Assembly (NCBI GenBank): GCA_016235815.1 | Contig: JACRIM010000011.1 | Span: 1 to 53,023 of the forward strand | Reading direction: 5' to 3' | DNA: 53,023 nucleotides | DNA from: Planctomycetota bacterium | GTDB taxonomy: Bacteria > Planctomycetota > Phycisphaerae > UBA1845 > UTPLA1 | Part shown: positions 1 through 53,023 of the stretch, piece after piece | Numbering within the stretch: position 1 is the stretch's first letter | Layout of the letters: each line of letters begins with the position of its first letter | Program-made: the position numbers and the translations under genes | The notes under the pieces: model-generated | The model's input: the letters and a program-made list of their open reading frames with translations, nothing else | What the model was told of the DNA's origin: nothing | Database searches by the model: none

Positions 1-389
1 CTGTGCGGAAGCACCCCCGCAGCGGCAGCGGCTGAGATGGGCAGATTCGACCGATGCCGACGGCGACGGGACTGTTCGGAAGATGCTTCCCCACAAACCC
101 GGAACGTCCACCTTGACTCGCATCGCTTCATAGATGCTCAGCGTTTCAGCGCGGTTGTGAATTGTTTGTAATTCGTTTGGAGGCAAGGGGTTGGGGCGAA
201 TGGAATGAAGAATGTCGAATAGCGAATGGCGAAACAGGAAGGGGTTGCTACGCAACGGCGAATCATTGATCGGGGGCGGGGGGATTGGGGGTGGTGGGTG
301 ATTGGGTTGATTTGGCGGGTTGAGAATGCCCTGTCCTTCAACCTCTGATCGAACTGAGGTAGAATTGAATTGATCAATGGAGGCCGAAT
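1..389. other. Left-edge region without a supported gene
   Basis: No gene can be supported here. One plus-strand frame is open from the window edge to a stop at 131-133 and could be the tail of a gene beginning outside, but its peptide matches nothing I recognise. The rest is G/T-rich on the plus strand. It holds a hairpin at 244-256 (GTTGC, loop TAC, GCAAC) preceded by GGAAGGG. The same motif lies in three linkers of the PfaC-like gene at 11472, 12849 and 13080, so this is an intergenic copy of that dispersed repeat. Confidence 0.4.
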
Positions 390-1847
390 TTGAAACCTTG
401 CACTATTTATCCGCTTGCAGTTTTGGCCCTGCTTTGTACGACCCCCGCTGCTCCGTGCCTTGCACAAGCAACATTGTGGGATGGATATATCGCGGATGGC
501 AAGCAGGCAAAGGATCACGGCCAGTATGCCAAGGCGCTCAAGCTCTACACGCTCGCCCTCGAGGAAGCGGAGAAGTTCGGCCTGACCGATCCGCGCTTGG
601 CAATCAGTCTGAACAATTTAGCAGAGCTGTATTACACGCAAGGCGATTACGCCAATGCGGAACCGTTGTACAAGCGGTCGCTGGCGATTAAGGAAAAGGC
701 TCACGGTCGTGATCATCCCAGCGTTGCGACCAACCTGAACAATCTGGCGGAGCTGTACCGCATGCAAGGTGATTACGCCAAGGCGGAGCCGCTGTACAAG
801 CGGTCACTGGTGATTTGGGAGAAGGCCCTCGGTCCTGACCATCCAAACGTTGCGACCAGCCTGAACAATCAGGCAGAGCTGTACCGCACACAAGGCGATT
901 ACGCCAAGGCGGAACCGCTGTACAAGCGGTCGCTGGCAATCAGTGAAAAGGCCCTCGGTCCTGACCATCCCAACGTGGCAGCCAGCCTGAACAATCTGGC
1001 GGAGCTGTACCGCACACAAGGCGATTACGCCAAGGCGGAGCCGCTGTACAAGCGGTCGCTGGCGATTTGGGAGAAGGCCCTCGGTCCCGATCATCCCAGT
1101 GTGGGTACTAGCTTGAACAATCTGGCGATGCTGTACAACACGCAAGGCGATTACGCCAAGGCAGAGCCGCTGTACAAACGGTCGCTGGCGATTTTTGAGA
1201 AGGCCTTCGGTCCCGATCATCAAGACGTGGCGATGAGCCTGAACAATCTGGCGGAGACGTACCGCACGCAAGGCGATTACGCCAAGGCGGAGCCGCTATA
1301 CAAGCGGTCGATGGCGATTTGGGAGAAGGCGCTCGGCCACGATCATCCTAACGTGGCGACCAGCCTGAACAATCTGGCGTTGCTGTACGACGAGCAAGGC
1401 GATTACGCCAAGGCGGAGCCGCTGTACAAGCGGTCGCTAGCGATTTATGAGAAGGCCTTCGGTCCCGATCATCCCGACGTGGCGAGCACCCTGAACAATC
1501 TGGCGGGGCTGTACAAAACGCAGGGCGAATACACCAAGGCCGAGCCGCTGCACAAGCGGTCGCTGGCGATTTATGAGAAGGCCCTCGGCCCCGATCATCC
1601 CGACGTGGCAACCAGCCTGAACAATCTGGCGGGGCTGTACAACACTCAGGGCGATTACACCAAGGCGGAGCCGCTGTACAAGCGGTCGCTGGCGATTCGG
1701 GAGAAGGCCCTCGGCCCCGATCATCCCGACGTGGCGAGCACGCTCGAAAACTACGCTGTCCTGCTTGAGGAAACAAAGCGGCAGGCTGAGGCCGACAAGC
1801 TAAAGGAGCGCGCCGCGAAGATTCGCAAGGGCAAGAGCGAGCCGTAG
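390..1847 (+). CDS. Secreted kinesin-light-chain-like TPR repeat protein
   Basis: A 485-residue protein that is almost entirely tetratricopeptide repeats of the 42-residue kinesin-light-chain/NB-ARC-TPR type, which act as protein-interaction scaffolds. The start is TTG at 390, chosen because GGAGG lies 6 nt upstream (379-383) and the first ~26 residues form a Sec signal peptide ending at a likely ALA-type site (CLAQA). Nine consecutive units begin with AEPLYKRSL and carry a GPDHP turn and SLNNLA helix. A degenerate unit precedes them, and a lysine/glutamate-rich tail ends the protein. The units are also very similar in DNA (126-bp period from 657), implying recent duplication. No enzymatic domain is seen. 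It has no operon partner; a REP field and an IS200-like element lie downstream. The fold is certain, the partner unknown. Confidence 0.85.
   Translation: MKPCTIYPLAVLALLCTTPAAPCLAQATLWDGYIADGKQAKDHGQYAKALKLYTLALEEAEKFGLTDPRLAISLNNLAELYYTQGDYANAEPLYKRSLAIKEKAHGRDHPSVATNLNNLAELYRMQGDYAKAEPLYKRSLVIWEKALGPDHPNVATSLNNQAELYRTQGDYAKAEPLYKRSLAISEKALGPDHPNVAASLNNLAELYRTQGDYAKAEPLYKRSLAIWEKALGPDHPSVGTSLNNLAMLYNTQGDYAKAEPLYKRSLAIFEKAFGPDHQDVAMSLNNLAETYRTQGDYAKAEPLYKRSMAIWEKALGHDHPNVATSLNNLALLYDEQGDYAKAEPLYKRSLAIYEKAFGPDHPDVASTLNNLAGLYKTQGEYTKAEPLHKRSLAIYEKALGPDHPDVATSLNNLAGLYNTQGDYTKAEPLYKRSLAIREKALGPDHPDVASTLENYAVLLEETKRQAEADKLKERAAKIRKGKSEP
657..1790 (+). repeat. Tandem 126-bp repeat array encoding TPR units
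   Basis: Nine direct repeats of exactly 126 bp (42 codons) start at 657, 783, 909 and so on to 1665. Each opens with a GCGGAGCCGCTGTACAAGCGG-like segment. Differences are few and mostly third-position or single-residue changes, and the last unit diverges at its 3' end. The array lies inside the TPR gene and keeps its frame, so unit gain or loss would change protein length without breaking it. Confidence 0.9.
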
Positions 1848-2111
1848 TCGATCGCTGCGCCTATGGCACCGGCATGAGTCGGTATACGGCCAATTCGATC
1901 GTTCGATGCCGATCGTGAGCGCCGCACTCGGTCGATCGAGGACGACGTACTCCTGCGAACCCACGAGTCCTCCGCTCTTTCAGGGCGGAATTATTCCGGT
2001 TGCGATGCGAACCCAGGGTAGCGCTTCGCTTAACCCTGGGCTTGATTCCCTTGCCCCGTTGGGGCTTTAGCGTAGAGGGAATTGGCTACACGGGTTGCGC
2101 TTTATTGCTTT
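1848..2111. repeat. REP-like hairpins upstream of the IS200-like element
   Basis: This intergenic stretch holds a long imperfect palindrome at 2012-2040 (outer arms CCCAGGG and CCCTGGG, inner GCG/CGC around CTT) and a short one at 2053-2065 (GCCCC, GTT, GGGGC). The second is mirrored downstream of the transposase at 2664-2678 (GGCCCC, AAC, GGGGCC). No open reading frame is convincing. The hairpins resemble repetitive extragenic palindromes rather than terminators, since no T-run follows them. Confidence 0.55.
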
Positions 2112-2737
2112 CCTAAAACCTCGGCCTCTGGCCGAGGACCCGAAGAGGTTCGGACCGTTCCGTTGTGTATTGAGCGTGTGTAGGTTCTCCCTCCGGGAAG
2201 GCCCCGTGGGCAGGAAGGAGAACCATATGCATGACTGGCAGAGTTTGTCCCACGTGCGGTGGGACTGCAAGTACCACGTAGTGATCGTGCCGAAGTACCG
2301 GCAGAAGGTATTCTACGGGGAGATGCGTCGGCGGATAGGTCCGATTTTGCGGGACTTGTGCCGGCAGCGCGAGGTGGAGTTGATCGAGGGGCACTGCATG
2401 CCGGATCACATCCACCTGTGTGTGAGCATTCCGCCGAAGTACAGCGTATCGAACACGCTGGGATTTCTGAAAGGCAAGAGTGCGGTGCGAATCCATCGCG
2501 AGTTGATGGGGCACCGTCGGATGACCGGCCTGCACTTCTGGTCCACCGGTTACTGCGTGAGCACGGTGGGCTTGAACGAAGAGCAGATTCGCAAGTACAT
2601 TCGAGAACAGGAACAGCTTGAAAGTAGCCAAGGCGACTTGGACCTCAAGTAAACGTTGACAACGGCCCCAACGGGGCCTTCCCTGTGTGCATGCCCCCTT
2701 CAAGGGGGCTACCTAAAGCCACGCCCTCTGGGCGTGG
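2112..2737 (+). mobile_element. IS200/IS605-like single-gene insertion element
   Basis: The transposase gene is flanked by two hairpins of the same design and orientation. The left one (2112-2137) is CCTAAAA followed by arms CCTCGGCC/GGCCGAGG with loop TCT. The right one (2712-2737) is CCTAAAG followed by CCACGCCC/GGGCGTGG with the same loop TCT. Subterminal hairpins at both ends and the absence of terminal inverted repeats fit the IS200/IS605 family, whose HUH transposase acts on single-stranded hairpin ends. The exact cleavage sites cannot be set from one copy. No tnpB is present. Confidence 0.55.
2227..2652 (+). CDS. tnpA: IS200/IS605-family TnpA (Y1 HUH transposase)
   Basis: A 141-residue transposase of the Y1 HUH class, which cuts and joins single-stranded DNA at hairpin ends. 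The longer open frame begins at 2095, but ATG at 2227 is chosen because a strong AGGAAGGAG ribosome site ends 6 nt before it and family members begin with this kind of sequence. The metal-binding HUH motif is visible as MPDHIHL (about residues 58-64) and the catalytic tyrosine as the Y of KYIREQE near the C-terminus. Length is normal for IS200. It is intact and likely active. It lies in a cluster of REP-like palindromes, so a REP-associated (RAYT-like) role is a possible alternative. Confidence 0.88.
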   Translation: MHDWQSLSHVRWDCKYHVVIVPKYRQKVFYGEMRRRIGPILRDLCRQREVELIEGHCMPDHIHLCVSIPPKYSVSNTLGFLKGKSAVRIHRELMGHRRMTGLHFWSTGYCVSTVGLNEEQIRKYIREQEQLESSQGDLDLK

Positions 2738-3032
2738 TCGATTACCTCACCGTTGGGGCGGACTGCGGTTCACTCCCGCCGTGGCGGGCAGGCTGCGGCT
2801 ACATTCCGTCGCCCCTGCCGGGGCTTCGTGATTTGCGCGCACTGCTTCCACGGGGTCTCCCAGGCGACTCTTCGACTCGCGCCCGTGGCGGTTCGAAGAC
2901 AGCACGGGAACGGATTCCCGACGGTGTGGGTGCGAGAAGGGATTGTCTGCCAGGCGACTCTGCGACTCGCACCAGCGGGAGTACCCACGGATTGCTATCC
3001 GTGGGCTTTTGGACATTCATCGTTGTGAAGCG
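2653..3032. repeat. REP-like palindrome field, proximal part
   Basis: There is no gene here. Hairpins follow one another: 2664-2678 (GGCCCC/GGGGCC), 2693-2709 (GCCCCC/GGGGGC), 2719-2737 (IS right end), about 2777-2790 (CCCGCC/GGCGGG), about 2811-2824 (GCCCCTGCCGGGGC) and 2984-3005 (CCCACGGA/TCCGTGGG). Around 2808-2892 a block with GCCCC-N-GGGGC, CCACGGGGTCTC and a CGACTC direct repeat is repeated at 4230-4322. The 2984-3005 hairpin is followed on the plus strand by CTTTTGG and lies 28 nt beyond the phosphoesterase stop, so it might help end transcription, but it lacks a true T-run. Confidence 0.6.
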
Positions 3033-4058
3033 CTACGCCTTCTTCTTTCCCTTCGCCTCGGGCGTGGGTTCCCAGCCGTAGTCGTGGTATTGGTGGGTGA
3101 AGGTGCCGTCGGCGTGGCAGTCGATGATGCCGAAGCCTTCCTGGGTGCCGTGGTTCGGCCCGCGCCACCAGCCGCCGCAGACCGCGCCGTCGTTGATGAA
3201 GGTCGGGCCGGCGAATTCGATGCGATCGCGCTGGTGGATGTGGCCGGAGAGGCAGAGGCGGACATTCTTGCCTTCATACAACTTGAGTCGCGTCGGGGCA
3301 TCGCCGCAGACGAAGGCGTTGCTGATCCGCCACTCCTTGTCCTGGATCAGGGCCTGGTCGTCGTAATTCGTCACGGTGACCATGGGGATGTGTTCGCAGA
3401 AGACGATGGGCATCTTGGGGTCGGTCGCGGCCAGCTCGGCTTTGAGCCACTCCAACTGCGGGCCGTCGATGAAGCCCTGATAGGGATACTTGCTGGTGCG
3501 GTCGCCGGGCTGGATGTTGTCGAGGCAGAAGAATCGCCAGCCCTTGTGGTCGAAGCGGTGATAGGTCTGCGACCAGGCGAGGTATTCCATGGCCATGGCC
3601 TTGCCGTAGCCGGCCGTGGCGGGCGTCGCGCCGCTTTTCTCGTGCCAGCCGAAGACGTCGTGGTTGCCGAGGGTGTTGTAGACGGGGAGCGAGGTGTTGT
3701 CGGCGATGATCTTTTTGTACAGCTCGAAGAGCATGCGCGAGCGATCGGCGCCGATTTCGAGGACATCAAAGACGAGGTCGCCGCCGGTGAGGATGAAGTC
3801 GGGCTTGGGGCGGAGGCCTTCCACGGCGCGGAGGGCGGCGGCGAAACCCTTGTCGCCATCGCGCTCGTGTTGCACGTGGATGTCGGTGAGGTGGACGAAG
3901 CGGAACGGTCGCGCCGGCCCGGAGGCAGCTGCGCCGCCAGTGGTCGAGGAGGCGGATTGAGAGATGGTGACAGTATCTTCGCAGCCGGCGAGGGCGGCGA
4001 GGGCGGCACCGGCGAGTGTGGATTTGATCAGGTCGCGGCGGGTGAAGTTGGTTGGCAT
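3033..4058 (-). CDS. Tat-exported metallophosphoesterase lipoprotein
   Basis: A 341-residue calcineurin-like metallophosphoesterase predicted to act outside the cytoplasmic membrane. The start at 4058 is chosen over the longer open frame because it places a twin-arginine signal (TRRDLIKS) at residues 6-13 followed by a hydrophobic stretch and a lipobox ending at Cys26. The dinuclear-metal motifs appear in order: LTDIH (about 58-61), GGDLVFD, LGNHDVF, a His in FCEHIP, and SGHIHQRD near the C-terminus. Such proteins cleave phosphomono- or diesters; the substrate is not evident. The gene stands alone between two REP-like repeat fields. The C-terminus ends in a lysine-rich tail. Confidence 0.85.
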   Translation of the reverse strand: MPTNFTRRDLIKSTLAGAALAALAGCEDTVTISQSASSTTGGAAASGPARPFRFVHLTDIHVQHERDGDKGFAAALRAVEGLRPKPDFILTGGDLVFDVLEIGADRSRMLFELYKKIIADNTSLPVYNTLGNHDVFGWHEKSGATPATAGYGKAMAMEYLAWSQTYHRFDHKGWRFFCLDNIQPGDRTSKYPYQGFIDGPQLEWLKAELAATDPKMPIVFCEHIPMVTVTNYDDQALIQDKEWRISNAFVCGDAPTRLKLYEGKNVRLCLSGHIHQRDRIEFAGPTFINDGAVCGGWWRGPNHGTQEGFGIIDCHADGTFTHQYHDYGWEPTPEAKGKKKA

Positions 4059-4412
4059 TGGGTACTCCGATGAGTGTCTTGATTTCACCTGGGGCTGCTG
4101 CCGGGGGCTCAGCTCTTTCGCCCCTACAGGGCTTTGGTTTTTTCTCTTCCGTGCAACCGAGGGCTTACGCCCTCGGCTATTGGCTATCGCCCCTTCGGGG
4201 CTCGAATATGCAGAGGCATGTTTCTCTCTCGACACGCTCCGTCGCCCCTATCGGGGCTTTGTTGCTCGCGCGATTTCTTTCCACGGGGTCTCCTAGGCGA
4301 CTCTTCGACTCGCGCCCGTGGCTACGGTCCTTCGCCCCTTCGGGGCTTTGGTTTTTTCTTCCGTGCAACCGAGGGCTTACGCCCTCGGCTATTGGCTATC
4401 GCCCCTTCGGGG
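4059..4412. repeat. REP-like palindrome field, distal part, with two ~85-bp direct repeats
   Basis: This gene-free region holds two near-identical blocks, 4117-4202 and 4331-4414. Each contains GCCCC-N-GGGGC, a GGTTTTTT run, the hairpin CCGAGGGC-TTAC-GCCCTCGG, and a second GCCCCTTCGGGGC hairpin; they differ mainly by a 2-bp indel. Between them lies a block (4230-4322) that repeats 2808-2892. The stems with T-rich segments look terminator-like, but their dispersed, repeated nature fits REP/BIME elements better. They separate the phosphoesterase and ruvB ends and could still attenuate transcription. Confidence 0.65.
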
Positions 4413-4514
4413 CTATTGGGTGTCGAACAATCCCAGCACTATTGCGAGTCGAGCAATCCCAGCACTATTGCGAGTCGAACAGTCCCTGCGCTATTGCGTG
4501 TCGAACAATCCCTG
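4413..4514 (-). repeat. Four-copy 26-bp tandem repeat across the ruvB stop codon
   Basis: Read on the minus strand, the last seven codons of ruvB plus its TAG stop, with 2 extra nt, are repeated four times at an exact 26-bp period (4491-4514, 4465-4488, 4439-4462, 4413-4436). Each unit reads roughly CNGGGAYTGYTCGACWCNCAATAG. Because 26 is not a multiple of three, only the first copy is translated. The stop codon is duplicated in every unit. Confidence 0.8.
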
Positions 4515-5543
4515 TGCTGCGGTTGTGTCGCGCACGGGCGGCGTAAGACCGAGGTGTCCGTAGGCCTTCACGGTCGCGCAGCGGCCTTGGCGCGTGCGAG
4601 TGACGAAGCCCTTTTGCAGCAGGAACGGTTCGACGACATCTTCCAACGTGTCGCGCTCCTCGCCCATCGTGGCGGCGAGGGCGTCGATGCCGGCCGGGCC
4701 GCCGTTGTAGGTCTTGATGAGGGCCGTGAGAAACGCGCGGTCGAGTTTGTCCATGCCAACACCGTCGATCTCCTCGATGCCGAGGGCCTTTTCGACGACG
4801 GCGATGGTGAGTCGGCCGTCGGCGCGGACCTGGGCATAGTCGCGAACGCGGCGGAGCAGACGGTTGGCGACGCGGGGCGTACCGCGGGAACGCTCGGCGA
4901 CCATGCGCAGGGCTTCGACATCGGCCTGCACTTCGAGCTTGCCGGCGGAGCGGCGGAGGATTTCGAGCAAGTCGTCGGTCTCGTAGAAATCGAGGTGATA
5001 GCGCAGACCGAAGCGGTCGCGGATCGCGGCGGTGAGCATTCCGGCACGGGTGGTCGCGCCGATGAGCGTGAAACGCTTCAACTGAAAATTAACGGTGCGC
5101 CCACCGAGGCCGCCCTCGATGGTGAAGTCGACGCGGTAGTCCTCCATCGCGGGGTAGAGGAACTCTTCGACGACCTTGTTGAGGCGATGAATCTCGTCGA
5201 TGAAGAGCACGTCGCCTTCTTCGAGGTTGGTAAGGGTGCTCATGAGGTCGCCCTGCTTCACGATGGCAGGCCCGCTGGTGACGCGGATGCGGTCGGCGAC
5301 GCCCATTTCCTCGGCGATGACGTGGGCGAGCGTCGTCTTGCCCAAGCCCGGCGGGCCGTCGAGCAGGACATGCTCCAGCGGTTCCTTGCGCTTCTTTGCG
5401 GCGTCGAGGGCGATGCGCAATTGCTCGATGACCTGACGCTGGCCGATGCACTCGGTGAGCTTGCGCGGGCGCAAGGCCCAGTTCATCTGTTCCTCGCGTT
5501 CGGTGGAGACGTCGCCGCTGATGACTCGTTCTCGTGGCATCAA
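4491..5543 (-). CDS. ruvB: Holliday junction branch-migration ATPase RuvB
   Basis: RuvB is the hexameric AAA+ motor that, with RuvA, drives branch migration of Holliday junctions. The 350-residue length is typical. Visible motifs are Walker A GPPGLGKT (about 63-70), Walker B LFIDEIH (113-119), and sensor/arginine-finger GATTRAG (162-168). The C-terminal winged-helix domain ends in VRDTTAAQGLFDTQ; the last residues are encoded by a 26-bp unit that is tandemly repeated downstream. The start overlaps the ruvA stop by 4 nt (a second ATG follows at once), so translation is probably coupled within cysS-ruvC-ruvA-ruvB. Confidence 0.97.
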   Translation of the reverse strand: MMPRERVISGDVSTEREEQMNWALRPRKLTECIGQRQVIEQLRIALDAAKKRKEPLEHVLLDGPPGLGKTTLAHVIAEEMGVADRIRVTSGPAIVKQGDLMSTLTNLEEGDVLFIDEIHRLNKVVEEFLYPAMEDYRVDFTIEGGLGGRTVNFQLKRFTLIGATTRAGMLTAAIRDRFGLRYHLDFYETDDLLEILRRSAGKLEVQADVEALRMVAERSRGTPRVANRLLRRVRDYAQVRADGRLTIAVVEKALGIEEIDGVGMDKLDRAFLTALIKTYNGGPAGIDALAATMGEERDTLEDVVEPFLLQKGFVTRTRQGRCATVKAYGHLGLTPPVRDTTAAQGLFDTQ

Positions 5544-6169
5544 TCGGCCCCACCTTTCACGCGATAGGCCGCCTTGACCCAGGCTTCGGCGGTGCGAATG
5601 TCGGAGTGCAACTGGGCGGCGCGGGCGATCCAGCGCTCGGCGTCGCTGCGACCGTCACCCCAGGCGATGAGGATTTCAATGGCATCGCGCTGCTCGGTCG
5701 AGAAGGCGGACCGCGCGGCGGGCGGTACATCGGTGCGGGCGAGGGCGAGGTCGGCGACCTTGCCCTTCAGCTCGGCAATGATCTGCTCGGCCATGCGACG
5801 GCCGATGCCGGGGAGTCGTGCCAGCGCGACGGCATCGGCTGCTTCGATGTCAGCGGCAATGCGGGCGGCGGGCGCGGCGAGGGCGCGCAGGGCCTTGCGC
5901 ACGCCGACGCCTTTGACGGTGAGGAAGAGTTTGAAGAAAGCGCGATCCTCGGGTTGGAGGAAGCCGACGAGGCGCGGGGTGAGGTTGCCGCCGGCGGCGC
6001 TGCCCTCGTAATACTCGAGGGTGTGGAAGGTGACGTCGCTGTTTCGCGAGGCGGCGAGATCGGCGATGGAATAGGACGGCACGAGGATTTCGTAGGCGAG
6101 ACCGTCGCGCTCGACGATGACGGATTCGTCGGAGAGATCGGCGATAGTGCCGCGCATTCGGACGATCAT
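5540..6169 (-). CDS. ruvA: Holliday junction-binding protein RuvA
   Basis: RuvA is the tetrameric junction-binding subunit that loads RuvB. This 209-residue protein has the N-terminal OB-fold start (MIVRMRGTI, then LAYEILVP), the central helix-hairpin-helix region (VGVRKALRAL and LPGIGRRMAEQIIAELK), and a short C-terminal three-helix RuvB-contact domain around residues 155-200. It overlaps ruvC by 4 nt at its start and ruvB by 4 nt at its end, forming a tightly coupled resolvasome operon in the order ruvC-ruvA-ruvB. Confidence 0.96.
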   Translation of the reverse strand: MIVRMRGTIADLSDESVIVERDGLAYEILVPSYSIADLAASRNSDVTFHTLEYYEGSAAGGNLTPRLVGFLQPEDRAFFKLFLTVKGVGVRKALRALAAPAARIAADIEAADAVALARLPGIGRRMAEQIIAELKGKVADLALARTDVPPAARSAFSTEQRDAIEILIAWGDGRSDAERWIARAAQLHSDIRTAEAWVKAAYRVKGGAD

Positions 6170-6900
6170 GCGACGGCCTCCGCGATGCGAGGCTTGAGGA
6201 CTTGAGGCTTGAGGCGCGCGCGACGCGCGGATGCCATGGTGCCGAGCGAACCCGCTTCCTTACGGGCGCGGCTCGGATTTTTGGCGCGGCTCGGATTTTT
6301 GGCGCGGCTCGGATTTTTGGCGCGGCTCGGATTTTTGGCGCGACTCGGGTTTTTGGAGCGGCTTTGAAATTGGGCGCGGCTCTGATCAATGCCGGCCTTG
6401 TGGAGCATGGAGGCGCACCAGGCGATGGCGAGGGCGTCGGCGACGTCGGGCGGCTCGGGGATTTTGCCGAGGCGCAAGGTGGAGGCGATGGTGCGCTGCA
6501 TCTGCGGTTTCGTGGCGTGGCCGTTGCCAGTGAGCATCTTCTTGACGCGCGTTGGGAGAATGTTCAGCACGTCCACGTTGCGGCGGGCGGCGGCGAGGAT
6601 GGCGACGCCGCGGGCGTGGCCCATGAGGATGGCGGTGCGCGGGTGTTTGTAATGGGCGAAGAGGTCTTCGACGGCCATGAGGTCGATGGCGTGGTCGGCG
6701 AGAACTTCATCGAGGCCGGTGGCGAGTTCGACGAGGCGGCGCGGGAGAGGGAGCTTTGGATTTGTGCGGATGACGCCGGCATCAAGGACGCGAACGGCGG
6801 GAAAGGCGATGACGGCGTAACCCGTGCGATCCAGCCCCGGGTCGATTCCGAGGATGAGTCGCGGGAGGCGAGGGGCGGATTGGATTATTCCACGCGCCAT
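6166..6900 (-). CDS. ruvC: Holliday junction resolvase RuvC with repeat-derived C-terminal tail
   Basis: RuvC is the RNase-H-fold endonuclease that resolves Holliday junctions. The catalytic core is intact: GIDPGLDRTG (first Asp), AVEDLF (Glu), and PPDVADALAIAWC (last Asp pair). At 244 residues it is about 60 longer than usual. The extra C-terminal part is low-complexity: repeated KNPSRA hexapeptides, then a dispersed-element peptide (SRARKEAGS), then an LKPQVLKP repeat. In the DNA this corresponds to a 29-bp dispersed repeat at 6248-6276 plus six more copies of its 10-bp end at an 18-bp period. It overlaps the cysS 3' end by 16 nt and ruvA by 4 nt. The tail is basic and could affect DNA affinity, but no function is shown. 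Confidence 0.94.
   Translation of the reverse strand: MARGIIQSAPRLPRLILGIDPGLDRTGYAVIAFPAVRVLDAGVIRTNPKLPLPRRLVELATGLDEVLADHAIDLMAVEDLFAHYKHPRTAILMGHARGVAILAAARRNVDVLNILPTRVKKMLTGNGHATKPQMQRTIASTLRLGKIPEPPDVADALAIAWCASMLHKAGIDQSRAQFQSRSKNPSRAKNPSRAKNPSRAKNPSRAKNPSRARKEAGSLGTMASARRARLKPQVLKPRIAEAVA
6248..6276 (-). repeat. 29-bp dispersed palindromic element, copy 1 (in ruvC)
   Basis: This copy differs at two positions from the exact pair at 20060 and 31580. On the minus strand it is read in the same frame as the pfaA copies, giving SRARKEAGS in place of SRDRKGAGS. It lies beyond the RuvC catalytic core. Confidence 0.85.
6267..6384 (-). repeat. 18-bp-period expansion of the element's end in ruvC
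   Basis: The 10-mer CGCGGCTCGG (plus-strand reading) recurs at 6267, 6285, 6303, 6321, 6339 (one change), 6357 (degenerate) and 6375 (one change), always exactly 18 bp apart. Between the copies the spacer is mostly ATTTTTGG. The unit codes for KNPSRA on the minus strand. The first copy is the terminal 10 bp of the 29-bp dispersed element, so the array seems to have grown out of it. Confidence 0.85.
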
Positions 6901-8396
6901 CGAGTGCCGTCCTGGCTGTCTTCGAGCACGATTCCGATCGTGCCAAGATTATCGCGGATGTGGTCGGAGATGGCGAACTGTTTCGCCGTTCGGGCCATCT
7001 TGCGGACGTCGATGAGCAGTTCGACGAGTTTGCCGGTGCGGCCGTCGTCGGCGAGGGCGGGCTTGGCCTGTTTCTCGAGGAAGAGACCGAGCAGACGGCC
7101 GAGGGTGATCAGCGATGCGCCGGCGGCCTGTGCGGTGATGCGGGCGGGCTCGTCAGGCTTCGTTTCGAGGCGGGCGGCGTCGAGGAATTTGTTGATCTGG
7201 CCGGCGATATCGAAGAGGACGCCGATCGCGCCGGCGGTGTTGAAGTCGTCGTCCATGGCTTCGAGGAAACGGAGGCGGCTATTGAGGATGGAATCGCGAA
7301 CGGCGGCGATCGCGGGGTTGGTTGGTTGATCGGAAAGTTTTTCGACGCCGTCGGTGGCGGTGTAGGGATCGGCACCGGTGGTGCGCTCGAGGCGCTCGAA
7401 CAGGCGGTAGAAGGTGCTGATGCCGGTCTTGGCGGCCTGGAGCGCGTCGTCGGAGAAGTCGATGGGCGAGCGATAGTGCGACTGGACGATGAGGAAGCGG
7501 AGCAGCTCGGGCGGATGGGCCTTGAGCAAATTGGAAAGCTGCAGCGACGACATCACCTTTTCAAATTCGGGATCGCTCTTGGAAATCTTCTTGGTGTTGA
7601 AGCGGGTGAGGCCGTGGTGCATCCAGATCTTGCAAAAGGGTTTGCCGGTGGCGCATTCGGCCTGGCCGATTTCGTTTTCGTGATGCGGGAACTTCAGGTC
7701 GAGGCCGCCGCCGTGGATATCGAAGGTTTCGCCGAGGAGCTTCATCGACATGGCGGAGCATTCGATGTGCCAGCCGGGGCGTCCCTTGCCCCAGGGAGAA
7801 TCGTATTTCACGTCGTCGGGTTCTTCGGGCTTGGCGGCCTTCCAGACCGCGAAGTCGCCGGGGTTTCGTTTGTTGCCCTGAACGAGGCCTTCGCGTGTGC
7901 CGGCGAATTGTTCCTCGGGCTTGCGGTTGGACAGCTTGCCGTAGTCACTGTCGCGCGTGACGTCGAAGTAGACATCGCCTTCGACGGCGTAGGCGTGGCC
8001 CTTGGCGATGAGTTGCTGAATCTGGGTGATGATCTCCGGAATGTGCTCGCTGGCGCGGGGCATGTGGTCGATGGTGCGGACGCCGAGGGCGTGCATGGAT
8101 TCGACGTACTTCTGCTCCAGTTCGCGGGCGAGCTTGGGGACGCTGGTGCCGAGGCGGGCAGCTTCGGCCATGAGTTTGTCTTCGACGTCGGTGACGTTGA
8201 CGACCCACGTGACTCTATAGCCTTTGAAGGTCAGGTAGCGCTTGATGGCGTCGAAGATGATCGGGCCGACGGCGTGGCCGAGGTGGGCGGGTTTGTAGAC
8301 CGTCGGCCCGCAGAGATAGATGCCGACTTTGCCGGGGACTATCGGTTCGAAGATTTCCTTTTCGCCGGTGAGGGTGTTGTAGATGCGGAGCGACAT
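6885..8396 (-). CDS. cysS: Cysteinyl-tRNA synthetase
   Basis: CysRS charges tRNA-Cys with cysteine. The start at 8396 is used: AGGAA lies about 6 nt upstream and the protein then begins with the canonical IYNTLTGEKE; the longer open frame to 8651 adds 85 non-homologous residues. Motifs: first zinc ligand in CGPTVY (C29), the HIGH equivalent PAHLGHAVG (about 35-43), zinc ligands at C212 and H237/H238/E241, and the KMSKS loop as KKISKS (about 268-273). At 503 residues it is normal to slightly long. It is followed by ruvC with a 16-nt overlap. About 260 nt separate it from ispF. Confidence 0.96.
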   Translation of the reverse strand: MSLRIYNTLTGEKEIFEPIVPGKVGIYLCGPTVYKPAHLGHAVGPIIFDAIKRYLTFKGYRVTWVVNVTDVEDKLMAEAARLGTSVPKLARELEQKYVESMHALGVRTIDHMPRASEHIPEIITQIQQLIAKGHAYAVEGDVYFDVTRDSDYGKLSNRKPEEQFAGTREGLVQGNKRNPGDFAVWKAAKPEEPDDVKYDSPWGKGRPGWHIECSAMSMKLLGETFDIHGGGLDLKFPHHENEIGQAECATGKPFCKIWMHHGLTRFNTKKISKSDPEFEKVMSSLQLSNLLKAHPPELLRFLIVQSHYRSPIDFSDDALQAAKTGISTFYRLFERLERTTGADPYTATDGVEKLSDQPTNPAIAAVRDSILNSRLRFLEAMDDDFNTAGAIGVLFDIAGQINKFLDAARLETKPDEPARITAQAAGASLITLGRLLGLFLEKQAKPALADDGRTGKLVELLIDVRKMARTAKQFAISDHIRDNLGTIGIVLEDSQDGTRWRVE

Positions 8397-8655
8397 ACGA
8401 ATTCCTGCGGCAAGCTTTTGTCTGCGGGTGGATGAGGATCGGGCGAGTGTCGCCGGTCGCATCCCTGCGGGGGGTATTTTGGCGGAAACGGGAGAAAACT
8501 CAATGCGGGCGGACTGGGACTTCCACGACTCGATTGGGCAACGGCGGGCGAGCCTGCCAGCTACATGGGTGTTGGCGTTCTCGGCGTTGATTCGACATGC
8601 CACCAGGCTTGCGCCTGGTGCTCGGATTGGGGGCGCGGCACGTTGATGCAACTGA
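8397..8655. repeat. Intergenic region with one REP-like hairpin
   Basis: Between ispF and cysS lies a perfect hairpin at 8601-8620, CACCAGGC-TTGC-GCCTGGTG, 36-55 nt downstream of the ispF stop. Its centre (GGCTTGCGCC) resembles the GGGCTTACGCCC hairpins near 4158 and 4370, so it looks like another member of the dispersed palindromes. There is no T-run on either strand to support a Rho-independent terminator. The remainder up to cysS shows only the cysS ribosome site. Confidence 0.5.
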
Positions 8656-9147
8656 TTACTTCGCGGTGAGGCTGACGATTGCGGTGCAGGCGATGGCCTC
8701 GCCGCGGCCGACGGCGTCGAGGCCTTCGTTGGTCTTGGCCTTTACGCCGACGCAGTCGACAGGGACGCCGAGGAGGTCGGCGATGCACTGTGCGATGGCG
8801 GGTTTGTGGGCCGAGAGCTTGGGTTGTTGGGCGTGAATGACGATGTCGGCGTTGACGACGACCCAGCCGGCGGAGCGGGCTTTGTCGACGGCGTGGGTCA
8901 AGAGCTTGCGACTGTCGGCGTCTTTATAGCGAGGGTCGGTGTCGGGGAAGAGTTCGCCGATGTCGGGCAGCGCCGCCGCGCCGAGGATGGCGTCGGTGAC
9001 GGCGTGCAGCACCACGTCGGCGTCGCTGTGGCCTAGGAGGCCGAGTTCGTGCGGGATTTCGACGCCGCCGAGGATGAGCTTGCGGCCGGGGGTGAGACGG
9101 TGGAGGTCGGTGCCGATGCCGACGCGGTGAATGGGTTTAGTCGTCAC
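8656..9147 (-). CDS. ispF: 2-C-methyl-D-erythritol 2,4-cyclodiphosphate synthase
   Basis: IspF closes CDP-methylerythritol 2-phosphate to the cyclic diphosphate in the MEP isoprenoid pathway. The 163 residues match the family. Metal-binding residues are seen in GIGTDLHRL (Asp and His) and GHSDADVVLHAVTDA (His). The TPLD-loop region and C-terminal KAKTNEGLDAVGRGEAIACTA are conserved. It starts inside the dapF 3' end (11-nt overlap), so the two are probably co-translated. ispD (34024) and ispH (28474) of the same pathway also lie in this window. Confidence 0.96.
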   Translation of the reverse strand: MTTKPIHRVGIGTDLHRLTPGRKLILGGVEIPHELGLLGHSDADVVLHAVTDAILGAAALPDIGELFPDTDPRYKDADSRKLLTHAVDKARSAGWVVVNADIVIHAQQPKLSAHKPAIAQCIADLLGVPVDCVGVKAKTNEGLDAVGRGEAIACTAIVSLTAK

Positions 9148-10096
9148 GGGTCAACCGCCATTCTCCGGAGAAGACCTCTTCGGCAGGGCCGGTCATGAAG
9201 ACGGGGGAATTGGGCACGGTGTCTGGGATAGCGGGCACGGAGGCCCGCTCCACTTTGTTTACGGCACGCTTCACTTCATCGTCGGGCCATTCGATTTGTA
9301 GGTCGCCGCCGGGGAGGTGGATGAGTGCGGAGCGACTAAGACGATCTTCGAGCACGCCGGCAACGAGGACCGCGCAGGCGCCGGTGCCGCAGGCCTGGGT
9401 GGGTCCGCTGCCGCGCTCCCATGTCTTCATCGTCGCCTCGGTGGGCGATTGGACGGTGACGAAGTGGGCGTTGACGCGATTTGGAAAGAGCGGGTGGTGT
9501 TCGACGGCCGGGCCGAGTTCGCGGAGATTGATCCTTGCGAAGTCGTCGATGAAGAAGACGGCATGGGGGTTGCCCATGGAGACGCAGGTCATGGTGAGCG
9601 TTTCGTTGCCAATCTTTAGCGGCGCTCTCACGCATTGTGCGCCATCGACCGCGACGGGGATTTCCTTCGGTGTCAGGATCGGCGGACCCATGTTGACGCG
9701 GACGCAGTCCACCCGGCCATTGCGCCGGTAGGCCGTCAGTTCGAGGACACCGCGGTCGGTTTGGATGCGGACGGTTGCCTCATTGGCGGTCGGCGATGCG
9801 GGGCGGACGACGTTGTGATCGAGAATGTATTTGGCGACGCAGCGAATCCCGTTGCCGCACATCTCGCCGCGCGAGCCGTCGGCGTTGTACATTTCCATGC
9901 GGCAGTCGGCCGACACGCCTTGATCCGGCGGGCAGATCAAGATGAGACCGTCCGAGCCGATGCCGCGGTGACGGTCGCTGATGACACGGGAGAGCGCGGG
10001 CCGGTCAACGCCGTTGAGCGGCTGGGCGAAGCAATCGACGTAGATATAGTCGTTGCCGAGGCCGTGCATCTTTGTAAAGGGCAGGCACATGTTCAT
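9137..10096 (-). CDS. dapF: Diaminopimelate epimerase with a hairpin-encoded insertion
   Basis: DapF interconverts LL- and meso-diaminopimelate for lysine and peptidoglycan synthesis. It has the family start FTKMHGLGNDY and both catalytic cysteine motifs, MCGNGIRC and the ACGTGACA region. ATG at 10096 is preferred, but GTG at 10126 or ATG at 10090 are possible since no clear ribosome site is seen. It is about 40 residues longer than usual. Part of the excess is an insertion just before the conserved C-terminal PVFMTGPAEEVFSGEW, and a perfect DNA hairpin (9230-9249) codes for the ERASVPA part of it. It overlaps ispF by 11 nt and follows the PfaC-like gene by about 120 nt. Confidence 0.93.
   Translation of the reverse strand: MNMCLPFTKMHGLGNDYIYVDCFAQPLNGVDRPALSRVISDRHRGIGSDGLILICPPDQGVSADCRMEMYNADGSRGEMCGNGIRCVAKYILDHNVVRPASPTANEATVRIQTDRGVLELTAYRRNGRVDCVRVNMGPPILTPKEIPVAVDGAQCVRAPLKIGNETLTMTCVSMGNPHAVFFIDDFARINLRELGPAVEHHPLFPNRVNAHFVTVQSPTEATMKTWERGSGPTQACGTGACAVLVAGVLEDRLSRSALIHLPGGDLQIEWPDDEVKRAVNKVERASVPAIPDTVPNSPVFMTGPAEEVFSGEWRLTRDD
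9230..9249 (-). repeat. Palindromic insertion inside dapF
   Basis: On the plus strand AGCGGGC (9230-9236), loop ACGGAG, GCCCGCT (9243-9249) forms a perfect 7-bp stem. It lies within the dapF reading frame in a segment (roughly residues NKVERASVPAIPDTVPNS) not expected in DapF proteins. This is the only copy seen in the window, so its status as a dispersed repeat is inferred from similarity in design to the other palindromes. Confidence 0.6.
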
Positions 10097-10218
10097 CGTC
10101 GAGTCCGGCAACATTGGCGTAAGCACTCGGAGCAGTGTGGTGGAATTACGAATGTCGAATTACCAATTACTAAAAGATACTCCGCAAGAGAAAACCACTA
10201 TCCTTGGGACAATCGCTT

Positions 10219-13200
10219 TTAGCCCATGACGATGCGTAATCCAAAGTCCGTCATCTCGTAGATGATAACACCGTCCACGGAGAGGAAGCCGTTGGCCATG
10301 ATCATCGGCGTGGGGCCGTCTTCGCGGCGAGTGATCGTCGCCGTCACCTCGACTCTCTTGTTTTTGGGGATGACCTGGCCGCGATAAATCCACGAATGCT
10401 TCATACCGACGGCGATGGGTTCGAAGCGGTGCGACTCGGCGAGGCCTGGCCAGCGGTCGAGGGCGTAGGCCTTGAGCAACTGCAACAGGGCTTCGAGGCC
10501 GAGCGAACCGGGCCAGACCGGGTCCTGGTAGAAGTGGGCCTTGAAGAACCATGCGTCGGGATTCACGTCGATGCTGCCGGCGATGTAGCCGAGATGGTGC
10601 GGCCCGCCGTCGGGGAGGAGGCAGTCGACGCGGTCCACCATGCGGAAGGCGCGGGCGGGGAGCGCGGCGGAAAGCGGCGTCGCATAATCCGGCGCTTCAT
10701 CGGGCGTATGGGGTGGAAGGTCGGGAAGCGTGAAGCGCTTCGCGGTTGCGCCTTCATTTGGCGAGGGGTTCCAAATGCGCTGCGCGGCGTCGCGGACGCC
10801 GATCTGCTGGGCGAGTGCTGAGGCAGAGAAGAAGCCGAAGGATGTGTCGCCTTCGTAAACCACGCGATCGCCGCGAAGCACCTGCATGTCGAATTTCTCG
10901 ATGATCATGCCGCCGGCGCTGGAGACGCTGGTGAGGCGGACACGCGTGCGAAGCGTGCCACAGTCGGGACCGATCTCTTCGTGGAGCGTGGCCGTGCCGC
11001 CGAGGTTGCGGAAGGAAAGATCGGTGTTGCTGGTCAATGCCGAGCCGCAGTAGGCCGCGAGGAAGCCGCAGGGTTGCAGGGCGATTTCCAGCAAGACGGC
11101 AAAGGGCATCGTGGTCTGTCGATTCGCGGCAAAGTACCACGCGTCGGGCGGCACATCGTATTCGGCGTCCATCCAGTCGCCGGCCGCAAGGACGAACGGC
11201 GGTTGTCGCACGGCAGCCACGCGGTCGAGGAATTGATACGGCGGACCGGGCAGGCGGGCGATGCGGCGGTCGCGGTCGAATACGCGGTATGCGGGACCGA
11301 AGCAGTCGGAGGGGTTGCCGATGGCGAAGGAGAGGATTTGGTTCGCAGTGAAGGCGGGTTGGGGAGTAGAGGGAACGGGGAACCCGCCCAGGCGGGTCTT
11401 CGACGGGGAACAGGGAACAGAATCAGAGGCACTTAGGCACTGAGGCACAGAGGCACGAAGGGGAGGATGAGGTTGCTGCGCAACGTGGTCCGAAATAGGC
11501 GCGGTCCGCACAGCGGACCCTACATGGTTCCACAACGCTTCAACTGTGTCCCGCGTCAACCCCGTCATCTGCATCGACATGTTTTTCATTTGCACGATGG
11601 GGCGGCCGTCGGCGGACATGAGGGCGTCGGCGAGGACGTATGGCTCGGGGCGGTAGCCGGCTTCCTTGATTTCAATCTGGTAAGTGACCTTCTTTGACAA
11701 CGGCGTGACCGGCCCGCGGCAGCGCAGGCTGCTGGCGACGCCGGGGATCGGTTCGTAGGCGACCGAGTCCGCATCGCCGACCCAGCCCATGCGCAGGAGG
11801 AAGAATCGCAGGGCATGGGCGCAGCATTCGTACATCAGCGTGCCGGGCATGACCATGTCGTCGACGAAGTGGCAGGTGAGGAACCAGTCGTCGGGATGGA
11901 TGTCGGCCTCGGCGACGACCATGCCGAGACCATAGCGGCCGCCTTGCGCGTCGAGTTCGAGGACGCGGTCGATGAGCTTCATACGGCCATCGGGGAGGCG
12001 GAGCGGGTTTGCGATGTCTAGCCGGGCGAAGTCGCCGCCGAAGCAGGCAGCGAGGTCGCCTTGGCGCAAGGCGGTGAGGCGGGCGTCGTCGTAATGCGAA
12101 TCGACTGGCGCAGTATTGGCTATGAGCACGGGCCAGGCGAAATCGTGCGCGGTGGCTCCTTTTTGGTCCGCAAGTTCTTCGGGGGTTTGCACGATGCCGT
12201 GCGAGTTTTCGATTTCCTGTTTCGTGAAGAAGCCGGCGCAGCCGTTTCGCATGGTGAGGACGGGTGAGCTGTCGATGGTGCCGTCGAACTCGAAGAAGAA
12301 GAGATAGGTGCCGCCCTGCCGCACGAAGCGGTCGATGCGAATGTCGTAGCGAATCGTCTCCCCGGGGCGCGGCAGGCCGCGATGGAATTGGACGGTGGCA
12401 TCGAGCAGGCGATACGTGCGCTCGCCCTTTGCAACGAAGTCGATGCCGAGGTAGCCGGAGAGGAAGAGGTCGGCCTGGCCGGCTTCGACGGTGATGCAGA
12501 TCGGGCAGCGGTCGCCGTCGAGATACCAGGCGCCGGGAAGGACGTCGTGTTCGGTGACGAGGCGACCGCGCGTGAGCGAGCCTTTCTCGCCTTCGACGGT
12601 GAGAATGCGATCGCAGAGCATGAGCGGTTCGTCGGGCAGGCGCACGCGGGCGGAATATGTGTCGATGATGGCGAACTCGGGGCCGAGGACGTTGGCGACT
12701 TTTCCGCGGGCGAATTCGAGGCAGGCGGCGCGGTTGAAGGCGGGGGGAGGAGAGGGAACAGAAATAGAGGGAACAGGGAACAGGGAACGGGGAACAGGAG
12801 TTGAGGCACTAAGGCACTGAGGCACTAAGGCACTAAGGGGAGGAAGGGGTTGCTGCGCAACAGTTTTCAATGATTGCGCGGACATTGGGTCGCTTAATGC
12901 CGCACCTAATAATTCGGATTGGACGGTTAGGAGACTGGACAGGCCTTCTGTCGCGGTTTGCGAGAAGCGGAGGAAGGCTTCGTGGGCGGAGTTTGCTGAG
13001 GGAACAGGGAACAGCGAATGGGGAACGGAGTCAGAGGCACTGAGGCACTGAGGTAATAAGGCACTAAGGGGAGGTGGGGGTTGCTGGGCAACGTGTTGCG
13101 AATTGGCGATGGTCCGCACAGCGGACCCTACTACTTGAGTCCTGAGTCTTGAGTCTTGAGTGGACATGGTCGGTCCAGCGGACCCTGCGAGTTGATCGGA

Positions 13201-16200
13201 CAGTGTTAACGGGCCGAGTTGGTGGCCTATGGGGATGCGGATAGTGCGGGTATTCGCGTTCAGTGCATTCGCGGCGGCGGGCGGTTCGTCGGCGTAGAGC
13301 GCGGCGAGGTTGACCGGGATGTGGTGGGCGATGAGGCGGCCGAGGAGTTTGAGCGTGGAGAGGTACTCGTTTTCCCCGCGCGCGGACATCGAGAAGGCGG
13401 CGTGAGGACGGCCGTCGAGGATGCGGCGGATCATGCGGGTGCAACTGGCCTGCGGGCCGACTTCAATGAAGACACGGACGCCGTCGGCGTAGGCTTGTTC
13501 GATGACGGCGGGGAATGAGAAGCCGTGGCGGGCGTGGTTGAGAATGGAATCGGCGGCGGATTCGGTGGTGACGTCATAACTGCGGGCGGCGGTGGAACTG
13601 TAAAAACGAACATTTGCGGGCGGCGTGGTGCGAAGCAGGTGGAAGTCGCGGTAGGCGGCTTCGACGGATTGCAGCGCGTCGCAGTGGACGGTGGGCACGC
13701 CGGGGAGCGGGATGGCGCGGCAGCGGAGGCTGGCCACGACCTGCTCGACATCGCCACGCAGGCCGCCGACGACGCACTCTTTCGGGGTATTCACGATGAG
13801 GAGTCGGGCGCGGGGCGCGGCTGCGAGTGCGTTGCGTACATCGTCGGGCGAGCGCGGAATGAGGACGACGTGCCACTCGGGCGGCACATCGGCGGGCAGG
13901 CCCCATGAGTTGCGCAGGGAATTGCGCGTCCCGGCGAGATCGGTGGCGAAGAGCGGCGACGAGAACATGCGGCGGTGCATTTCGTCGCGGTCGGGCCAGG
14001 CGCGCATGGCAAAGAGGCCGGCGGATTCACCGAGGCTGTAACCGATGACGGCGTTCGGTGAGACGCCGAGCGAGCGGAGAATGTCGGTTGCGAGGACGCC
14101 GAACGACACCTGGCCGAAGATGGTGCAGCGCATGTCCAGCGCGGCGGCGGCTTCGGAGTCTTCTCGCCAATCGTCGGGCCAGTCGAGACGATGCGGGGCA
14201 AACCAGCGCGGGAGCAGTTGATCGCGGAGTCGGGCGGACTCGGCGTCGAGGGTGCTGACGACGTGCGGGAAGTGGACGGCGAGGTCTGCGCCCATTCCGG
14301 CAAAATAGTTGCCCGCGCCGGGATAGACGAAGGCGAGTTTGCCGGGTTGGTCGATTGATTGCGGCGAATAGTACACGCCGGGGATGGCGTCGGCGGATTC
14401 GCCGGGGCGCGACCGCAGATGGTCAGTGAGTTGACGAAGACGCTCGCGCAGTTCGCCGGTATCCGTGGCAACGAGGGCGGCGGAGAACTGTTCGGCGAAA
14501 TCAAGTGGATGCGCGTGCAACCATGCGCGGGCGGCGGCATTCAGCGAGGCGTGTGGCGCGGCGAGATGGGCGTCGAGGGCGGCGAGTTGATGCGTGAGTG
14601 CGTCGGCGCTTGCGGCGGTGATGGCAAAGAGCGCTGCGGGTCGGACGACGGCGGGCGACGCAACCGCGGCGGTAGGCGATTCGCGAAGGACGATTGATGC
14701 ATGATTGCCGTCGGCGGTGGCGGCGTGAACGGTTGCGCGGCGCGGACCATCGGCGCGATTGCGAAGCCAGGCGAGGGCTTGCTTCGGGGCGTGGGCGCGG
14801 TCGGCGAGCTGCGAGCGGATTTCGTCGGGCAGTGCGTCGTCGGGCGTGGGCGGGAGGATGGCGTGGTGCAGACAAAGCGCGGCTTTGACTATGGCGGCGA
14901 GGCCGGACGCGGAGCCGGTGCGACCGATGGTTGCGGTGAGGGTTGAGAGGGCGACGGGGTCGGAGTTTGCGCTTATGGCGGAAGCGATGGAGTCGGTCGG
15001 GCCGGACCATTCGATGAAATCGGCGGCCGGCACGATCTCATTGCCATCCCAGACGGCGTAGATTCGGTCGCCGTCGCGCGTCGCGTTGGCGAGGCGCTTG
15101 AGGATGACGGTGCATGCGCCGTCGCCGAAAGGCGTTCCGTCGTGCCGCGATGTTGACACGACATTGCGAAGGTCGGCGGCCATGTCCACCGCGCCGACGA
15201 TGGCGGCGTCGAGTTCGCCGCGCCCGACAGCGCGGGCGGCGATCTCAAAGGCCTTGAGGCCGGACGCCTCTTCGCAGGAGACGGCGAAACTGGGGCCGCC
15301 GAGCTGACACTCGCGGGCGATGCGGCTGGCGATCATGCCGCCGAGCGCGCCGAGGACGCGCGGGGCGTCGAGGGCGGGACCGGCGGCGTCGCAAAGTTCG
15401 TCGGTCCAGGTCGCGAGTTCGTCGTCGGTGAGATTGAGTTCGAGTGCGTCGGCCCACTGGCGGGCGCGGCCGCGGATCCACCAGCGGAGGTGGAAGTTGG
15501 TGGTGTCGAAATCGAGGGCCATGCCGATGACGACACCGACGCGCGGGCGGCGCTCGCGAAGCGGGAGATTGGCGTCGGCAAGGGCGGCGGCGACGGATTC
15601 GAGGGCGACGAGTTGTTGCGGCAGGGCCGCGGGGAGTTCGTTCGGGGGGATTCGGTACTTGCCGACGGGGATTTCGATTTCGTCGATGCTTGCGGCGGCT
15701 TGTGGTGCCATGTGTGCGGCACCGAATGCGTCGCAGCCGTACCAGCGGTCGGGCGATGGCGGATGGATGGCGGTGCGGTTGTTAAAGATAGCGTGTTGGA
15801 AGTCGTGCAGGCACGTGATGGAGCCGAAGCGGGCATCCATGCCGACGATGGCGACGGGTTCCGGGTGCGCCGGTGTGTGTTCGACAATCGCGGGCCGTGA
15901 GGATGGGCCAGTCCATTCTTCGATGAGGACATGCGCGTTGATGCCGCCGAATCCGAAGGCGCTGATGGCGGCACGGCGCGGGGTTTGGTCATCGCGGCGG
16001 TGCCACGGATGAGGCACGGATTGAACGCGGAAGGGGCTGCCCTCGAGCGGGATGACACGGGCCGGGCGCGTGAAGTTGGCCGAGGGGGCCAGCGTCTCGT
16101 GACGCATGGCGAGGAGCGTTTTGATCAACCCTGCCGCGCCGGCGGCGGTGAGGAGGTGGCCGATCATGGATTTGACGGAGCCGATGGGGCATTGGCCGGT

Positions 16201-17268
16201 GCGGGCTACGACGCGTTCCCAGAGGGTGCGCAGGCTGGCGACTTCGATTGCGTCGCCGATGGGTGTGCCGGTTCCGTGGCACTCGATGCAATCGACGGCG
16301 TCGGGGGACCAGCCGGCCTGGGCGTAGGCATCGTGCATGGCGCGAAGCTGGCCCTCGCTGTCGGGGGCAAGCAGGCTGCCGCCGATGTCGTTGGAGAGGC
16401 CTATGCCGCGGATGACAGCGGTGATTCGGTCGCCGTCACGCAGGGCGTCATCGAGGCGCTTGAGGACGACGAGGCCTGCGCCTTCACCGACGATGAGGCC
16501 GTCGGAGGATTCATCGAATGGCGAGCACCGGCCGGTGCGCGAGAGGGCGCGGAGTTGGGTGAATCCCATCTGCGTGTAGAGGCATTCGGGGCGGGAAACG
16601 CCGCCGGCGAGCATGATGTCGGCGCGGCCTTCGGCGAGTTCGTCGCAGGCGAGTTTGACGGCGTAGAGCGAACTTGCGCAGGCGGCGTCGAGGGTGTAGC
16701 TGCCGAGGCCGAGGCGCAATGCCTTCGCGATAATCGCTGCTGGGAGCGCGGTGACTCGGCCGTTGAGCGGGTGCGGGATTTCTTCAATGAGTGATTCAAT
16801 CGCGGCGCGGCGATGCGGTTGCGCGGCATCGGCGAGGCGCGTGAGAAGTTCGCGGCCAAGCGTGGCGCGGGTGATTGCCGATGATCCGTCGGTGGGCAAG
16901 GCGATGGCGGCGAGGATGACGCCGGTGCGCGCGCGGACGGTGTCGGATATTTTCGCATCGTCGATGGCTGAGCGAGCGGCTTGCAATGCGATTGAATAAA
17001 GCGGGTCGAGTTGGTCGAGCAGGCCGGCGTCGATGTCGAGGCCGGAGAGATTCGGCGTGAAGGGATCGACGAAGCAGCCGCGGAGGGAGTAGACCTTGTC
17101 GGGGAGCGGGCCGTCGGCGAGCGCATCACGCGGCGGGAGGATCCAGCGGCCGGACGGCACGTCGCGGGTCTGATCGCGTGCTTCGACGAGGTTGGCCCAG
17201 AAGGCGTCGAGCGTCGTCGCGCCGGGGAATACCCCGCCCATACCTATGATGGCGATCGGCGTTCGCAT
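10219..17268 (-). CDS. pfaC: PfaC-like PUFA/secondary-lipid synthase subunit (KS-CLF-AT-DH-DH)
   Basis: A 2349-residue iterative synthase subunit. Domain order: an active ketosynthase (about 1-450; Cys197 in DAACASS, His in CHGTGTP and GHLLTAAG); a second ketosynthase-like domain (about 470-890) in which the catalytic Cys aligns with Glu667 (SCEEASG), i.e. a chain-length factor; an acyltransferase (about 990-1340; GAGNYFAGMG and Ser1078 in GYSLGES), PfaB-like; then two FabA-like dehydratase didomains with catalytic-type halves at His1800 (CHFVDDMVMPG) and His2245 (AHFYQDPVWPG). Three interdomain linkers (about 1360-1430, 1459-1512, 1913-1972) are built from a dispersed repeat. No ACP and no terminal acyltransferase are present, so it must work with the adjacent PfaA-like protein. 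It starts 15 nt after the pfaA stop, indicating one operon. The product is unknown. Confidence 0.9.
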   Translation of the reverse strand: MRTPIAIIGMGGVFPGATTLDAFWANLVEARDQTRDVPSGRWILPPRDALADGPLPDKVYSLRGCFVDPFTPNLSGLDIDAGLLDQLDPLYSIALQAARSAIDDAKISDTVRARTGVILAAIALPTDGSSAITRATLGRELLTRLADAAQPHRRAAIESLIEEIPHPLNGRVTALPAAIIAKALRLGLGSYTLDAACASSLYAVKLACDELAEGRADIMLAGGVSRPECLYTQMGFTQLRALSRTGRCSPFDESSDGLIVGEGAGLVVLKRLDDALRDGDRITAVIRGIGLSNDIGGSLLAPDSEGQLRAMHDAYAQAGWSPDAVDCIECHGTGTPIGDAIEVASLRTLWERVVARTGQCPIGSVKSMIGHLLTAAGAAGLIKTLLAMRHETLAPSANFTRPARVIPLEGSPFRVQSVPHPWHRRDDQTPRRAAISAFGFGGINAHVLIEEWTGPSSRPAIVEHTPAHPEPVAIVGMDARFGSITCLHDFQHAIFNNRTAIHPPSPDRWYGCDAFGAAHMAPQAAASIDEIEIPVGKYRIPPNELPAALPQQLVALESVAAALADANLPLRERRPRVGVVIGMALDFDTTNFHLRWWIRGRARQWADALELNLTDDELATWTDELCDAAGPALDAPRVLGALGGMIASRIARECQLGGPSFAVSCEEASGLKAFEIAARAVGRGELDAAIVGAVDMAADLRNVVSTSRHDGTPFGDGACTVILKRLANATRDGDRIYAVWDGNEIVPAADFIEWSGPTDSIASAISANSDPVALSTLTATIGRTGSASGLAAIVKAALCLHHAILPPTPDDALPDEIRSQLADRAHAPKQALAWLRNRADGPRRATVHAATADGNHASIVLRESPTAAVASPAVVRPAALFAITAASADALTHQLAALDAHLAAPHASLNAAARAWLHAHPLDFAEQFSAALVATDTGELRERLRQLTDHLRSRPGESADAIPGVYYSPQSIDQPGKLAFVYPGAGNYFAGMGADLAVHFPHVVSTLDAESARLRDQLLPRWFAPHRLDWPDDWREDSEAAAALDMRCTIFGQVSFGVLATDILRSLGVSPNAVIGYSLGESAGLFAMRAWPDRDEMHRRMFSSPLFATDLAGTRNSLRNSWGLPADVPPEWHVVLIPRSPDDVRNALAAAPRARLLIVNTPKECVVGGLRGDVEQVVASLRCRAIPLPGVPTVHCDALQSVEAAYRDFHLLRTTPPANVRFYSSTAARSYDVTTESAADSILNHARHGFSFPAVIEQAYADGVRVFIEVGPQASCTRMIRRILDGRPHAAFSMSARGENEYLSTLKLLGRLIAHHIPVNLAALYADEPPAAANALNANTRTIRIPIGHQLGPLTLSDQLAGSAGPTMSTQDSRLRTQVVGSAVRTIANSQHVAQQPPPPLSALLPQCLSASDSVPHSLFPVPSANSAHEAFLRFSQTATEGLSSLLTVQSELLGAALSDPMSAQSLKTVAQQPLPPLSALVPQCLSASTPVPRSLFPVPSISVPSPPPAFNRAACLEFARGKVANVLGPEFAIIDTYSARVRLPDEPLMLCDRILTVEGEKGSLTRGRLVTEHDVLPGAWYLDGDRCPICITVEAGQADLFLSGYLGIDFVAKGERTYRLLDATVQFHRGLPRPGETIRYDIRIDRFVRQGGTYLFFFEFDGTIDSSPVLTMRNGCAGFFTKQEIENSHGIVQTPEELADQKGATAHDFAWPVLIANTAPVDSHYDDARLTALRQGDLAACFGGDFARLDIANPLRLPDGRMKLIDRVLELDAQGGRYGLGMVVAEADIHPDDWFLTCHFVDDMVMPGTLMYECCAHALRFFLLRMGWVGDADSVAYEPIPGVASSLRCRGPVTPLSKKVTYQIEIKEAGYRPEPYVLADALMSADGRPIVQMKNMSMQMTGLTRDTVEALWNHVGSAVRTAPISDHVAQQPHPPLRASVPQCLSASDSVPCSPSKTRLGGFPVPSTPQPAFTANQILSFAIGNPSDCFGPAYRVFDRDRRIARLPGPPYQFLDRVAAVRQPPFVLAAGDWMDAEYDVPPDAWYFAANRQTTMPFAVLLEIALQPCGFLAAYCGSALTSNTDLSFRNLGGTATLHEEIGPDCGTLRTRVRLTSVSSAGGMIIEKFDMQVLRGDRVVYEGDTSFGFFSASALAQQIGVRDAAQRIWNPSPNEGATAKRFTLPDLPPHTPDEAPDYATPLSAALPARAFRMVDRVDCLLPDGGPHHLGYIAGSIDVNPDAWFFKAHFYQDPVWPGSLGLEALLQLLKAYALDRWPGLAESHRFEPIAVGMKHSWIYRGQVIPKNKRVEVTATITRREDGPTPMIMANGFLSVDGVIIYEMTDFGLRIVMG
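11350..11535 (-). repeat. Composite palindromic repeat, linker copy 3 (between DH1 and DH2)
   Basis: On the minus strand this copy contains, in order: a GTAG-footed hairpin (11503-11523; arms GGTCCGC/GCGGACC, loop TGT), the GTTGC-N3-GCAAC hairpin (11472-11484), a run of TGCCTCAG/TGCCTAAG-like 10-mers (11427-11459), and a GGGAACA-type stretch. A further palindrome, CCCGCC-TG-GGCGGG on the minus strand (around 11383-11396), interrupts the last part. Read in frame it gives GSAVRT...HVAQQP...PQCLSASDSVP and an extra KTRLGG. Confidence 0.8.
12740..12892 (-). repeat. Composite palindromic repeat, linker copy 2
   Basis: This copy lacks the GTAG-footed hairpin but has the GTTGC-N3-GCAAC hairpin (12849-12861), four to five GGCACTAAG/GGCACTGAG 10-mers (12803-12838) and the GGGAACAGGGAACGG stretch. 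In frame it encodes TVAQQPLPPLSALVPQCLSA and then FPVPS. It lies between the AT region and the first dehydratase didomain. Confidence 0.8.
12985..13195 (-). repeat. Composite palindromic repeat, linker copy 1 (after AT)
   Basis: This copy has all parts: the GTAG-footed hairpin (13111-13131; arms GGTCCGC/GCGGACC), GTTGC-N3-GCAAC (13080-13092), the GAGGCACT 10-mers (13034-13070) and the GGGAACAG stretch. On its 5' side (minus strand) it carries ACTCAAG/AGTCTTG short direct repeats (13132-13160) and a degenerate second hairpin at 13172-13187. The frame stays open and reads GSAVRT...HVAQQPPPPLSALLPQCL. Confidence 0.8.
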
Positions 17269-17283
17269 GAAACAATCTCTGAC

Positions 17284-20200
17284 TCAAATGCTCGCGGCGG
17301 CCTTGCGGAAGGCGGCGCGGAGGGACGGATCGGCGGTGCATTCGTAACCTTCGATTCGGGCGACGACGGCGGCGTCGAGATCGAAGAAGGTTACGTCGCA
17401 GGTCATTTTCTTTTGGGTGTGGTCGGTGACTTCCAGCACGGCGGTGACGCCGTCGCGCGGGAAGGACGTGCGGAACTGGCGATAGGAGCCGAGGGCGCTG
17501 GGCAGGGAGACCATGCCGAGTTCCTCGAAGCACCAGAGGATGGCCAGTTGGAATGCGGAATCGATGACGAGCGGGTCGGTGAGCCAGTCGCTGCGGAGCG
17601 GGTTGGCCATCCACTGCGCAGGCGCGGGGGCCGTGCCGACGAGGGCGACGATTCCGCCGGAGGACCAGCCGTCGACCTTCTGAATGCCGCGGAGGTCTTT
17701 GCCGTGGAAGAGGATTTCGGAATAGGCGGCGCGGAGATCTCGCGGATATTTTTGCAAGGCGACGGCGTCGGAATAGGGAATGGCCGGTGCGGGGGCGGGC
17801 CTGGAGCCGAGGATCACGGTGGCCGATGCGTAAACGACTTCGCGGGCTTGATCGTCATGACCGCGCATTTCGACGTTGACGAAGAACTGCGAATCCTTGC
17901 GGCGCGGGTCGCCGACGTGGAAGGCGAGTGTTGTGTCGGCGGCATCGACGGCCACGCCTCGGAGGACGCGCACGGCATCGAGGCCCTGAAGTCGCAGGCC
18001 GGGGTGGGCGTGCATGGCGGCGTGGGCCATCCACTCCATGCTCATCGCGAGCGGCAATACGGGGCGACCGCCGAGGACGTGCGAGCGGAGGAAGGTGTGG
18101 CTTGCGAGATCGAGTCGACGCTCGAAAGCGAAGTGCATTGTCGCGGCTGTTGGTGCCGGCGCGGGCGGCGCGATGGTTGGTTCGGGGAAGCCGGCGCCGA
18201 GGATGACTTCGATGCCTTCGCCGGTGTTGGCGAGTTCTTCCACGAGGGCGGCCGCGCCGGATTCGAGCGGGATGAGATCGATTCCCTGTCGCACGAATTC
18301 GCGCTTGAGCGATGGGCCGACCATTCCGCCATCCCAGGGACCCCAGTTCAACGAGCGGACTCGGCAATCGGGAAGGCTGATGGAAAGGCGGTGCGCGATC
18401 TTGTTGAGCGATTCGTTGGCGACAGCGTAGTCGGACTGGCCGCGATTGCCGAAACGGGCGCTGACGGAAGAGAAGAAGATGACGTTTCGCAATTCGCCGG
18501 GGTTGACGGCGGCGAGGAGGTTTCGCAGGGCGACGATCTTCGTGTCGAAAACGCGGTCGAATTGCTCGGGGGTCTTGTCGGCAATGAGGCGATCTTCCAG
18601 CACGCCGGCGGCGTGAATAAGGCCAGTGACGGGGCCGAGGGCGGCGGAGACTTCGGTAACCACGCGCTTGATGGCGACGATGTCGCGAACGTCGACGCTG
18701 CGATAGAGGACCTGTGCGCCGGCGTCGGTCATGCGGGCGAGGTTGCGCTGCACCTCGCGATTGGCCATGTAGCGGATGTAGGCGGCTTGAAGGTCGGCGG
18801 CTTTGGGTTTTTCGCGGCCGGCGAATTCGTTTGTGAGGATGGCCTGCTTGATGTCAGATTCGGATTCGAGTGGAGCGAGCCACGATGGCTCGGGCGTCGG
18901 CGCGGGTGAACGGCCGAGGAGAATCAGGCGCGGGCGGGCGGCGCGGGCGAGGGCGACGGCGGTTTCAGCGGTGACACCGCGTGCGCCGCCGGTGATGAGG
19001 ATCACGTCGCGGTCGGTGATGTCGAGCGGAGCGGTTCGCGTGGAAAGCGCGTCGAGTCGGAGGCCGCGGCGCGAGTCGAGGCCGAGAGCGACTTCCAACG
19101 GGCCGGGCGCGGCGAATTCGCGCAGCAAGGAATCGGTAATTGCGTCGATGTCGAGCCAGGCGGCGTCCACGTCGATGGCTTTGCACGTCACGCCGGGCCA
19201 CTCGTGGGCGGCGGTTTTGGCAAGGCCGGCGAGGCCGCCGTGGGCGGGTTCATGATCGCGACCAAAGAGGCCGAACGCGCCGTCCATGCGGGTGATGGTG
19301 GCGAAGAGTGCGCCGCCGGTGGCGACTGAGGATTGCAATGACTTTGCGGCGGACTTGGCGATGGCGAATGCGGACTTCAGAAATTGCTCGGCTTGGAGGG
19401 ACCAGAGGGCATCGGAGCCGGCACGGCGCGGGGCAACGATGATGAGGCCGGCGCAATGAGGAAAGGCGGACGGCGGATTTCGGATGTCGATCAGCGAGGC
19501 CGCGAAACCCATTGCGCTCAATCGCGCGGCCAGGGTTTTTGATAGGTCTGTGCCGTCGTCGGTAATTCCGATGGATGAGCCGGGCGCGAGACTGAGCGGT
19601 GCAGCGTGAAGCGCGGGGAGGTCGATGAGGCTGAGGACTCGGCGTTCGACGGGTCTTGCGGCGATGCGCGGCTGGGGGCGCGGGGCATCGACTATGCGAG
19701 CGGGCGAAGGCGTTGGCGTGACTATTAGCGCGTCGGACTTTGTCGAACGCGAGGTGCAGTAGTCGACGATCTGCTGGAGCGTGCGGAGGCTGCCCATGTA
19801 GTCGGGCTGGACCGTAGGCATTTCGGGAATGCGGGCCTCGACACCGGCGAGGATTTCGACGCGCTTGATGGAGTCGATGCCGAGGTCGGCTTCCATGTCC
19901 ATGCCGAGTTCGAGCATTTCGCGGGGGTAGCCGGTGAGTTGGGCAACGACGTCGAGGAGGGTGTCGGAGAAGGCGGCGGTGGAGAGGTTGCCGGCACGAT
20001 GCGGATCATTTGTGTCAGGCAATTCCGGTTCGGGTACCAGTTTCACTTCGGCAATTTGAGAACCCGCTCCCTTACGGTCGCGGCTCGGATCGGTTGCTCC
20101 GGAATCGATGAAGGTGACGATTTCGGCGAGGGTGCGGATGCTGCCCATGTATTCGGGCTTGATGCCGGTGAAGCCGGGGATTCGCTCTTCGACGGCGGCG

Positions 20201-23200
20201 ACGATTTCGACGCGTTTGATGGAGTCGATGCCGAGGTCGGCCTCGATGTCCATGGAGAGGTCGATCATATCGCGGGGGTAGCCGGTCTTTTCGCAGACGA
20301 CATCGAGTACGACGGCGGCGTTGTTTATGTCGGAGGTTGCGGGCGGCGCACTTGCCGACGGGGAAATAGATGGGCGCGGCGATTCCGCTTTCGATGGCGG
20401 CGGCGCGACGGGAACAACGGGCGGCGCGATCGGCGCGGGCGGAGCCATCACCGGCGCTGATGCCTTTTGCACAATCACGCTGGGTGCCGGCGAAGGTAAT
20501 GGTTGAGGGATCGGCGCAGGCTGCGCGATCATCGGCGCGGCGATGCTCATCGGCTGTGCCATTCCGCCGGAAAGCAGTCTGTGCTGATTCTCGATGAGCA
20601 ACTGTATCGAGCGGTGGGCCTGTTCCTGGCTTTCCAGGAATCGCTGATGGGCGGCGGCGGTTTGCTGCTGGAGCGCCTGCATGGCCTGCAGGCCTTCCTG
20701 CACGATGCGCATGGCTTCGACGAGAGCGGGCGTGGGCTGCGGAGCGGGGGATGGCGGCGGCTTGGGTTGGCTCATCGGAGGCGAATTCACGTTCTTCGAT
20801 TGAAATTCAGCGGCAGTTGGTTTCTCGGTCGGTACGCTTAAGGTATCAGTCGTGCGCAATTCCATTGGCGCGGGTGCAATTACATCATGTTCACGACCTT
20901 TGCGTATCTCGGAGTTTACCGAACCCGCTCCCTTACGGTCGCGGCTCTGTTGTGCAGGATCGCGACTCTGAGTAAGGGTCGCGGTGGCCGGCTCCAATGC
21001 AGCGCGCGGGGCGCGATAGTTCGCGCCGACGAGCGGCACGATCATGCGAGGCTTCCGCGGCTGGACGGAGGGCTTCTCCCACTTCTCAAGTTCCACTGCG
21101 CGGCCTTCGGCGGCAAGGCGGCAGAGGCAGCGCGCCAAATCGGCGACGCCGCTTCGCTTTCCCGCCGAGGCGTCCACCGCGATGCAGCGTGTGCCACGGC
21201 GATCCAGGATCGCATCGGCGAGGCCGGTCAGCACTGATTTCGGGCCGACTTCGATGAAGGTTCGCGCCCCGGAATGATACAGGGTTTCGATCTGGCCCAC
21301 GAAATCGACGGGTTCGAGCAGTTGGCGGCCGAGGAGTGCGCGGGCGGACGCGGCGTCGGATGGATAGGGCTTGGCGGTGGATGTGGCGACGACCGGGATT
21401 CGCGGGGCGAGAAACTCAACGGATTCCAACGCCTGGCGGAACGGTGCGACGGCCGACTCCATCAGGCGGCTGTGGAATGCGCCGGAGACGTTTAACTGGG
21501 TTGCGGCAATGCCGCGCTGCTTGCAAAGATCGACAGCGCGGGCGATCTCGGCGCGGTCGCCGGAGAGAACGCCCTGCGTCGGCGAATTGCGATTGGCGAG
21601 GATGACATCGAGCGAACCATCGGCGATCAATCGTTCAATCTCGCCGAGCGGGGCTTTGACGGCGAGCATCGTGCCGCGATCGCCGTCGCCTGCGGCCATG
21701 AGTCGACCGCGAAGTCGCGACAGGTGATGCAGCGATGATTCGTCGAAGACGCCGGCGGCAAAGAGCGCGACGAGTTCGCCGTAGCTGTGGCCGGCGGCGA
21801 GGTCGGGTTTCACGCCGAAGCGCCGGAGGACATCGGCCATGCCAAGCGCGATCGCACCCAGCGCGGGCTGGGCGATGTCGGTGCGCGTCAACGCTTGTGC
21901 CTGGCGCTCGCGCAGGGCTTCATCAAAGGTCGGCGTTGGATAGACGGCGGTGTTGATTCGGGTGTCCGCTGTCTCGGCGGCGGCATCGGCGCGGGCGAGT
22001 GCAGCCTGCATTTCGGGGAAGGTGCAGGCAAGTTCGCGGGCCATGTCCACATGCTGCGAGCCCTGGCCGGGGAAGAGGAAGGCGACCAAGCCTTCGGCGG
22101 GGCCGGAGCCGTAATAGGTGTTCGTGACGGACCAACTCGCTTGGCCGGCATTTGAGAGCAGACGACTCGACGCTTGTTCGAGTTGTTGCGAGAGCGCGGC
22201 CGCCTCTTCGACGACGAGAAGCAACCGATGCGGCCTTGACGCATCAAAGGCGCGGCGGGATTCGGCGGCGTGCCATGCGAGGCTGCGATGATCGAACCAC
22301 TCGTCTGCGACACGCTTCTGCCATTCGCTCAGGTTCGCTTGCAACCCGTCGATCGTGTCGGCCGAGAGGGCGATGATCTCCACGCTGCCGTCCCAGGCGG
22401 GTTCGGGAAGCGTGGCTTCGTGTTCTTCGAGGACGGCGTGGAAGTTGCTGCCGCCGAAGCCGAAGGAACTGACGCCGGCGCGGCGCGGGGACTCCCCCAC
22501 CGTCAGCCACGGGCGCATGCGCGTGTTCAGGAAGAACGGGCTGTCCTCGATGGCCATCTTCGCATTCGGCGCATCGACCTTGATCGTCGGTGGGAGGGCG
22601 CGGTGATAGAGGGCGAGCGCGGTCTTGATGAGGCCTGCTGCGCCGGCGGCGGCTTTGGTGTGGCCGATCTGTGATTTAACCGAGCCGAGGGCGCACCATG
22701 TGCCGTCGGGCGCGGCTTCGCGGAAGACGGTTCGCAAGGCATCGAACTCAACGGCGTCGCCTACTTTGGTGCCGGTGCCGTGTGCTTCGATGAGTGTGAT
22801 GCTGTCCGGGTCGACGTCGGCCAACTCATACGCATTGCGAAGGGCGCGGGCCTGACCTCCGGCGTGCGGGGCGTAAATGCTTTGCGAACGGCCGTCGCTG
22901 GACGTGCCCATGCTTCGGATGACGGCGTAGATGCGGTCGCCGTCGCGCTGGGCGTCGGGCAGGCGCTTGAGCACCAACATGCCGATGCCTTCGCCGAGGA
23001 CCGTGCCGTCGGCGGAATCCGCGAAGGGCCGGGCGTCGCCGGTGGGCGACAGCGCCGGTGTCTTGCTGAAGCACATGTACATGAAGATGTCGTTGAGCGT
23101 GTCGACACCACCGGCGATGGCCATGTCGCTGCGGCCGGTAGCGAGTTCGAGCATCGCAAGATGCACGGCGGAGAGTGAACTGGCGCAGGCCGCGTCGACG

Positions 23201-23826
23201 ACGCAGTTCGTGCCTCGGAGATTCAGGCGATTGGCGATGCGCCCGGCGACGACATTTCCGAGCAGGCCGGGGAAGGAGTTCTCCTGCCAGCCGACGTAGC
23301 CATCGGCGATGCGGACAACGACATCCTCAGCGACGTCGGGATCAACGCCGGCTTCGGCGAGCGCTTTTCGCCAGACGGGGTGGCCAAGCCGCGCACCGAG
23401 AGGGAGAGCCAGTTCCTGCAAACCAGTGATGCCGAGGATGACGCCGACGCGCTCGCGATTGAACTCGCGGCTTTCGCCGTAACCCGCATCCTCCAGCGCC
23501 CGCTTAGCGATGACGAGGCCGAGGAGTTGAGAGGTATCCGTCGCTTCGAGGATGGTCGGCGGGATGCCGAATTCGGTCGGGTCGAAGGGCACCGGCGGGA
23601 TGAAGCCCCCGCGATGGCAATAGGTCATGTCGGGCGTTTTGGGGTCGGCGTCAAAATAGTCGCCGATGCCCCAGTGCGTGGCAGGGGTGTCGGTGATTCC
23701 GTCGCCGCCGGTGCGGAGGAGGCGCCAGTATTCTTTCAGGTCGCGCGCCTTTGGGAACATGCATCCCATGCCGATGATGGCAATGGGGGTGGCCTGCGGC
23801 CCCGCGCCTTTTGCTCGCTTGCTCAC
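17284..23826 (-). CDS. pfaA: PfaA-like PUFA/secondary-lipid synthase subunit (KS-AT-ACP-ACP-KR-DH)
   Basis: A 2180-residue iterative polyketide-type synthase. Domain order: ketosynthase (about 1-450; Cys214 in DAACASS, His in AHGTGT and GHTKAAAG); malonyl-type acyltransferase (about 555-860; Ser681 in GHSYGE, later GAFHSRL); a long Pro/Ala/Gln linker; two acyl carrier proteins with phosphopantetheine serines Ser1202 and Ser1319 in LGIDSIKRVEI; ketoreductase (about 1605-1860; TGGARGVT, Tyr1800 in SDYAVANE); and a PKS-type dehydratase (His1916 in HVLGGRPVLP, Asp2089 in LVIDSAF). The start is GTG at 23826 with AGGA about 8 nt upstream. Two ACPs is fewer than most PUFA synthases. Two copies of a 29-bp dispersed element lie in its linkers. 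Together with the PfaC- and PfaD-like proteins it should build a polyunsaturated or otherwise modified acyl chain. Confidence 0.92.
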   Translation of the reverse strand: MSKRAKGAGPQATPIAIIGMGCMFPKARDLKEYWRLLRTGGDGITDTPATHWGIGDYFDADPKTPDMTYCHRGGFIPPVPFDPTEFGIPPTILEATDTSQLLGLVIAKRALEDAGYGESREFNRERVGVILGITGLQELALPLGARLGHPVWRKALAEAGVDPDVAEDVVVRIADGYVGWQENSFPGLLGNVVAGRIANRLNLRGTNCVVDAACASSLSAVHLAMLELATGRSDMAIAGGVDTLNDIFMYMCFSKTPALSPTGDARPFADSADGTVLGEGIGMLVLKRLPDAQRDGDRIYAVIRSMGTSSDGRSQSIYAPHAGGQARALRNAYELADVDPDSITLIEAHGTGTKVGDAVEFDALRTVFREAAPDGTWCALGSVKSQIGHTKAAAGAAGLIKTALALYHRALPPTIKVDAPNAKMAIEDSPFFLNTRMRPWLTVGESPRRAGVSSFGFGGSNFHAVLEEHEATLPEPAWDGSVEIIALSADTIDGLQANLSEWQKRVADEWFDHRSLAWHAAESRRAFDASRPHRLLLVVEEAAALSQQLEQASSRLLSNAGQASWSVTNTYYGSGPAEGLVAFLFPGQGSQHVDMARELACTFPEMQAALARADAAAETADTRINTAVYPTPTFDEALRERQAQALTRTDIAQPALGAIALGMADVLRRFGVKPDLAAGHSYGELVALFAAGVFDESSLHHLSRLRGRLMAAGDGDRGTMLAVKAPLGEIERLIADGSLDVILANRNSPTQGVLSGDRAEIARAVDLCKQRGIAATQLNVSGAFHSRLMESAVAPFRQALESVEFLAPRIPVVATSTAKPYPSDAASARALLGRQLLEPVDFVGQIETLYHSGARTFIEVGPKSVLTGLADAILDRRGTRCIAVDASAGKRSGVADLARCLCRLAAEGRAVELEKWEKPSVQPRKPRMIVPLVGANYRAPRAALEPATATLTQSRDPAQQSRDRKGAGSVNSEIRKGREHDVIAPAPMELRTTDTLSVPTEKPTAAEFQSKNVNSPPMSQPKPPPSPAPQPTPALVEAMRIVQEGLQAMQALQQQTAAAHQRFLESQEQAHRSIQLLIENQHRLLSGGMAQPMSIAAPMIAQPAPIPQPLPSPAPSVIVQKASAPVMAPPAPIAPPVVPVAPPPSKAESPRPSISPSASAPPATSDINNAAVVLDVVCEKTGYPRDMIDLSMDIEADLGIDSIKRVEIVAAVEERIPGFTGIKPEYMGSIRTLAEIVTFIDSGATDPSRDRKGAGSQIAEVKLVPEPELPDTNDPHRAGNLSTAAFSDTLLDVVAQLTGYPREMLELGMDMEADLGIDSIKRVEILAGVEARIPEMPTVQPDYMGSLRTLQQIVDYCTSRSTKSDALIVTPTPSPARIVDAPRPQPRIAARPVERRVLSLIDLPALHAAPLSLAPGSSIGITDDGTDLSKTLAARLSAMGFAASLIDIRNPPSAFPHCAGLIIVAPRRAGSDALWSLQAEQFLKSAFAIAKSAAKSLQSSVATGGALFATITRMDGAFGLFGRDHEPAHGGLAGLAKTAAHEWPGVTCKAIDVDAAWLDIDAITDSLLREFAAPGPLEVALGLDSRRGLRLDALSTRTAPLDITDRDVILITGGARGVTAETAVALARAARPRLILLGRSPAPTPEPSWLAPLESESDIKQAILTNEFAGREKPKAADLQAAYIRYMANREVQRNLARMTDAGAQVLYRSVDVRDIVAIKRVVTEVSAALGPVTGLIHAAGVLEDRLIADKTPEQFDRVFDTKIVALRNLLAAVNPGELRNVIFFSSVSARFGNRGQSDYAVANESLNKIAHRLSISLPDCRVRSLNWGPWDGGMVGPSLKREFVRQGIDLIPLESGAAALVEELANTGEGIEVILGAGFPEPTIAPPAPAPTAATMHFAFERRLDLASHTFLRSHVLGGRPVLPLAMSMEWMAHAAMHAHPGLRLQGLDAVRVLRGVAVDAADTTLAFHVGDPRRKDSQFFVNVEMRGHDDQAREVVYASATVILGSRPAPAPAIPYSDAVALQKYPRDLRAAYSEILFHGKDLRGIQKVDGWSSGGIVALVGTAPAPAQWMANPLRSDWLTDPLVIDSAFQLAILWCFEELGMVSLPSALGSYRQFRTSFPRDGVTAVLEVTDHTQKKMTCDVTFFDLDAAVVARIEGYECTADPSLRAAFRKAAASI
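20060..20088 (-). repeat. 29-bp dispersed palindromic element, copy 2 (between the two ACPs of pfaA)
   Basis: Identical over 29 bp to the copy at 31580-31608. On the minus strand its core CCGCGACCGTAAGGGAGCGG can fold as an 8-bp stem with a tandem G-A mismatch and a GTAA loop. It is read as PSRDRKGAGS in the linker joining ACP1 and ACP2. Confidence 0.9.
20921..20949 (-). repeat. 29-bp dispersed palindromic element, copy 3 (upstream of the pfaA ACPs)
   Basis: One base different from the copies at 20060 and 31580. It is read in frame as QSRDRKGAGS between the acyltransferase and the first ACP. A shorter related stretch (SRDPAQQ) follows immediately at about 20955-20980 on the plus strand, suggesting a partial second copy or local duplication. 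Confidence 0.88.
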
Positions 23827-23977
23827 TCGCTGAATCCTTGCCGAAACGCCGATGGACGGCGGGGTTGGTTAAGGCGGGAAGTATAAGGGAAAGGGAGGGG
23901 CCAGGCTGACTCGCTGTTTGCCGCCCCCAATTCCCGTGCTTTGTTTAGGGAATTACTCGTCTTGTCAAAGCTAAAGA

Positions 23978-26527
23978 CTATGGCTCAATGGCTAATGCTG
24001 ACGGGCTTGTAATGGACTGTCGACAGCCGCGAAGTTCGGCAAATCCGCAACTAGTGTTGCCGTCAATCAAAATGAAATCGCCGCCGAAGAAAAGTGATGG
24101 CGAGCCATTTGACAGGTAACTCCTCATCGCTTTGATCCCGGTATGGTATGATTGGACTCCGCCATCTAATCCCTGCCAAGATTGTCCATCCCAACGCGCA
24201 AGACCAGGTGCTGTTAAACTTCCCGCTGTCGTAAACTCTCCGCCTACATAGAGTGCAAGCGGTTGCGGACCACGTCCATCGGGGTCAAATAATGACATCG
24301 CACTCGGATATACGTTCAGCCCCGCACCCAATCCCGCCCAACGTAGCCCATTCCATCGAGCCACTTTTGATGCGCCGACGGTCGGCACTTGCCCTGCTTG
24401 GTGAAATCGACCACCGACATAAAGTTCCGGAGGATTTGGACCTTCACGATCAGTGTCAAACGTGCAAAGGCACGTTGCATAGTCCTGCAACCCACCGCGA
24501 AGAGCAGTCCAAGTCGAACCATCCCATTTGGCAATATGTTTGGCATTTACGTTACCAGCAAAATCGAATCTACCAGCCACATAAAGTGCCGGCAGGTGCG
24601 GCCCGGAACCGTCATCATCGAAAACGCACATCGCGTAAACAGTCGGAGTACTTACTCCAGTTTGGCTAATTCCCCCTCCCACCGGTTGCCAAGCTGCACC
24701 ATCCCATTTTGCAATTCCATTGGTGTTAGACGCTCCCGAGGCGAGTATGAATGCACCGCCGACAAACAAGGCGGGGGCCTTGGGACCTTGTGGACCATCC
24801 TCATCGAATTCGCAAATGCTATTAATCAACCGGTCACCCTGAAATGTTACAACATCAACTCCCGGGAATTGGTACCAGCTCGAGTCATCTCGATATGCCA
24901 GTACCCTCGCGCTTGTCCCGCCGATTTGAGTAAATTGCCCGGCTGCCAGCAGTTTGCGCCCACCAGGACCGGAGCCGTCAAGATCAAAATCTCCGAGTGT
25001 ACTTATTCTCCAATTAGTTGTTCCTTGGGCCAAGGCAGTCCATTCACCATTATGGAATGCCGCGACACTATCCGTTTGGACGTCGCCGACCGTATCAAAC
25101 TCCCCGGCAACGATTAGCGATGTGCCATTTGGATTTGCTTCGCTTCCAATTCTGAATTCGTGTATCGCGTTTATTGGGAAATGACCGAGGACGTTCTTAA
25201 CAGCCTTGTCGGGGATGCGCCACCGTTGGCCATCCCAGTATTTCAAGTAAACATGGGATGACGAATTTGGATCGGCGATTGTAGAGTAGAGTCGCGGTGG
25301 ATTAGGCCCTAAATCATCATCATCAAAGTAGCAAGCGGCTCCAAAACCGCTGCATCGTTCGTTGCCAAGATTGGCCCAAGATACTCCATTCCAGAGTGCA
25401 AATCCGGTCGAACTACTTAGCCCGGGAATTGACAAACCTCCACCTATGGCAAGTACAGACCGCTGCACGCCGAGCGGCTCACCCTGTTCGTAAACCAATA
25501 GTTTTCTTGGAAAGCCATTCAATCCTGTCCCAAGTGCAGACCACGAAACGCCATTCCATGCCGCAATGCCGTTAACCGAAATCCCACCGGCAACAGTAAA
25601 CAGCCCTGCTGCCACGAGTGTCGTGGGCTGAGGTCCGTTACCGTCTAAGTCAGCGCTTAACAGCGTATTAACATACGAAGTCGGGGAAGACGTTCCGCAA
25701 CCAGCTCCAAATGCACTCCATTGGACACCATCCCAAGCGGAAATATTGCGAGCCGACGTTGATCCACAGCGGCCAAACTCGCCCCCTACAACTAATCGTG
25801 GCCGGATAGGACCCGAGCCATCTGGGTCATGTATCGCCAGTGACTTGCCTGTGCCGGCTTGTTGGTCAGTTGGGGTAATTCCTCGTAACAGTCCGAGTCC
25901 CAATGGCTCCCACATAAGGCCATTCCACCTGGCAATTCCTTTCAAAGTGGTTGATCCACTCGCGGTGAAGTTACCTGTTGCAAAAAGCTGTGGGAGACCC
26001 GGCCCTTCACCGTCCTCATCATAGACGGCGAGGGCGGCAACAAAGCCGTTAAAACCATTGCCAAGTGGACTCCACGTGTTTCCGTTCCATCGTGCAATCT
26101 TGTTTACGCTCTGATTGCCTATGGTATTAAGATCGCCGCCCATCACAAGACAGGATTGCATTGGACCCGCGCCATCCTCATCAAACTCGACTGCGCATAT
26201 TCCATAGGAGAATCCCCAATCTACAGGACTACTTGCTGGTATCGACCACTGCCCACGAAACCACGATGCGATTCCCTGTGGACGCAAACTATCGAAATAA
26301 TCCACCTCCTGGTCGAAACCCAATATACCCAATTGGCCGACGAAACAGAGTTCTTTAGATCGCGGCCCATTCGCATCAATATCGAATGGGATCATTTCGA
26401 AAACTTCAGTAAAAAACTTAGATGTTGGATAATGTATTTGCTGTATTGCACAATCCTGTGCCGAAGACTTGGCCGTGTTTGTTACAAGAATTGCTAATGA
26501 GAGATAACTTATGGCCCAGAATCGCAT
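23978..26527 (-). CDS. Secreted WDG-repeat (beta-propeller-like) protein
   Basis: An 849-residue secreted protein of unknown function, built of many ~50-60 residue units of the form IA(K/R)WNG..W..LG.G, then a loop such as FDDDGSGP, then LYVGG.F..AG. Such units are common in planctomycete secreted proteins and probably form beta-propellers or beta-rich stalks. The start at 26527 is chosen because an AGGAGA ribosome site lies about 6 nt upstream and residues 1-23 form a signal peptide. No catalytic motif is seen. Its base composition is clearly less GC-rich than its neighbours. It sits on the same strand between pfaD and pfaA, interrupting the lipid-synthase cluster, and is a paralogue of the protein at 51569. 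Confidence 0.8.
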   Translation of the reverse strand: MRFWAISYLSLAILVTNTAKSSAQDCAIQQIHYPTSKFFTEVFEMIPFDIDANGPRSKELCFVGQLGILGFDQEVDYFDSLRPQGIASWFRGQWSIPASSPVDWGFSYGICAVEFDEDGAGPMQSCLVMGGDLNTIGNQSVNKIARWNGNTWSPLGNGFNGFVAALAVYDEDGEGPGLPQLFATGNFTASGSTTLKGIARWNGLMWEPLGLGLLRGITPTDQQAGTGKSLAIHDPDGSGPIRPRLVVGGEFGRCGSTSARNISAWDGVQWSAFGAGCGTSSPTSYVNTLLSADLDGNGPQPTTLVAAGLFTVAGGISVNGIAAWNGVSWSALGTGLNGFPRKLLVYEQGEPLGVQRSVLAIGGGLSIPGLSSSTGFALWNGVSWANLGNERCSGFGAACYFDDDDLGPNPPRLYSTIADPNSSSHVYLKYWDGQRWRIPDKAVKNVLGHFPINAIHEFRIGSEANPNGTSLIVAGEFDTVGDVQTDSVAAFHNGEWTALAQGTTNWRISTLGDFDLDGSGPGGRKLLAAGQFTQIGGTSARVLAYRDDSSWYQFPGVDVVTFQGDRLINSICEFDEDGPQGPKAPALFVGGAFILASGASNTNGIAKWDGAAWQPVGGGISQTGVSTPTVYAMCVFDDDGSGPHLPALYVAGRFDFAGNVNAKHIAKWDGSTWTALRGGLQDYATCLCTFDTDREGPNPPELYVGGRFHQAGQVPTVGASKVARWNGLRWAGLGAGLNVYPSAMSLFDPDGRGPQPLALYVGGEFTTAGSLTAPGLARWDGQSWQGLDGGVQSYHTGIKAMRSYLSNGSPSLFFGGDFILIDGNTSCGFAELRGCRQSITSPSALAIEP

Positions 26528-26648
26528 ATCGTCTCCTTTTATCATGCAACAAACAGCTTCATTCTTGCCCTATTATTGAATGGGCGACTATTCGTCAGTA
26601 TATCAAAAAGAAACGGGTCATTCAACGCAGGCGGCGTATTGCGACTGC

Positions 26649-28484
26649 CTAACGGGTTACAAATACCGCATTAGATACGATGCCGAGTTCAATTCCCTGC
26701 ATTCGCAGCGCATTCGCTCGCAGTTGCACGCACGCGCCGTTGAGCAGGCTCATGGCGACGGCGGAGACGGTGCGGTTGGCCGGGGCTTCGAGGGGCGTGC
26801 CTTTGGTCCACTCATTGAACGCGCCCATCGCGGGGCCGCACCAGATTTGGTAGTCGGCCTTGCGCGTCGGGTCGCCCTTGTTGGCCCAGTCGGAGGAGCG
26901 GCCGAGATAGGAACGGAAGACGAGGGCCATCTTGTGTTTCGGGTCGGATTCGGCGCGGTCGATCTGCTTCGGGTCGCGGACTTCGAAGAAGGCGCGGGTG
27001 TCGGTCCAGGCTTGTTCGAGGGTGCAGCGGAAGTAATCCTTCTCCAGAATCGCGCGATCCTTGGCGGGGATGTCTTCCATGCGGTTGCACTCGCGATACA
27101 AGTCGTAGAGCTTTCTCGCGCGCACGGCGAACATCGTGCCGAACTTGAGCACCTGCACCTTGACGCCCATCTCGAACATATCCGCGGCCGGGGCCATGAT
27201 GACGTCGGCGGGGCCTGCCTTGGCAAGCATGTCGCGGACGATTTGCGAGGTACCCGCTTCGACGCAGGCTTGATTGATCGAGCCGGTCATGACGTACGCC
27301 GCGCCCATGGCGAAGGCGGCGGCGACGGAGGCGGGCGTGGCGATGCCACCAGCGGCGCCGATGCGGAGCGGCTCGGTGTAATTGAACTTGGCCTGCAACT
27401 CATCTCGCAGAGCCATCATGCTGGGCAAGAGCGTGACGAGCGGGCGATTGTCGGTGTGGCCGCCGGAATCAGCCTCGACGGTCATGTCGGTGGAGACGGG
27501 GATCGTGGCAGCGAGTTTGGCCTGTTCGGCGGTGATGTCGCCGGACTGGACGAGGGCGGAAAGCATCGCCTCTGGCGGCGGTGAGAAAAACTTTCGGGCG
27601 ACTTCGCCACGGGAAACTTTGGCAATGACGCTGTTGGGGCACATGACACGGCCGTTTGCCGTGCGATGAATGCCGCTGACGCGATAGCGCACGAGTGGGA
27701 GCGTGAGGTCGAGGTAGGCTGATGCGTCGACGAGGCGGACCCCGCGCCGCAGGTAGAGATCGACGACGGCGGACTCAAGAGCGGGTTCGGCCGGGCTGTG
27801 AATGAGGTTGAATCCGTAGGGGGCGTCGCCGAGATTTTTCTGGATGCGATCGATGGCGGCTTCGACACGATCGAGCGACAGGCCGGCGGAGCCGAAGAAG
27901 CCGAGGCAGCCGGCGCGAGACATGGCTTCGACGATTTCCGCAGAGCCGATGCCGTTGGCCATTGCGCCGGCGGCGTAGGCGTATTTGAGATTGTGTGCGC
28001 GTTTGAAGGCGGCATCGCCGAGTTGCGTCGGCGTGATGGCCGGCACGAATGCGAGCATGGGAAGGCTGTCGGCGTCGGACTTCGGACCGAGCGTGGCGCG
28101 GCCGCCGCGGGCGACGGCAACGCGGCTTTGATAGCCGACGGCGATGATTGGATTGGTGAGGTCGCTCAGTGCCGTTGTGAGCGCGTCGTCGCCGGTCTGC
28201 GGTTGAACACCATTCGGCGACCACCAGCCCATTGGGGGAACGACGGGGATTTCGCCAGCGTCCACGTGGTCGAGCTTGGTTGCGCCATCAAGCGGAAGCC
28301 GGCGCATGGCTTCGACGCCGAGATCGAGCAGGAGATTGCAACCGGCGAAAAGCGTGCCGACGGCGAGGCGAGCGCCGGATTTGGCGGTGGCGGCGGCGAC
28401 GTTTATCGCAGTGCGGCCGGTGTCAAAGGCCGTGGCGGCGAGGCCGTGGGGCGACGATTCCGATTGTTCAGATTTATCCGCCAC
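26649..28484 (-). CDS. pfaD: PfaD-like enoyl reductase of the PUFA synthase
   Basis: PfaD is the FMN-dependent TIM-barrel (nitronate-monooxygenase-like) enoyl reductase that acts in trans with PfaA and PfaC. The 611-residue protein shows VPPMGWWSPNG near 85, AAGAMANGIGSAE, the flavin-site stretch EADSGGHTDNRPL (about 345-357), GAAGGIATP and FAMGAAYVMTGSINQACVEAG, then the long PfaD-specific C-terminal helical region with the YQIWCGPAMGAFNEW motif. It has about 60 extra N-terminal residues. Its start overlaps the ispH stop by 11 nt, so it is probably translated together with ispH. A secreted-repeat gene lies between it and pfaA. Confidence 0.92.
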   Translation of the reverse strand: MADKSEQSESSPHGLAATAFDTGRTAINVAAATAKSGARLAVGTLFAGCNLLLDLGVEAMRRLPLDGATKLDHVDAGEIPVVPPMGWWSPNGVQPQTGDDALTTALSDLTNPIIAVGYQSRVAVARGGRATLGPKSDADSLPMLAFVPAITPTQLGDAAFKRAHNLKYAYAAGAMANGIGSAEIVEAMSRAGCLGFFGSAGLSLDRVEAAIDRIQKNLGDAPYGFNLIHSPAEPALESAVVDLYLRRGVRLVDASAYLDLTLPLVRYRVSGIHRTANGRVMCPNSVIAKVSRGEVARKFFSPPPEAMLSALVQSGDITAEQAKLAATIPVSTDMTVEADSGGHTDNRPLVTLLPSMMALRDELQAKFNYTEPLRIGAAGGIATPASVAAAFAMGAAYVMTGSINQACVEAGTSQIVRDMLAKAGPADVIMAPAADMFEMGVKVQVLKFGTMFAVRARKLYDLYRECNRMEDIPAKDRAILEKDYFRCTLEQAWTDTRAFFEVRDPKQIDRAESDPKHKMALVFRSYLGRSSDWANKGDPTRKADYQIWCGPAMGAFNEWTKGTPLEAPANRTVSAVAMSLLNGACVQLRANALRMQGIELGIVSNAVFVTR

Positions 28485-29433
28485 AGGTCACCCCCTTGGC
28501 TTCCATGGCATCGCGGAGCAGGACGGGCAGTTGGAAGACGGTGCTTTCCTCGGCCGTGGAGCAGAGTTCGATTCCTTTTGCGCCGATTTCCTGCAGGCGA
28601 CCCAGTACGGCGAGCACCACGTGTTCGGGCGTGCTCGCCCCGGCCGAGACGCCGACCTTTGTCGCGGGCGTGACCCACGCTGGGTCGATTTCACCGGCGC
28701 TATCAATAAGGAAGCCGCGAATGCCGCGGGCCGCGCCCACTTCGACGAGGCGGGCGGCGTTGGACGAATTGCGCGAGCCGACGACGAGCAGGAGATTGAT
28801 CCCTTTTTCGCTCATGGCCTTTACGGCGTCCTGGCGGTTCTGCGTGGCGTAGCAGATGTCGTCGGTTGGCGGCAGGTCGAGATTGGGGAAGCGCCCGCGA
28901 AGGACGTTCAGCACGCCGGCGGTGTCATCCACGCCGAGCGTCGTTTGCGTGAGGACCATGAGCTTCGCGTGGCGCGAGAGATCGACAGCGCGGGCCTGAG
29001 ATTCATTTTCGACGAGGGTGATGTTGCCCGGCGATTGGCCCATGGTGCCGATGACTTCGTCGTGGCCGTCGTGGCCGATGAGGACGATGTGGTAGCCCTG
29101 TTTGACGAAGCGATGGACTTCGAGATGGACCTTTGTGACGAGCGGGCAGGTCGCGTCGATGACGCGGAGGCCGCGGCGTTTCGCTTCCTCATAGACACTC
29201 GGCGCAACCCCGTGGGCCGAGAGGATGGCGACCGCGCCGGAGGGGACTTCTTCCAACTCCTGCACGAAGACGGCGCCCTTGTCGCGAAGCTCGGTGACGA
29301 CGTGGCTGTTGTGGACGATCTCGCGGCGGACATAGACCGGCGGGCCGAAGACTTCGAGTGCGAGATCGACGATCTTCACGGCGCGATCGACGCCGGCACA
29401 AAAGCCGCGGGGGTTGGCGAGAAGGACGTTCAT
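28474..29433 (-). CDS. ispH: 4-hydroxy-3-methylbut-2-enyl diphosphate reductase
   Basis: IspH (LytB) carries out the last MEP-pathway step, reducing HMBPP to IPP and DMAPP with a [4Fe-4S] cluster. The three cluster cysteines are C12 (RGFCAGV), C96 (DATCPLV) and C194 (DDICYAT). Substrate-site residues H41, H74, H124 and E126 are at the same positions as in the E. coli enzyme as I recall it. The length of 319 residues is normal. It overlaps pfaD by 11 nt, placing an isoprenoid enzyme in one transcription unit with the lipid-synthase reductase. Confidence 0.96.
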   Translation of the reverse strand: MNVLLANPRGFCAGVDRAVKIVDLALEVFGPPVYVRREIVHNSHVVTELRDKGAVFVQELEEVPSGAVAILSAHGVAPSVYEEAKRRGLRVIDATCPLVTKVHLEVHRFVKQGYHIVLIGHDGHDEVIGTMGQSPGNITLVENESQARAVDLSRHAKLMVLTQTTLGVDDTAGVLNVLRGRFPNLDLPPTDDICYATQNRQDAVKAMSEKGINLLLVVGSRNSSNAARLVEVGAARGIRGFLIDSAGEIDPAWVTPATKVGVSAGASTPEHVVLAVLGRLQEIGAKGIELCSTAEESTVFQLPVLLRDAMEAKGVTCGG

Positions 29434-29568
29434 TTATGCATAGTGTAACTGGGGTTGAAGATACCCGGTATCCAGGCATTTCGTCGACGAATCCGATAAT
29501 GGCAGGCCTTGCAAAATGCATTCATATTGGACTGAGTCTCGTCACACGATAGAATAGGTGAGGAACAC

Positions 29569-29796
29569 ATGGCTCGAACTGAAAAACTAACGGTATTAAT
29601 CGAACGCGAAGGCACGGGCTTTGTTTCGCATTGCGCCGAACTTGATATCGCCAGTCAGGGCGACACGATTGAGGAGGCCCGCGCCAACCTGATCGAGGCC
29701 GTGGAACTTTTCTTCGAATCGGCCAGCCCGACAGAAATCCAGGAAAGACTCAAGGGCGAGGTATACATTTCATCCATCGAGGTCGCCGTTGGGTAG
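29569..29796 (+). CDS. hicB: HicB-like antitoxin (short form)
   Basis: A 75-residue HicB-family antitoxin. The partial RNase-H-like fold is recognised by TVLIEREGTGFVSHCAELDIASQGDTIEEARANLIEAVELFFE. The C-terminal ribbon-helix-helix or helix-turn-helix DNA-binding domain of longer HicB proteins is missing, so autoregulation by DNA binding is doubtful. A GAGGAA ribosome site precedes the ATG. The gene comes first and overlaps hicA by 8 nt, fitting a coupled toxin-antitoxin pair. It probably binds and blocks the HicA protein. Confidence 0.85.
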   Translation: MARTEKLTVLIEREGTGFVSHCAELDIASQGDTIEEARANLIEAVELFFESASPTEIQERLKGEVYISSIEVAVG

Positions 29797-30016
29797 ACTG
29801 CGAGTCCTCTCTGGCGCGGACGTTTGCCGCATCTTGGCGGACGAAGGATTTCAGCGGGTCCGTCAGCGAGGAAGCCACACGATCATGCAGAAGGCGACAG
29901 AGTCGGGGACCATCACCGTTCCAGTTCCCATGCATTCCGAACTTCGAATAGGTACACTCCTTTCCATCATTCGTCAGTCAAAGCTACCCCGCGCCTGCTT
30001 TGAAACGGAAAAGTAA
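29789..30016 (+). CDS. hicA: HicA-like mRNA interferase toxin
   Basis: A 75-residue HicA toxin of the dsRBD-like fold that cleaves mRNA. The start is TTG at 29789 inside hicB, giving MGRLRVLSGADVCRILADEGF. The catalytic histidine is H30 in the RQRGSHTIM motif, and the VPVPMHSELRIGTLLSIIRQ segment is typical. A rare start codon and 8-nt overlap with hicB would tie its synthesis to that of the antitoxin. It is convergent with rdgB on the opposite strand (stop codons 18 nt apart). Confidence 0.88.
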   Translation: MGRLRVLSGADVCRILADEGFQRVRQRGSHTIMQKATESGTITVPVPMHSELRIGTLLSIIRQSKLPRACFETEK

Positions 30017-30034
30017 CACGAAGCGGATTTCAAG

Positions 30035-30655
30035 TCAGAACATCAGTCGACGCAAACGAGACTTCAGGTCTCGCAGTGCCCGGCCGCGGTGGCTGATCTG
30101 GTTTTTTTCGGGGGATGATAGCTCGGCCGTGGTCTTGCCCATTTCGGGGATGAAGAAATGCGGGTCGTAGCCGAAGCCGCCGGTGCCGCGTGGGGCATCG
30201 ATGATGACGCCTTCGACGCTGCCTTCGGCGGTGGTGATGATGCGGTCGGCGTCGGCGAGGGCGAGATAGCAGCGGAAGCGTGCGGTGCGTTTTTCCGGGG
30301 GCACGCCTTTCAAAGAAGCGATGAGCTTTGCGTTGTTGGCGGCGTCGCGTTCGGCGCGCGGGCGGTCGGCGACGTTGCGGGCGTAGTAGGCCGAATGCAC
30401 GCCGGGTTCGCCGTTGAGTGCGTCGACCTCCAGACCCGAGTCATCGGCCAAGGCCCACATTCCGGCGGCGTTGGAGTAGTACCGGGCTTTAAGTGCCGCG
30501 TTCTCGGCGAAGGTCGCGCCGTCTTCGATAGGTTCGGGGATTTCTTTTCCAAGGTCGGCGAGGGAACGCCACTCGACGCCCGTTGCGCCATCATTCAGCA
30601 CGGCGATGATCTCGCGGACTTTCGCGGGGTTGTTGGTGGCGATGAGGATCTTCAT
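30035..30655 (-). CDS. rdgB: dITP/XTP pyrophosphatase (RdgB/HAM1 family)
   Basis: This enzyme hydrolyses non-canonical purine NTPs (ITP, dITP, XTP) to monophosphates and so cleans the nucleotide pool. The 206-residue protein starts at ATG 30655 (MKILIATNNPAKVREI, the standard opening); the longer frame would need a TTG in the previous gene. Motifs: FAENAALKARYYS, ALADDSGLEVDALNGEPGVHSAYYA, and the C-terminal GTGGFGYDPHFFIPEMGKTTAELS and ISHRGRAL. It is the last gene of thiL-tsaE-rph-lipoprotein-rdgB, 16 nt after its neighbour. Confidence 0.95.
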   Translation of the reverse strand: MKILIATNNPAKVREIIAVLNDGATGVEWRSLADLGKEIPEPIEDGATFAENAALKARYYSNAAGMWALADDSGLEVDALNGEPGVHSAYYARNVADRPRAERDAANNAKLIASLKGVPPEKRTARFRCYLALADADRIITTAEGSVEGVIIDAPRGTGGFGYDPHFFIPEMGKTTAELSSPEKNQISHRGRALRDLKSRLRRLMF

Positions 30656-30671
30656 GCGAGGGGATCGCAGA

Positions 30672-31715
30672 TTACGGCTGGCCAACGGCGGTGGTTTCCG
30701 GCTTTTTGGGGATCTTCACGAGGAATGATTCGTTGGCCATGCGGGCGCGCTTGCCGTCTTTACCGGTGGCGGAGCGATAAGTGATCGCGCCATTCTCCAG
30801 GTTGTATTTGAATTCTTCCTTGTTGCGCAGTTCATGCACGGCGGCGCTGTAGCGGGTGACGCCGTCGGGGCCGCGCGTCGCGGCGTCCTCGCCGAAGGTG
30901 CCGACGCAGATCGACGTGACGGGCTTGACGGTGTCGTGGTAGTAATAGGCCTGAAACCCGCGATCGCGCAGGTCCTTCACCCATTCGATGGCGGCTTCCT
31001 TGTAATTGTGAAGCGTCGGCGTGTTGTAGGTGACGCCGACGTTGAGCGTGTAGACGCCGCGGGCGTTTCGAAGATCCCACTCGGGCGGCCCGGCGTTGGG
31101 GAGGGGCTTGGGTGTGACGCGGGCGCTGAAGAATGGGAACTTGTCCCCCACCGAAAGTGCGCGGATGTATTTCAGATCGCGCTTGATGGCGTCGTTCAAT
31201 TCAATTTGCGGCTCGGATGGTGCGTCGGCTGCTGCTTCCTTCTTGCCGGCGACGTAAGCAAGTTTGTACTCGCCGCAATAGACGCGGCTTAGTTCGTCGT
31301 CGTGCTGCACCCAGATCTCGCGACCCTTGAGGTCATCCACGCGCTTCAATGCCGTCGCCATGTTGTCGGCGAGGTCGCGGCGGTTCTCGCCTTTGTATTC
31401 ATTGCACTCGATGGTCCAGATTTCACTGTCGCCGGGGCGGCGACCGAGAAGCGACACCCCCCCACCGCCGTCGTTCTTCATGCCCCAGAAGTCATCCCAT
31501 TTTTTTTGGTCGTTTTCGGCGCAGCCCGCGAGGATTAGAAAGCCGACGAGTACGCATAACATTGCGATGGTGAGGGAGAGAACCCGCTCCCTTACGGTCG
31601 CGGCTCGGTTGACGGTCGCGGCTCGGTTGACGGGCGCGGCTCGGTTGACGGGCGCGGCTCGGCCGGGGGTTTCGACTTTTCGACCTTTCGACTTTTCGAC
31701 TTTTGCACGCATCAT
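30672..31715 (-). CDS. Putative lipoprotein with SPOR-like C-terminus and repeat-derived N-terminus
   Basis: A 347-residue protein not assigned to a known family. A hydrophobic stretch ends in a lipobox (LILAGC, about residues 59-64), implying a membrane-anchored lipoprotein. The C-terminal half (GVYTLNVGVTYN..., EAAIEWVKDLRDRGFQAYYYHD, SICVGTFG) resembles a SPOR-type peptidoglycan-binding fold, which is my inference. The start at 31715 overlaps the rph stop as ATGA, suggesting coupling. It yields an odd ~40-residue leader of RAAPVN/RAATVN repeats coming from the 29-bp dispersed element and its 18-bp expansion. A later ATG just before MLCVLVG would give a clean lipoprotein signal, so the true start is uncertain. 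Confidence 0.65.
   Translation of the reverse strand: MMRAKVEKSKGRKVETPGRAAPVNRAAPVNRAATVNRAATVRERVLSLTIAMLCVLVGFLILAGCAENDQKKWDDFWGMKNDGGGGVSLLGRRPGDSEIWTIECNEYKGENRRDLADNMATALKRVDDLKGREIWVQHDDELSRVYCGEYKLAYVAGKKEAAADAPSEPQIELNDAIKRDLKYIRALSVGDKFPFFSARVTPKPLPNAGPPEWDLRNARGVYTLNVGVTYNTPTLHNYKEAAIEWVKDLRDRGFQAYYYHDTVKPVTSICVGTFGEDAATRGPDGVTRYSAAVHELRNKEEFKYNLENGAITYRSATGKDGKRARMANESFLVKIPKKPETTAVGQP
31580..31608 (-). repeat. 29-bp dispersed palindromic element, copy 4 (5' end of the lipoprotein gene)
   Basis: Identical to copy 2 in pfaA, but read in a different frame (RAATVRERV rather than SRDRKGAGS). It lies directly before the membrane/lipobox segment. Confidence 0.88.
31599..31662 (-). repeat. 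18-bp-period expansion of the element's end in the lipoprotein gene
   Basis: CGCGGCTCGG (plus-strand reading) occurs at 31599, 31617, 31635 and 31653, exactly 18 bp apart, with spacer TTGACGGK. The first copy is the end of the 29-bp element. The period is the same as in ruvC (6267-6384) although the spacer sequence differs. Confidence 0.85.
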
Positions 31716-32437
31716 CTTCGGCCCGTGCTGAGTGCCTTTTTCTGCTCCCCCAATAACCGTTCGATGCCGCGCTCGGCCATTGCAATCATAGCGTCCATTT
31801 CGGCCCGGCTGAACGTCGCCTCTTCGCCCGCGCCCTGCACTTCGACGAATCGGCCGCGCCCCGTACGCACGACGTTGAAATCAACCTCGGCGTCGCGGTC
31901 TTCAAGGTAGCACAAATCGAGCAGCGGCTTCCCTTTAAGCAGTCCGACGCTGACGGCGGCGACGCTGTCGGTGATCGGGTTCTTGCGGAGTTTTTTCTTT
32001 TTCATGAGCCACGCGACGGCATCCATGACGGCCACATAGGCACCGGTGATGCTGGCGGTGCGCGTGCCGCCGTCGGCCTGGAGAACGTCGCAGTCAATCC
32101 AGATGGTTCGCTTGCCGAGGGCCTTCATGTCGACGACGGTGCGGAGGGAGCGGCCGATGAGGCGCTGAATCTCCTGCACGCGGCCGTCGATTTTTCCGCC
32201 ACGATTGCGCCCGCGGCGCTGGCCGGTGCTGGCAGGGAGCATGTCATACTCAGCGGTGACCCATCCGAGGCCGGAAGCCTCGCGCCACTTCGGAACTTCG
32301 TCGTCAACACATGCGGTGCAGAGGACGTGCGTCTCACCGGTCTTGATGAGGACGGAACCGGGTGCGGCGTTGGTAAAGCCTCGCTGGATGATGAGCGGGC
32401 GGAGTTGATCGGGTTTGCGGCCGTCGGGTCGTGGCAT
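31712..32437 (-). CDS. rph: Ribonuclease PH
   Basis: RNase PH is a phosphorolytic 3'-5' exonuclease that trims tRNA 3' ends. The 241-residue protein begins MPRPDGRKPDQLRP and shows the conserved AEYDMLPASTGQR, RGGKIDGRVQEIQRLIGRSLR and DVLQADGGTRTASITGAYVA motifs and the C-terminal VQGAGEEATFSRAEMDAMI. Length and active-site pattern are normal. The stop overlaps the next gene as ATGA. It lies 49 nt downstream of tsaE. Confidence 0.97.
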   Translation of the reverse strand: MPRPDGRKPDQLRPLIIQRGFTNAAPGSVLIKTGETHVLCTACVDDEVPKWREASGLGWVTAEYDMLPASTGQRRGRNRGGKIDGRVQEIQRLIGRSLRTVVDMKALGKRTIWIDCDVLQADGGTRTASITGAYVAVMDAVAWLMKKKKLRKNPITDSVAAVSVGLLKGKPLLDLCYLEDRDAEVDFNVVRTGRGRFVEVQGAGEEATFSRAEMDAMIAMAERGIERLLGEQKKALSTGRR

Positions 32438-32486
32438 GGATTTCCTTATTGCGTTGGGGCACTTATTACACAGGAAAGTTGGTTGG

Positions 32487-32951
32487 TCAAGCGGACAGGT
32501 TCTTTCGCATCGCCTCGGTTGCGACGTTTATCGTTATTCGACGATCCGATTCGCCGCACGACACAAGCGTTATCCATTGCGTGCTTTCCGGCATTGCCTC
32601 TTTGACGCGGTCGGCCCATTCGACGATGACCACGCCGCCGGCGTCGCACATCTCGTCGAAGCCGAGGGCAGCGAGTTGGCCGGCGTCGGAGAGGCGATAG
32701 GCGTCGAGGTGATAGACGGGTACGCGGCCCGCATATTCATTTACCAGGACGAAGGTCGGACTGTTCACGATGCGATCGTCGTTGACGCCAAGGCCTGAGG
32801 CGATGCCTTTCACGAGGTGCGTCTTGCCTGCGCCCAGCTCGCCCATCAGGCCGATCACTTCGCCGCCGACGAGGGCATTGCCGATGGCTCGGCCAATCCG
32901 AAGCGTGTCTTCGACGCTGTGCGACTCGATTGTGAGCGGTTCGTTGGTCAT
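32487..32951 (-). CDS. tsaE: tRNA threonylcarbamoyladenosine biosynthesis ATPase TsaE
   Basis: TsaE is the small ATPase that works with TsaB and TsaD to form t6A at position 37 of tRNA. The 154-residue protein has the Walker A GELGAGKT (37-44), the PTFVLVNEY segment, HLDAYRL and the IVEWADRV motif near 120. The start overlaps the thiL stop by 4 nt (ATGA). TsaB and TsaD are not in the window. Confidence 0.95.
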   Translation of the reverse strand: MTNEPLTIESHSVEDTLRIGRAIGNALVGGEVIGLMGELGAGKTHLVKGIASGLGVNDDRIVNSPTFVLVNEYAGRVPVYHLDAYRLSDAGQLAALGFDEMCDAGGVVIVEWADRVKEAMPESTQWITLVSCGESDRRITINVATEAMRKNLSA

Positions 32952-33910
32952 GCCGTGAAGTGCCGCCAGCCGCGCGGGGTGATGGGGGTTTTCAATTTGT
33001 CCGCGCCTTCGAGCCAGAGGCCTCGCTCTGCGATCACTTCACCGATGACGCGCACGCGCATCGGGCCGAACTTCTGCGAGACGTCGCCGCCTTCGGGGGT
33101 TTCCATGAAGGCCTTCCATGCCTTTGCGTCAACCGTGAGGAGGAGCTCGAAATCCTCGCCGTCGTTCAGCACATGATCGAGCACGCTTCGGCCGTCGGCA
33201 CGGGCGGCGAGTTCGGCATCGTGCGACGCGGTGGCTTCGGTCAGTTCGCGCCAAAGCTTGAGGCCGACGCCGGATGCTTTTGCCATTCGCGCGGCATCGA
33301 CGGAGAGACCGTCGCTGAGATCCATCATGGCGTGCAGGCCCCCACCGAGCCGCTCGGCCAGCCATTTTGCTTCGCGCACGCGCGGCGTGAAGGTGATGTG
33401 CCGCCCTGCGATGCTGCCGCCGAGTTCGCCGGTGACGCAGATCAGATCGCCGACCTTCGCCCCCGTTCGTCGCACCGGCGACACTTCCGGCCACGGCTCC
33501 GCCAGCACGGTCACGTCAATGACCAGTGGATAATCCCAACTATTCGTATCGCCGCCGACGATGAGACAGTTGTATTCCTTCGCCAAGGCCTCGATCCCGA
33601 TATACAGCCCCTTCGCCTGCTCCATGGTCCATGCGTTCGGCAGCGCGACGCTGACCATCGCGAAGCGCGGGCACACCGCCATGGCCGCGCAATCCGACAG
33701 GCTCACGGCCAGAGCCTTTCGCCCGATCAACTCTGGAGAATGCACGGTTGTCTTGAAATCGACTCCGTCCATGAGCATATCGGAGGTGACCAAATAGCCC
33801 GCCGCGCTGCCGGGCAGCATGGCCATGTCGTCGCCGATGCCGATGGGCAGGTCGGTCCTTGGAAATCGCGAGGCGATCCAGGCGATGAGTTGGTCTTCGC
33901 TTTTTTCCAC
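32948..33910 (-). CDS. thiL: Thiamine-monophosphate kinase
   Basis: ThiL phosphorylates thiamine monophosphate to the active cofactor thiamine diphosphate. The 320-residue protein has GIGDDMAML near the N-terminus, the SDMLMDGVDF and ALAVSLSDCAAM segments, GGDTNSWDYPLVIDVTVLAE, the DLSDGLSVDAARMAKASGVG motif and a final GEDFELLLTV. These cover the ATP and substrate sites of the PurM-like fold. It heads the thiL-tsaE-rph-lipoprotein-rdgB unit and is divergent from ispD, with about 110 nt between them. Confidence 0.95.
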   Translation of the reverse strand: MEKSEDQLIAWIASRFPRTDLPIGIGDDMAMLPGSAAGYLVTSDMLMDGVDFKTTVHSPELIGRKALAVSLSDCAAMAVCPRFAMVSVALPNAWTMEQAKGLYIGIEALAKEYNCLIVGGDTNSWDYPLVIDVTVLAEPWPEVSPVRRTGAKVGDLICVTGELGGSIAGRHITFTPRVREAKWLAERLGGGLHAMMDLSDGLSVDAARMAKASGVGLKLWRELTEATASHDAELAARADGRSVLDHVLNDGEDFELLLTVDAKAWKAFMETPEGGDVSQKFGPMRVRVIGEVIAERGLWLEGADKLKTPITPRGWRHFTA

Positions 33911-34023
33911 GGGGGTATTCTACGCGCGTCCTTCGGCGAATCCGAGCACCACGGCGCGACTAAGCGGGTTTTGTTTCGTCTGTGCATTACGGCTAAACTG
34001 ACGTTATTCAAGGAGCCGCTCCC

Positions 34024-34770
34024 ATGAGCAAAATGGCCGTGATCGTCGTTGCCGCCGGTAGCGGGAAGCGTTTTGGCGGAAACGAGAGCAAGATATTCGC
34101 GAAGCTGGACAACCAGCCGCTGTTTCTTCGCGCCGTTCAGCTTTTCGTCAATCGCGAGGATGTCTGTCAGACGATCCTCGTGGTCTCCCCTGCCGACATG
34201 AATCAGATGAAATCCAAGTTCGGGGCGAACCTCGGCTTTATGGGTGTGAAACTCGTCGAAGGCGGGGCCGAGCGGCATGATTCCGTGGCAGCCGGTCTCG
34301 CTGCTCTAAATGACGACGTGGAATTCGTGGCCGTGCATGACGCGGCGCGGGTGTGCGTTGCGTACGAATGGATCGACACGATCTTTGCCGCTGCTCAGCA
34401 ATCGGGGGCGGCGGTGCCGGTGGTGCCGGTGACGTCGACGCTGAAGCGCGTCAAACCCGACAAGACGCTTGGTGAGACGGTGCCTCGCGACGGACTTTAC
34501 ATGGCACAAACGCCGCAGATCTTCCGACGGGATGTGATCAAGGCGGCCTATGCGGGCTTGGAAGAACTAAAGAAGCTTGAGGGCAAGGCGATTACCGACG
34601 ATGCGCAGTTGGTGTCGGCTTCGGGGTTTCCGGTGACGGCGGTCGATGGCGACGCGCGGAACATTAAGATCACAACGCGCGGGGATTTGACGCTGGCGGG
34701 GGCGATACTGAAGTGCCTGCCGCAGAAGCCGGTGGCGCGGGGCGGGGTGTTTGAAGAGGCGCGGTGGTGA
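34024..34770 (+). CDS. ispD: 2-C-methyl-D-erythritol 4-phosphate cytidylyltransferase
   Basis: IspD transfers CMP from CTP to methylerythritol 4-phosphate in the MEP pathway. The 248-residue protein has the nucleotidyltransferase loop VVAAGSGKRFGG (residues 8-19), a phosphate-site Lys, GGAERHDSVAAGL, VHDAARV, VVPVTSTLKRV and the TPQIFRRDVIKAAY stretch with ITDDAQLV. A GGAG ribosome site (CAAGGAG) precedes the ATG. It is a stand-alone plus-strand gene; in many bacteria ispD and ispF are adjacent or fused, but here they are 25 kb apart. Confidence 0.95.
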   Translation: MSKMAVIVVAAGSGKRFGGNESKIFAKLDNQPLFLRAVQLFVNREDVCQTILVVSPADMNQMKSKFGANLGFMGVKLVEGGAERHDSVAAGLAALNDDVEFVAVHDAARVCVAYEWIDTIFAAAQQSGAAVPVVPVTSTLKRVKPDKTLGETVPRDGLYMAQTPQIFRRDVIKAAYAGLEELKKLEGKAITDDAQLVSASGFPVTAVDGDARNIKITTRGDLTLAGAILKCLPQKPVARGGVFEEARW

Positions 34771-34863
34771 CTTACGTTCTTCGCGCGACGGGGACGTTTT
34801 GTTCGTGTTCGTTGACCCCACCTCGCCACGGCGAAGCGCGCCCGGGTGCTCGGATAACTCGAA

Positions 34864-36165
34864 TCAAATGCGCGCGGCATCGGTGCACGGGCCGTTGGCG
34901 AAGAAGTTCACGATGAGGCTGTAGTAATAGTCCTTCGCATAAGGTGCGAAACCGACGTGGCCGCCGCCGGGGAGGACGAGGCCGGCGACGAGGGGGTTGT
35001 CGATTCGCGCGAAAAGGTCGGCGATGTCCTGGGCCGGGGCCATCGGGTCATTCGCGGCATGGACGATGACCGTTGGTGTCCGCGTAACCTGTAACTTGGG
35101 GTCGTGGATAATTTCCCGGTAGGGCAACATTCGAACAAATTGATAGGCATCTTGCTCGGCATCCGGGCCGGCGAGCACGGTGCGGGACAATTCCATTGCG
35201 ATGAGCCGACGAAGGCTGCCGTCGGGGTCGGGGTAGCCTTTTCGCTTCATGCGCTCGCGCACGGTCGACTGCAAACCGGCCATCACCGGTTCGCGAATCT
35301 TCGACCGCTTCACATCGAGCTTGTCGAGTAATTCCTCAAACCTTAGCACGGGCGAAAAGGCGAGGATGCCGGCGTCGAAATGGCGGGCGTCGACAAACGG
35401 ACCGAGCTTTTCGGCAATCGCCGGCGTGATGCCGGGGTGTGTGCCGCGGCTGCCGTCGTACCACGCAACATTCAAGGCGTGATTCGCGCCCCAGCAAAAA
35501 CCGACAAGCCCCGTACGCCGTACGCCGGGCTGCGCGCTCAACCAGCGTGACACGGCGAGGAGATCAGCGGTCTCCAGTGAACTGAACGAATACGCCGCGG
35601 TCGGGGTGCGTCGTTCGGTCATGCCATGGCCGCGAAGTTCCAGCGCCAGAACATGGAATCCGCACGCACGCAATCCCACCGCAAGGTCGCGCGTGCGCCG
35701 CACGCGATTGTCACCCAGCAGGCCGGGCAGAAGCACAATGGCATCGGCCTCTTTTCGCGACGAACCATCCACGGCCCATCCGAGTCGACCCGCAAGCGGC
35801 AGGTCGTCGTACCCCGGCACCCAGGCATCGTCGAACCCCGGCCAGGGTTCAGCTTCGCCGTCGCCTTCGCGCCCGGCACCGGCGGCCTGCGCGGTATGCG
35901 TAAGCCCGTTCCAATTCGTGCGGAGCGAGCCGAGTCGATCTTCGGAGAGTCCGAAGTGCCCGAATACGTCGGTCGGCCGACGGGCGGCGTCAAACAACTG
36001 TTCGGTTAGGAGTGCGGGACGGTCGCCTTCGGGCAGCAGGTGTTTTTGTTTCTCGTGGACGTGGGTGAGCCATTGCCGCGTGGAGTAGGGCGCTGGCAAA
36101 TGAGCGCGCACGATCGCCGCCGGGTTGAGCGGAAGGGTCTGTTCGGAGAATGTGCCGAAAATCAT
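34864..36165 (-). CDS. Alpha/beta hydrolase (YheT-like) with a cysteine nucleophile
   Basis: A 433-residue alpha/beta-hydrolase. The core begins with LLPGLLGDNRVRRTRDLA and ALELRGHGMTERR. The nucleophile elbow reads GFCWGANH, with Cys where most family members have Ser. The acid and base are likely the Asp of HAANDPMAP and the His of LPGGGHVGF. The ~170 N-terminal residues form a separate region with no recognised domain. The overall pattern is like the YheT/ABHD1-3 group of esterases, but the Cys elbow recalls dienelactone hydrolases. The substrate is unknown. It lies downstream of ftsI on the same strand with a ~115-nt gap. Confidence 0.75.
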   Translation of the reverse strand: MIFGTFSEQTLPLNPAAIVRAHLPAPYSTRQWLTHVHEKQKHLLPEGDRPALLTEQLFDAARRPTDVFGHFGLSEDRLGSLRTNWNGLTHTAQAAGAGREGDGEAEPWPGFDDAWVPGYDDLPLAGRLGWAVDGSSRKEADAIVLLPGLLGDNRVRRTRDLAVGLRACGFHVLALELRGHGMTERRTPTAAYSFSSLETADLLAVSRWLSAQPGVRRTGLVGFCWGANHALNVAWYDGSRGTHPGITPAIAEKLGPFVDARHFDAGILAFSPVLRFEELLDKLDVKRSKIREPVMAGLQSTVRERMKRKGYPDPDGSLRRLIAMELSRTVLAGPDAEQDAYQFVRMLPYREIIHDPKLQVTRTPTVIVHAANDPMAPAQDIADLFARIDNPLVAGLVLPGGGHVGFAPYAKDYYYSLIVNFFANGPCTDAARI

Positions 36166-36281
36166 TTTTCGCCAACTGAACCTTCACGGTTCACTTGGCG
36201 GGCATCATACCGGCAAATACATGATGAAATCGACGCTTATGGAGTCGTGCGCGGGGAGCCGAACGAGCTGGCAGCGTTTCG

Positions 36282-38042
36282 TTAGTCGGAGGCGGGGGCG
36301 GCAGCGACGGTCGGGTTTTCGTGCGAACCGCTCTTATCGGGGTCGATCTGTAGATAGGCGAGCGAATGGGCGAGAATATTCTTCACGACCGGGGCCGCGA
36401 CCGTACCGCCGTAGTAGCCGATCGACTTCTTCGGGCGCGTCACGGCGACAATGACGACGAGCTGCGGGTTGTCCGCCGGCGCGGCCGCCACGAAGGAACT
36501 GACGTAGGCATCCTTCTCGTATCCCCCGCCGCCTTTGCGGGCGATTTGGGCCGTGCCCGTTTTGCCAAAGACGCGGTAATGGGCGAGGCGCGAGGCCTTG
36601 CCGGTTCCAATTTCGACGATCGGCTCCAACACCTTTTCCTTCATCTGCGCGACGATTTTCTCGGGAAGGACGCGGCCTTTGTTCGGCGGATTGGAGAAAT
36701 CACTGACGAGTCGACCATCGGGTGCGAGCACGGCGCGGATGACGAAGGGCTGCACGAGGTAGCCGCCATTCGCAAAGACGCAAAATGCGCGGGCGAGTTG
36801 CAAGGGCGTGACGGCGATTTCCTGGCCCATGGGAATGCTGCTGGTCGTGAACGAGGTCCAGCGGTTGAAAGGCTGGACGATTCCGGGGTCTTCGCCGGCG
36901 ATGTCGATGCCGGTCTTTTCGCCAAAGCCAAAGGCCTTCACATATTTGTATAGACGCTCGTTGCCCATCTTGCGGCCGATCTTGGCCATGCCGATGTTGC
37001 TCGACTTAATCAGCACTTCTTCAAACGACAGGACGCCGTACGGGTGGTGGTCGTGGAGGACGCGGGCGCCTTCGACATACGTACCGTTTTCGCAATTGAA
37101 CGATTCGCCGAGGTGAACGCTGTTTTCCGCGAGGCCCCCGGCGGCAATGAAAGGTTTGAAGGTGCTGCCCGGTTCATAAGGATCGGTGATGGCGCGATTT
37201 CGATAGCGGGCCGGTTGCGAATCCTGGTAGCGATTCGGATCGAAGCTGGGAATGTTGGCCATGGCGAGGATGGCGCCGGTGCCGGGGTGCATGACGATGG
37301 CAACCGCGCTTTGTGCCTGATACTTGGTGATGCACTCCTCCAGCTCTTTCTCAACGACGGCCTGTATCTCCGTATCGATGGTGAGGACGACGTGCATGCC
37401 GTCGCGCGGCGGACGATAGCCTCCGTCGGCCAGCCAGAAGGCCTTGCGGCCGGCGTCGCGGATGATGGTCTTGAGGCCGTTTTCCCCGCGGAGCCATGAT
37501 TCGCACTGATACTCGATGCCGCTGACACCGTGGCCGTCGGCGGCAACGAAGCCGAGCAATGCGCCGGCGAGAGAGTTCATCGGGTAGATGCGATACGGCT
37601 CATCGAAAACGCCGAGGCCGTGGATACCGGTGCCACGGACAAGTTCGGCCTGCTCATCGGTGACGCCGCGCTTGATGACGAAGAAACGCTGGTCATCAGC
37701 GGCGATGAGGTCGGGGGCGATCTCGCCGGAGTCGACGCCGAGAATCTCGGAGAGTCGCTGCGAGGCTTCTTCCTTGTCGGGGATGACTTTCGGGTCCGCG
37801 AAGATGCTCTTGCGAAGAAGCGTGCCGGCGATCATGCGGCCGCGCGAATCGACGATGAGACCGCGGCGGTGGCGAAGGGGGTGATAGGAGCGTTGTTGGC
37901 GGTCGGCGCGGGCGAGGAGCGTTGAACCCTGACGCTCGTTGATGTAAATCAAACGACCGATCAGCGCGACAAACGCGAGGATGAGCGTGCCGCAAAGCAG
38001 ACGCACGATCGAATTGGGATTTCGCGACCGCAAGGCATCCAT
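36282..38042 (-). CDS. ftsI: Division-specific penicillin-binding protein (FtsI/PBP3-like transpeptidase)
   Basis: A class B penicillin-binding protein that cross-links septal peptidoglycan. The 586 residues comprise a short cytoplasmic part, one membrane anchor (about 13-33), the PBP dimerisation domain, and the transpeptidase domain with S293 in PGSTFKP, SSN (347-349) and KTGT (494-497). It lacks a PASTA extension and ends in a Pro/Ala-rich tail. A GGAAAGGA ribosome site lies very close to the ATG. It follows ftsL by 29 nt in an rsmH-LysM-ftsL-ftsI cluster. mur genes do not follow, so the usual dcw cluster is broken here. Confidence 0.94.
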   Translation of the reverse strand: MDALRSRNPNSIVRLLCGTLILAFVALIGRLIYINERQGSTLLARADRQQRSYHPLRHRRGLIVDSRGRMIAGTLLRKSIFADPKVIPDKEEASQRLSEILGVDSGEIAPDLIAADDQRFFVIKRGVTDEQAELVRGTGIHGLGVFDEPYRIYPMNSLAGALLGFVAADGHGVSGIEYQCESWLRGENGLKTIIRDAGRKAFWLADGGYRPPRDGMHVVLTIDTEIQAVVEKELEECITKYQAQSAVAIVMHPGTGAILAMANIPSFDPNRYQDSQPARYRNRAITDPYEPGSTFKPFIAAGGLAENSVHLGESFNCENGTYVEGARVLHDHHPYGVLSFEEVLIKSSNIGMAKIGRKMGNERLYKYVKAFGFGEKTGIDIAGEDPGIVQPFNRWTSFTTSSIPMGQEIAVTPLQLARAFCVFANGGYLVQPFVIRAVLAPDGRLVSDFSNPPNKGRVLPEKIVAQMKEKVLEPIVEIGTGKASRLAHYRVFGKTGTAQIARKGGGGYEKDAYVSSFVAAAPADNPQLVVIVAVTRPKKSIGYYGGTVAAPVVKNILAHSLAYLQIDPDKSGSHENPTVAAAPASD

Positions 38043-38071
38043 TCCTTTCCGGGGCGGGCAAACTGGGAGGA

Positions 38072-38353
38072 TTAATCCGAGGCCTTCGCCGCGGCATCCT
38101 TGACCCCCGGGTCTTTCTGCGGCGGAACGACGTTCAGGCCCAACTCGGTGGCGCGGCGACGAATTTCGTCGGGGCCGCGAAGCCGGGCAAGCTCCATTTC
38201 CTGTGCCCAGAGCGTCTGCTCGAGCACGATCTTCTTATAGTGTAGGCGCTGGATTCGGTTGGCCGCCTTGGCGGATTCGGCCTGCAGGCCCACCGTGGCG
38301 ATTCCAACCGTCACGAGCAGGAACAGAACCAACAAGGCGCGGGCAACTGTCAC
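38072..38353 (-). CDS. ftsL: FtsL-like septal protein
   Basis: A 93-residue bitopic membrane protein. One N-terminal transmembrane helix (about 5-25) is followed by a predicted coiled coil (about 30-60: ANRIQRLHYKKIVLEQTLWAQEMELARL) and a charged tail. Sequence conservation in FtsL is low, so the call rests on size, topology and position directly before ftsI and downstream of rsmH. It would form part of the FtsQLB-like complex that activates septal peptidoglycan synthesis. It starts 12 nt after the LysM gene stop. Confidence 0.75.
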   Translation of the reverse strand: MTVARALLVLFLLVTVGIATVGLQAESAKAANRIQRLHYKKIVLEQTLWAQEMELARLRGPDEIRRRATELGLNVVPPQKDPGVKDAAAKASD

Positions 38354-38365
38354 GAACGGGACTCC

Positions 38366-39508
38366 TTACGGCTCGGCCGACTCGGGGGCGCGGGCCGAAA
38401 GCGTCGTCGATTCGCCCTGCGCGGTTTGTCGGACGGGCAGGCGAATCTTTGTGCCGGGTTTGAGGTTTTGCTTCTCGCCGATCTTGTTCAGGCGTTGCAG
38501 GTCTTTGGCGTATTTCTCGCTGCCGAGTTCTTTGCGGGCAATCTTGCTGAGCGTATCGCCTTTGCGAATCTCATACAGCTCGAACTTGATTTCCGCCGGA
38601 GGCTCCTTCTTCGACGCCGTAATGATCGTTGGTGACTTTTCTTTCGCCGTGGTCTTCGGCGTCGATTCAACGATCGGTTCGGGGATGCGCACGGGGGAAT
38701 CCGGCGATCCTGCCGGCTTGACGTTATTCGCAAAGCTGCCCGCAAACGGCGAGCCTGGTTCGAACTTGTCGGCGTGCTCGCCGAGATTCGGGATGCGAAG
38801 CTTGTGGCCGGCCTTCACGCTTGAGACACTGGGCATGGTGTCCTTGTTCATCTTGAACAAGGCATCGACGCGGGCCGGCGTGGAGCGGCCGTAGTACTTC
38901 GCGGCGATCTTGCCGAGACTTTCGCCGGGTTGAACGGTGTGCTCGGCGAGGACGGTCCAGATGATTTTGGGGCCGTCATCAGCCGGGACTGGCGGTGTTG
39001 TGGTGGTCGGCTCCTCCTTCGTCTCGTTGGCGGCCAAGCCGGCCGGTTCCTCGGTGAAGGGTTTTGGCTCCGGGATGCGGGCGAGAATCGGGCCGGGGGT
39101 CGACGATGGTTCGGGTTTCGTGATCGAAGGGCCGACCGGCTCTGCGGTGTGGGCGGGGGTTTCGGTGCGCGACTTGATCAGGCTGGCGAGCGAATCGGGC
39201 AGGGGTTGGAGCGGCTCGTCCTCCGTCGGCGCCTGGGCGACCTGCTCCTCGCGAAGCGGCGCGGCGGGAAGCGTTTTCGTTCCCGACTTCACGATGGGCG
39301 CGAGTTGCGTGTCCACCGGGAGTTTGCCGGCATTGTGAAGCGGTTGTCCCTGAGTCGAGGGCGGTGAGTTTCGACTGCTGCTGTCGACGATGGTGAATTG
39401 CGGCGCGCCGGCCCCGCGTTGGACCGGGCCTTTCTCGGACAAAATGATCGCGAAGAGAATAATGAACGCGAGACCCACCAACAGGCCGATCTTTGTTTCC
39501 TTCGTCAC
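38366..39508 (-). CDS. Membrane-anchored protein with two LysM domains
   Basis: A 380-residue protein with an N-terminal membrane anchor (about 8-25), a long Pro/Thr/Glu-rich spacer (about 30-185) and two LysM peptidoglycan-binding domains (about 189-242, with HTVQPGESLGKIAAKYYG, and about 311-360, with YEIRKGDTLSKIARKELG). It therefore likely bridges the membrane and the cell wall. It sits between rsmH and ftsL inside a division cluster, which suggests a part in septum formation or wall anchoring. No hydrolase domain is seen. It starts 79 nt downstream of rsmH. Confidence 0.85.
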   Translation of the reverse strand: MTKETKIGLLVGLAFIILFAIILSEKGPVQRGAGAPQFTIVDSSSRNSPPSTQGQPLHNAGKLPVDTQLAPIVKSGTKTLPAAPLREEQVAQAPTEDEPLQPLPDSLASLIKSRTETPAHTAEPVGPSITKPEPSSTPGPILARIPEPKPFTEEPAGLAANETKEEPTTTTPPVPADDGPKIIWTVLAEHTVQPGESLGKIAAKYYGRSTPARVDALFKMNKDTMPSVSSVKAGHKLRIPNLGEHADKFEPGSPFAGSFANNVKPAGSPDSPVRIPEPIVESTPKTTAKEKSPTIITASKKEPPAEIKFELYEIRKGDTLSKIARKELGSEKYAKDLQRLNKIGEKQNLKPGTKIRLPVRQTAQGESTTLSARAPESAEP

Positions 39509-39587
39509 TCAAGCACCTCCGTGTGCTATCGGGTTCGGGTTCGCAGTCGAACACGATACCCGCGGTTTCCAGAAATTCAAGCTGAAA

Positions 39588-40499
39588 TCAGCATTTCTCC
39601 GCGACGCGAAACTTTGCCGACCGGCTTCTCGGATTCGCCGCCATCTCGTCGTCACCCGGAACGAGCGGCTTCTTGGTCAGGATGCGATACTCTCCGGCGC
39701 TTTCGCGCGCTTTGAAGTCGATCTTGACCAGCCGATCCTCGCCACTGTGGAAGCTGATGACCGCGATGCGTCCGCCGGGCATGAGCATCTCCCGCGCGTC
39801 GGCCAACAGGCTCGTCAGGGACTGCCCTTCACGGTTCACCGCGATGCGCAGGGCCATGAAGGTGCGCGTCGCGGGGTGAATGCGTCCGGGATGGCCTTCG
39901 GGGTTCTCCCCGATGGCGGCGGCGACGAGTCGGGCGAGCATGACCGTACTGTTGATCCGTCCTTGCCGGCGAGCTGCGCAAATCCGCTTTGCAATTTTTC
40001 GGCTGTGTCGCTCCTGACTCTGAAAGTAAAGTAAATCAGATAGTTCGCCTTCTCCGAGGGTGTTGACCAAATCGGCGGCGGTTGTCTTCTGACGGGGGTC
40101 CAATCGCATGTCGAGGGGGCCTTCGAGGTCGAAGGAAAGACCACGGGCGGGGTCGGCGATCTGATTACTGCTGACGCCAAGGTCGGCCAGGATCCCGGCA
40201 ACCGGGCCTGGGTTCAGATCGGCCAACACTCGGCGCAGGTCGGCAAAATTTGCCTGAAGGAGTTGAACTCGACCGACGAACGGGGCAAGCCGTGTTCGGG
40301 CTGTTTCGATGTTGGCTGGGTCAACGTCAAGTCCGATAATAGTGAGCTTCTGCGATGCTCTTAAGAGTGCCTCGCTATGCCCTCCGAGGCCCAACGTGCA
40401 GTCAACTACCGCTCCGGAAAGCCCGCCGAGGTGTTCGACGACCTCGCCGGGCATGACCGTAACGTGCGCGGGGTTCGACGACCCTTGTTCATCCGACAT
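39588..40499 (-). CDS. rsmH: 16S rRNA m4C1402 methyltransferase RsmH (MraW)
   Basis: RsmH N4-methylates C1402 of 16S rRNA in the ribosomal P site. The 303-residue protein begins with HVTVMPGEVVEHL, then the SAM-binding VVDCTLGLGGHSEALL and GLDVDPANIETA. It also has ADLGVSSNQIADPARGLSF, DMRLDP, TRTFMALRIAVNREGQSL and GGRIAVISFHSGEDRLVK. It heads the division cluster as in most bacteria; mraZ is not seen upstream, where the divergent ubiE gene begins about 120 nt away. Confidence 0.96.
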   Translation of the reverse strand: MSDEQGSSNPAHVTVMPGEVVEHLGGLSGAVVDCTLGLGGHSEALLRASQKLTIIGLDVDPANIETARTRLAPFVGRVQLLQANFADLRRVLADLNPGPVAGILADLGVSSNQIADPARGLSFDLEGPLDMRLDPRQKTTAADLVNTLGEGELSDLLYFQSQERHSRKIAKRICAARRQGRINSTVMLARLVAAAIGENPEGHPGRIHPATRTFMALRIAVNREGQSLTSLLADAREMLMPGGRIAVISFHSGEDRLVKIDFKARESAGEYRILTKKPLVPGDDEMAANPRSRSAKFRVAEKC

Positions 40500-40575
40500 C
40501 CCTTAACCATCCTTACTTAGCAGGTGCGCGATCGGGGTCGCGATTGTAGGTGAGATTCGTCAAAAACATTGAAAC

Positions 40576-40598
40576 CCCGATAGGGCCGACCCATCGGG
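40576..40598 (+). repeat. Hairpin in the ubiE/menG leader
   Basis: CCCGAT (40576-40581), a bulged A, GGG, loop CCGA, CCC, ATCGGG (40593-40598) makes a 9-bp stem ending 24 nt before the ubiE start. It could be a leader structure affecting ubiE expression, or another REP-like palindrome (compare the CCCCTATCGGGG motif near 4236). There is no T-run to suggest a terminator for either divergent gene. Confidence 0.4.
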
Positions 40599-40622
40599 TG
40601 CCTATCGCTAAGATACAGTCTC

Positions 40623-41372
40623 ATGCACGCCGAGGCCGACCGCGCAATTTGGGATGACGTTCGCCTTGCGAACCCGCATGGACAGCCGGACAAGGCCCAG
40701 CGCGTTCGGGCCATGTTTGACGCAATCGCGCCCACCTATGAGTTGGTGAATCGCGTGCTTTCGTTGGGGCGCGACGCCTCGTGGCGGAAGCGGGCGGTCG
40801 AGTGGGCGGAGATACGGCCGGAGGACAATGTGCTGGACCTGGCATGCGGCACGGGAGATTTTGCCCGGGCATTTGCCGCGGCGCGGCCGCGTAGCGTCGT
40901 GGGATGCGACTTCGCGGAAGGGATGCTTTGCCTCGCGGCGCAACGAGGGAGCGAACGGTTGCGATGGGCGCGGGCGGATGCACTGGCGCTGCCTTTTCCG
41001 GATCGATCATTCAGCGTGGTGAGTTGTGCATTTGGCGTGCGGAACTTCTCGTCGCTCGCGACCGGCATTGGGGAGGCGGCCCGGGTGCTGAAGCCGGGCG
41101 GGAGGATCGTGATCCTTGAGTTTTCGGTACCACGATCGCGGCTTCTTGGTTCCCTGTACCTTTTCTATTTTCATCGCGTGCTGCCGCGACTGGCCGCGTG
41201 GATCAGTGGCGATCGCACCGGAGCCTATTCGTATCTTCCACAATCCGTGACCTCGTTCGTCGATGCCGTTGGGATGACACAGACGCTCAAGTCGGCCGGC
41301 TTTGAGGATATCCACCATCGAAGGCTGACCATCGGGATCGTGACGGTGTACCTGGCCCGGAGGCGCGGATGA
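40623..41372 (+). CDS. ubiE: Demethylmenaquinone/ubiquinone C-methyltransferase (UbiE/MenG family)
   Basis: This SAM-dependent methyltransferase adds the ring C-methyl group to demethylmenaquinone (or the ubiquinone precursor). The 249 residues show RVRAMFDAIAPTYELVNRVLSLG, the SAM motif LDLACGTGDFA, VVGCDFAEGML, FSVVSCAFGVRNF and VLKPGGRIVILEFSVPRS, all typical of UbiE/MenG. In a planctomycete menaquinone is the likelier quinone. The stop overlaps the next start as ATGA, and ubiX follows one gene later, so the three plus-strand genes probably form an operon. Confidence 0.9.
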   Translation: MHAEADRAIWDDVRLANPHGQPDKAQRVRAMFDAIAPTYELVNRVLSLGRDASWRKRAVEWAEIRPEDNVLDLACGTGDFARAFAAARPRSVVGCDFAEGMLCLAAQRGSERLRWARADALALPFPDRSFSVVSCAFGVRNFSSLATGIGEAARVLKPGGRIVILEFSVPRSRLLGSLYLFYFHRVLPRLAAWISGDRTGAYSYLPQSVTSFVDAVGMTQTLKSAGFEDIHHRRLTIGIVTVYLARRRG

Positions 41373-43210
41373 TGGACGCCCCACTCGACATAACACCGCC
41401 GCACTCGTCGCCGCCGATTATCGACGTGTGGTCGCGAACCGCGCCGAAGTATCGCCGCCGGGCGGTCCTGATGCTGCTGGTGCTCGCCGGGCTTTTTGGA
41501 GGGCTTTGCTGTTTTACCTTCTGGCTGCGCACGGGCGTGATGTGGCCGTGGGGAAGCGAGGAATTCGCGGAAGTCATGGAGCGTTCGTTCCGACCCAGCG
41601 GGACGGACCAGGTCACGCTGGTCGATTTTCTCTCGGCGCCGATCTCGGTAAAGGAAGTGCCGATTCACGGCGTAATCATGGGGTTGTTGTTCGCGTCGCT
41701 GAGTTCGATTCCGATTTTGGTGTCGATTCTCTATCGCTTCCCGGCGTCCATCATCTTTGCGGCGATGGTGATGTTTCTCGCGGCGATGCCGTGGCTGGGG
41801 ATCACCGTGCTGGGTGGGTGTTGGTTATCCACGCTGCCGCGTTTTCGGTATTCGTTTCGCTACGCATCGGCGCTGATGGGGCTGATCCCGGTCGCGGGCT
41901 ATTTCGTAATGGCGTCGTGGGAGCCGGCGGGAGCCAGGTCGCGGTCGGTGGAAAATCTGGCGCTGCTCTACGCGCCGTGGGTGCTGGCACTGTTGTGCTC
42001 CTGCGTGATCTGTGCGGTGGCCCTTTTCATGGCGAAATTGATCAACTATCGGCCCGGCGGGATATCGCCTGTCCTGGCGATTCTCTTCGCGATTCCCGTG
42101 ATTCTCTTTCACACGCGTGTCGGGCGCGATGAACTGGAGTATCGCATTCTCGAACGACAGATCGGACCCGGCAGCCGGCGCTTCTTCTTGACGGGAGACG
42201 TCGGCGCGGCGGCGGAACGCGAGGCATCGCGGGAGTGGGGATTCACCCCACAGGCGTCGTACGACGAACTGAAGCGAACGATACTCGCACGCCGCATTGC
42301 CGAAGTCATGGAGGACGCCGAAAACGATCGCGAGCGAGCCTCGGCCATTTGCGATTCGTTCATCGAGCGGTTCCCAAAATCGCCGAACGTTCCATACGTT
42401 CTTTTTCTCAAAGGGCAGGCGCGCGATGAACGCCTAAACCGGAGCAAGCTGCTCACTCACTACCGAGCCGAGCATCGGACGGACAATCCAAACGTGGCGT
42501 CCCTGGGTACGTGGCAAACATTGCTTGAGCAGTTCCCCGACCACGAACTCACCGCGATGGCGATGTACAAGCTGGCGATTCTCCAGGCACGGCAGGGTCG
42601 TTTCGACGATGCGCTCCGACTGCTCGATCAACTTGCGCAAAAGTTCGATCCGGCCATTGCAACGACGCAGCCGAACCAGGCGGATCGGGCGTCTCTTTTT
42701 CGACGATCGCGGCCGACCGACAAGCTCGGGATGCAGATGGACTGGGTGCTGGGCAATGGTCGTCGGCTTGCGGAGCAGATTCGATCCTGTCGCAACGATG
42801 CGCCCGGCGTGCCGGTGGAGGCTGGGTCGACCGGTCAGGTCCACCCGCTCAGCCTGATGCTGTGTATGGATGAAACGCATCCATTGTACGAAGTGAATCT
42901 GCGCCAGATCGTGACAGACTTTCCAACATCTCAATCGGCCGGGTATGCGGCCATTCGACTCGTGGCAACGGAGCCGGCCATCAGCCGACGTATTTCGAAA
43001 CTTCGCGCGGCGGCCGAGGCGCTCTCGGGAAAGCCGGCGGGCGCGGAGGCAGCCTATCTTCTGGCAGACGTCTTGCAGGAAGACTCGGTCTTGGACGAGG
43101 CGCAGGCTGTCTATGGCGAATTGATCAAGGGGTACCCGGACAGCTACTGGGCGGGGCAGGCGAAACAACGACTGGCGTCACTGACGCTGGCCGAGCGGCC
43201 GGCAAGTTAG
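41369..43210 (+). CDS. Multi-pass membrane protein with C-terminal TPR-like repeats
   Basis: A 613-residue protein not assigned to a named family. After a ~30-residue cytoplasmic start it has about six hydrophobic segments between residues 33 and 245 (for example VLMLLVLAGLFGG and VLALLCSCVICAVALFM). The remaining ~350 residues are soluble and contain TPR-like helices (FIERFPKSPNVPYVLFLKGQAR, MAMYKLAILQARQGRFDDALRLLDQL, AYLLADVLQEDSVLDEAQAVYGELIKGYP), as in YbgF/BamD-type proteins. It overlaps ubiE by 4 nt (ATGA) and ubiX starts 13 nt after it, so it is made together with quinone-synthesis enzymes. Its role is unknown. Confidence 0.75.
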   Translation: MMDAPLDITPPHSSPPIIDVWSRTAPKYRRRAVLMLLVLAGLFGGLCCFTFWLRTGVMWPWGSEEFAEVMERSFRPSGTDQVTLVDFLSAPISVKEVPIHGVIMGLLFASLSSIPILVSILYRFPASIIFAAMVMFLAAMPWLGITVLGGCWLSTLPRFRYSFRYASALMGLIPVAGYFVMASWEPAGARSRSVENLALLYAPWVLALLCSCVICAVALFMAKLINYRPGGISPVLAILFAIPVILFHTRVGRDELEYRILERQIGPGSRRFFLTGDVGAAAEREASREWGFTPQASYDELKRTILARRIAEVMEDAENDRERASAICDSFIERFPKSPNVPYVLFLKGQARDERLNRSKLLTHYRAEHRTDNPNVASLGTWQTLLEQFPDHELTAMAMYKLAILQARQGRFDDALRLLDQLAQKFDPAIATTQPNQADRASLFRRSRPTDKLGMQMDWVLGNGRRLAEQIRSCRNDAPGVPVEAGSTGQVHPLSLMLCMDETHPLYEVNLRQIVTDFPTSQSAGYAAIRLVATEPAISRRISKLRAAAEALSGKPAGAEAAYLLADVLQEDSVLDEAQAVYGELIKGYPDSYWAGQAKQRLASLTLAERPAS

Positions 43211-43223
43211 TGGGGAGTTTGAT

Positions 43224-43826
43224 ATGTCAAAACGCATTGTTGTTGCGGTGACGGGTGCAAGCGGCGCGCTCTATGCGCGGCGACTCCTGGAAGTGCTTGC
43301 GCTCGCGGGCACCGAGATTCATCTTGTTATTTCGCCCTATGGTCGCCAGCTTTTTCTCGATGAACTCGGCATCGAACAACCGACGCCCGAGACGCTCGTC
43401 GGAGCCGAACTGGCAAGGGCCATGACCGCTCACAATTATCGAAATGTCGGTGCGCCGCTGGCGTCAGGGTCGTTCCTGACCGACGGCATGATCGTGTGCC
43501 CATGCAGCAGCAACACGCTAGGGGATATTGCGGCGGGGACTGGTGCGAATCTGATCTCGCGGGCGGCGGCGGTACATCTGAAGGAAGCGCGGCGTCTGGT
43601 GATCGTGCCGCGCGAGATGCCGGTGTCACAAATCGAGCTATCGAACATGCTTCGTATTTCGCAGGCCGGCGGAATCCTCTGCCCGGCGTCTCCGGGGTAT
43701 TACATGCTGCCGAAGCGCGTCGAGGACCTGGTGGATTTCGTAGTGGGAAAACTCTGCGACCTGGTCGGCGTGCCGCATTCGCTGAATACGCGGTGGGCAC
43801 AGGCGAGTCCGACTCCTGAGGACTGA
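43224..43826 (+). CDS. ubiX: Flavin prenyltransferase UbiX
   Basis: UbiX prenylates FMN with dimethylallyl phosphate to make the prenyl-FMN cofactor of UbiD-type decarboxylases. The 200-residue protein has VAVTGASGALYARRLLEVL, HLVISPYGRQ, the ASGSFLTDGMIVCPCSSNTLGDIAAGTGANLISRAAAVHLKEARRLVIVPREMP motifs and SPGYYMLPKRVEDLVDFVVGKLCDLVGV. Context with ubiE suggests quinone synthesis (futalosine or ubiquinone route). No ubiD is in the window. An AGTTTG stretch with weak SD precedes the start. Confidence 0.95.
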   Translation: MSKRIVVAVTGASGALYARRLLEVLALAGTEIHLVISPYGRQLFLDELGIEQPTPETLVGAELARAMTAHNYRNVGAPLASGSFLTDGMIVCPCSSNTLGDIAAGTGANLISRAAAVHLKEARRLVIVPREMPVSQIELSNMLRISQAGGILCPASPGYYMLPKRVEDLVDFVVGKLCDLVGVPHSLNTRWAQASPTPED

Positions 43827-43952
43827 AAAAACCCAGCCGGGCGAGGTTGCAGAGCTGACTGGAAACGCCATTGTTGCGATGGGCAACTCAATTCAGAAAA
43901 CGCTGGAATCACTGGCCTGCCAGAGATAGACTAATGCAGGAGTCGTTCATCA

Positions 43953-44201
43953 ATGAGTGTCTCATTTCAACTGGAATCCGAACTCGAAGACCAGCTTCGC
44001 CGCGACATGGGTGATTTGGCGCAGGCCGCGCGTGAGGCACTGCTTATCGAGGCCTATCGCCGGGGAAAGCTAAGCGTCGGCCGGCTGGCCAAGTCGCTAG
44101 GGATCGGCGTCTTGGAGGCGGACAGTTGGCTCGCTGAGCGCGGTGTGGCACTCAATTACGACATCGTTGACTTCAAGAATGACACACAGGGGGAGCAGTA
44201 G
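43953..44201 (+). CDS. UPF0175-family small protein (likely antitoxin)
   Basis: An 82-residue protein of the UPF0175 type, recognised by REALLIEAYRRGKLSVGRLAKSLGIGVLEADSWLAERGVALNY. This is a small helical, MerR/HTH-like fold often encoded next to a PIN-domain (DUF3368) toxin. No such partner follows: the ~95 nt after it are non-coding. It is therefore an orphan or the remnant of a toxin-antitoxin pair. An AGGAG motif lies about 10 nt before the ATG. GC content of the flanks is lower than around. Confidence 0.75.
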   Translation: MSVSFQLESELEDQLRRDMGDLAQAAREALLIEAYRRGKLSVGRLAKSLGIGVLEADSWLAERGVALNYDIVDFKNDTQGEQ

Positions 44202-44298
44202 GGACCCACGCCAGCACGCGTGCGACTTGTATGACCTGAGTATTCAATTAGTCATTGGAATCGCTCGGGCTTGAACCTGCTACCAAACGAAATTAACA

Positions 44299-45585
44299 CT
44301 AACGCCGTCGGCGGCGGAGCGGAAATTTTCCGCCGAGCGACGTTGGCATGGCGGGGGCGGCAGCGACCGGAGTGGGGTTTGCTTGAGATGTGAGCGGGGC
44401 CGATGCGCCGCGCGGGGCCTCGCCGTCGCGGCCGCGTGGGGGCGGCGAAGGGGTAAAGCCGGGGACCTTCAATTCTTCCAACTGCTTGTTGATGAGCATT
44501 TCGATTTCCGTCAGGTCGCCGCCTTCTTCGCGGGTGACGAAGGTCGTGGCCATGCCGCTGGCGCCCATGCGGGCCGTGCGGCCGATGCGGTGGACATAAA
44601 CGGCGATGTCCTGCGGCAGATCGTAATTGATGATGTGGGTGATGCTATGAACATCGATTCCGCGGGCAGCAAGATCGGTGGCGACGAGCACGGGAATCTG
44701 GTGCTTGCGGAACCGCTCCATGATTCGCTCGCGCTTCTGCTGTACGAGGTCGCCGTGGATTTCCTTGGCCTCGATTCCCGCGTCAAACAATCGCCCTGCC
44801 ACTTTCCTCGCCCCATGGCGGGTGTTGGTGAAGACGATCGCCAGCTTGGGTTTGTAATGATCCAGAAACGCACGGAGCAGCCGGAACTTGTCCCACTGAT
44901 CGACGACGCAGAAATACTGTGCGACCTCATCGACCGTCATTTCATCGCGCGAAACATTGACCTCGACCGGGTTCTTCATGTACTGACGGGCAAGAGTCTT
45001 GATTTCGTCCTCCAGCGTGGCCGAGACGAAGACCGTTTGATGCGGGTTGCTGATCGATCCGAGGATTTTGCGAATGTCATCGCGGAAGCCGATGTCGAGC
45101 ATTCGATCGACTTCATCGAGAATGGCAAAGCGGATGTTGGAAAGGTCGAGCAGCCGGCGCTGCATCATGTCCATCACACGACCGGGCGTGCCGACGACCA
45201 CGTGTGGCTTCTTGCCGAGCTGGTGGGCCTGCTGCTTGATGCCCGTGCCGCCATAAACCGGGACACAGTGAATTTCCGTGAATTGCGCCAGGCGCTTGAA
45301 TTCGCCGAGCACCTGCACAGCCAGTTCGCGCGTCGGCGTCAGGATGATGGCCTGGAGCCTTCCGGCCGGGTCGATCATCTGCAGCGTCGGCAGCGCGAAG
45401 GCGGCGGTCTTGCCGGTCCCGGTTCGAGCCTGGCCGAGCACATCACGCCCGGCGAGCACAGGGGGAATCAGTTCCATCTGAATCGGCGACGGGTCCTTGA
45501 ACTCCATCTGCTGAAGGGCGCGAAGGAGGGGAACTTCAATGCCGAGGTCGGCGAATGGCTGGGGAAGGTTGTGCGATTTATGCAT
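44299..45585 (-). CDS. DEAD-box RNA helicase (RhlE-like)
   Basis: A 428-residue ATP-dependent RNA helicase. Motifs in order: Q motif (FADLGIEVPLLRALQQMEFKDPSPIQ), I ARTGTGKT (53-60), Ia PTRELAVQ, Ib TPGRVMDM, II as DEVD (157-160, a common variant of DEAD), III SAT (188-190), IV IVFTNTRHGARK, V ATDLAARGID and VI HRIGRTAR. The C-terminal ~60 residues are Pro/Ala-rich and end in a basic RRRRR tail suited to RNA binding. It is probably involved in ribosome assembly or mRNA decay. It is convergent with the UPF0175 gene and divergent from the gene at 45753. Confidence 0.93.
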   Translation of the reverse strand: MHKSHNLPQPFADLGIEVPLLRALQQMEFKDPSPIQMELIPPVLAGRDVLGQARTGTGKTAAFALPTLQMIDPAGRLQAIILTPTRELAVQVLGEFKRLAQFTEIHCVPVYGGTGIKQQAHQLGKKPHVVVGTPGRVMDMMQRRLLDLSNIRFAILDEVDRMLDIGFRDDIRKILGSISNPHQTVFVSATLEDEIKTLARQYMKNPVEVNVSRDEMTVDEVAQYFCVVDQWDKFRLLRAFLDHYKPKLAIVFTNTRHGARKVAGRLFDAGIEAKEIHGDLVQQKRERIMERFRKHQIPVLVATDLAARGIDVHSITHIINYDLPQDIAVYVHRIGRTARMGASGMATTFVTREEGGDLTEIEMLINKQLEELKVPGFTPSPPPRGRDGEAPRGASAPLTSQANPTPVAAAPAMPTSLGGKFPLRRRRR

Positions 45586-45752
45586 GAGTCAGTGTGCGGC
45601 GTTTCAATTCGTATTTGTGCAAGAATCGTACTCGGACTCGGCCCTTGTGACAATCATGCGGCCCGGCAATAGCGGACGCATCGCCGTCCCCCCCCTTCCG
45701 ACGCTGGAGGCCCGTGGTTCGTGCGGCCTATCGTCTTTTGGAGGGAAAGACG

Positions 45753-46145
45753 ATGGGGGGGAACATTCCACCAGAGGTATTTCAGGCGTTTCGTGACCAG
45801 CAGAAGGCCGCCGACGCGCGGGCCGCGCGGATGTCGGCCCGAACCGTGCTCGCCGAGATGGTCCGCCAGGACGTCGCCGAAGGCCGGCTAAGCTGGCGGC
45901 GGCGAAAGGCGATGGTGCGCTTTGCCGAGCGGATGGGGCTGGACGGCTATGAGGCGCAATTGCTCATTCGCGCTGCCGAATTCGGGTTCGACAAGAACAT
46001 CGACGAAGCCTGCGCGACGACGGCACGGCAGTATCTGGCGACGCTGGACGAGCCGGCGCGATCGTGGCTGAATGCGTGGGTGATGATCGGGGCGCTCGCG
46101 CTGAATGTCGTGATTCTCATGGCGTGGATGCGCTGGCGCGGTTGA
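45753..46145 (+). CDS. Small membrane protein of unknown function
   Basis: A 130-residue protein with no family I recognise. The start at 45753 is chosen because GGAGGG lies about 8 nt upstream; a GTG at 45714 would add 13 residues. The N-terminal ~100 residues are charged and helical (QQKAADARAARMSARTVLAEMVRQD, then RRRKAMVRFAERMGLDGYEAQLLIRAAEFG), followed by one transmembrane helix near the C-terminus (WVMIGALALNVVILMAWMRW). It appears to be a C-tail-anchored cytoplasmic protein. No operon partner is present. Confidence 0.7.
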   Translation: MGGNIPPEVFQAFRDQQKAADARAARMSARTVLAEMVRQDVAEGRLSWRRRKAMVRFAERMGLDGYEAQLLIRAAEFGFDKNIDEACATTARQYLATLDEPARSWLNAWVMIGALALNVVILMAWMRWRG

Positions 46146-46305
46146 TTGGCGGCTGCGTTGGCGTGTTCGTGAACTCGCGTCGACAATCTGCCGCACATGG
46201 ACGCAATACTACCATGTGTACGAGGCATATTGGACTCCACCAACATCCAATTCAGTCGCTGTCTGAGCCAATCAAGTCTGGACGTTAGCACAAAAGAATC
46301 TGGCG

Positions 46306-48210
46306 TTACGGACAATACACGCTGCTGAGTATCTGCTGCACGAAAAGCGGGATGTCTGACGGCGTTATCGCACCGTCGCGATTCATGTCGGCACGGCAGA
46401 ATGCGAGGAACTCGGCCCCGGCGCAGGATGGTTGGTTGACGAGCGCTTCGACGAACACCCGGATGTCGGCCCCGTTAAACGTCCCGTCGCCCGTAAAGTC
46501 GCAATGATCGCATTCGCAGAAGTCAGAAATCCCATTGGAATTGCAGTCGGTGACCACGCCGTCACATAGGTCCGCCACGCCGTTCAGGTTGCAATCCTGC
46601 GTAATCCGGCCCCACCATGTGCCCCATTTCGTCACAGTTTCGAGAGATGGTACAAATATTTGATACGTTGGACCCACATATTCCTGGATTGTCCAAAACC
46701 CGCGATCATTGTCGGGATCAACTACCGTCGCAGAGTAATAGCCCCAATAGAAAGGTGTGCCAAAGCCCGTACTGAAAAACCGGTTGGACATCCGAAGGGT
46801 CTGAACAGGCCGCATTGTTCCAAGTGCGTCACTGGCCAAGCGCGTCGCAAACGCGGCCTCGGGACAACGAACCGCATCACTTCGTGACATTCCGATGCAC
46901 ACATCGTCAGCACAGTTCACCGCAATGCTCGGGCACATATGAGAGGTACCAGCGCCGCTGTCAATCACGCCGCTTTGTAGAATGGGATTCGGCATCGCAC
47001 CGGGATCAATCTGATACCAGAACACGTCGGTTCGGTCGGGCACTCCGGTCGCGGGCAGCCAAGCGTGATGCGTCGCCCAAATACGTCCGTTTCGCAAGAC
47101 CGCACTGGATCCAATGCGCGCGCCTAACAACGTGAGCCCTTGTGCACCACAGTTTGCCGCGACCTTCTTCGTGAAATTGAAAGTATTGGCGACTCGGAAC
47201 AGCCCGGTTCCCGCATAACTCGAATTGGGTGCGACGGACCAAACGGGTGCAGCCCCGCTACCCGTAATGCGCGAAAGGCGAATTAAATTAACCTGATCGT
47301 TCAGGTCCGTGCCCAACAAGTTGATCATCCATAATGTCTGCTCCGCCGCGTCCATCGTCACGCACGGTTGCAGCGACGCCTCTCCGATGGTCGTGTTGCC
47401 ATCAAAGCCCGCCGGGAAGATCGTGACCGTAAGCGGTCCGCCGGCAATAGCCGTCGTCTTATCAACTACCCACATCTTCGGCCCGTTAAACACGGTAAAG
47501 CTTTGTGAGAAAACATCGGCCGTCACCGCGAGCCAATTTGTGTTCACTCCCAGACCGTGAAAGCTGAGCTGCTCACCTGATGCGATGGGCAGAAGGTAGT
47601 ACGTCCAAGCACCTGTGGGATCACTGGTGGAACTAATCGCGAGCGCGGGCGAGCCGCCAATCTGAGTCTCAGCGATCCACCGCCCGCTGAGTTGATCAAA
47701 AATCAATCTGGGAAATGCACCCCCATTCCCCAACACAGACCAGAACGTATTGGGTGACACGGCGCTGATCGATGCTCCATCCCTGGTTTGGATTCGCACC
47801 TCGGGAAGCGACATGCTCATGACATGAATGGGGCCAACCGCGCCAACCTGATTAGGGACCGATGATGTGCCAATCGTCGCCTGGAATCCGGTGGTCAATG
47901 CAGCGTCGCCCGGACATGGATCGCACATCGAACGTGAAGGCAGATTTGCTTCAACGTGATCAGCGGGGGCGGGGGCGCGGTCGATGGTGTTAGAGTTCTG
48001 TGCCTGAGTGTTGGCAAACGACCGCACCGAGACTGGCGGCTGGAACAATCCGTGTGATCTCACGCCACCCGTCGCACGCATCGCCTCGTCCGCCGCGACC
48101 ATCTCCGCCCACGTCCGCACGACCACAGGCTGTACCGTCACCCGCTCTGTCGCGCGGGCCTCGACAACAAGAACAAGTACGGCGATTCCAAATCCGAAGT
48201 GGCGGACCAT
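46306..48210 (-). CDS. Secreted protein with dockerin-like C-terminal repeats
   Basis: A 634-residue secreted protein. The start at 48210 gives a short signal peptide (MVRHFGFGIAVLVLVVEARA) and has GGAG about 8 nt upstream; the longer frame adds 34 unrelated residues. The central ~450 residues form a beta-rich domain (IHVMSMSLPEVRIQTRDG, ATTGFQATIGTSS-type segments) with no catalytic motif I can name. The C-terminus has Asn/Asp/Cys-rich 'DCNLNGVADLCD' and 'DCNSNGISDFCE' units, then two EF-hand/dockerin-like calcium loops (DFTGDGTFNGADI and DMNRDGAITPSDI). This layout is typical of planctomycete exported proteins; calcium binding and surface or complex attachment are inferred. Confidence 0.8.
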   Translation of the reverse strand: MVRHFGFGIAVLVLVVEARATERVTVQPVVVRTWAEMVAADEAMRATGGVRSHGLFQPPVSVRSFANTQAQNSNTIDRAPAPADHVEANLPSRSMCDPCPGDAALTTGFQATIGTSSVPNQVGAVGPIHVMSMSLPEVRIQTRDGASISAVSPNTFWSVLGNGGAFPRLIFDQLSGRWIAETQIGGSPALAISSTSDPTGAWTYYLLPIASGEQLSFHGLGVNTNWLAVTADVFSQSFTVFNGPKMWVVDKTTAIAGGPLTVTIFPAGFDGNTTIGEASLQPCVTMDAAEQTLWMINLLGTDLNDQVNLIRLSRITGSGAAPVWSVAPNSSYAGTGLFRVANTFNFTKKVAANCGAQGLTLLGARIGSSAVLRNGRIWATHHAWLPATGVPDRTDVFWYQIDPGAMPNPILQSGVIDSGAGTSHMCPSIAVNCADDVCIGMSRSDAVRCPEAAFATRLASDALGTMRPVQTLRMSNRFFSTGFGTPFYWGYYSATVVDPDNDRGFWTIQEYVGPTYQIFVPSLETVTKWGTWWGRITQDCNLNGVADLCDGVVTDCNSNGISDFCECDHCDFTGDGTFNGADIRVFVEALVNQPSCAGAEFLAFCRADMNRDGAITPSDIPLFVQQILSSVYCP

Positions 48211-48408
48211 AAGGTGAGCTCCACCTACCCATACAGACCTTAACTCACGATTATAACCAAAACGCGGAAAAGCAGCGTGAAAAAGCCATGATGCCGATGG
48301 ACGATTATTCATACATCGTCAACATATGGATGCAATTAGTAACTTCCGCAGGTGCACACACCAACTCCTTGTTTGTCCCGGCGGCTTGCTCCCGCTATCC
48401 TCATTCAT

Positions 48409-49002
48409 ATGTGGAAGGAATACACCCGCGAAACACCGGCACGGCCGGGCTTGGGCATTGTCGCCGCCGTCATCGCGCTGGCGGCGACGACCGGATTGGC
48501 GCAGTACTTCACCACGCAGCGCAGCCGCATCGCGGTTGCCGTGGAGCGGACGGCGCTGCCGCGGTGGCCGATCGCGTTTTCCGTGCCAAAGGGGTTTCGC
48601 CCTGTCGGCACGACCTCGGATTGGAATGTGCTGCGAAGCGACGACGGGACGGAAGGCGGCGTTGTCTACTTCAAAGGTAACTTGGCCATTCCCGAGATGC
48701 GACTCGATATCGACTATCAAGTCGTGCCGGCCGGGCTGTCCATGGATCGTGTGTATCGCCGCCTGACCCAGCAGCCGCTTGACGATTACGACGAGATCGC
48801 CGTAGGCCCGCTGAAGGGAATCTGCACGAGCCGCAAAACGGAAGCCGGGGCGGCGATGCTCCGCGCGGTGGCCCGCACGGATGAGGGGCTGGCGATCATG
48901 ATCTCCCTGATCGCCGAGGAAGATTCACCGCGAACCCGGCGCGTGCTGGAAGGCGTTTGCGAATCGGTCGAATTCAAGGACTGGGTTGTTCGACCGCGCT
49001 AG
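48409..49002 (+). CDS. Hypothetical membrane-anchored protein
   Basis: A 197-residue protein of unknown function. The start at 48409 (MWKEYTRE) places a single transmembrane helix at about residues 15-32 (GLGIVAAVIALAATTGLA). The rest is a soluble extracytoplasmic domain opening with FSVPKGFRPVGTTSDWNVLRSDDG, reminiscent of PsbP/DUF1795-type folds that also seem present in the next gene. No catalytic residues are evident. The next gene, at 49044, begins 41 nt later on the same strand and shows a similar 'F(A/S)(I/V)...P.G(W/F)' start to its domain, so the two may be functionally linked. Confidence 0.65.
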   Translation: MWKEYTRETPARPGLGIVAAVIALAATTGLAQYFTTQRSRIAVAVERTALPRWPIAFSVPKGFRPVGTTSDWNVLRSDDGTEGGVVYFKGNLAIPEMRLDIDYQVVPAGLSMDRVYRRLTQQPLDDYDEIAVGPLKGICTSRKTEAGAAMLRAVARTDEGLAIMISLIAEEDSPRTRRVLEGVCESVEFKDWVVRPR

Positions 49003-49043
49003 GTCGGTTGCGAACGCGCGCGGAACCGACGATTATCCCGCTC

Positions 49044-50474
49044 ATGATGTCGCACCCTCTCATCGCCGTTCTCCTGCTTGCACTCGGGCAAACTCCCACC
49101 GCTCAATCAACCATGCCCGCACTCGCCGAGCCGTATGTTGACGGCAGCGAAGAATTCGCGATTTCGCCGCCGGTCGGCTGGCAATTGAATCGGCAGCGCC
49201 TGCCCGACGCGCGCGGGGTGACGGTCCTGCGGATGATCGGACCGTTCACCGGCGGGCCATCGGAGGAGATCGCCGTACGGCGGATTGAAATCCCGGAGCG
49301 TCGCACACCCGACAAGATGCTGAAGGAATTGGCGGACGCGTTGGGGCTGGAGTTCAGCGATGTGCGCATCGCATCGCAGCAGGTGCAGCAGATCGGGGAG
49401 AAACAGGGCGGATTTCTCTGCGCGGCCTATGGGCACGAGGGAATGGTGTGGCGGCGCATGCAGGCCTTTGTCGAAGTCAACCCGCGGTCCTATCTGCTGC
49501 TCGTGTACAACGGGCCGCTCACGACTGACAACCAGCGGGAGACGCTGTTTCAAATGGTGGCGTCATCGCTGCGCTTTCTGACGCGACGCATTCAGGATGC
49601 CGAATTGCGGGCGGCGCTGGAGGCGGGGCAGGCGTGGATGGCCGGTCTGGCCGACGACCGCCTCAAGAAAGCCGTCTCGCATCCGTTTTTTCTGCGGTTG
49701 GAGATGGCCGGCAAAGCGTCGGGGTTTATCTCCATCGAGTCGTCGGAGTACGTGTTGGACAAGCGACCGGGCATTCGCATTCTCGAGCGCGGCTGGACCT
49801 TCGAGTCCGGAGGGCAGGCCCGCAGCATCGACAATTCCATGTTTCTTTCCTGGGACCGGCAGAACGAGCGGTGGATTTCCAACCACTTCACATTGATCGA
49901 ATCGAGCGGGCAGGCTGCGAATCGGTTGGAGTGCAGCCTTGAAGAAGGGCTGCGAATCGTGGATCGCCTTTCATCGGGGCAGTCGTATTCGTGCGGCATG
50001 CCTGCGTCGCAGAACACAGCGCTGAAGCTTCCGAAATCATATCTATCCCGCGCGTTGGTGAGGCTCCTTCCCCGGCTTGTCGACAATCTCGCGACGCCGC
50101 GGCGCATGGCGTTCACAACGTTTGATCATCTTCGCGGGGACCTGGTCATTCGCATTGTCGAGTTCAAGGGCGAGTGCCCCGCGCCCGAAGGTGCGGCGGC
50201 CAAGGGGAAGGTCTTTCGCATTGATGAACAAGAGGGCCTGGCGTCGGAGCCGTCCAGCATTTATGTCGACGCCCAGGGTCGGACGGTGTTTGTGAAGGCC
50301 GGTCGGCTGACGATGCGCCCGGCCGAGCGCGACGCGTTGGAACGCGAGATGGGGACGCGCGTGGCCGAGTCGGATCGCAAGATGTCCGAGATCGGCAGCC
50401 GTTATGCAGAGGATCAGGGGCGATTCGACCGCACGCCGGTGGTCCTTCCGCCGCCGGAGAAGGCCAAGCCGTAG
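49044..50474 (+). CDS. Hypothetical secreted protein
   Basis: A 476-residue protein with a signal peptide (MMSHPLIAVLLLALGQTPTAQS). ATG codons at 49044 and 49047 are both possible. Residues ~28-180 look like a PsbP/DUF1795-type domain (FAISPPVGWQLNRQRLPDARGVTVLRMIGPFTG..., YLLLVYNGPLTTDNQRETLFQMVASSLRF). The remainder has a repeated lipoprotein-like beta pattern (FISIESSEYVLDKRPGIRILERGWTFESGG) and a charged C-terminal helix. Function unknown. It ends 1 nt before the end of the convergent queA gene, so the two share a termination zone. Confidence 0.65.
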   Translation: MMSHPLIAVLLLALGQTPTAQSTMPALAEPYVDGSEEFAISPPVGWQLNRQRLPDARGVTVLRMIGPFTGGPSEEIAVRRIEIPERRTPDKMLKELADALGLEFSDVRIASQQVQQIGEKQGGFLCAAYGHEGMVWRRMQAFVEVNPRSYLLLVYNGPLTTDNQRETLFQMVASSLRFLTRRIQDAELRAALEAGQAWMAGLADDRLKKAVSHPFFLRLEMAGKASGFISIESSEYVLDKRPGIRILERGWTFESGGQARSIDNSMFLSWDRQNERWISNHFTLIESSGQAANRLECSLEEGLRIVDRLSSGQSYSCGMPASQNTALKLPKSYLSRALVRLLPRLVDNLATPRRMAFTTFDHLRGDLVIRIVEFKGECPAPEGAAAKGKVFRIDEQEGLASEPSSIYVDAQGRTVFVKAGRLTMRPAERDALEREMGTRVAESDRKMSEIGSRYAEDQGRFDRTPVVLPPPEKAKP

Positions 50475-50475
50475 T

Positions 50476-51513
50476 TCACAGAATCAACATCGCATCGCCA
50501 TAGCTGAAGAAGCGGTAACGCTCGGCGATCGCGGTTTCGTACGCGCGAAGCGTGAAATCCCTCCCGGCGAATGCGAACACCAGGGCGAGCAGCGTGCTTT
50601 CCGGCAGGTGAAAATTGGTGATGAGCGCATCGACCTCGCGGAACTGGTACGGCGGGTAGATGAAGATATCCGTCCAGCCCGACGCGGCAGCGAGCGGGCC
50701 GTTTTCAGCGCACGTTTCCAACACGCGGACCGAAGTCGTCCCCACCGCCACCACGCGTCCGCCCGAGGCCCGCGACGATGCAATCGTGTTCGCGGTCTTG
50801 GCGGGCAGGTCGTACCACTCCTTGTGCATCACATGGTCGGCGAGGTCTTCCACCTCCAGCGGTTGGAATGTTCCGAGGCCGACGTGCAGGGTCAGCTCCG
50901 CACCGCGCACACCGTTTGCACCGAGAGTGTTCAACAGGTCTTGCGTGAAGTGCAGGCCGGCCGTTGGTGCGGCCACGGCGCCGGGCTGGCGGGCGTAGAC
51001 GGTTTGGTAATCGGCGCGATCCTCGTCGACGTGCGGATGATCGTGCGTGCGACGGATGTATGGCGGCACGGGCATGACGCCGACGCGGTCGAGGATGGTC
51101 GCGGCAGGCTCGGCGGGGCTGACGCGCACCTCGCACTCGCCGCGATCGAGGCGGCGGAGCAGCGTGAGCGTCCACGGGGAATCGGGGAACGCAAGCGTCT
51201 CGCCGTCGTTCAGTCGACCGACGCCGGCGAGGAGAACGTTCCACACGCCCGGTGCAATTTCGCGGAGGAACAGGCCCTCGATGCGGCCGCCGGTCTGCCG
51301 ACGGACCTCGAAGCGTGCGGGGAGGACTTTTGTCGTATTGAGGACGAGGCAGTCGTCGGGCCTGAGGTATTCGGGCAGATCGCGAAACACGCGATGCTCG
51401 ATTTGGCCGGTGCCGCGATGGAGGACGAGCAGCCGGGCGGCATCGCGTGGCTCGCAGGGATGCGCGGCGATGAGATCGGGCGGGAGGTCGTAGCGGAGGT
51501 CGTCGATTCGCAT
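50476..51513 (-). CDS. queA: S-adenosylmethionine:tRNA ribosyltransferase-isomerase
   Basis: QueA transfers and isomerises the ribosyl group of SAM to 7-aminomethyl-7-deazaguanine in tRNA, forming epoxyqueuosine. The 345-residue protein begins with the typical YDLPPDLIAAHPCEPRDAARLLVL, then DCLVLNTTKVLPAR, VPPYIRR, RADYQTVYARQPGAVAAPTAGLHFT, ELTLHVGLGTFQPL, VAVGTTSVRVLE and the C-terminal DALITNFHLPESTLLALVFAF. Length is normal. It stands alone and converges with the gene at 49044. Confidence 0.96.
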   Translation of the reverse strand: MRIDDLRYDLPPDLIAAHPCEPRDAARLLVLHRGTGQIEHRVFRDLPEYLRPDDCLVLNTTKVLPARFEVRRQTGGRIEGLFLREIAPGVWNVLLAGVGRLNDGETLAFPDSPWTLTLLRRLDRGECEVRVSPAEPAATILDRVGVMPVPPYIRRTHDHPHVDEDRADYQTVYARQPGAVAAPTAGLHFTQDLLNTLGANGVRGAELTLHVGLGTFQPLEVEDLADHVMHKEWYDLPAKTANTIASSRASGGRVVAVGTTSVRVLETCAENGPLAAASGWTDIFIYPPYQFREVDALITNFHLPESTLLALVFAFAGRDFTLRAYETAIAERYRFFSYGDAMLIL

Positions 51514-51568
51514 TCGCGTGGAGTGTAGCCAATTGTAGAGTGTGGTCGTACTCGACCCACCGTTCCAC

Positions 51569-52906
51569 CTACTCCGCTTGGATGATGCTTGCCGCCCCTC
51601 GAATCGTAAGTTGAGCCTGAAGGCTCTCGGTTGTCCCGCAAGAATTCGTCACGACCACATCGTAGGAGCCTGCGTCGTATAGCTTCACTTGCGACAGTCG
51701 AAGCGTGTCCGTGCAGGAACCCGTTACTCTCGCGTCATCACGGAACGGACGACCGTTCTTGCGCCATTGGTATGACACGGCATCACCGGAACCGGCTTGG
51801 ACGTAGAATTGCACCGACGCGCCGCGATCCACCGTGCGGCTCGTCGGATGTTGGTGAATCGTTGGGGCGAGTCGCCCCCAGCGGGCAATTCCCGTTGCCG
51901 TTAGATCACCGGCGGAAGTAATGGCGCCGCCAAAGATTACGCTGGGAGGATTGCCACTTGGCCCGTCCTCGTCATAAACGATGGAATCCGTGAACGACCA
52001 CGCCATTGACCTCATTCCGCCGCCCAGTGTCCTCCAAGCCGATCCGTCCCACACGGCCGCGCCGTTGTCGGAATAATTGTCGGACGTTCGCACGTCTCCG
52101 CTGACATAGATTTTTACTGGCTCCGGCCCGTCTCCATCCTCATCCATCGCGACGATGGACATGATTCGACCATAGGGGATGTAAAAAGACGGGAAAAAAG
52201 ACCAGAATTTGCCGTTCCATTTGGCAAGTCGATTTCCCTGATAAGGAACGCCTTCTTCGCGAAACCAGGCCGCCACAAGCAGACTCTCCGCTTCAGGCCC
52301 GGCACCGTCCAGATCGGCTACGGTCATCGCTGAAACTTCTTCGATTGAAATGGATCCGACGGCCGACCATGACTTTCCATCCCATCGCCCGAGTCCGGTG
52401 ATACCCACACTCGTTAATGGTTGGAAGCCAACGAATAGTCGGGCGGGATCGGGCCCATCTCCGTCTTCATCGAAGACCGCAAGCTTGTAGAAGTTTCCAT
52501 TCAATCCGCCGCCGACGCTGGACCATCCGATTCCATCCCACTGGGCAATGTTAATTGCTGGCTGTCCATTGATTTCGGTGAACTTCCCCGCAACAGCTAA
52601 AGCGGCCTGCTCCGGACCTTCGCCATCCGGATCGAAAGATGCCATTGCGTCAATCCACCCATTGTTGGGGTGATAGACTGCACCGATTGGTTCCCACGAA
52701 TCCTGACGCCAAACTGCAATCTCGCAGCCAGTGGAAGAGAATCCTAACGAGCCTGCCGCGAATAATTCGGGGCGAGCCGGACCCGAGCCGTCGGCGTCAT
52801 GCATGGTCATGGCCGATACCTCGCCGTTTAGATAATCGCCCATTGGGTACCAGGATCGCCCATCCCAACGTGCGATTGTATTAGAGCGCCTAACAGAATG
52901 AGCCAT
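51569..52906 (-). pseudogene. 5'-truncated WDG-repeat protein with C-terminal Ig-like domain
   Basis: A 445-residue open frame with about six units of the IA(Q/R)WDG..W..LG type and GP-rich acidic loops, as in the protein at 23978, followed by an immunoglobulin-like domain (PTSRTVDRGASVQFYVQA ... YQWRKNGRPF ... YDAGSYDVVVTNSCG). It begins in mid-repeat with no signal peptide, and its first codons overlap the end of an IS5-like transposase gene. The natural start is therefore probably lost to an insertion, and the ATG at 52906 is supplied by IS sequence. Whether a truncated product is made is unknown; export would be unlikely. Confidence 0.7.
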
Positions 52907-53021
52907 TGAGGCATTTGTGACAAATCAGGATGCAGCCAAGTTTGAGGAGCGCTTCGTGGATGTCGCCTCGTCGTTCGTAGCGTACCCGCAGGCGACGGGA
53001 CTGATGAAGCCAACTATTGGT
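52890..53021 (-). CDS. C-terminal end of an IS5-like DDE transposase (partial)
   Basis: The minus strand from the window edge reads TNSWLHQSRRLRVRYERRGD, then IHEALLKLGCILIC and a few more residues to a TAG at 52890-52892. The RRLR(V/I)RYERR.DIHEA.L.LGC.LIC pattern is the conserved C-terminus of IS5-type (IS427-like) DDE transposases; the upstream part lies outside the window. The IS end should be near 52883-52895, where TTAG..CTAA forms a short palindrome. This insertion explains the truncated neighbouring gene. Confidence 0.75.
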   Translation of the reverse strand, partial: TNSWLHQSRRLRVRYERRGDIHEALLKLGCILICHKCLNGSFC

Positions 53022-53023
53022 GC

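Follow-up and report, generated by a model that had tools for sequence, protein, structure and literature searches.

The window, that is, the whole 53,023-nt stretch of DNA analysed here, corresponds to contig C52 of a 4.58-Mb genome assembled in 60 contigs, which we take to be planctomycete since most named relatives of the PfaC-like gene come from planctomycete assemblies. Its reverse strand harbors a PfaC-like synthase gene in which Pfam identifies two KS matches, one AT match and three FabA-like (DH) stretches; the KS, second KS/CLF, AT and FabA-like domains, with a PfaA-type gene alongside, place the synthase in the PfaC type. Three stretches of this gene, referred to as linkers A, B and C, are made up of repeat modules, and a repeat search of the sequence sample described below yielded no linker-repeat match in the neighbouring PfaA-type gene. 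The features are as follows.

10219–17268, reverse strand: PfaC-like synthase gene, single open frame of 2349 aa, with Pfam and NCBIfam matches
17284–23826, reverse strand: PfaA-type synthase gene adjoining the PfaC-like gene (NCBIfam TIGR02813, 1522.9 bits, cut-off 1010.1)
12993–13198, reverse strand: repeat linker A, residues about 1358–1425, between AT and the conserved AHxAFLRFS helix
13134–13161, reverse strand: 7-mer array CTTGAGT, linker A
13111–13131, reverse strand: GTAG-REP GTAGGGTCCGCTGTGCGGACC, linker A, GTAG plus GGTCCGC-TGT-GCGGACC, translated VGSAVRT
13080–13092, reverse strand: GTTGC-N3-GCAAC palindrome, linker A, translated VAQQ
13034–13069, reverse strand: 8-mer array, linker A
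12999–13020, reverse strand: 7-mer GGGAACR stretch, linker A
12871–12992, reverse strand: non-repeat segment between linkers A and B, with a helix kept among orthologues (model helix 123–160)
12735–12870, reverse strand: repeat linker B, residues about 1467–1512, immediately before DH1
12849–12861, reverse strand: GTTGC-N3-GCAAC palindrome, linker B
12804–12838, reverse strand: 8-mer array, linker B
12768–12798, reverse strand: 7-mer GGGAACR array, linker B
11350–11535, reverse strand: repeat linker C, residues about 1912–1973, between DH1 and DH2
11503–11523, reverse strand: GTAG-REP, linker C (VGSAVRT)
11472–11484, reverse strand: GTTGC-N3-GCAAC palindrome, linker C
11426–11456, reverse strand: 8-mer array, linker C
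11371–11411, reverse strand: 41-nt module of linker C, 7-mers plus a nested ACCCGCC/GGCGGGT palindrome

Modular make-up of the linkers and their counterparts in orthologues

An earlier note on this DNA had described the linkers as built from one composite palindromic repeat, but they are mosaics in which palindromes are only some of the modules. The GTTGC-N3-GCAAC palindrome, the 8-mer array (unit AGGCACTR, period 8) and the 7-mer GGGAACR each occur in all three, and the GTAG palindrome in linkers A and C only. The peptide pattern proposed as common to them holds throughout for VAQQP.PPL.A..PQCLSAS..VP, whereas its GSAVRT part is confined to A and C. Likewise, both palindromes of the original module inventory stand, but the "GGCACTGAG-type 10-mer" is the 8-mer array, and the "GGGAACAGG" stretches, although present, consist of 7-mers (GGGAACR), to which the CTTGAGT array of linker A adds a second 7-mer array. 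An ungapped comparison over 121 nt puts the identity to linker C at 69% for linker B and at 80% for linker A. The order REP-18 nt-GTTGC is common to linkers A and C and was seen nowhere else in the sample, and the 41-nt module of linker C recurs in the same arrangement at three further genomic places (L078, L083 and L141). The 8-mer variant that makes TAG (YN = TA) is present in both matches of linker B and in 0 of the 48 other genome matches.

We then scored the linkers as coding sequence. Their used frame contains no stop and the six unused sense frames together contain 11, an openness expected at 1.2% if stops fell independently among frames, with two of the stops forming a TAGTAG pair. Codon scores under the genome's own usage were −0.33, −0.40 and −0.29 per codon, as compared to +0.18 for the whole gene (sd 0.15 for 50-codon windows), which agrees with the former impression that the linkers do not resemble evolved coding sequence, while all three stay open, as also stated then, within the one 2349-aa frame, where no frameshift was found. 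This openness parallels that of 17 intergenic composites among the larger ones, 48 of whose 51 frames are open on the same strand (3 stops versus 19.8 ± 3.1 in shuffles); since array units are not independent, we regard such stop-poverty as a property of the composites and not as a test. We rejected the idea that the repeats are selected to avoid stops in every frame, since stops summed over six frames are not few and those composites are rich in antisense-strand stops (103 versus 51.7 in shuffles); being thus one-stranded, the stop-poverty may be plain composition. In an AlphaFold2 model of residues 1300–2349 (18 orthologues in the alignment, pTM 0.46), pLDDT fell below 50 at model residues 25–126, 161–206, 418–422 and 619–669 and was mostly above 80 in the DH domains. 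Linker A lies inside the first of these segments, linker B mostly in 161–206 and linker C mostly in 619–669. By this low-confidence prediction the linkers are probably disordered, and low pLDDT may also reflect the shallow alignment of lineage-specific inserts. No Rfam family matched the linkers at gathering score, and linker B, as well as the greater part of A and C, folded no better than shuffles (z −0.04, −1.30 and +0.41), for which reasons a known RNA family at these sites was discarded.

Alignment with PfaC relatives, by which the earlier note proposed to see whether the linkers recur in other genomes, revealed VAQQP, QCLSAS and GSAVRT in none of 20 other full-length orthologues (best-segment identity 40–60%). 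The window's genus comprises one genome, and accordingly a close relative with an empty site was not seen for linkers A–C. The AT-DH1 segment of intact orthologues ranges from 41 to 291 aa and the site is therefore length-tolerant. Judged from sequence, orthologues of two other lineages carry unrelated palindromes of their own genomes in the same linkers. In G002 and G004, the peptide VPQPQRGRGT occurs in the AT-DH1 linker and again in the DH1-DH2 linker, corresponding to CCCCAGCCCC-N3-GGGGCNGGGG, of which there are 64 copies in G002, 70 in G004 and 0 in six other genomes, including the window's genome and G003. G002, G004 and G003 belong to one genus, different from that of the window. The synthases of G002 and G004 are 83.5% identical in aa, and their palindromes are identical at 28/30 and 29/30 positions, as compared to 61/90, 13/30, 74/90 and 55/90 in the flanks. 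Elsewhere, this palindrome sits convincingly in frame inside another ORF at 1 of 12 loci examined (L192), where radical-SAM matches are weak and below every cut-off. In G043, which belongs to another family of the same order, the DH1-DH2 linker carries CACTGGCGG...CCGCCAGTG (hairpin CACTGGCGGGCAAGCCGCCAGTG), and the arm of this hairpin was the commonest one (7) over the 155 kb of that genome that were sampled. Linker hairpins of G001, G011 and G016 were unrepeated in 69–80-kb samples of the respective genomes, and the notion that PfaC linkers are generally rich in long hairpins was dropped as weak (5 stems in 10,119 nt versus 22 in 117,897 nt elsewhere, 19 genes).

Dispersal of the modules and their occurrence in other genes

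The earlier note had taken the linker modules for intergenic repeat text and suggested searching them genome-wide. Such searches returned 68 sites for GGTCCGC-N3-GCGGACC (0 in the control), 50 overlapping matches in 23 places for the 8-mer triplet (control, 1) and 30 matches for the 7-mer triplet GGGAACR x3 (control, 0), evidencing dispersal throughout the genome far above the level of chance. The 8-mer is also found in 6 of 17 genomes of the family, with 24 matches in G012 and 8 each in G001 and G013. To place the modules relative to genes, we used a 745-kb sample comprising the window, 20 stretches picked around matches and 19 arbitrary stretches, which is therefore enriched for matches. It contains 45 clusters matching the linkers, three of them the linkers themselves; according to gene calls from a simple codon-score script, which surely misses genes, 34 of the other 42 lie outside predicted genes, two overlap a gene end by ≤7 nt, four are upstream of an apparent start and two are in frame. 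The mostly intergenic location thus inferred depends on setting aside by eye the cases upstream of a start, as raw gene-caller counts outside and inside genes are less one-sided (6/5 for exact REP stems, 8/7 for GGGAACA pairs and 11/3 for GTTGC palindromes). Among the cases so excluded are the ORFs L071, L083, L097 and L104, whose repeats precede the apparent true start. Many composites share the order palindrome, CCCCTTCCTCCCC-like stretch, 8-mers and 7-mers, and the GTTGC stem covaries in the sample, with 14 GTTGC/GCAAC and 13 GTCGC/GCGAC versus 3 mixed pairs.

The modules are no special trait of the synthase, on which the earlier note had focused: they also stand in frame in seven further genes of the genome. 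Five of these were checked against the best solved homologue, and two are called from the open frame. The inserts missing from the best-matching solved homologue are those of an error-prone DNA polymerase, which has in-frame modules at two sites, urocanase (15 in-frame residues), ValRS (9 residues), a GH13 amylase and a Ser/Thr kinase whose Pfam match is split in two stretches. The two genes called from the open frame encode a cupin and a membrane protein with no Pfam match, the latter translating the modules from the other strand. Inspection by eye puts 8 of the 23 8-mer places in frame, distributed over five genes (window included), along with, among the 7-mer places examined, those in this synthase gene and ValRS; for the REP, 3 of the 15 sites examined (out of 68) are in frame, in two genes. 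A strict automatic census retained 2/23 8-mer places, 1/19 7-mer places and 2/14 REP sites (one in the cupin), and 0/5 REP sites within the window plus 19 stretches, its flank rule having missed this synthase gene and the polymerase. A long frame with GSAVRT at L179 looks antisense to a gene and was left uncounted.

REP palindromes and tandem arrays beside RAYT and IVP genes

The palindromes of linkers A and C have an unpaired GTAG at one end, and copies are dispersed and in places form inverted pairs (e.g., L071, L106, L168 and L246). At L246, a RAYT gene (NF047646, 190.7 bits, cut-off 80) is accompanied by two identical REPs per side; because identical copies flank this gene, we classify the GTAG palindrome as a REP. 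This RAYT may accordingly have moved the GTAG-REP part of the linkers. The IS200-type transposase encoded in the window (2095–2652) was discarded as the REP mover, as it has no GTAG REP nearby and is of the IS200/IS605 type, not a RAYT. The designation of the linkers as mobile repeats finds support for one module, a REP with a matching RAYT gene. The 7/8-mer arrays are associated with another kind of gene, IVP.

This association emerged at the polymerase insert (L195), 576 nt long, in which a PF05635 gene (23S_rRNA_IVP; 112.4 bits, cut-off 33.8; bAvd match below cut-off) lies between inverted 8-mer arrays. The ends of the insert are of the IVP type, and it folds into a structure with an extended terminal stem (z −2.73, 20 shuffles). 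Its gene is read in a frame other than that of the host, which remains open; the host encodes an error-prone DNA polymerase (NF004225, 1365.3 bits, cut-off 939) and is not a 23S rRNA gene. We therefore examined flanking arrays over IVP loci. Inverted flank matches exceeded all 60 mononucleotide shuffles at 22 of 34 IVP loci (16 family genomes), including all six tested in the window's genome, as compared to 4 in direct orientation and to 18 of 300 positions drawn at random from the window's genome (Fisher 2e-15). With the score fixed at 31, 20/34 loci passed; the corresponding rates were 1.4% for 500 positions of this genome and 3.6% for 500 positions around PfaC genes. The test covers 34 of 46 IVP places: L208 was left out, and L223 was kept despite falling below the family cut-off. 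Separately, locus L010 was excluded as a duplicate of L009 by equal coordinates, without sequence comparison. Array units vary among loci, are mostly 7 or 8 bp long and include AGGCACRA, GGGAACA and GAGTCTT of the linkers, while the CTTGAGT unit of linker A also flanks an IVP gene in the relative G013 (L216). IVP genes on plasmids (11 cyanobacterial, 1 Gemmatirosa) likewise have inverted arrays in 10/12 cases and direct ones in 3/12, versus 10/300 positions picked at random and 0/26 small genes on three of those plasmids; these 12 were taken from 28 records, skipping near-duplicates, Riemerella and shorter matches. In one Nostoc plasmid (L247), the surrounding unit is GGGAACA. That the arrays are arranged in inverted symmetry speaks for their being part of the element and against their being its target. 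Linkers A–C, which at 136–206 nt are too short, contain no IVP gene, and the PF05635 matches of the genome all lie off C52. From the association between arrays and IVP genes, we infer that the 7/8-mer arrays of the linkers represent solo ends of IVP elements (S23, four-helix-bundle). We propose tentatively, and at somewhat less than even confidence, a broader rule in which planctomycete and cyanobacterial 7/8-mer arrays would be the inverted ends of a little-described mobile element with a 23S-IVP/S23 (bAvd-like) four-helix-bundle gene, solo ends, alone or fused to REPs, would be a continuing stop-poor source of independently built linkers of large enzymes, and complete elements could sit in frame inside a coding gene.

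Origin of the linkers and relation to known repeats

We consider it likely that copies of pre-assembled genomic composites entered disordered, length-tolerant linkers of the PfaC-like synthase and were kept since the frame stayed open. Composite repeats preformed elsewhere in the genome would have been copied into permissive linkers, as suggested by the presence of the nested 41-nt module of linker C at three other places; the order that A and C share, unseen elsewhere in the sample, makes copying within the gene possible too. Only open-frame insertions would have survived, the sense strand of the repeats offering many open frames, and the product, by its reading frame, would be three Pro/Ser/Ala-rich flexible spacers of about 45–70 residues, probably translated. 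The insertions would be tolerated passengers rather than selected parts. The earlier note had the enzyme use the repeats as spacers; selection for the spacers is possible, but nothing in our findings demonstrates it.

That added linker length or flexibility benefits the synthase, the repeats having been recruited for that purpose, is unlikely in our view. Insertions fall in linkers and not in domains, three lineages have unrelated repeats at those linkers, and the palindrome is better conserved than its flanks between G002 and G004, all of which selection would account for; however, the wide length range of AT-DH1 in intact orthologues indicates that no length seems demanded, the same repeats occur in unrelated enzymes, and gene conversion between copies could explain the conservation. 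Quite unlikely is also a local origin, by which slippage in place made the arrays and copying among the linkers of the gene spread them, with no insertion from outside. Arrays are prone to slippage, and both the identity among the linkers and the REP-spacer-palindrome order of A and C fit such a history, but many other places carry these units in an identical module order, the nested module in linker C recurs at L078, L083 and L141, and a dispersed GTAG-REP is no product of slippage. An assembly that joined pieces through repeats, or a dead gene, is very improbable: many repeat copies are near contig ends of this 60-contig assembly, so repeats may break it, yet the correct neighbouring domains flank all three repeats, in proper order and within a single frame spanning 7 kb, the linkers are not identical to each other, the domains are intact, stops are absent only from the used frame, and a like case resides on the single contig of G002. 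Removal of the inserts from the mRNA, never reaching protein, in the manner of 23S rRNA intervening sequences cut by RNase III, as published for Coxiella (PMC4990558), is suggested by the IVP-type ends and terminal stem of the polymerase insert but is hardly credible, as the linkers mostly fold no better than shuffles, the excision as described there leaves rRNA fragments, which would break an mRNA, and the frame remains open.

The reading favoured here, insertion of preformed composites, has precedents in several repeat families. Cyanobacterial STRRs are dispersed, mostly intergenic arrays of a 7-bp unit, and head-to-tail 7-bp units, as well as an 8-bp unit, likewise stand in many places of this genome. 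The TAACTGA repeats of Beggiatoaceae are similarly described as dispersed, mostly intergenic 7-bp arrays (PMC4679880); unlike either, the present arrays also lie in frame inside conserved enzymes and include 8-bp units. GTAG REPs with RAYTs have been reported as families in Planctomycetes and Opitutus (Di Nocera et al. 2013, PMC3733652), with which, as far as described there, the tagged palindrome, the intergenic majority, a RAYT flanked by the same REPs and copies inside genes (there, e.g., DnaE2 and tRNA synthetases) are shared; in contrast, the REPs of this genome are joined to 7/8-mer arrays and other palindromes and are missing from linker B. The main text of that article does not contain the word "polyketide". 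Rickettsia palindromic elements (Ogata et al., via PMC10969869) are depicted as genome-wide repeat families inserted in frame in unrelated genes and kept as extra peptide. The insertions reported here, also in frame in genes of unrelated function, resemble them in behaviour, by that description, and differ in phylum, in being modular mosaics with short tandem arrays, in having parallel cases in related genera and in numbering, in places, two or three per gene. As for IVP, the 23S rRNA intervening sequence of Coxiella has, according to PMC4990558, an S23 gene, tandem heptamers upstream and inverted ends cut by RNase III; many IVP genes here similarly sit between inverted 7/8-mer arrays, but the known elements occupy rRNA genes and are excised by RNase III, the complete one described here lies in a polymerase gene, and linkers A–C carry arrays without an IVP gene.

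REPs and Rickettsia elements inside genes, including DnaE2, tRNA synthetases and a case in a verrucomicrobium, are thus already on record (PMC3733652, PMC10969869), and our data extend this record to tandem arrays within spacers, to parallel invasions and to the link with IVP. Among the literature matches listed, none reported repeat-built linkers in a lipid synthase or the IVP-array rule, and those on heptamer repeats together with S23/IVP genes pointed only to the Coxiella heptamers, subscription journals being poorly covered. Collectively, mobile repeats appear to supply pieces of protein in this genome, with repeat DNA apparently becoming protein in a giant lipid synthase and several housekeeping enzymes. 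The independent parallel cases in related genera make the fate of such peptides comparable. The inverted short tandem arrays on both sides of many IVP/S23 genes, in planctomycetes, in cyanobacteria and on a Gemmatimonadota plasmid, would provide a mechanism for dispersed heptamer repeats.

GTAG-REP copies and linker palindromes

The GTAG-tagged palindrome (GTAG-REP) that reads VGSAVRT in two linkers of the PfaC-like synthase also occurs beyond this gene. An identical 21-nt copy was located at L037:2336-2356, close to the PfaC gene of G003, a species of another genus. At the RAYT locus L246, the open frame adjoining the RAYT gene (L246:2032-2997) has VGSAVRTMNAS as its C-terminal end, and its last codons seem to come from a REP.

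In G043, from another family of the same order, the linker between the acyltransferase and first FabA-like domains of the PfaC orthologue (L052) holds two exact copies of the palindrome GTTTCACGTGAAAC, both encoding DVSRET. No further copies were found in 155 kb sampled from the rest of this genome. This palindrome is similar to the parS core.

Inverted arrays around IVP/S23 genes

Flanking arrays were examined at 34 IVP/S23 (23S_rRNA_IVP family) loci in planctomycete family genomes (L202-L207, L209-L236) and 12 on cyanobacterial and Gemmatirosa plasmids (L247-L258). Inverted 7/8-mer arrays bracket the genes at 22 and 10 of these loci, respectively, with units that vary from locus to locus.

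A complete array-IVP-array element lies within an error-prone DNA polymerase gene of the window's genome (contig C28, L195:4522-5097), where the host reading frame runs uninterrupted over all 192 codons and the IVP gene occupies one frame.

Three IVP genes of cyanobacterial plasmids are housed in CRISPR operons, two between cas6 and cas4 and one between cas10 and a Cmr3-type gene (L251, L253, L254).

Other repeats and contig ends

The window carries the following additional features, both 18-bp arrays having GGCGCGGCTCGG in common.

Additional features of the window
2095-2652: IS200/IS605-type transposase (NF033573 match), not the same as the genome's RAYT
4157-4202: Acido-Lenti-1 RNA, full-length match, 55.4 bits
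4369-4414: Acido-Lenti-1 RNA, full-length match, 55.4 bits
4413-4512: 26-bp tandem repeat, adjoining the second Acido-Lenti-1 match
6265-6386: 18-bp array
31594-31662: 18-bp array
31670-31704: 8-bp TTTCGACT array, adjoining the preceding 18-bp array

Across the window's genome, many repeat copies lie less than ~2 kb from contig ends (for example, on C6, C22, C31, C34, C35, C48, C53, and C59), and the repeats may therefore cause assembly breaks.
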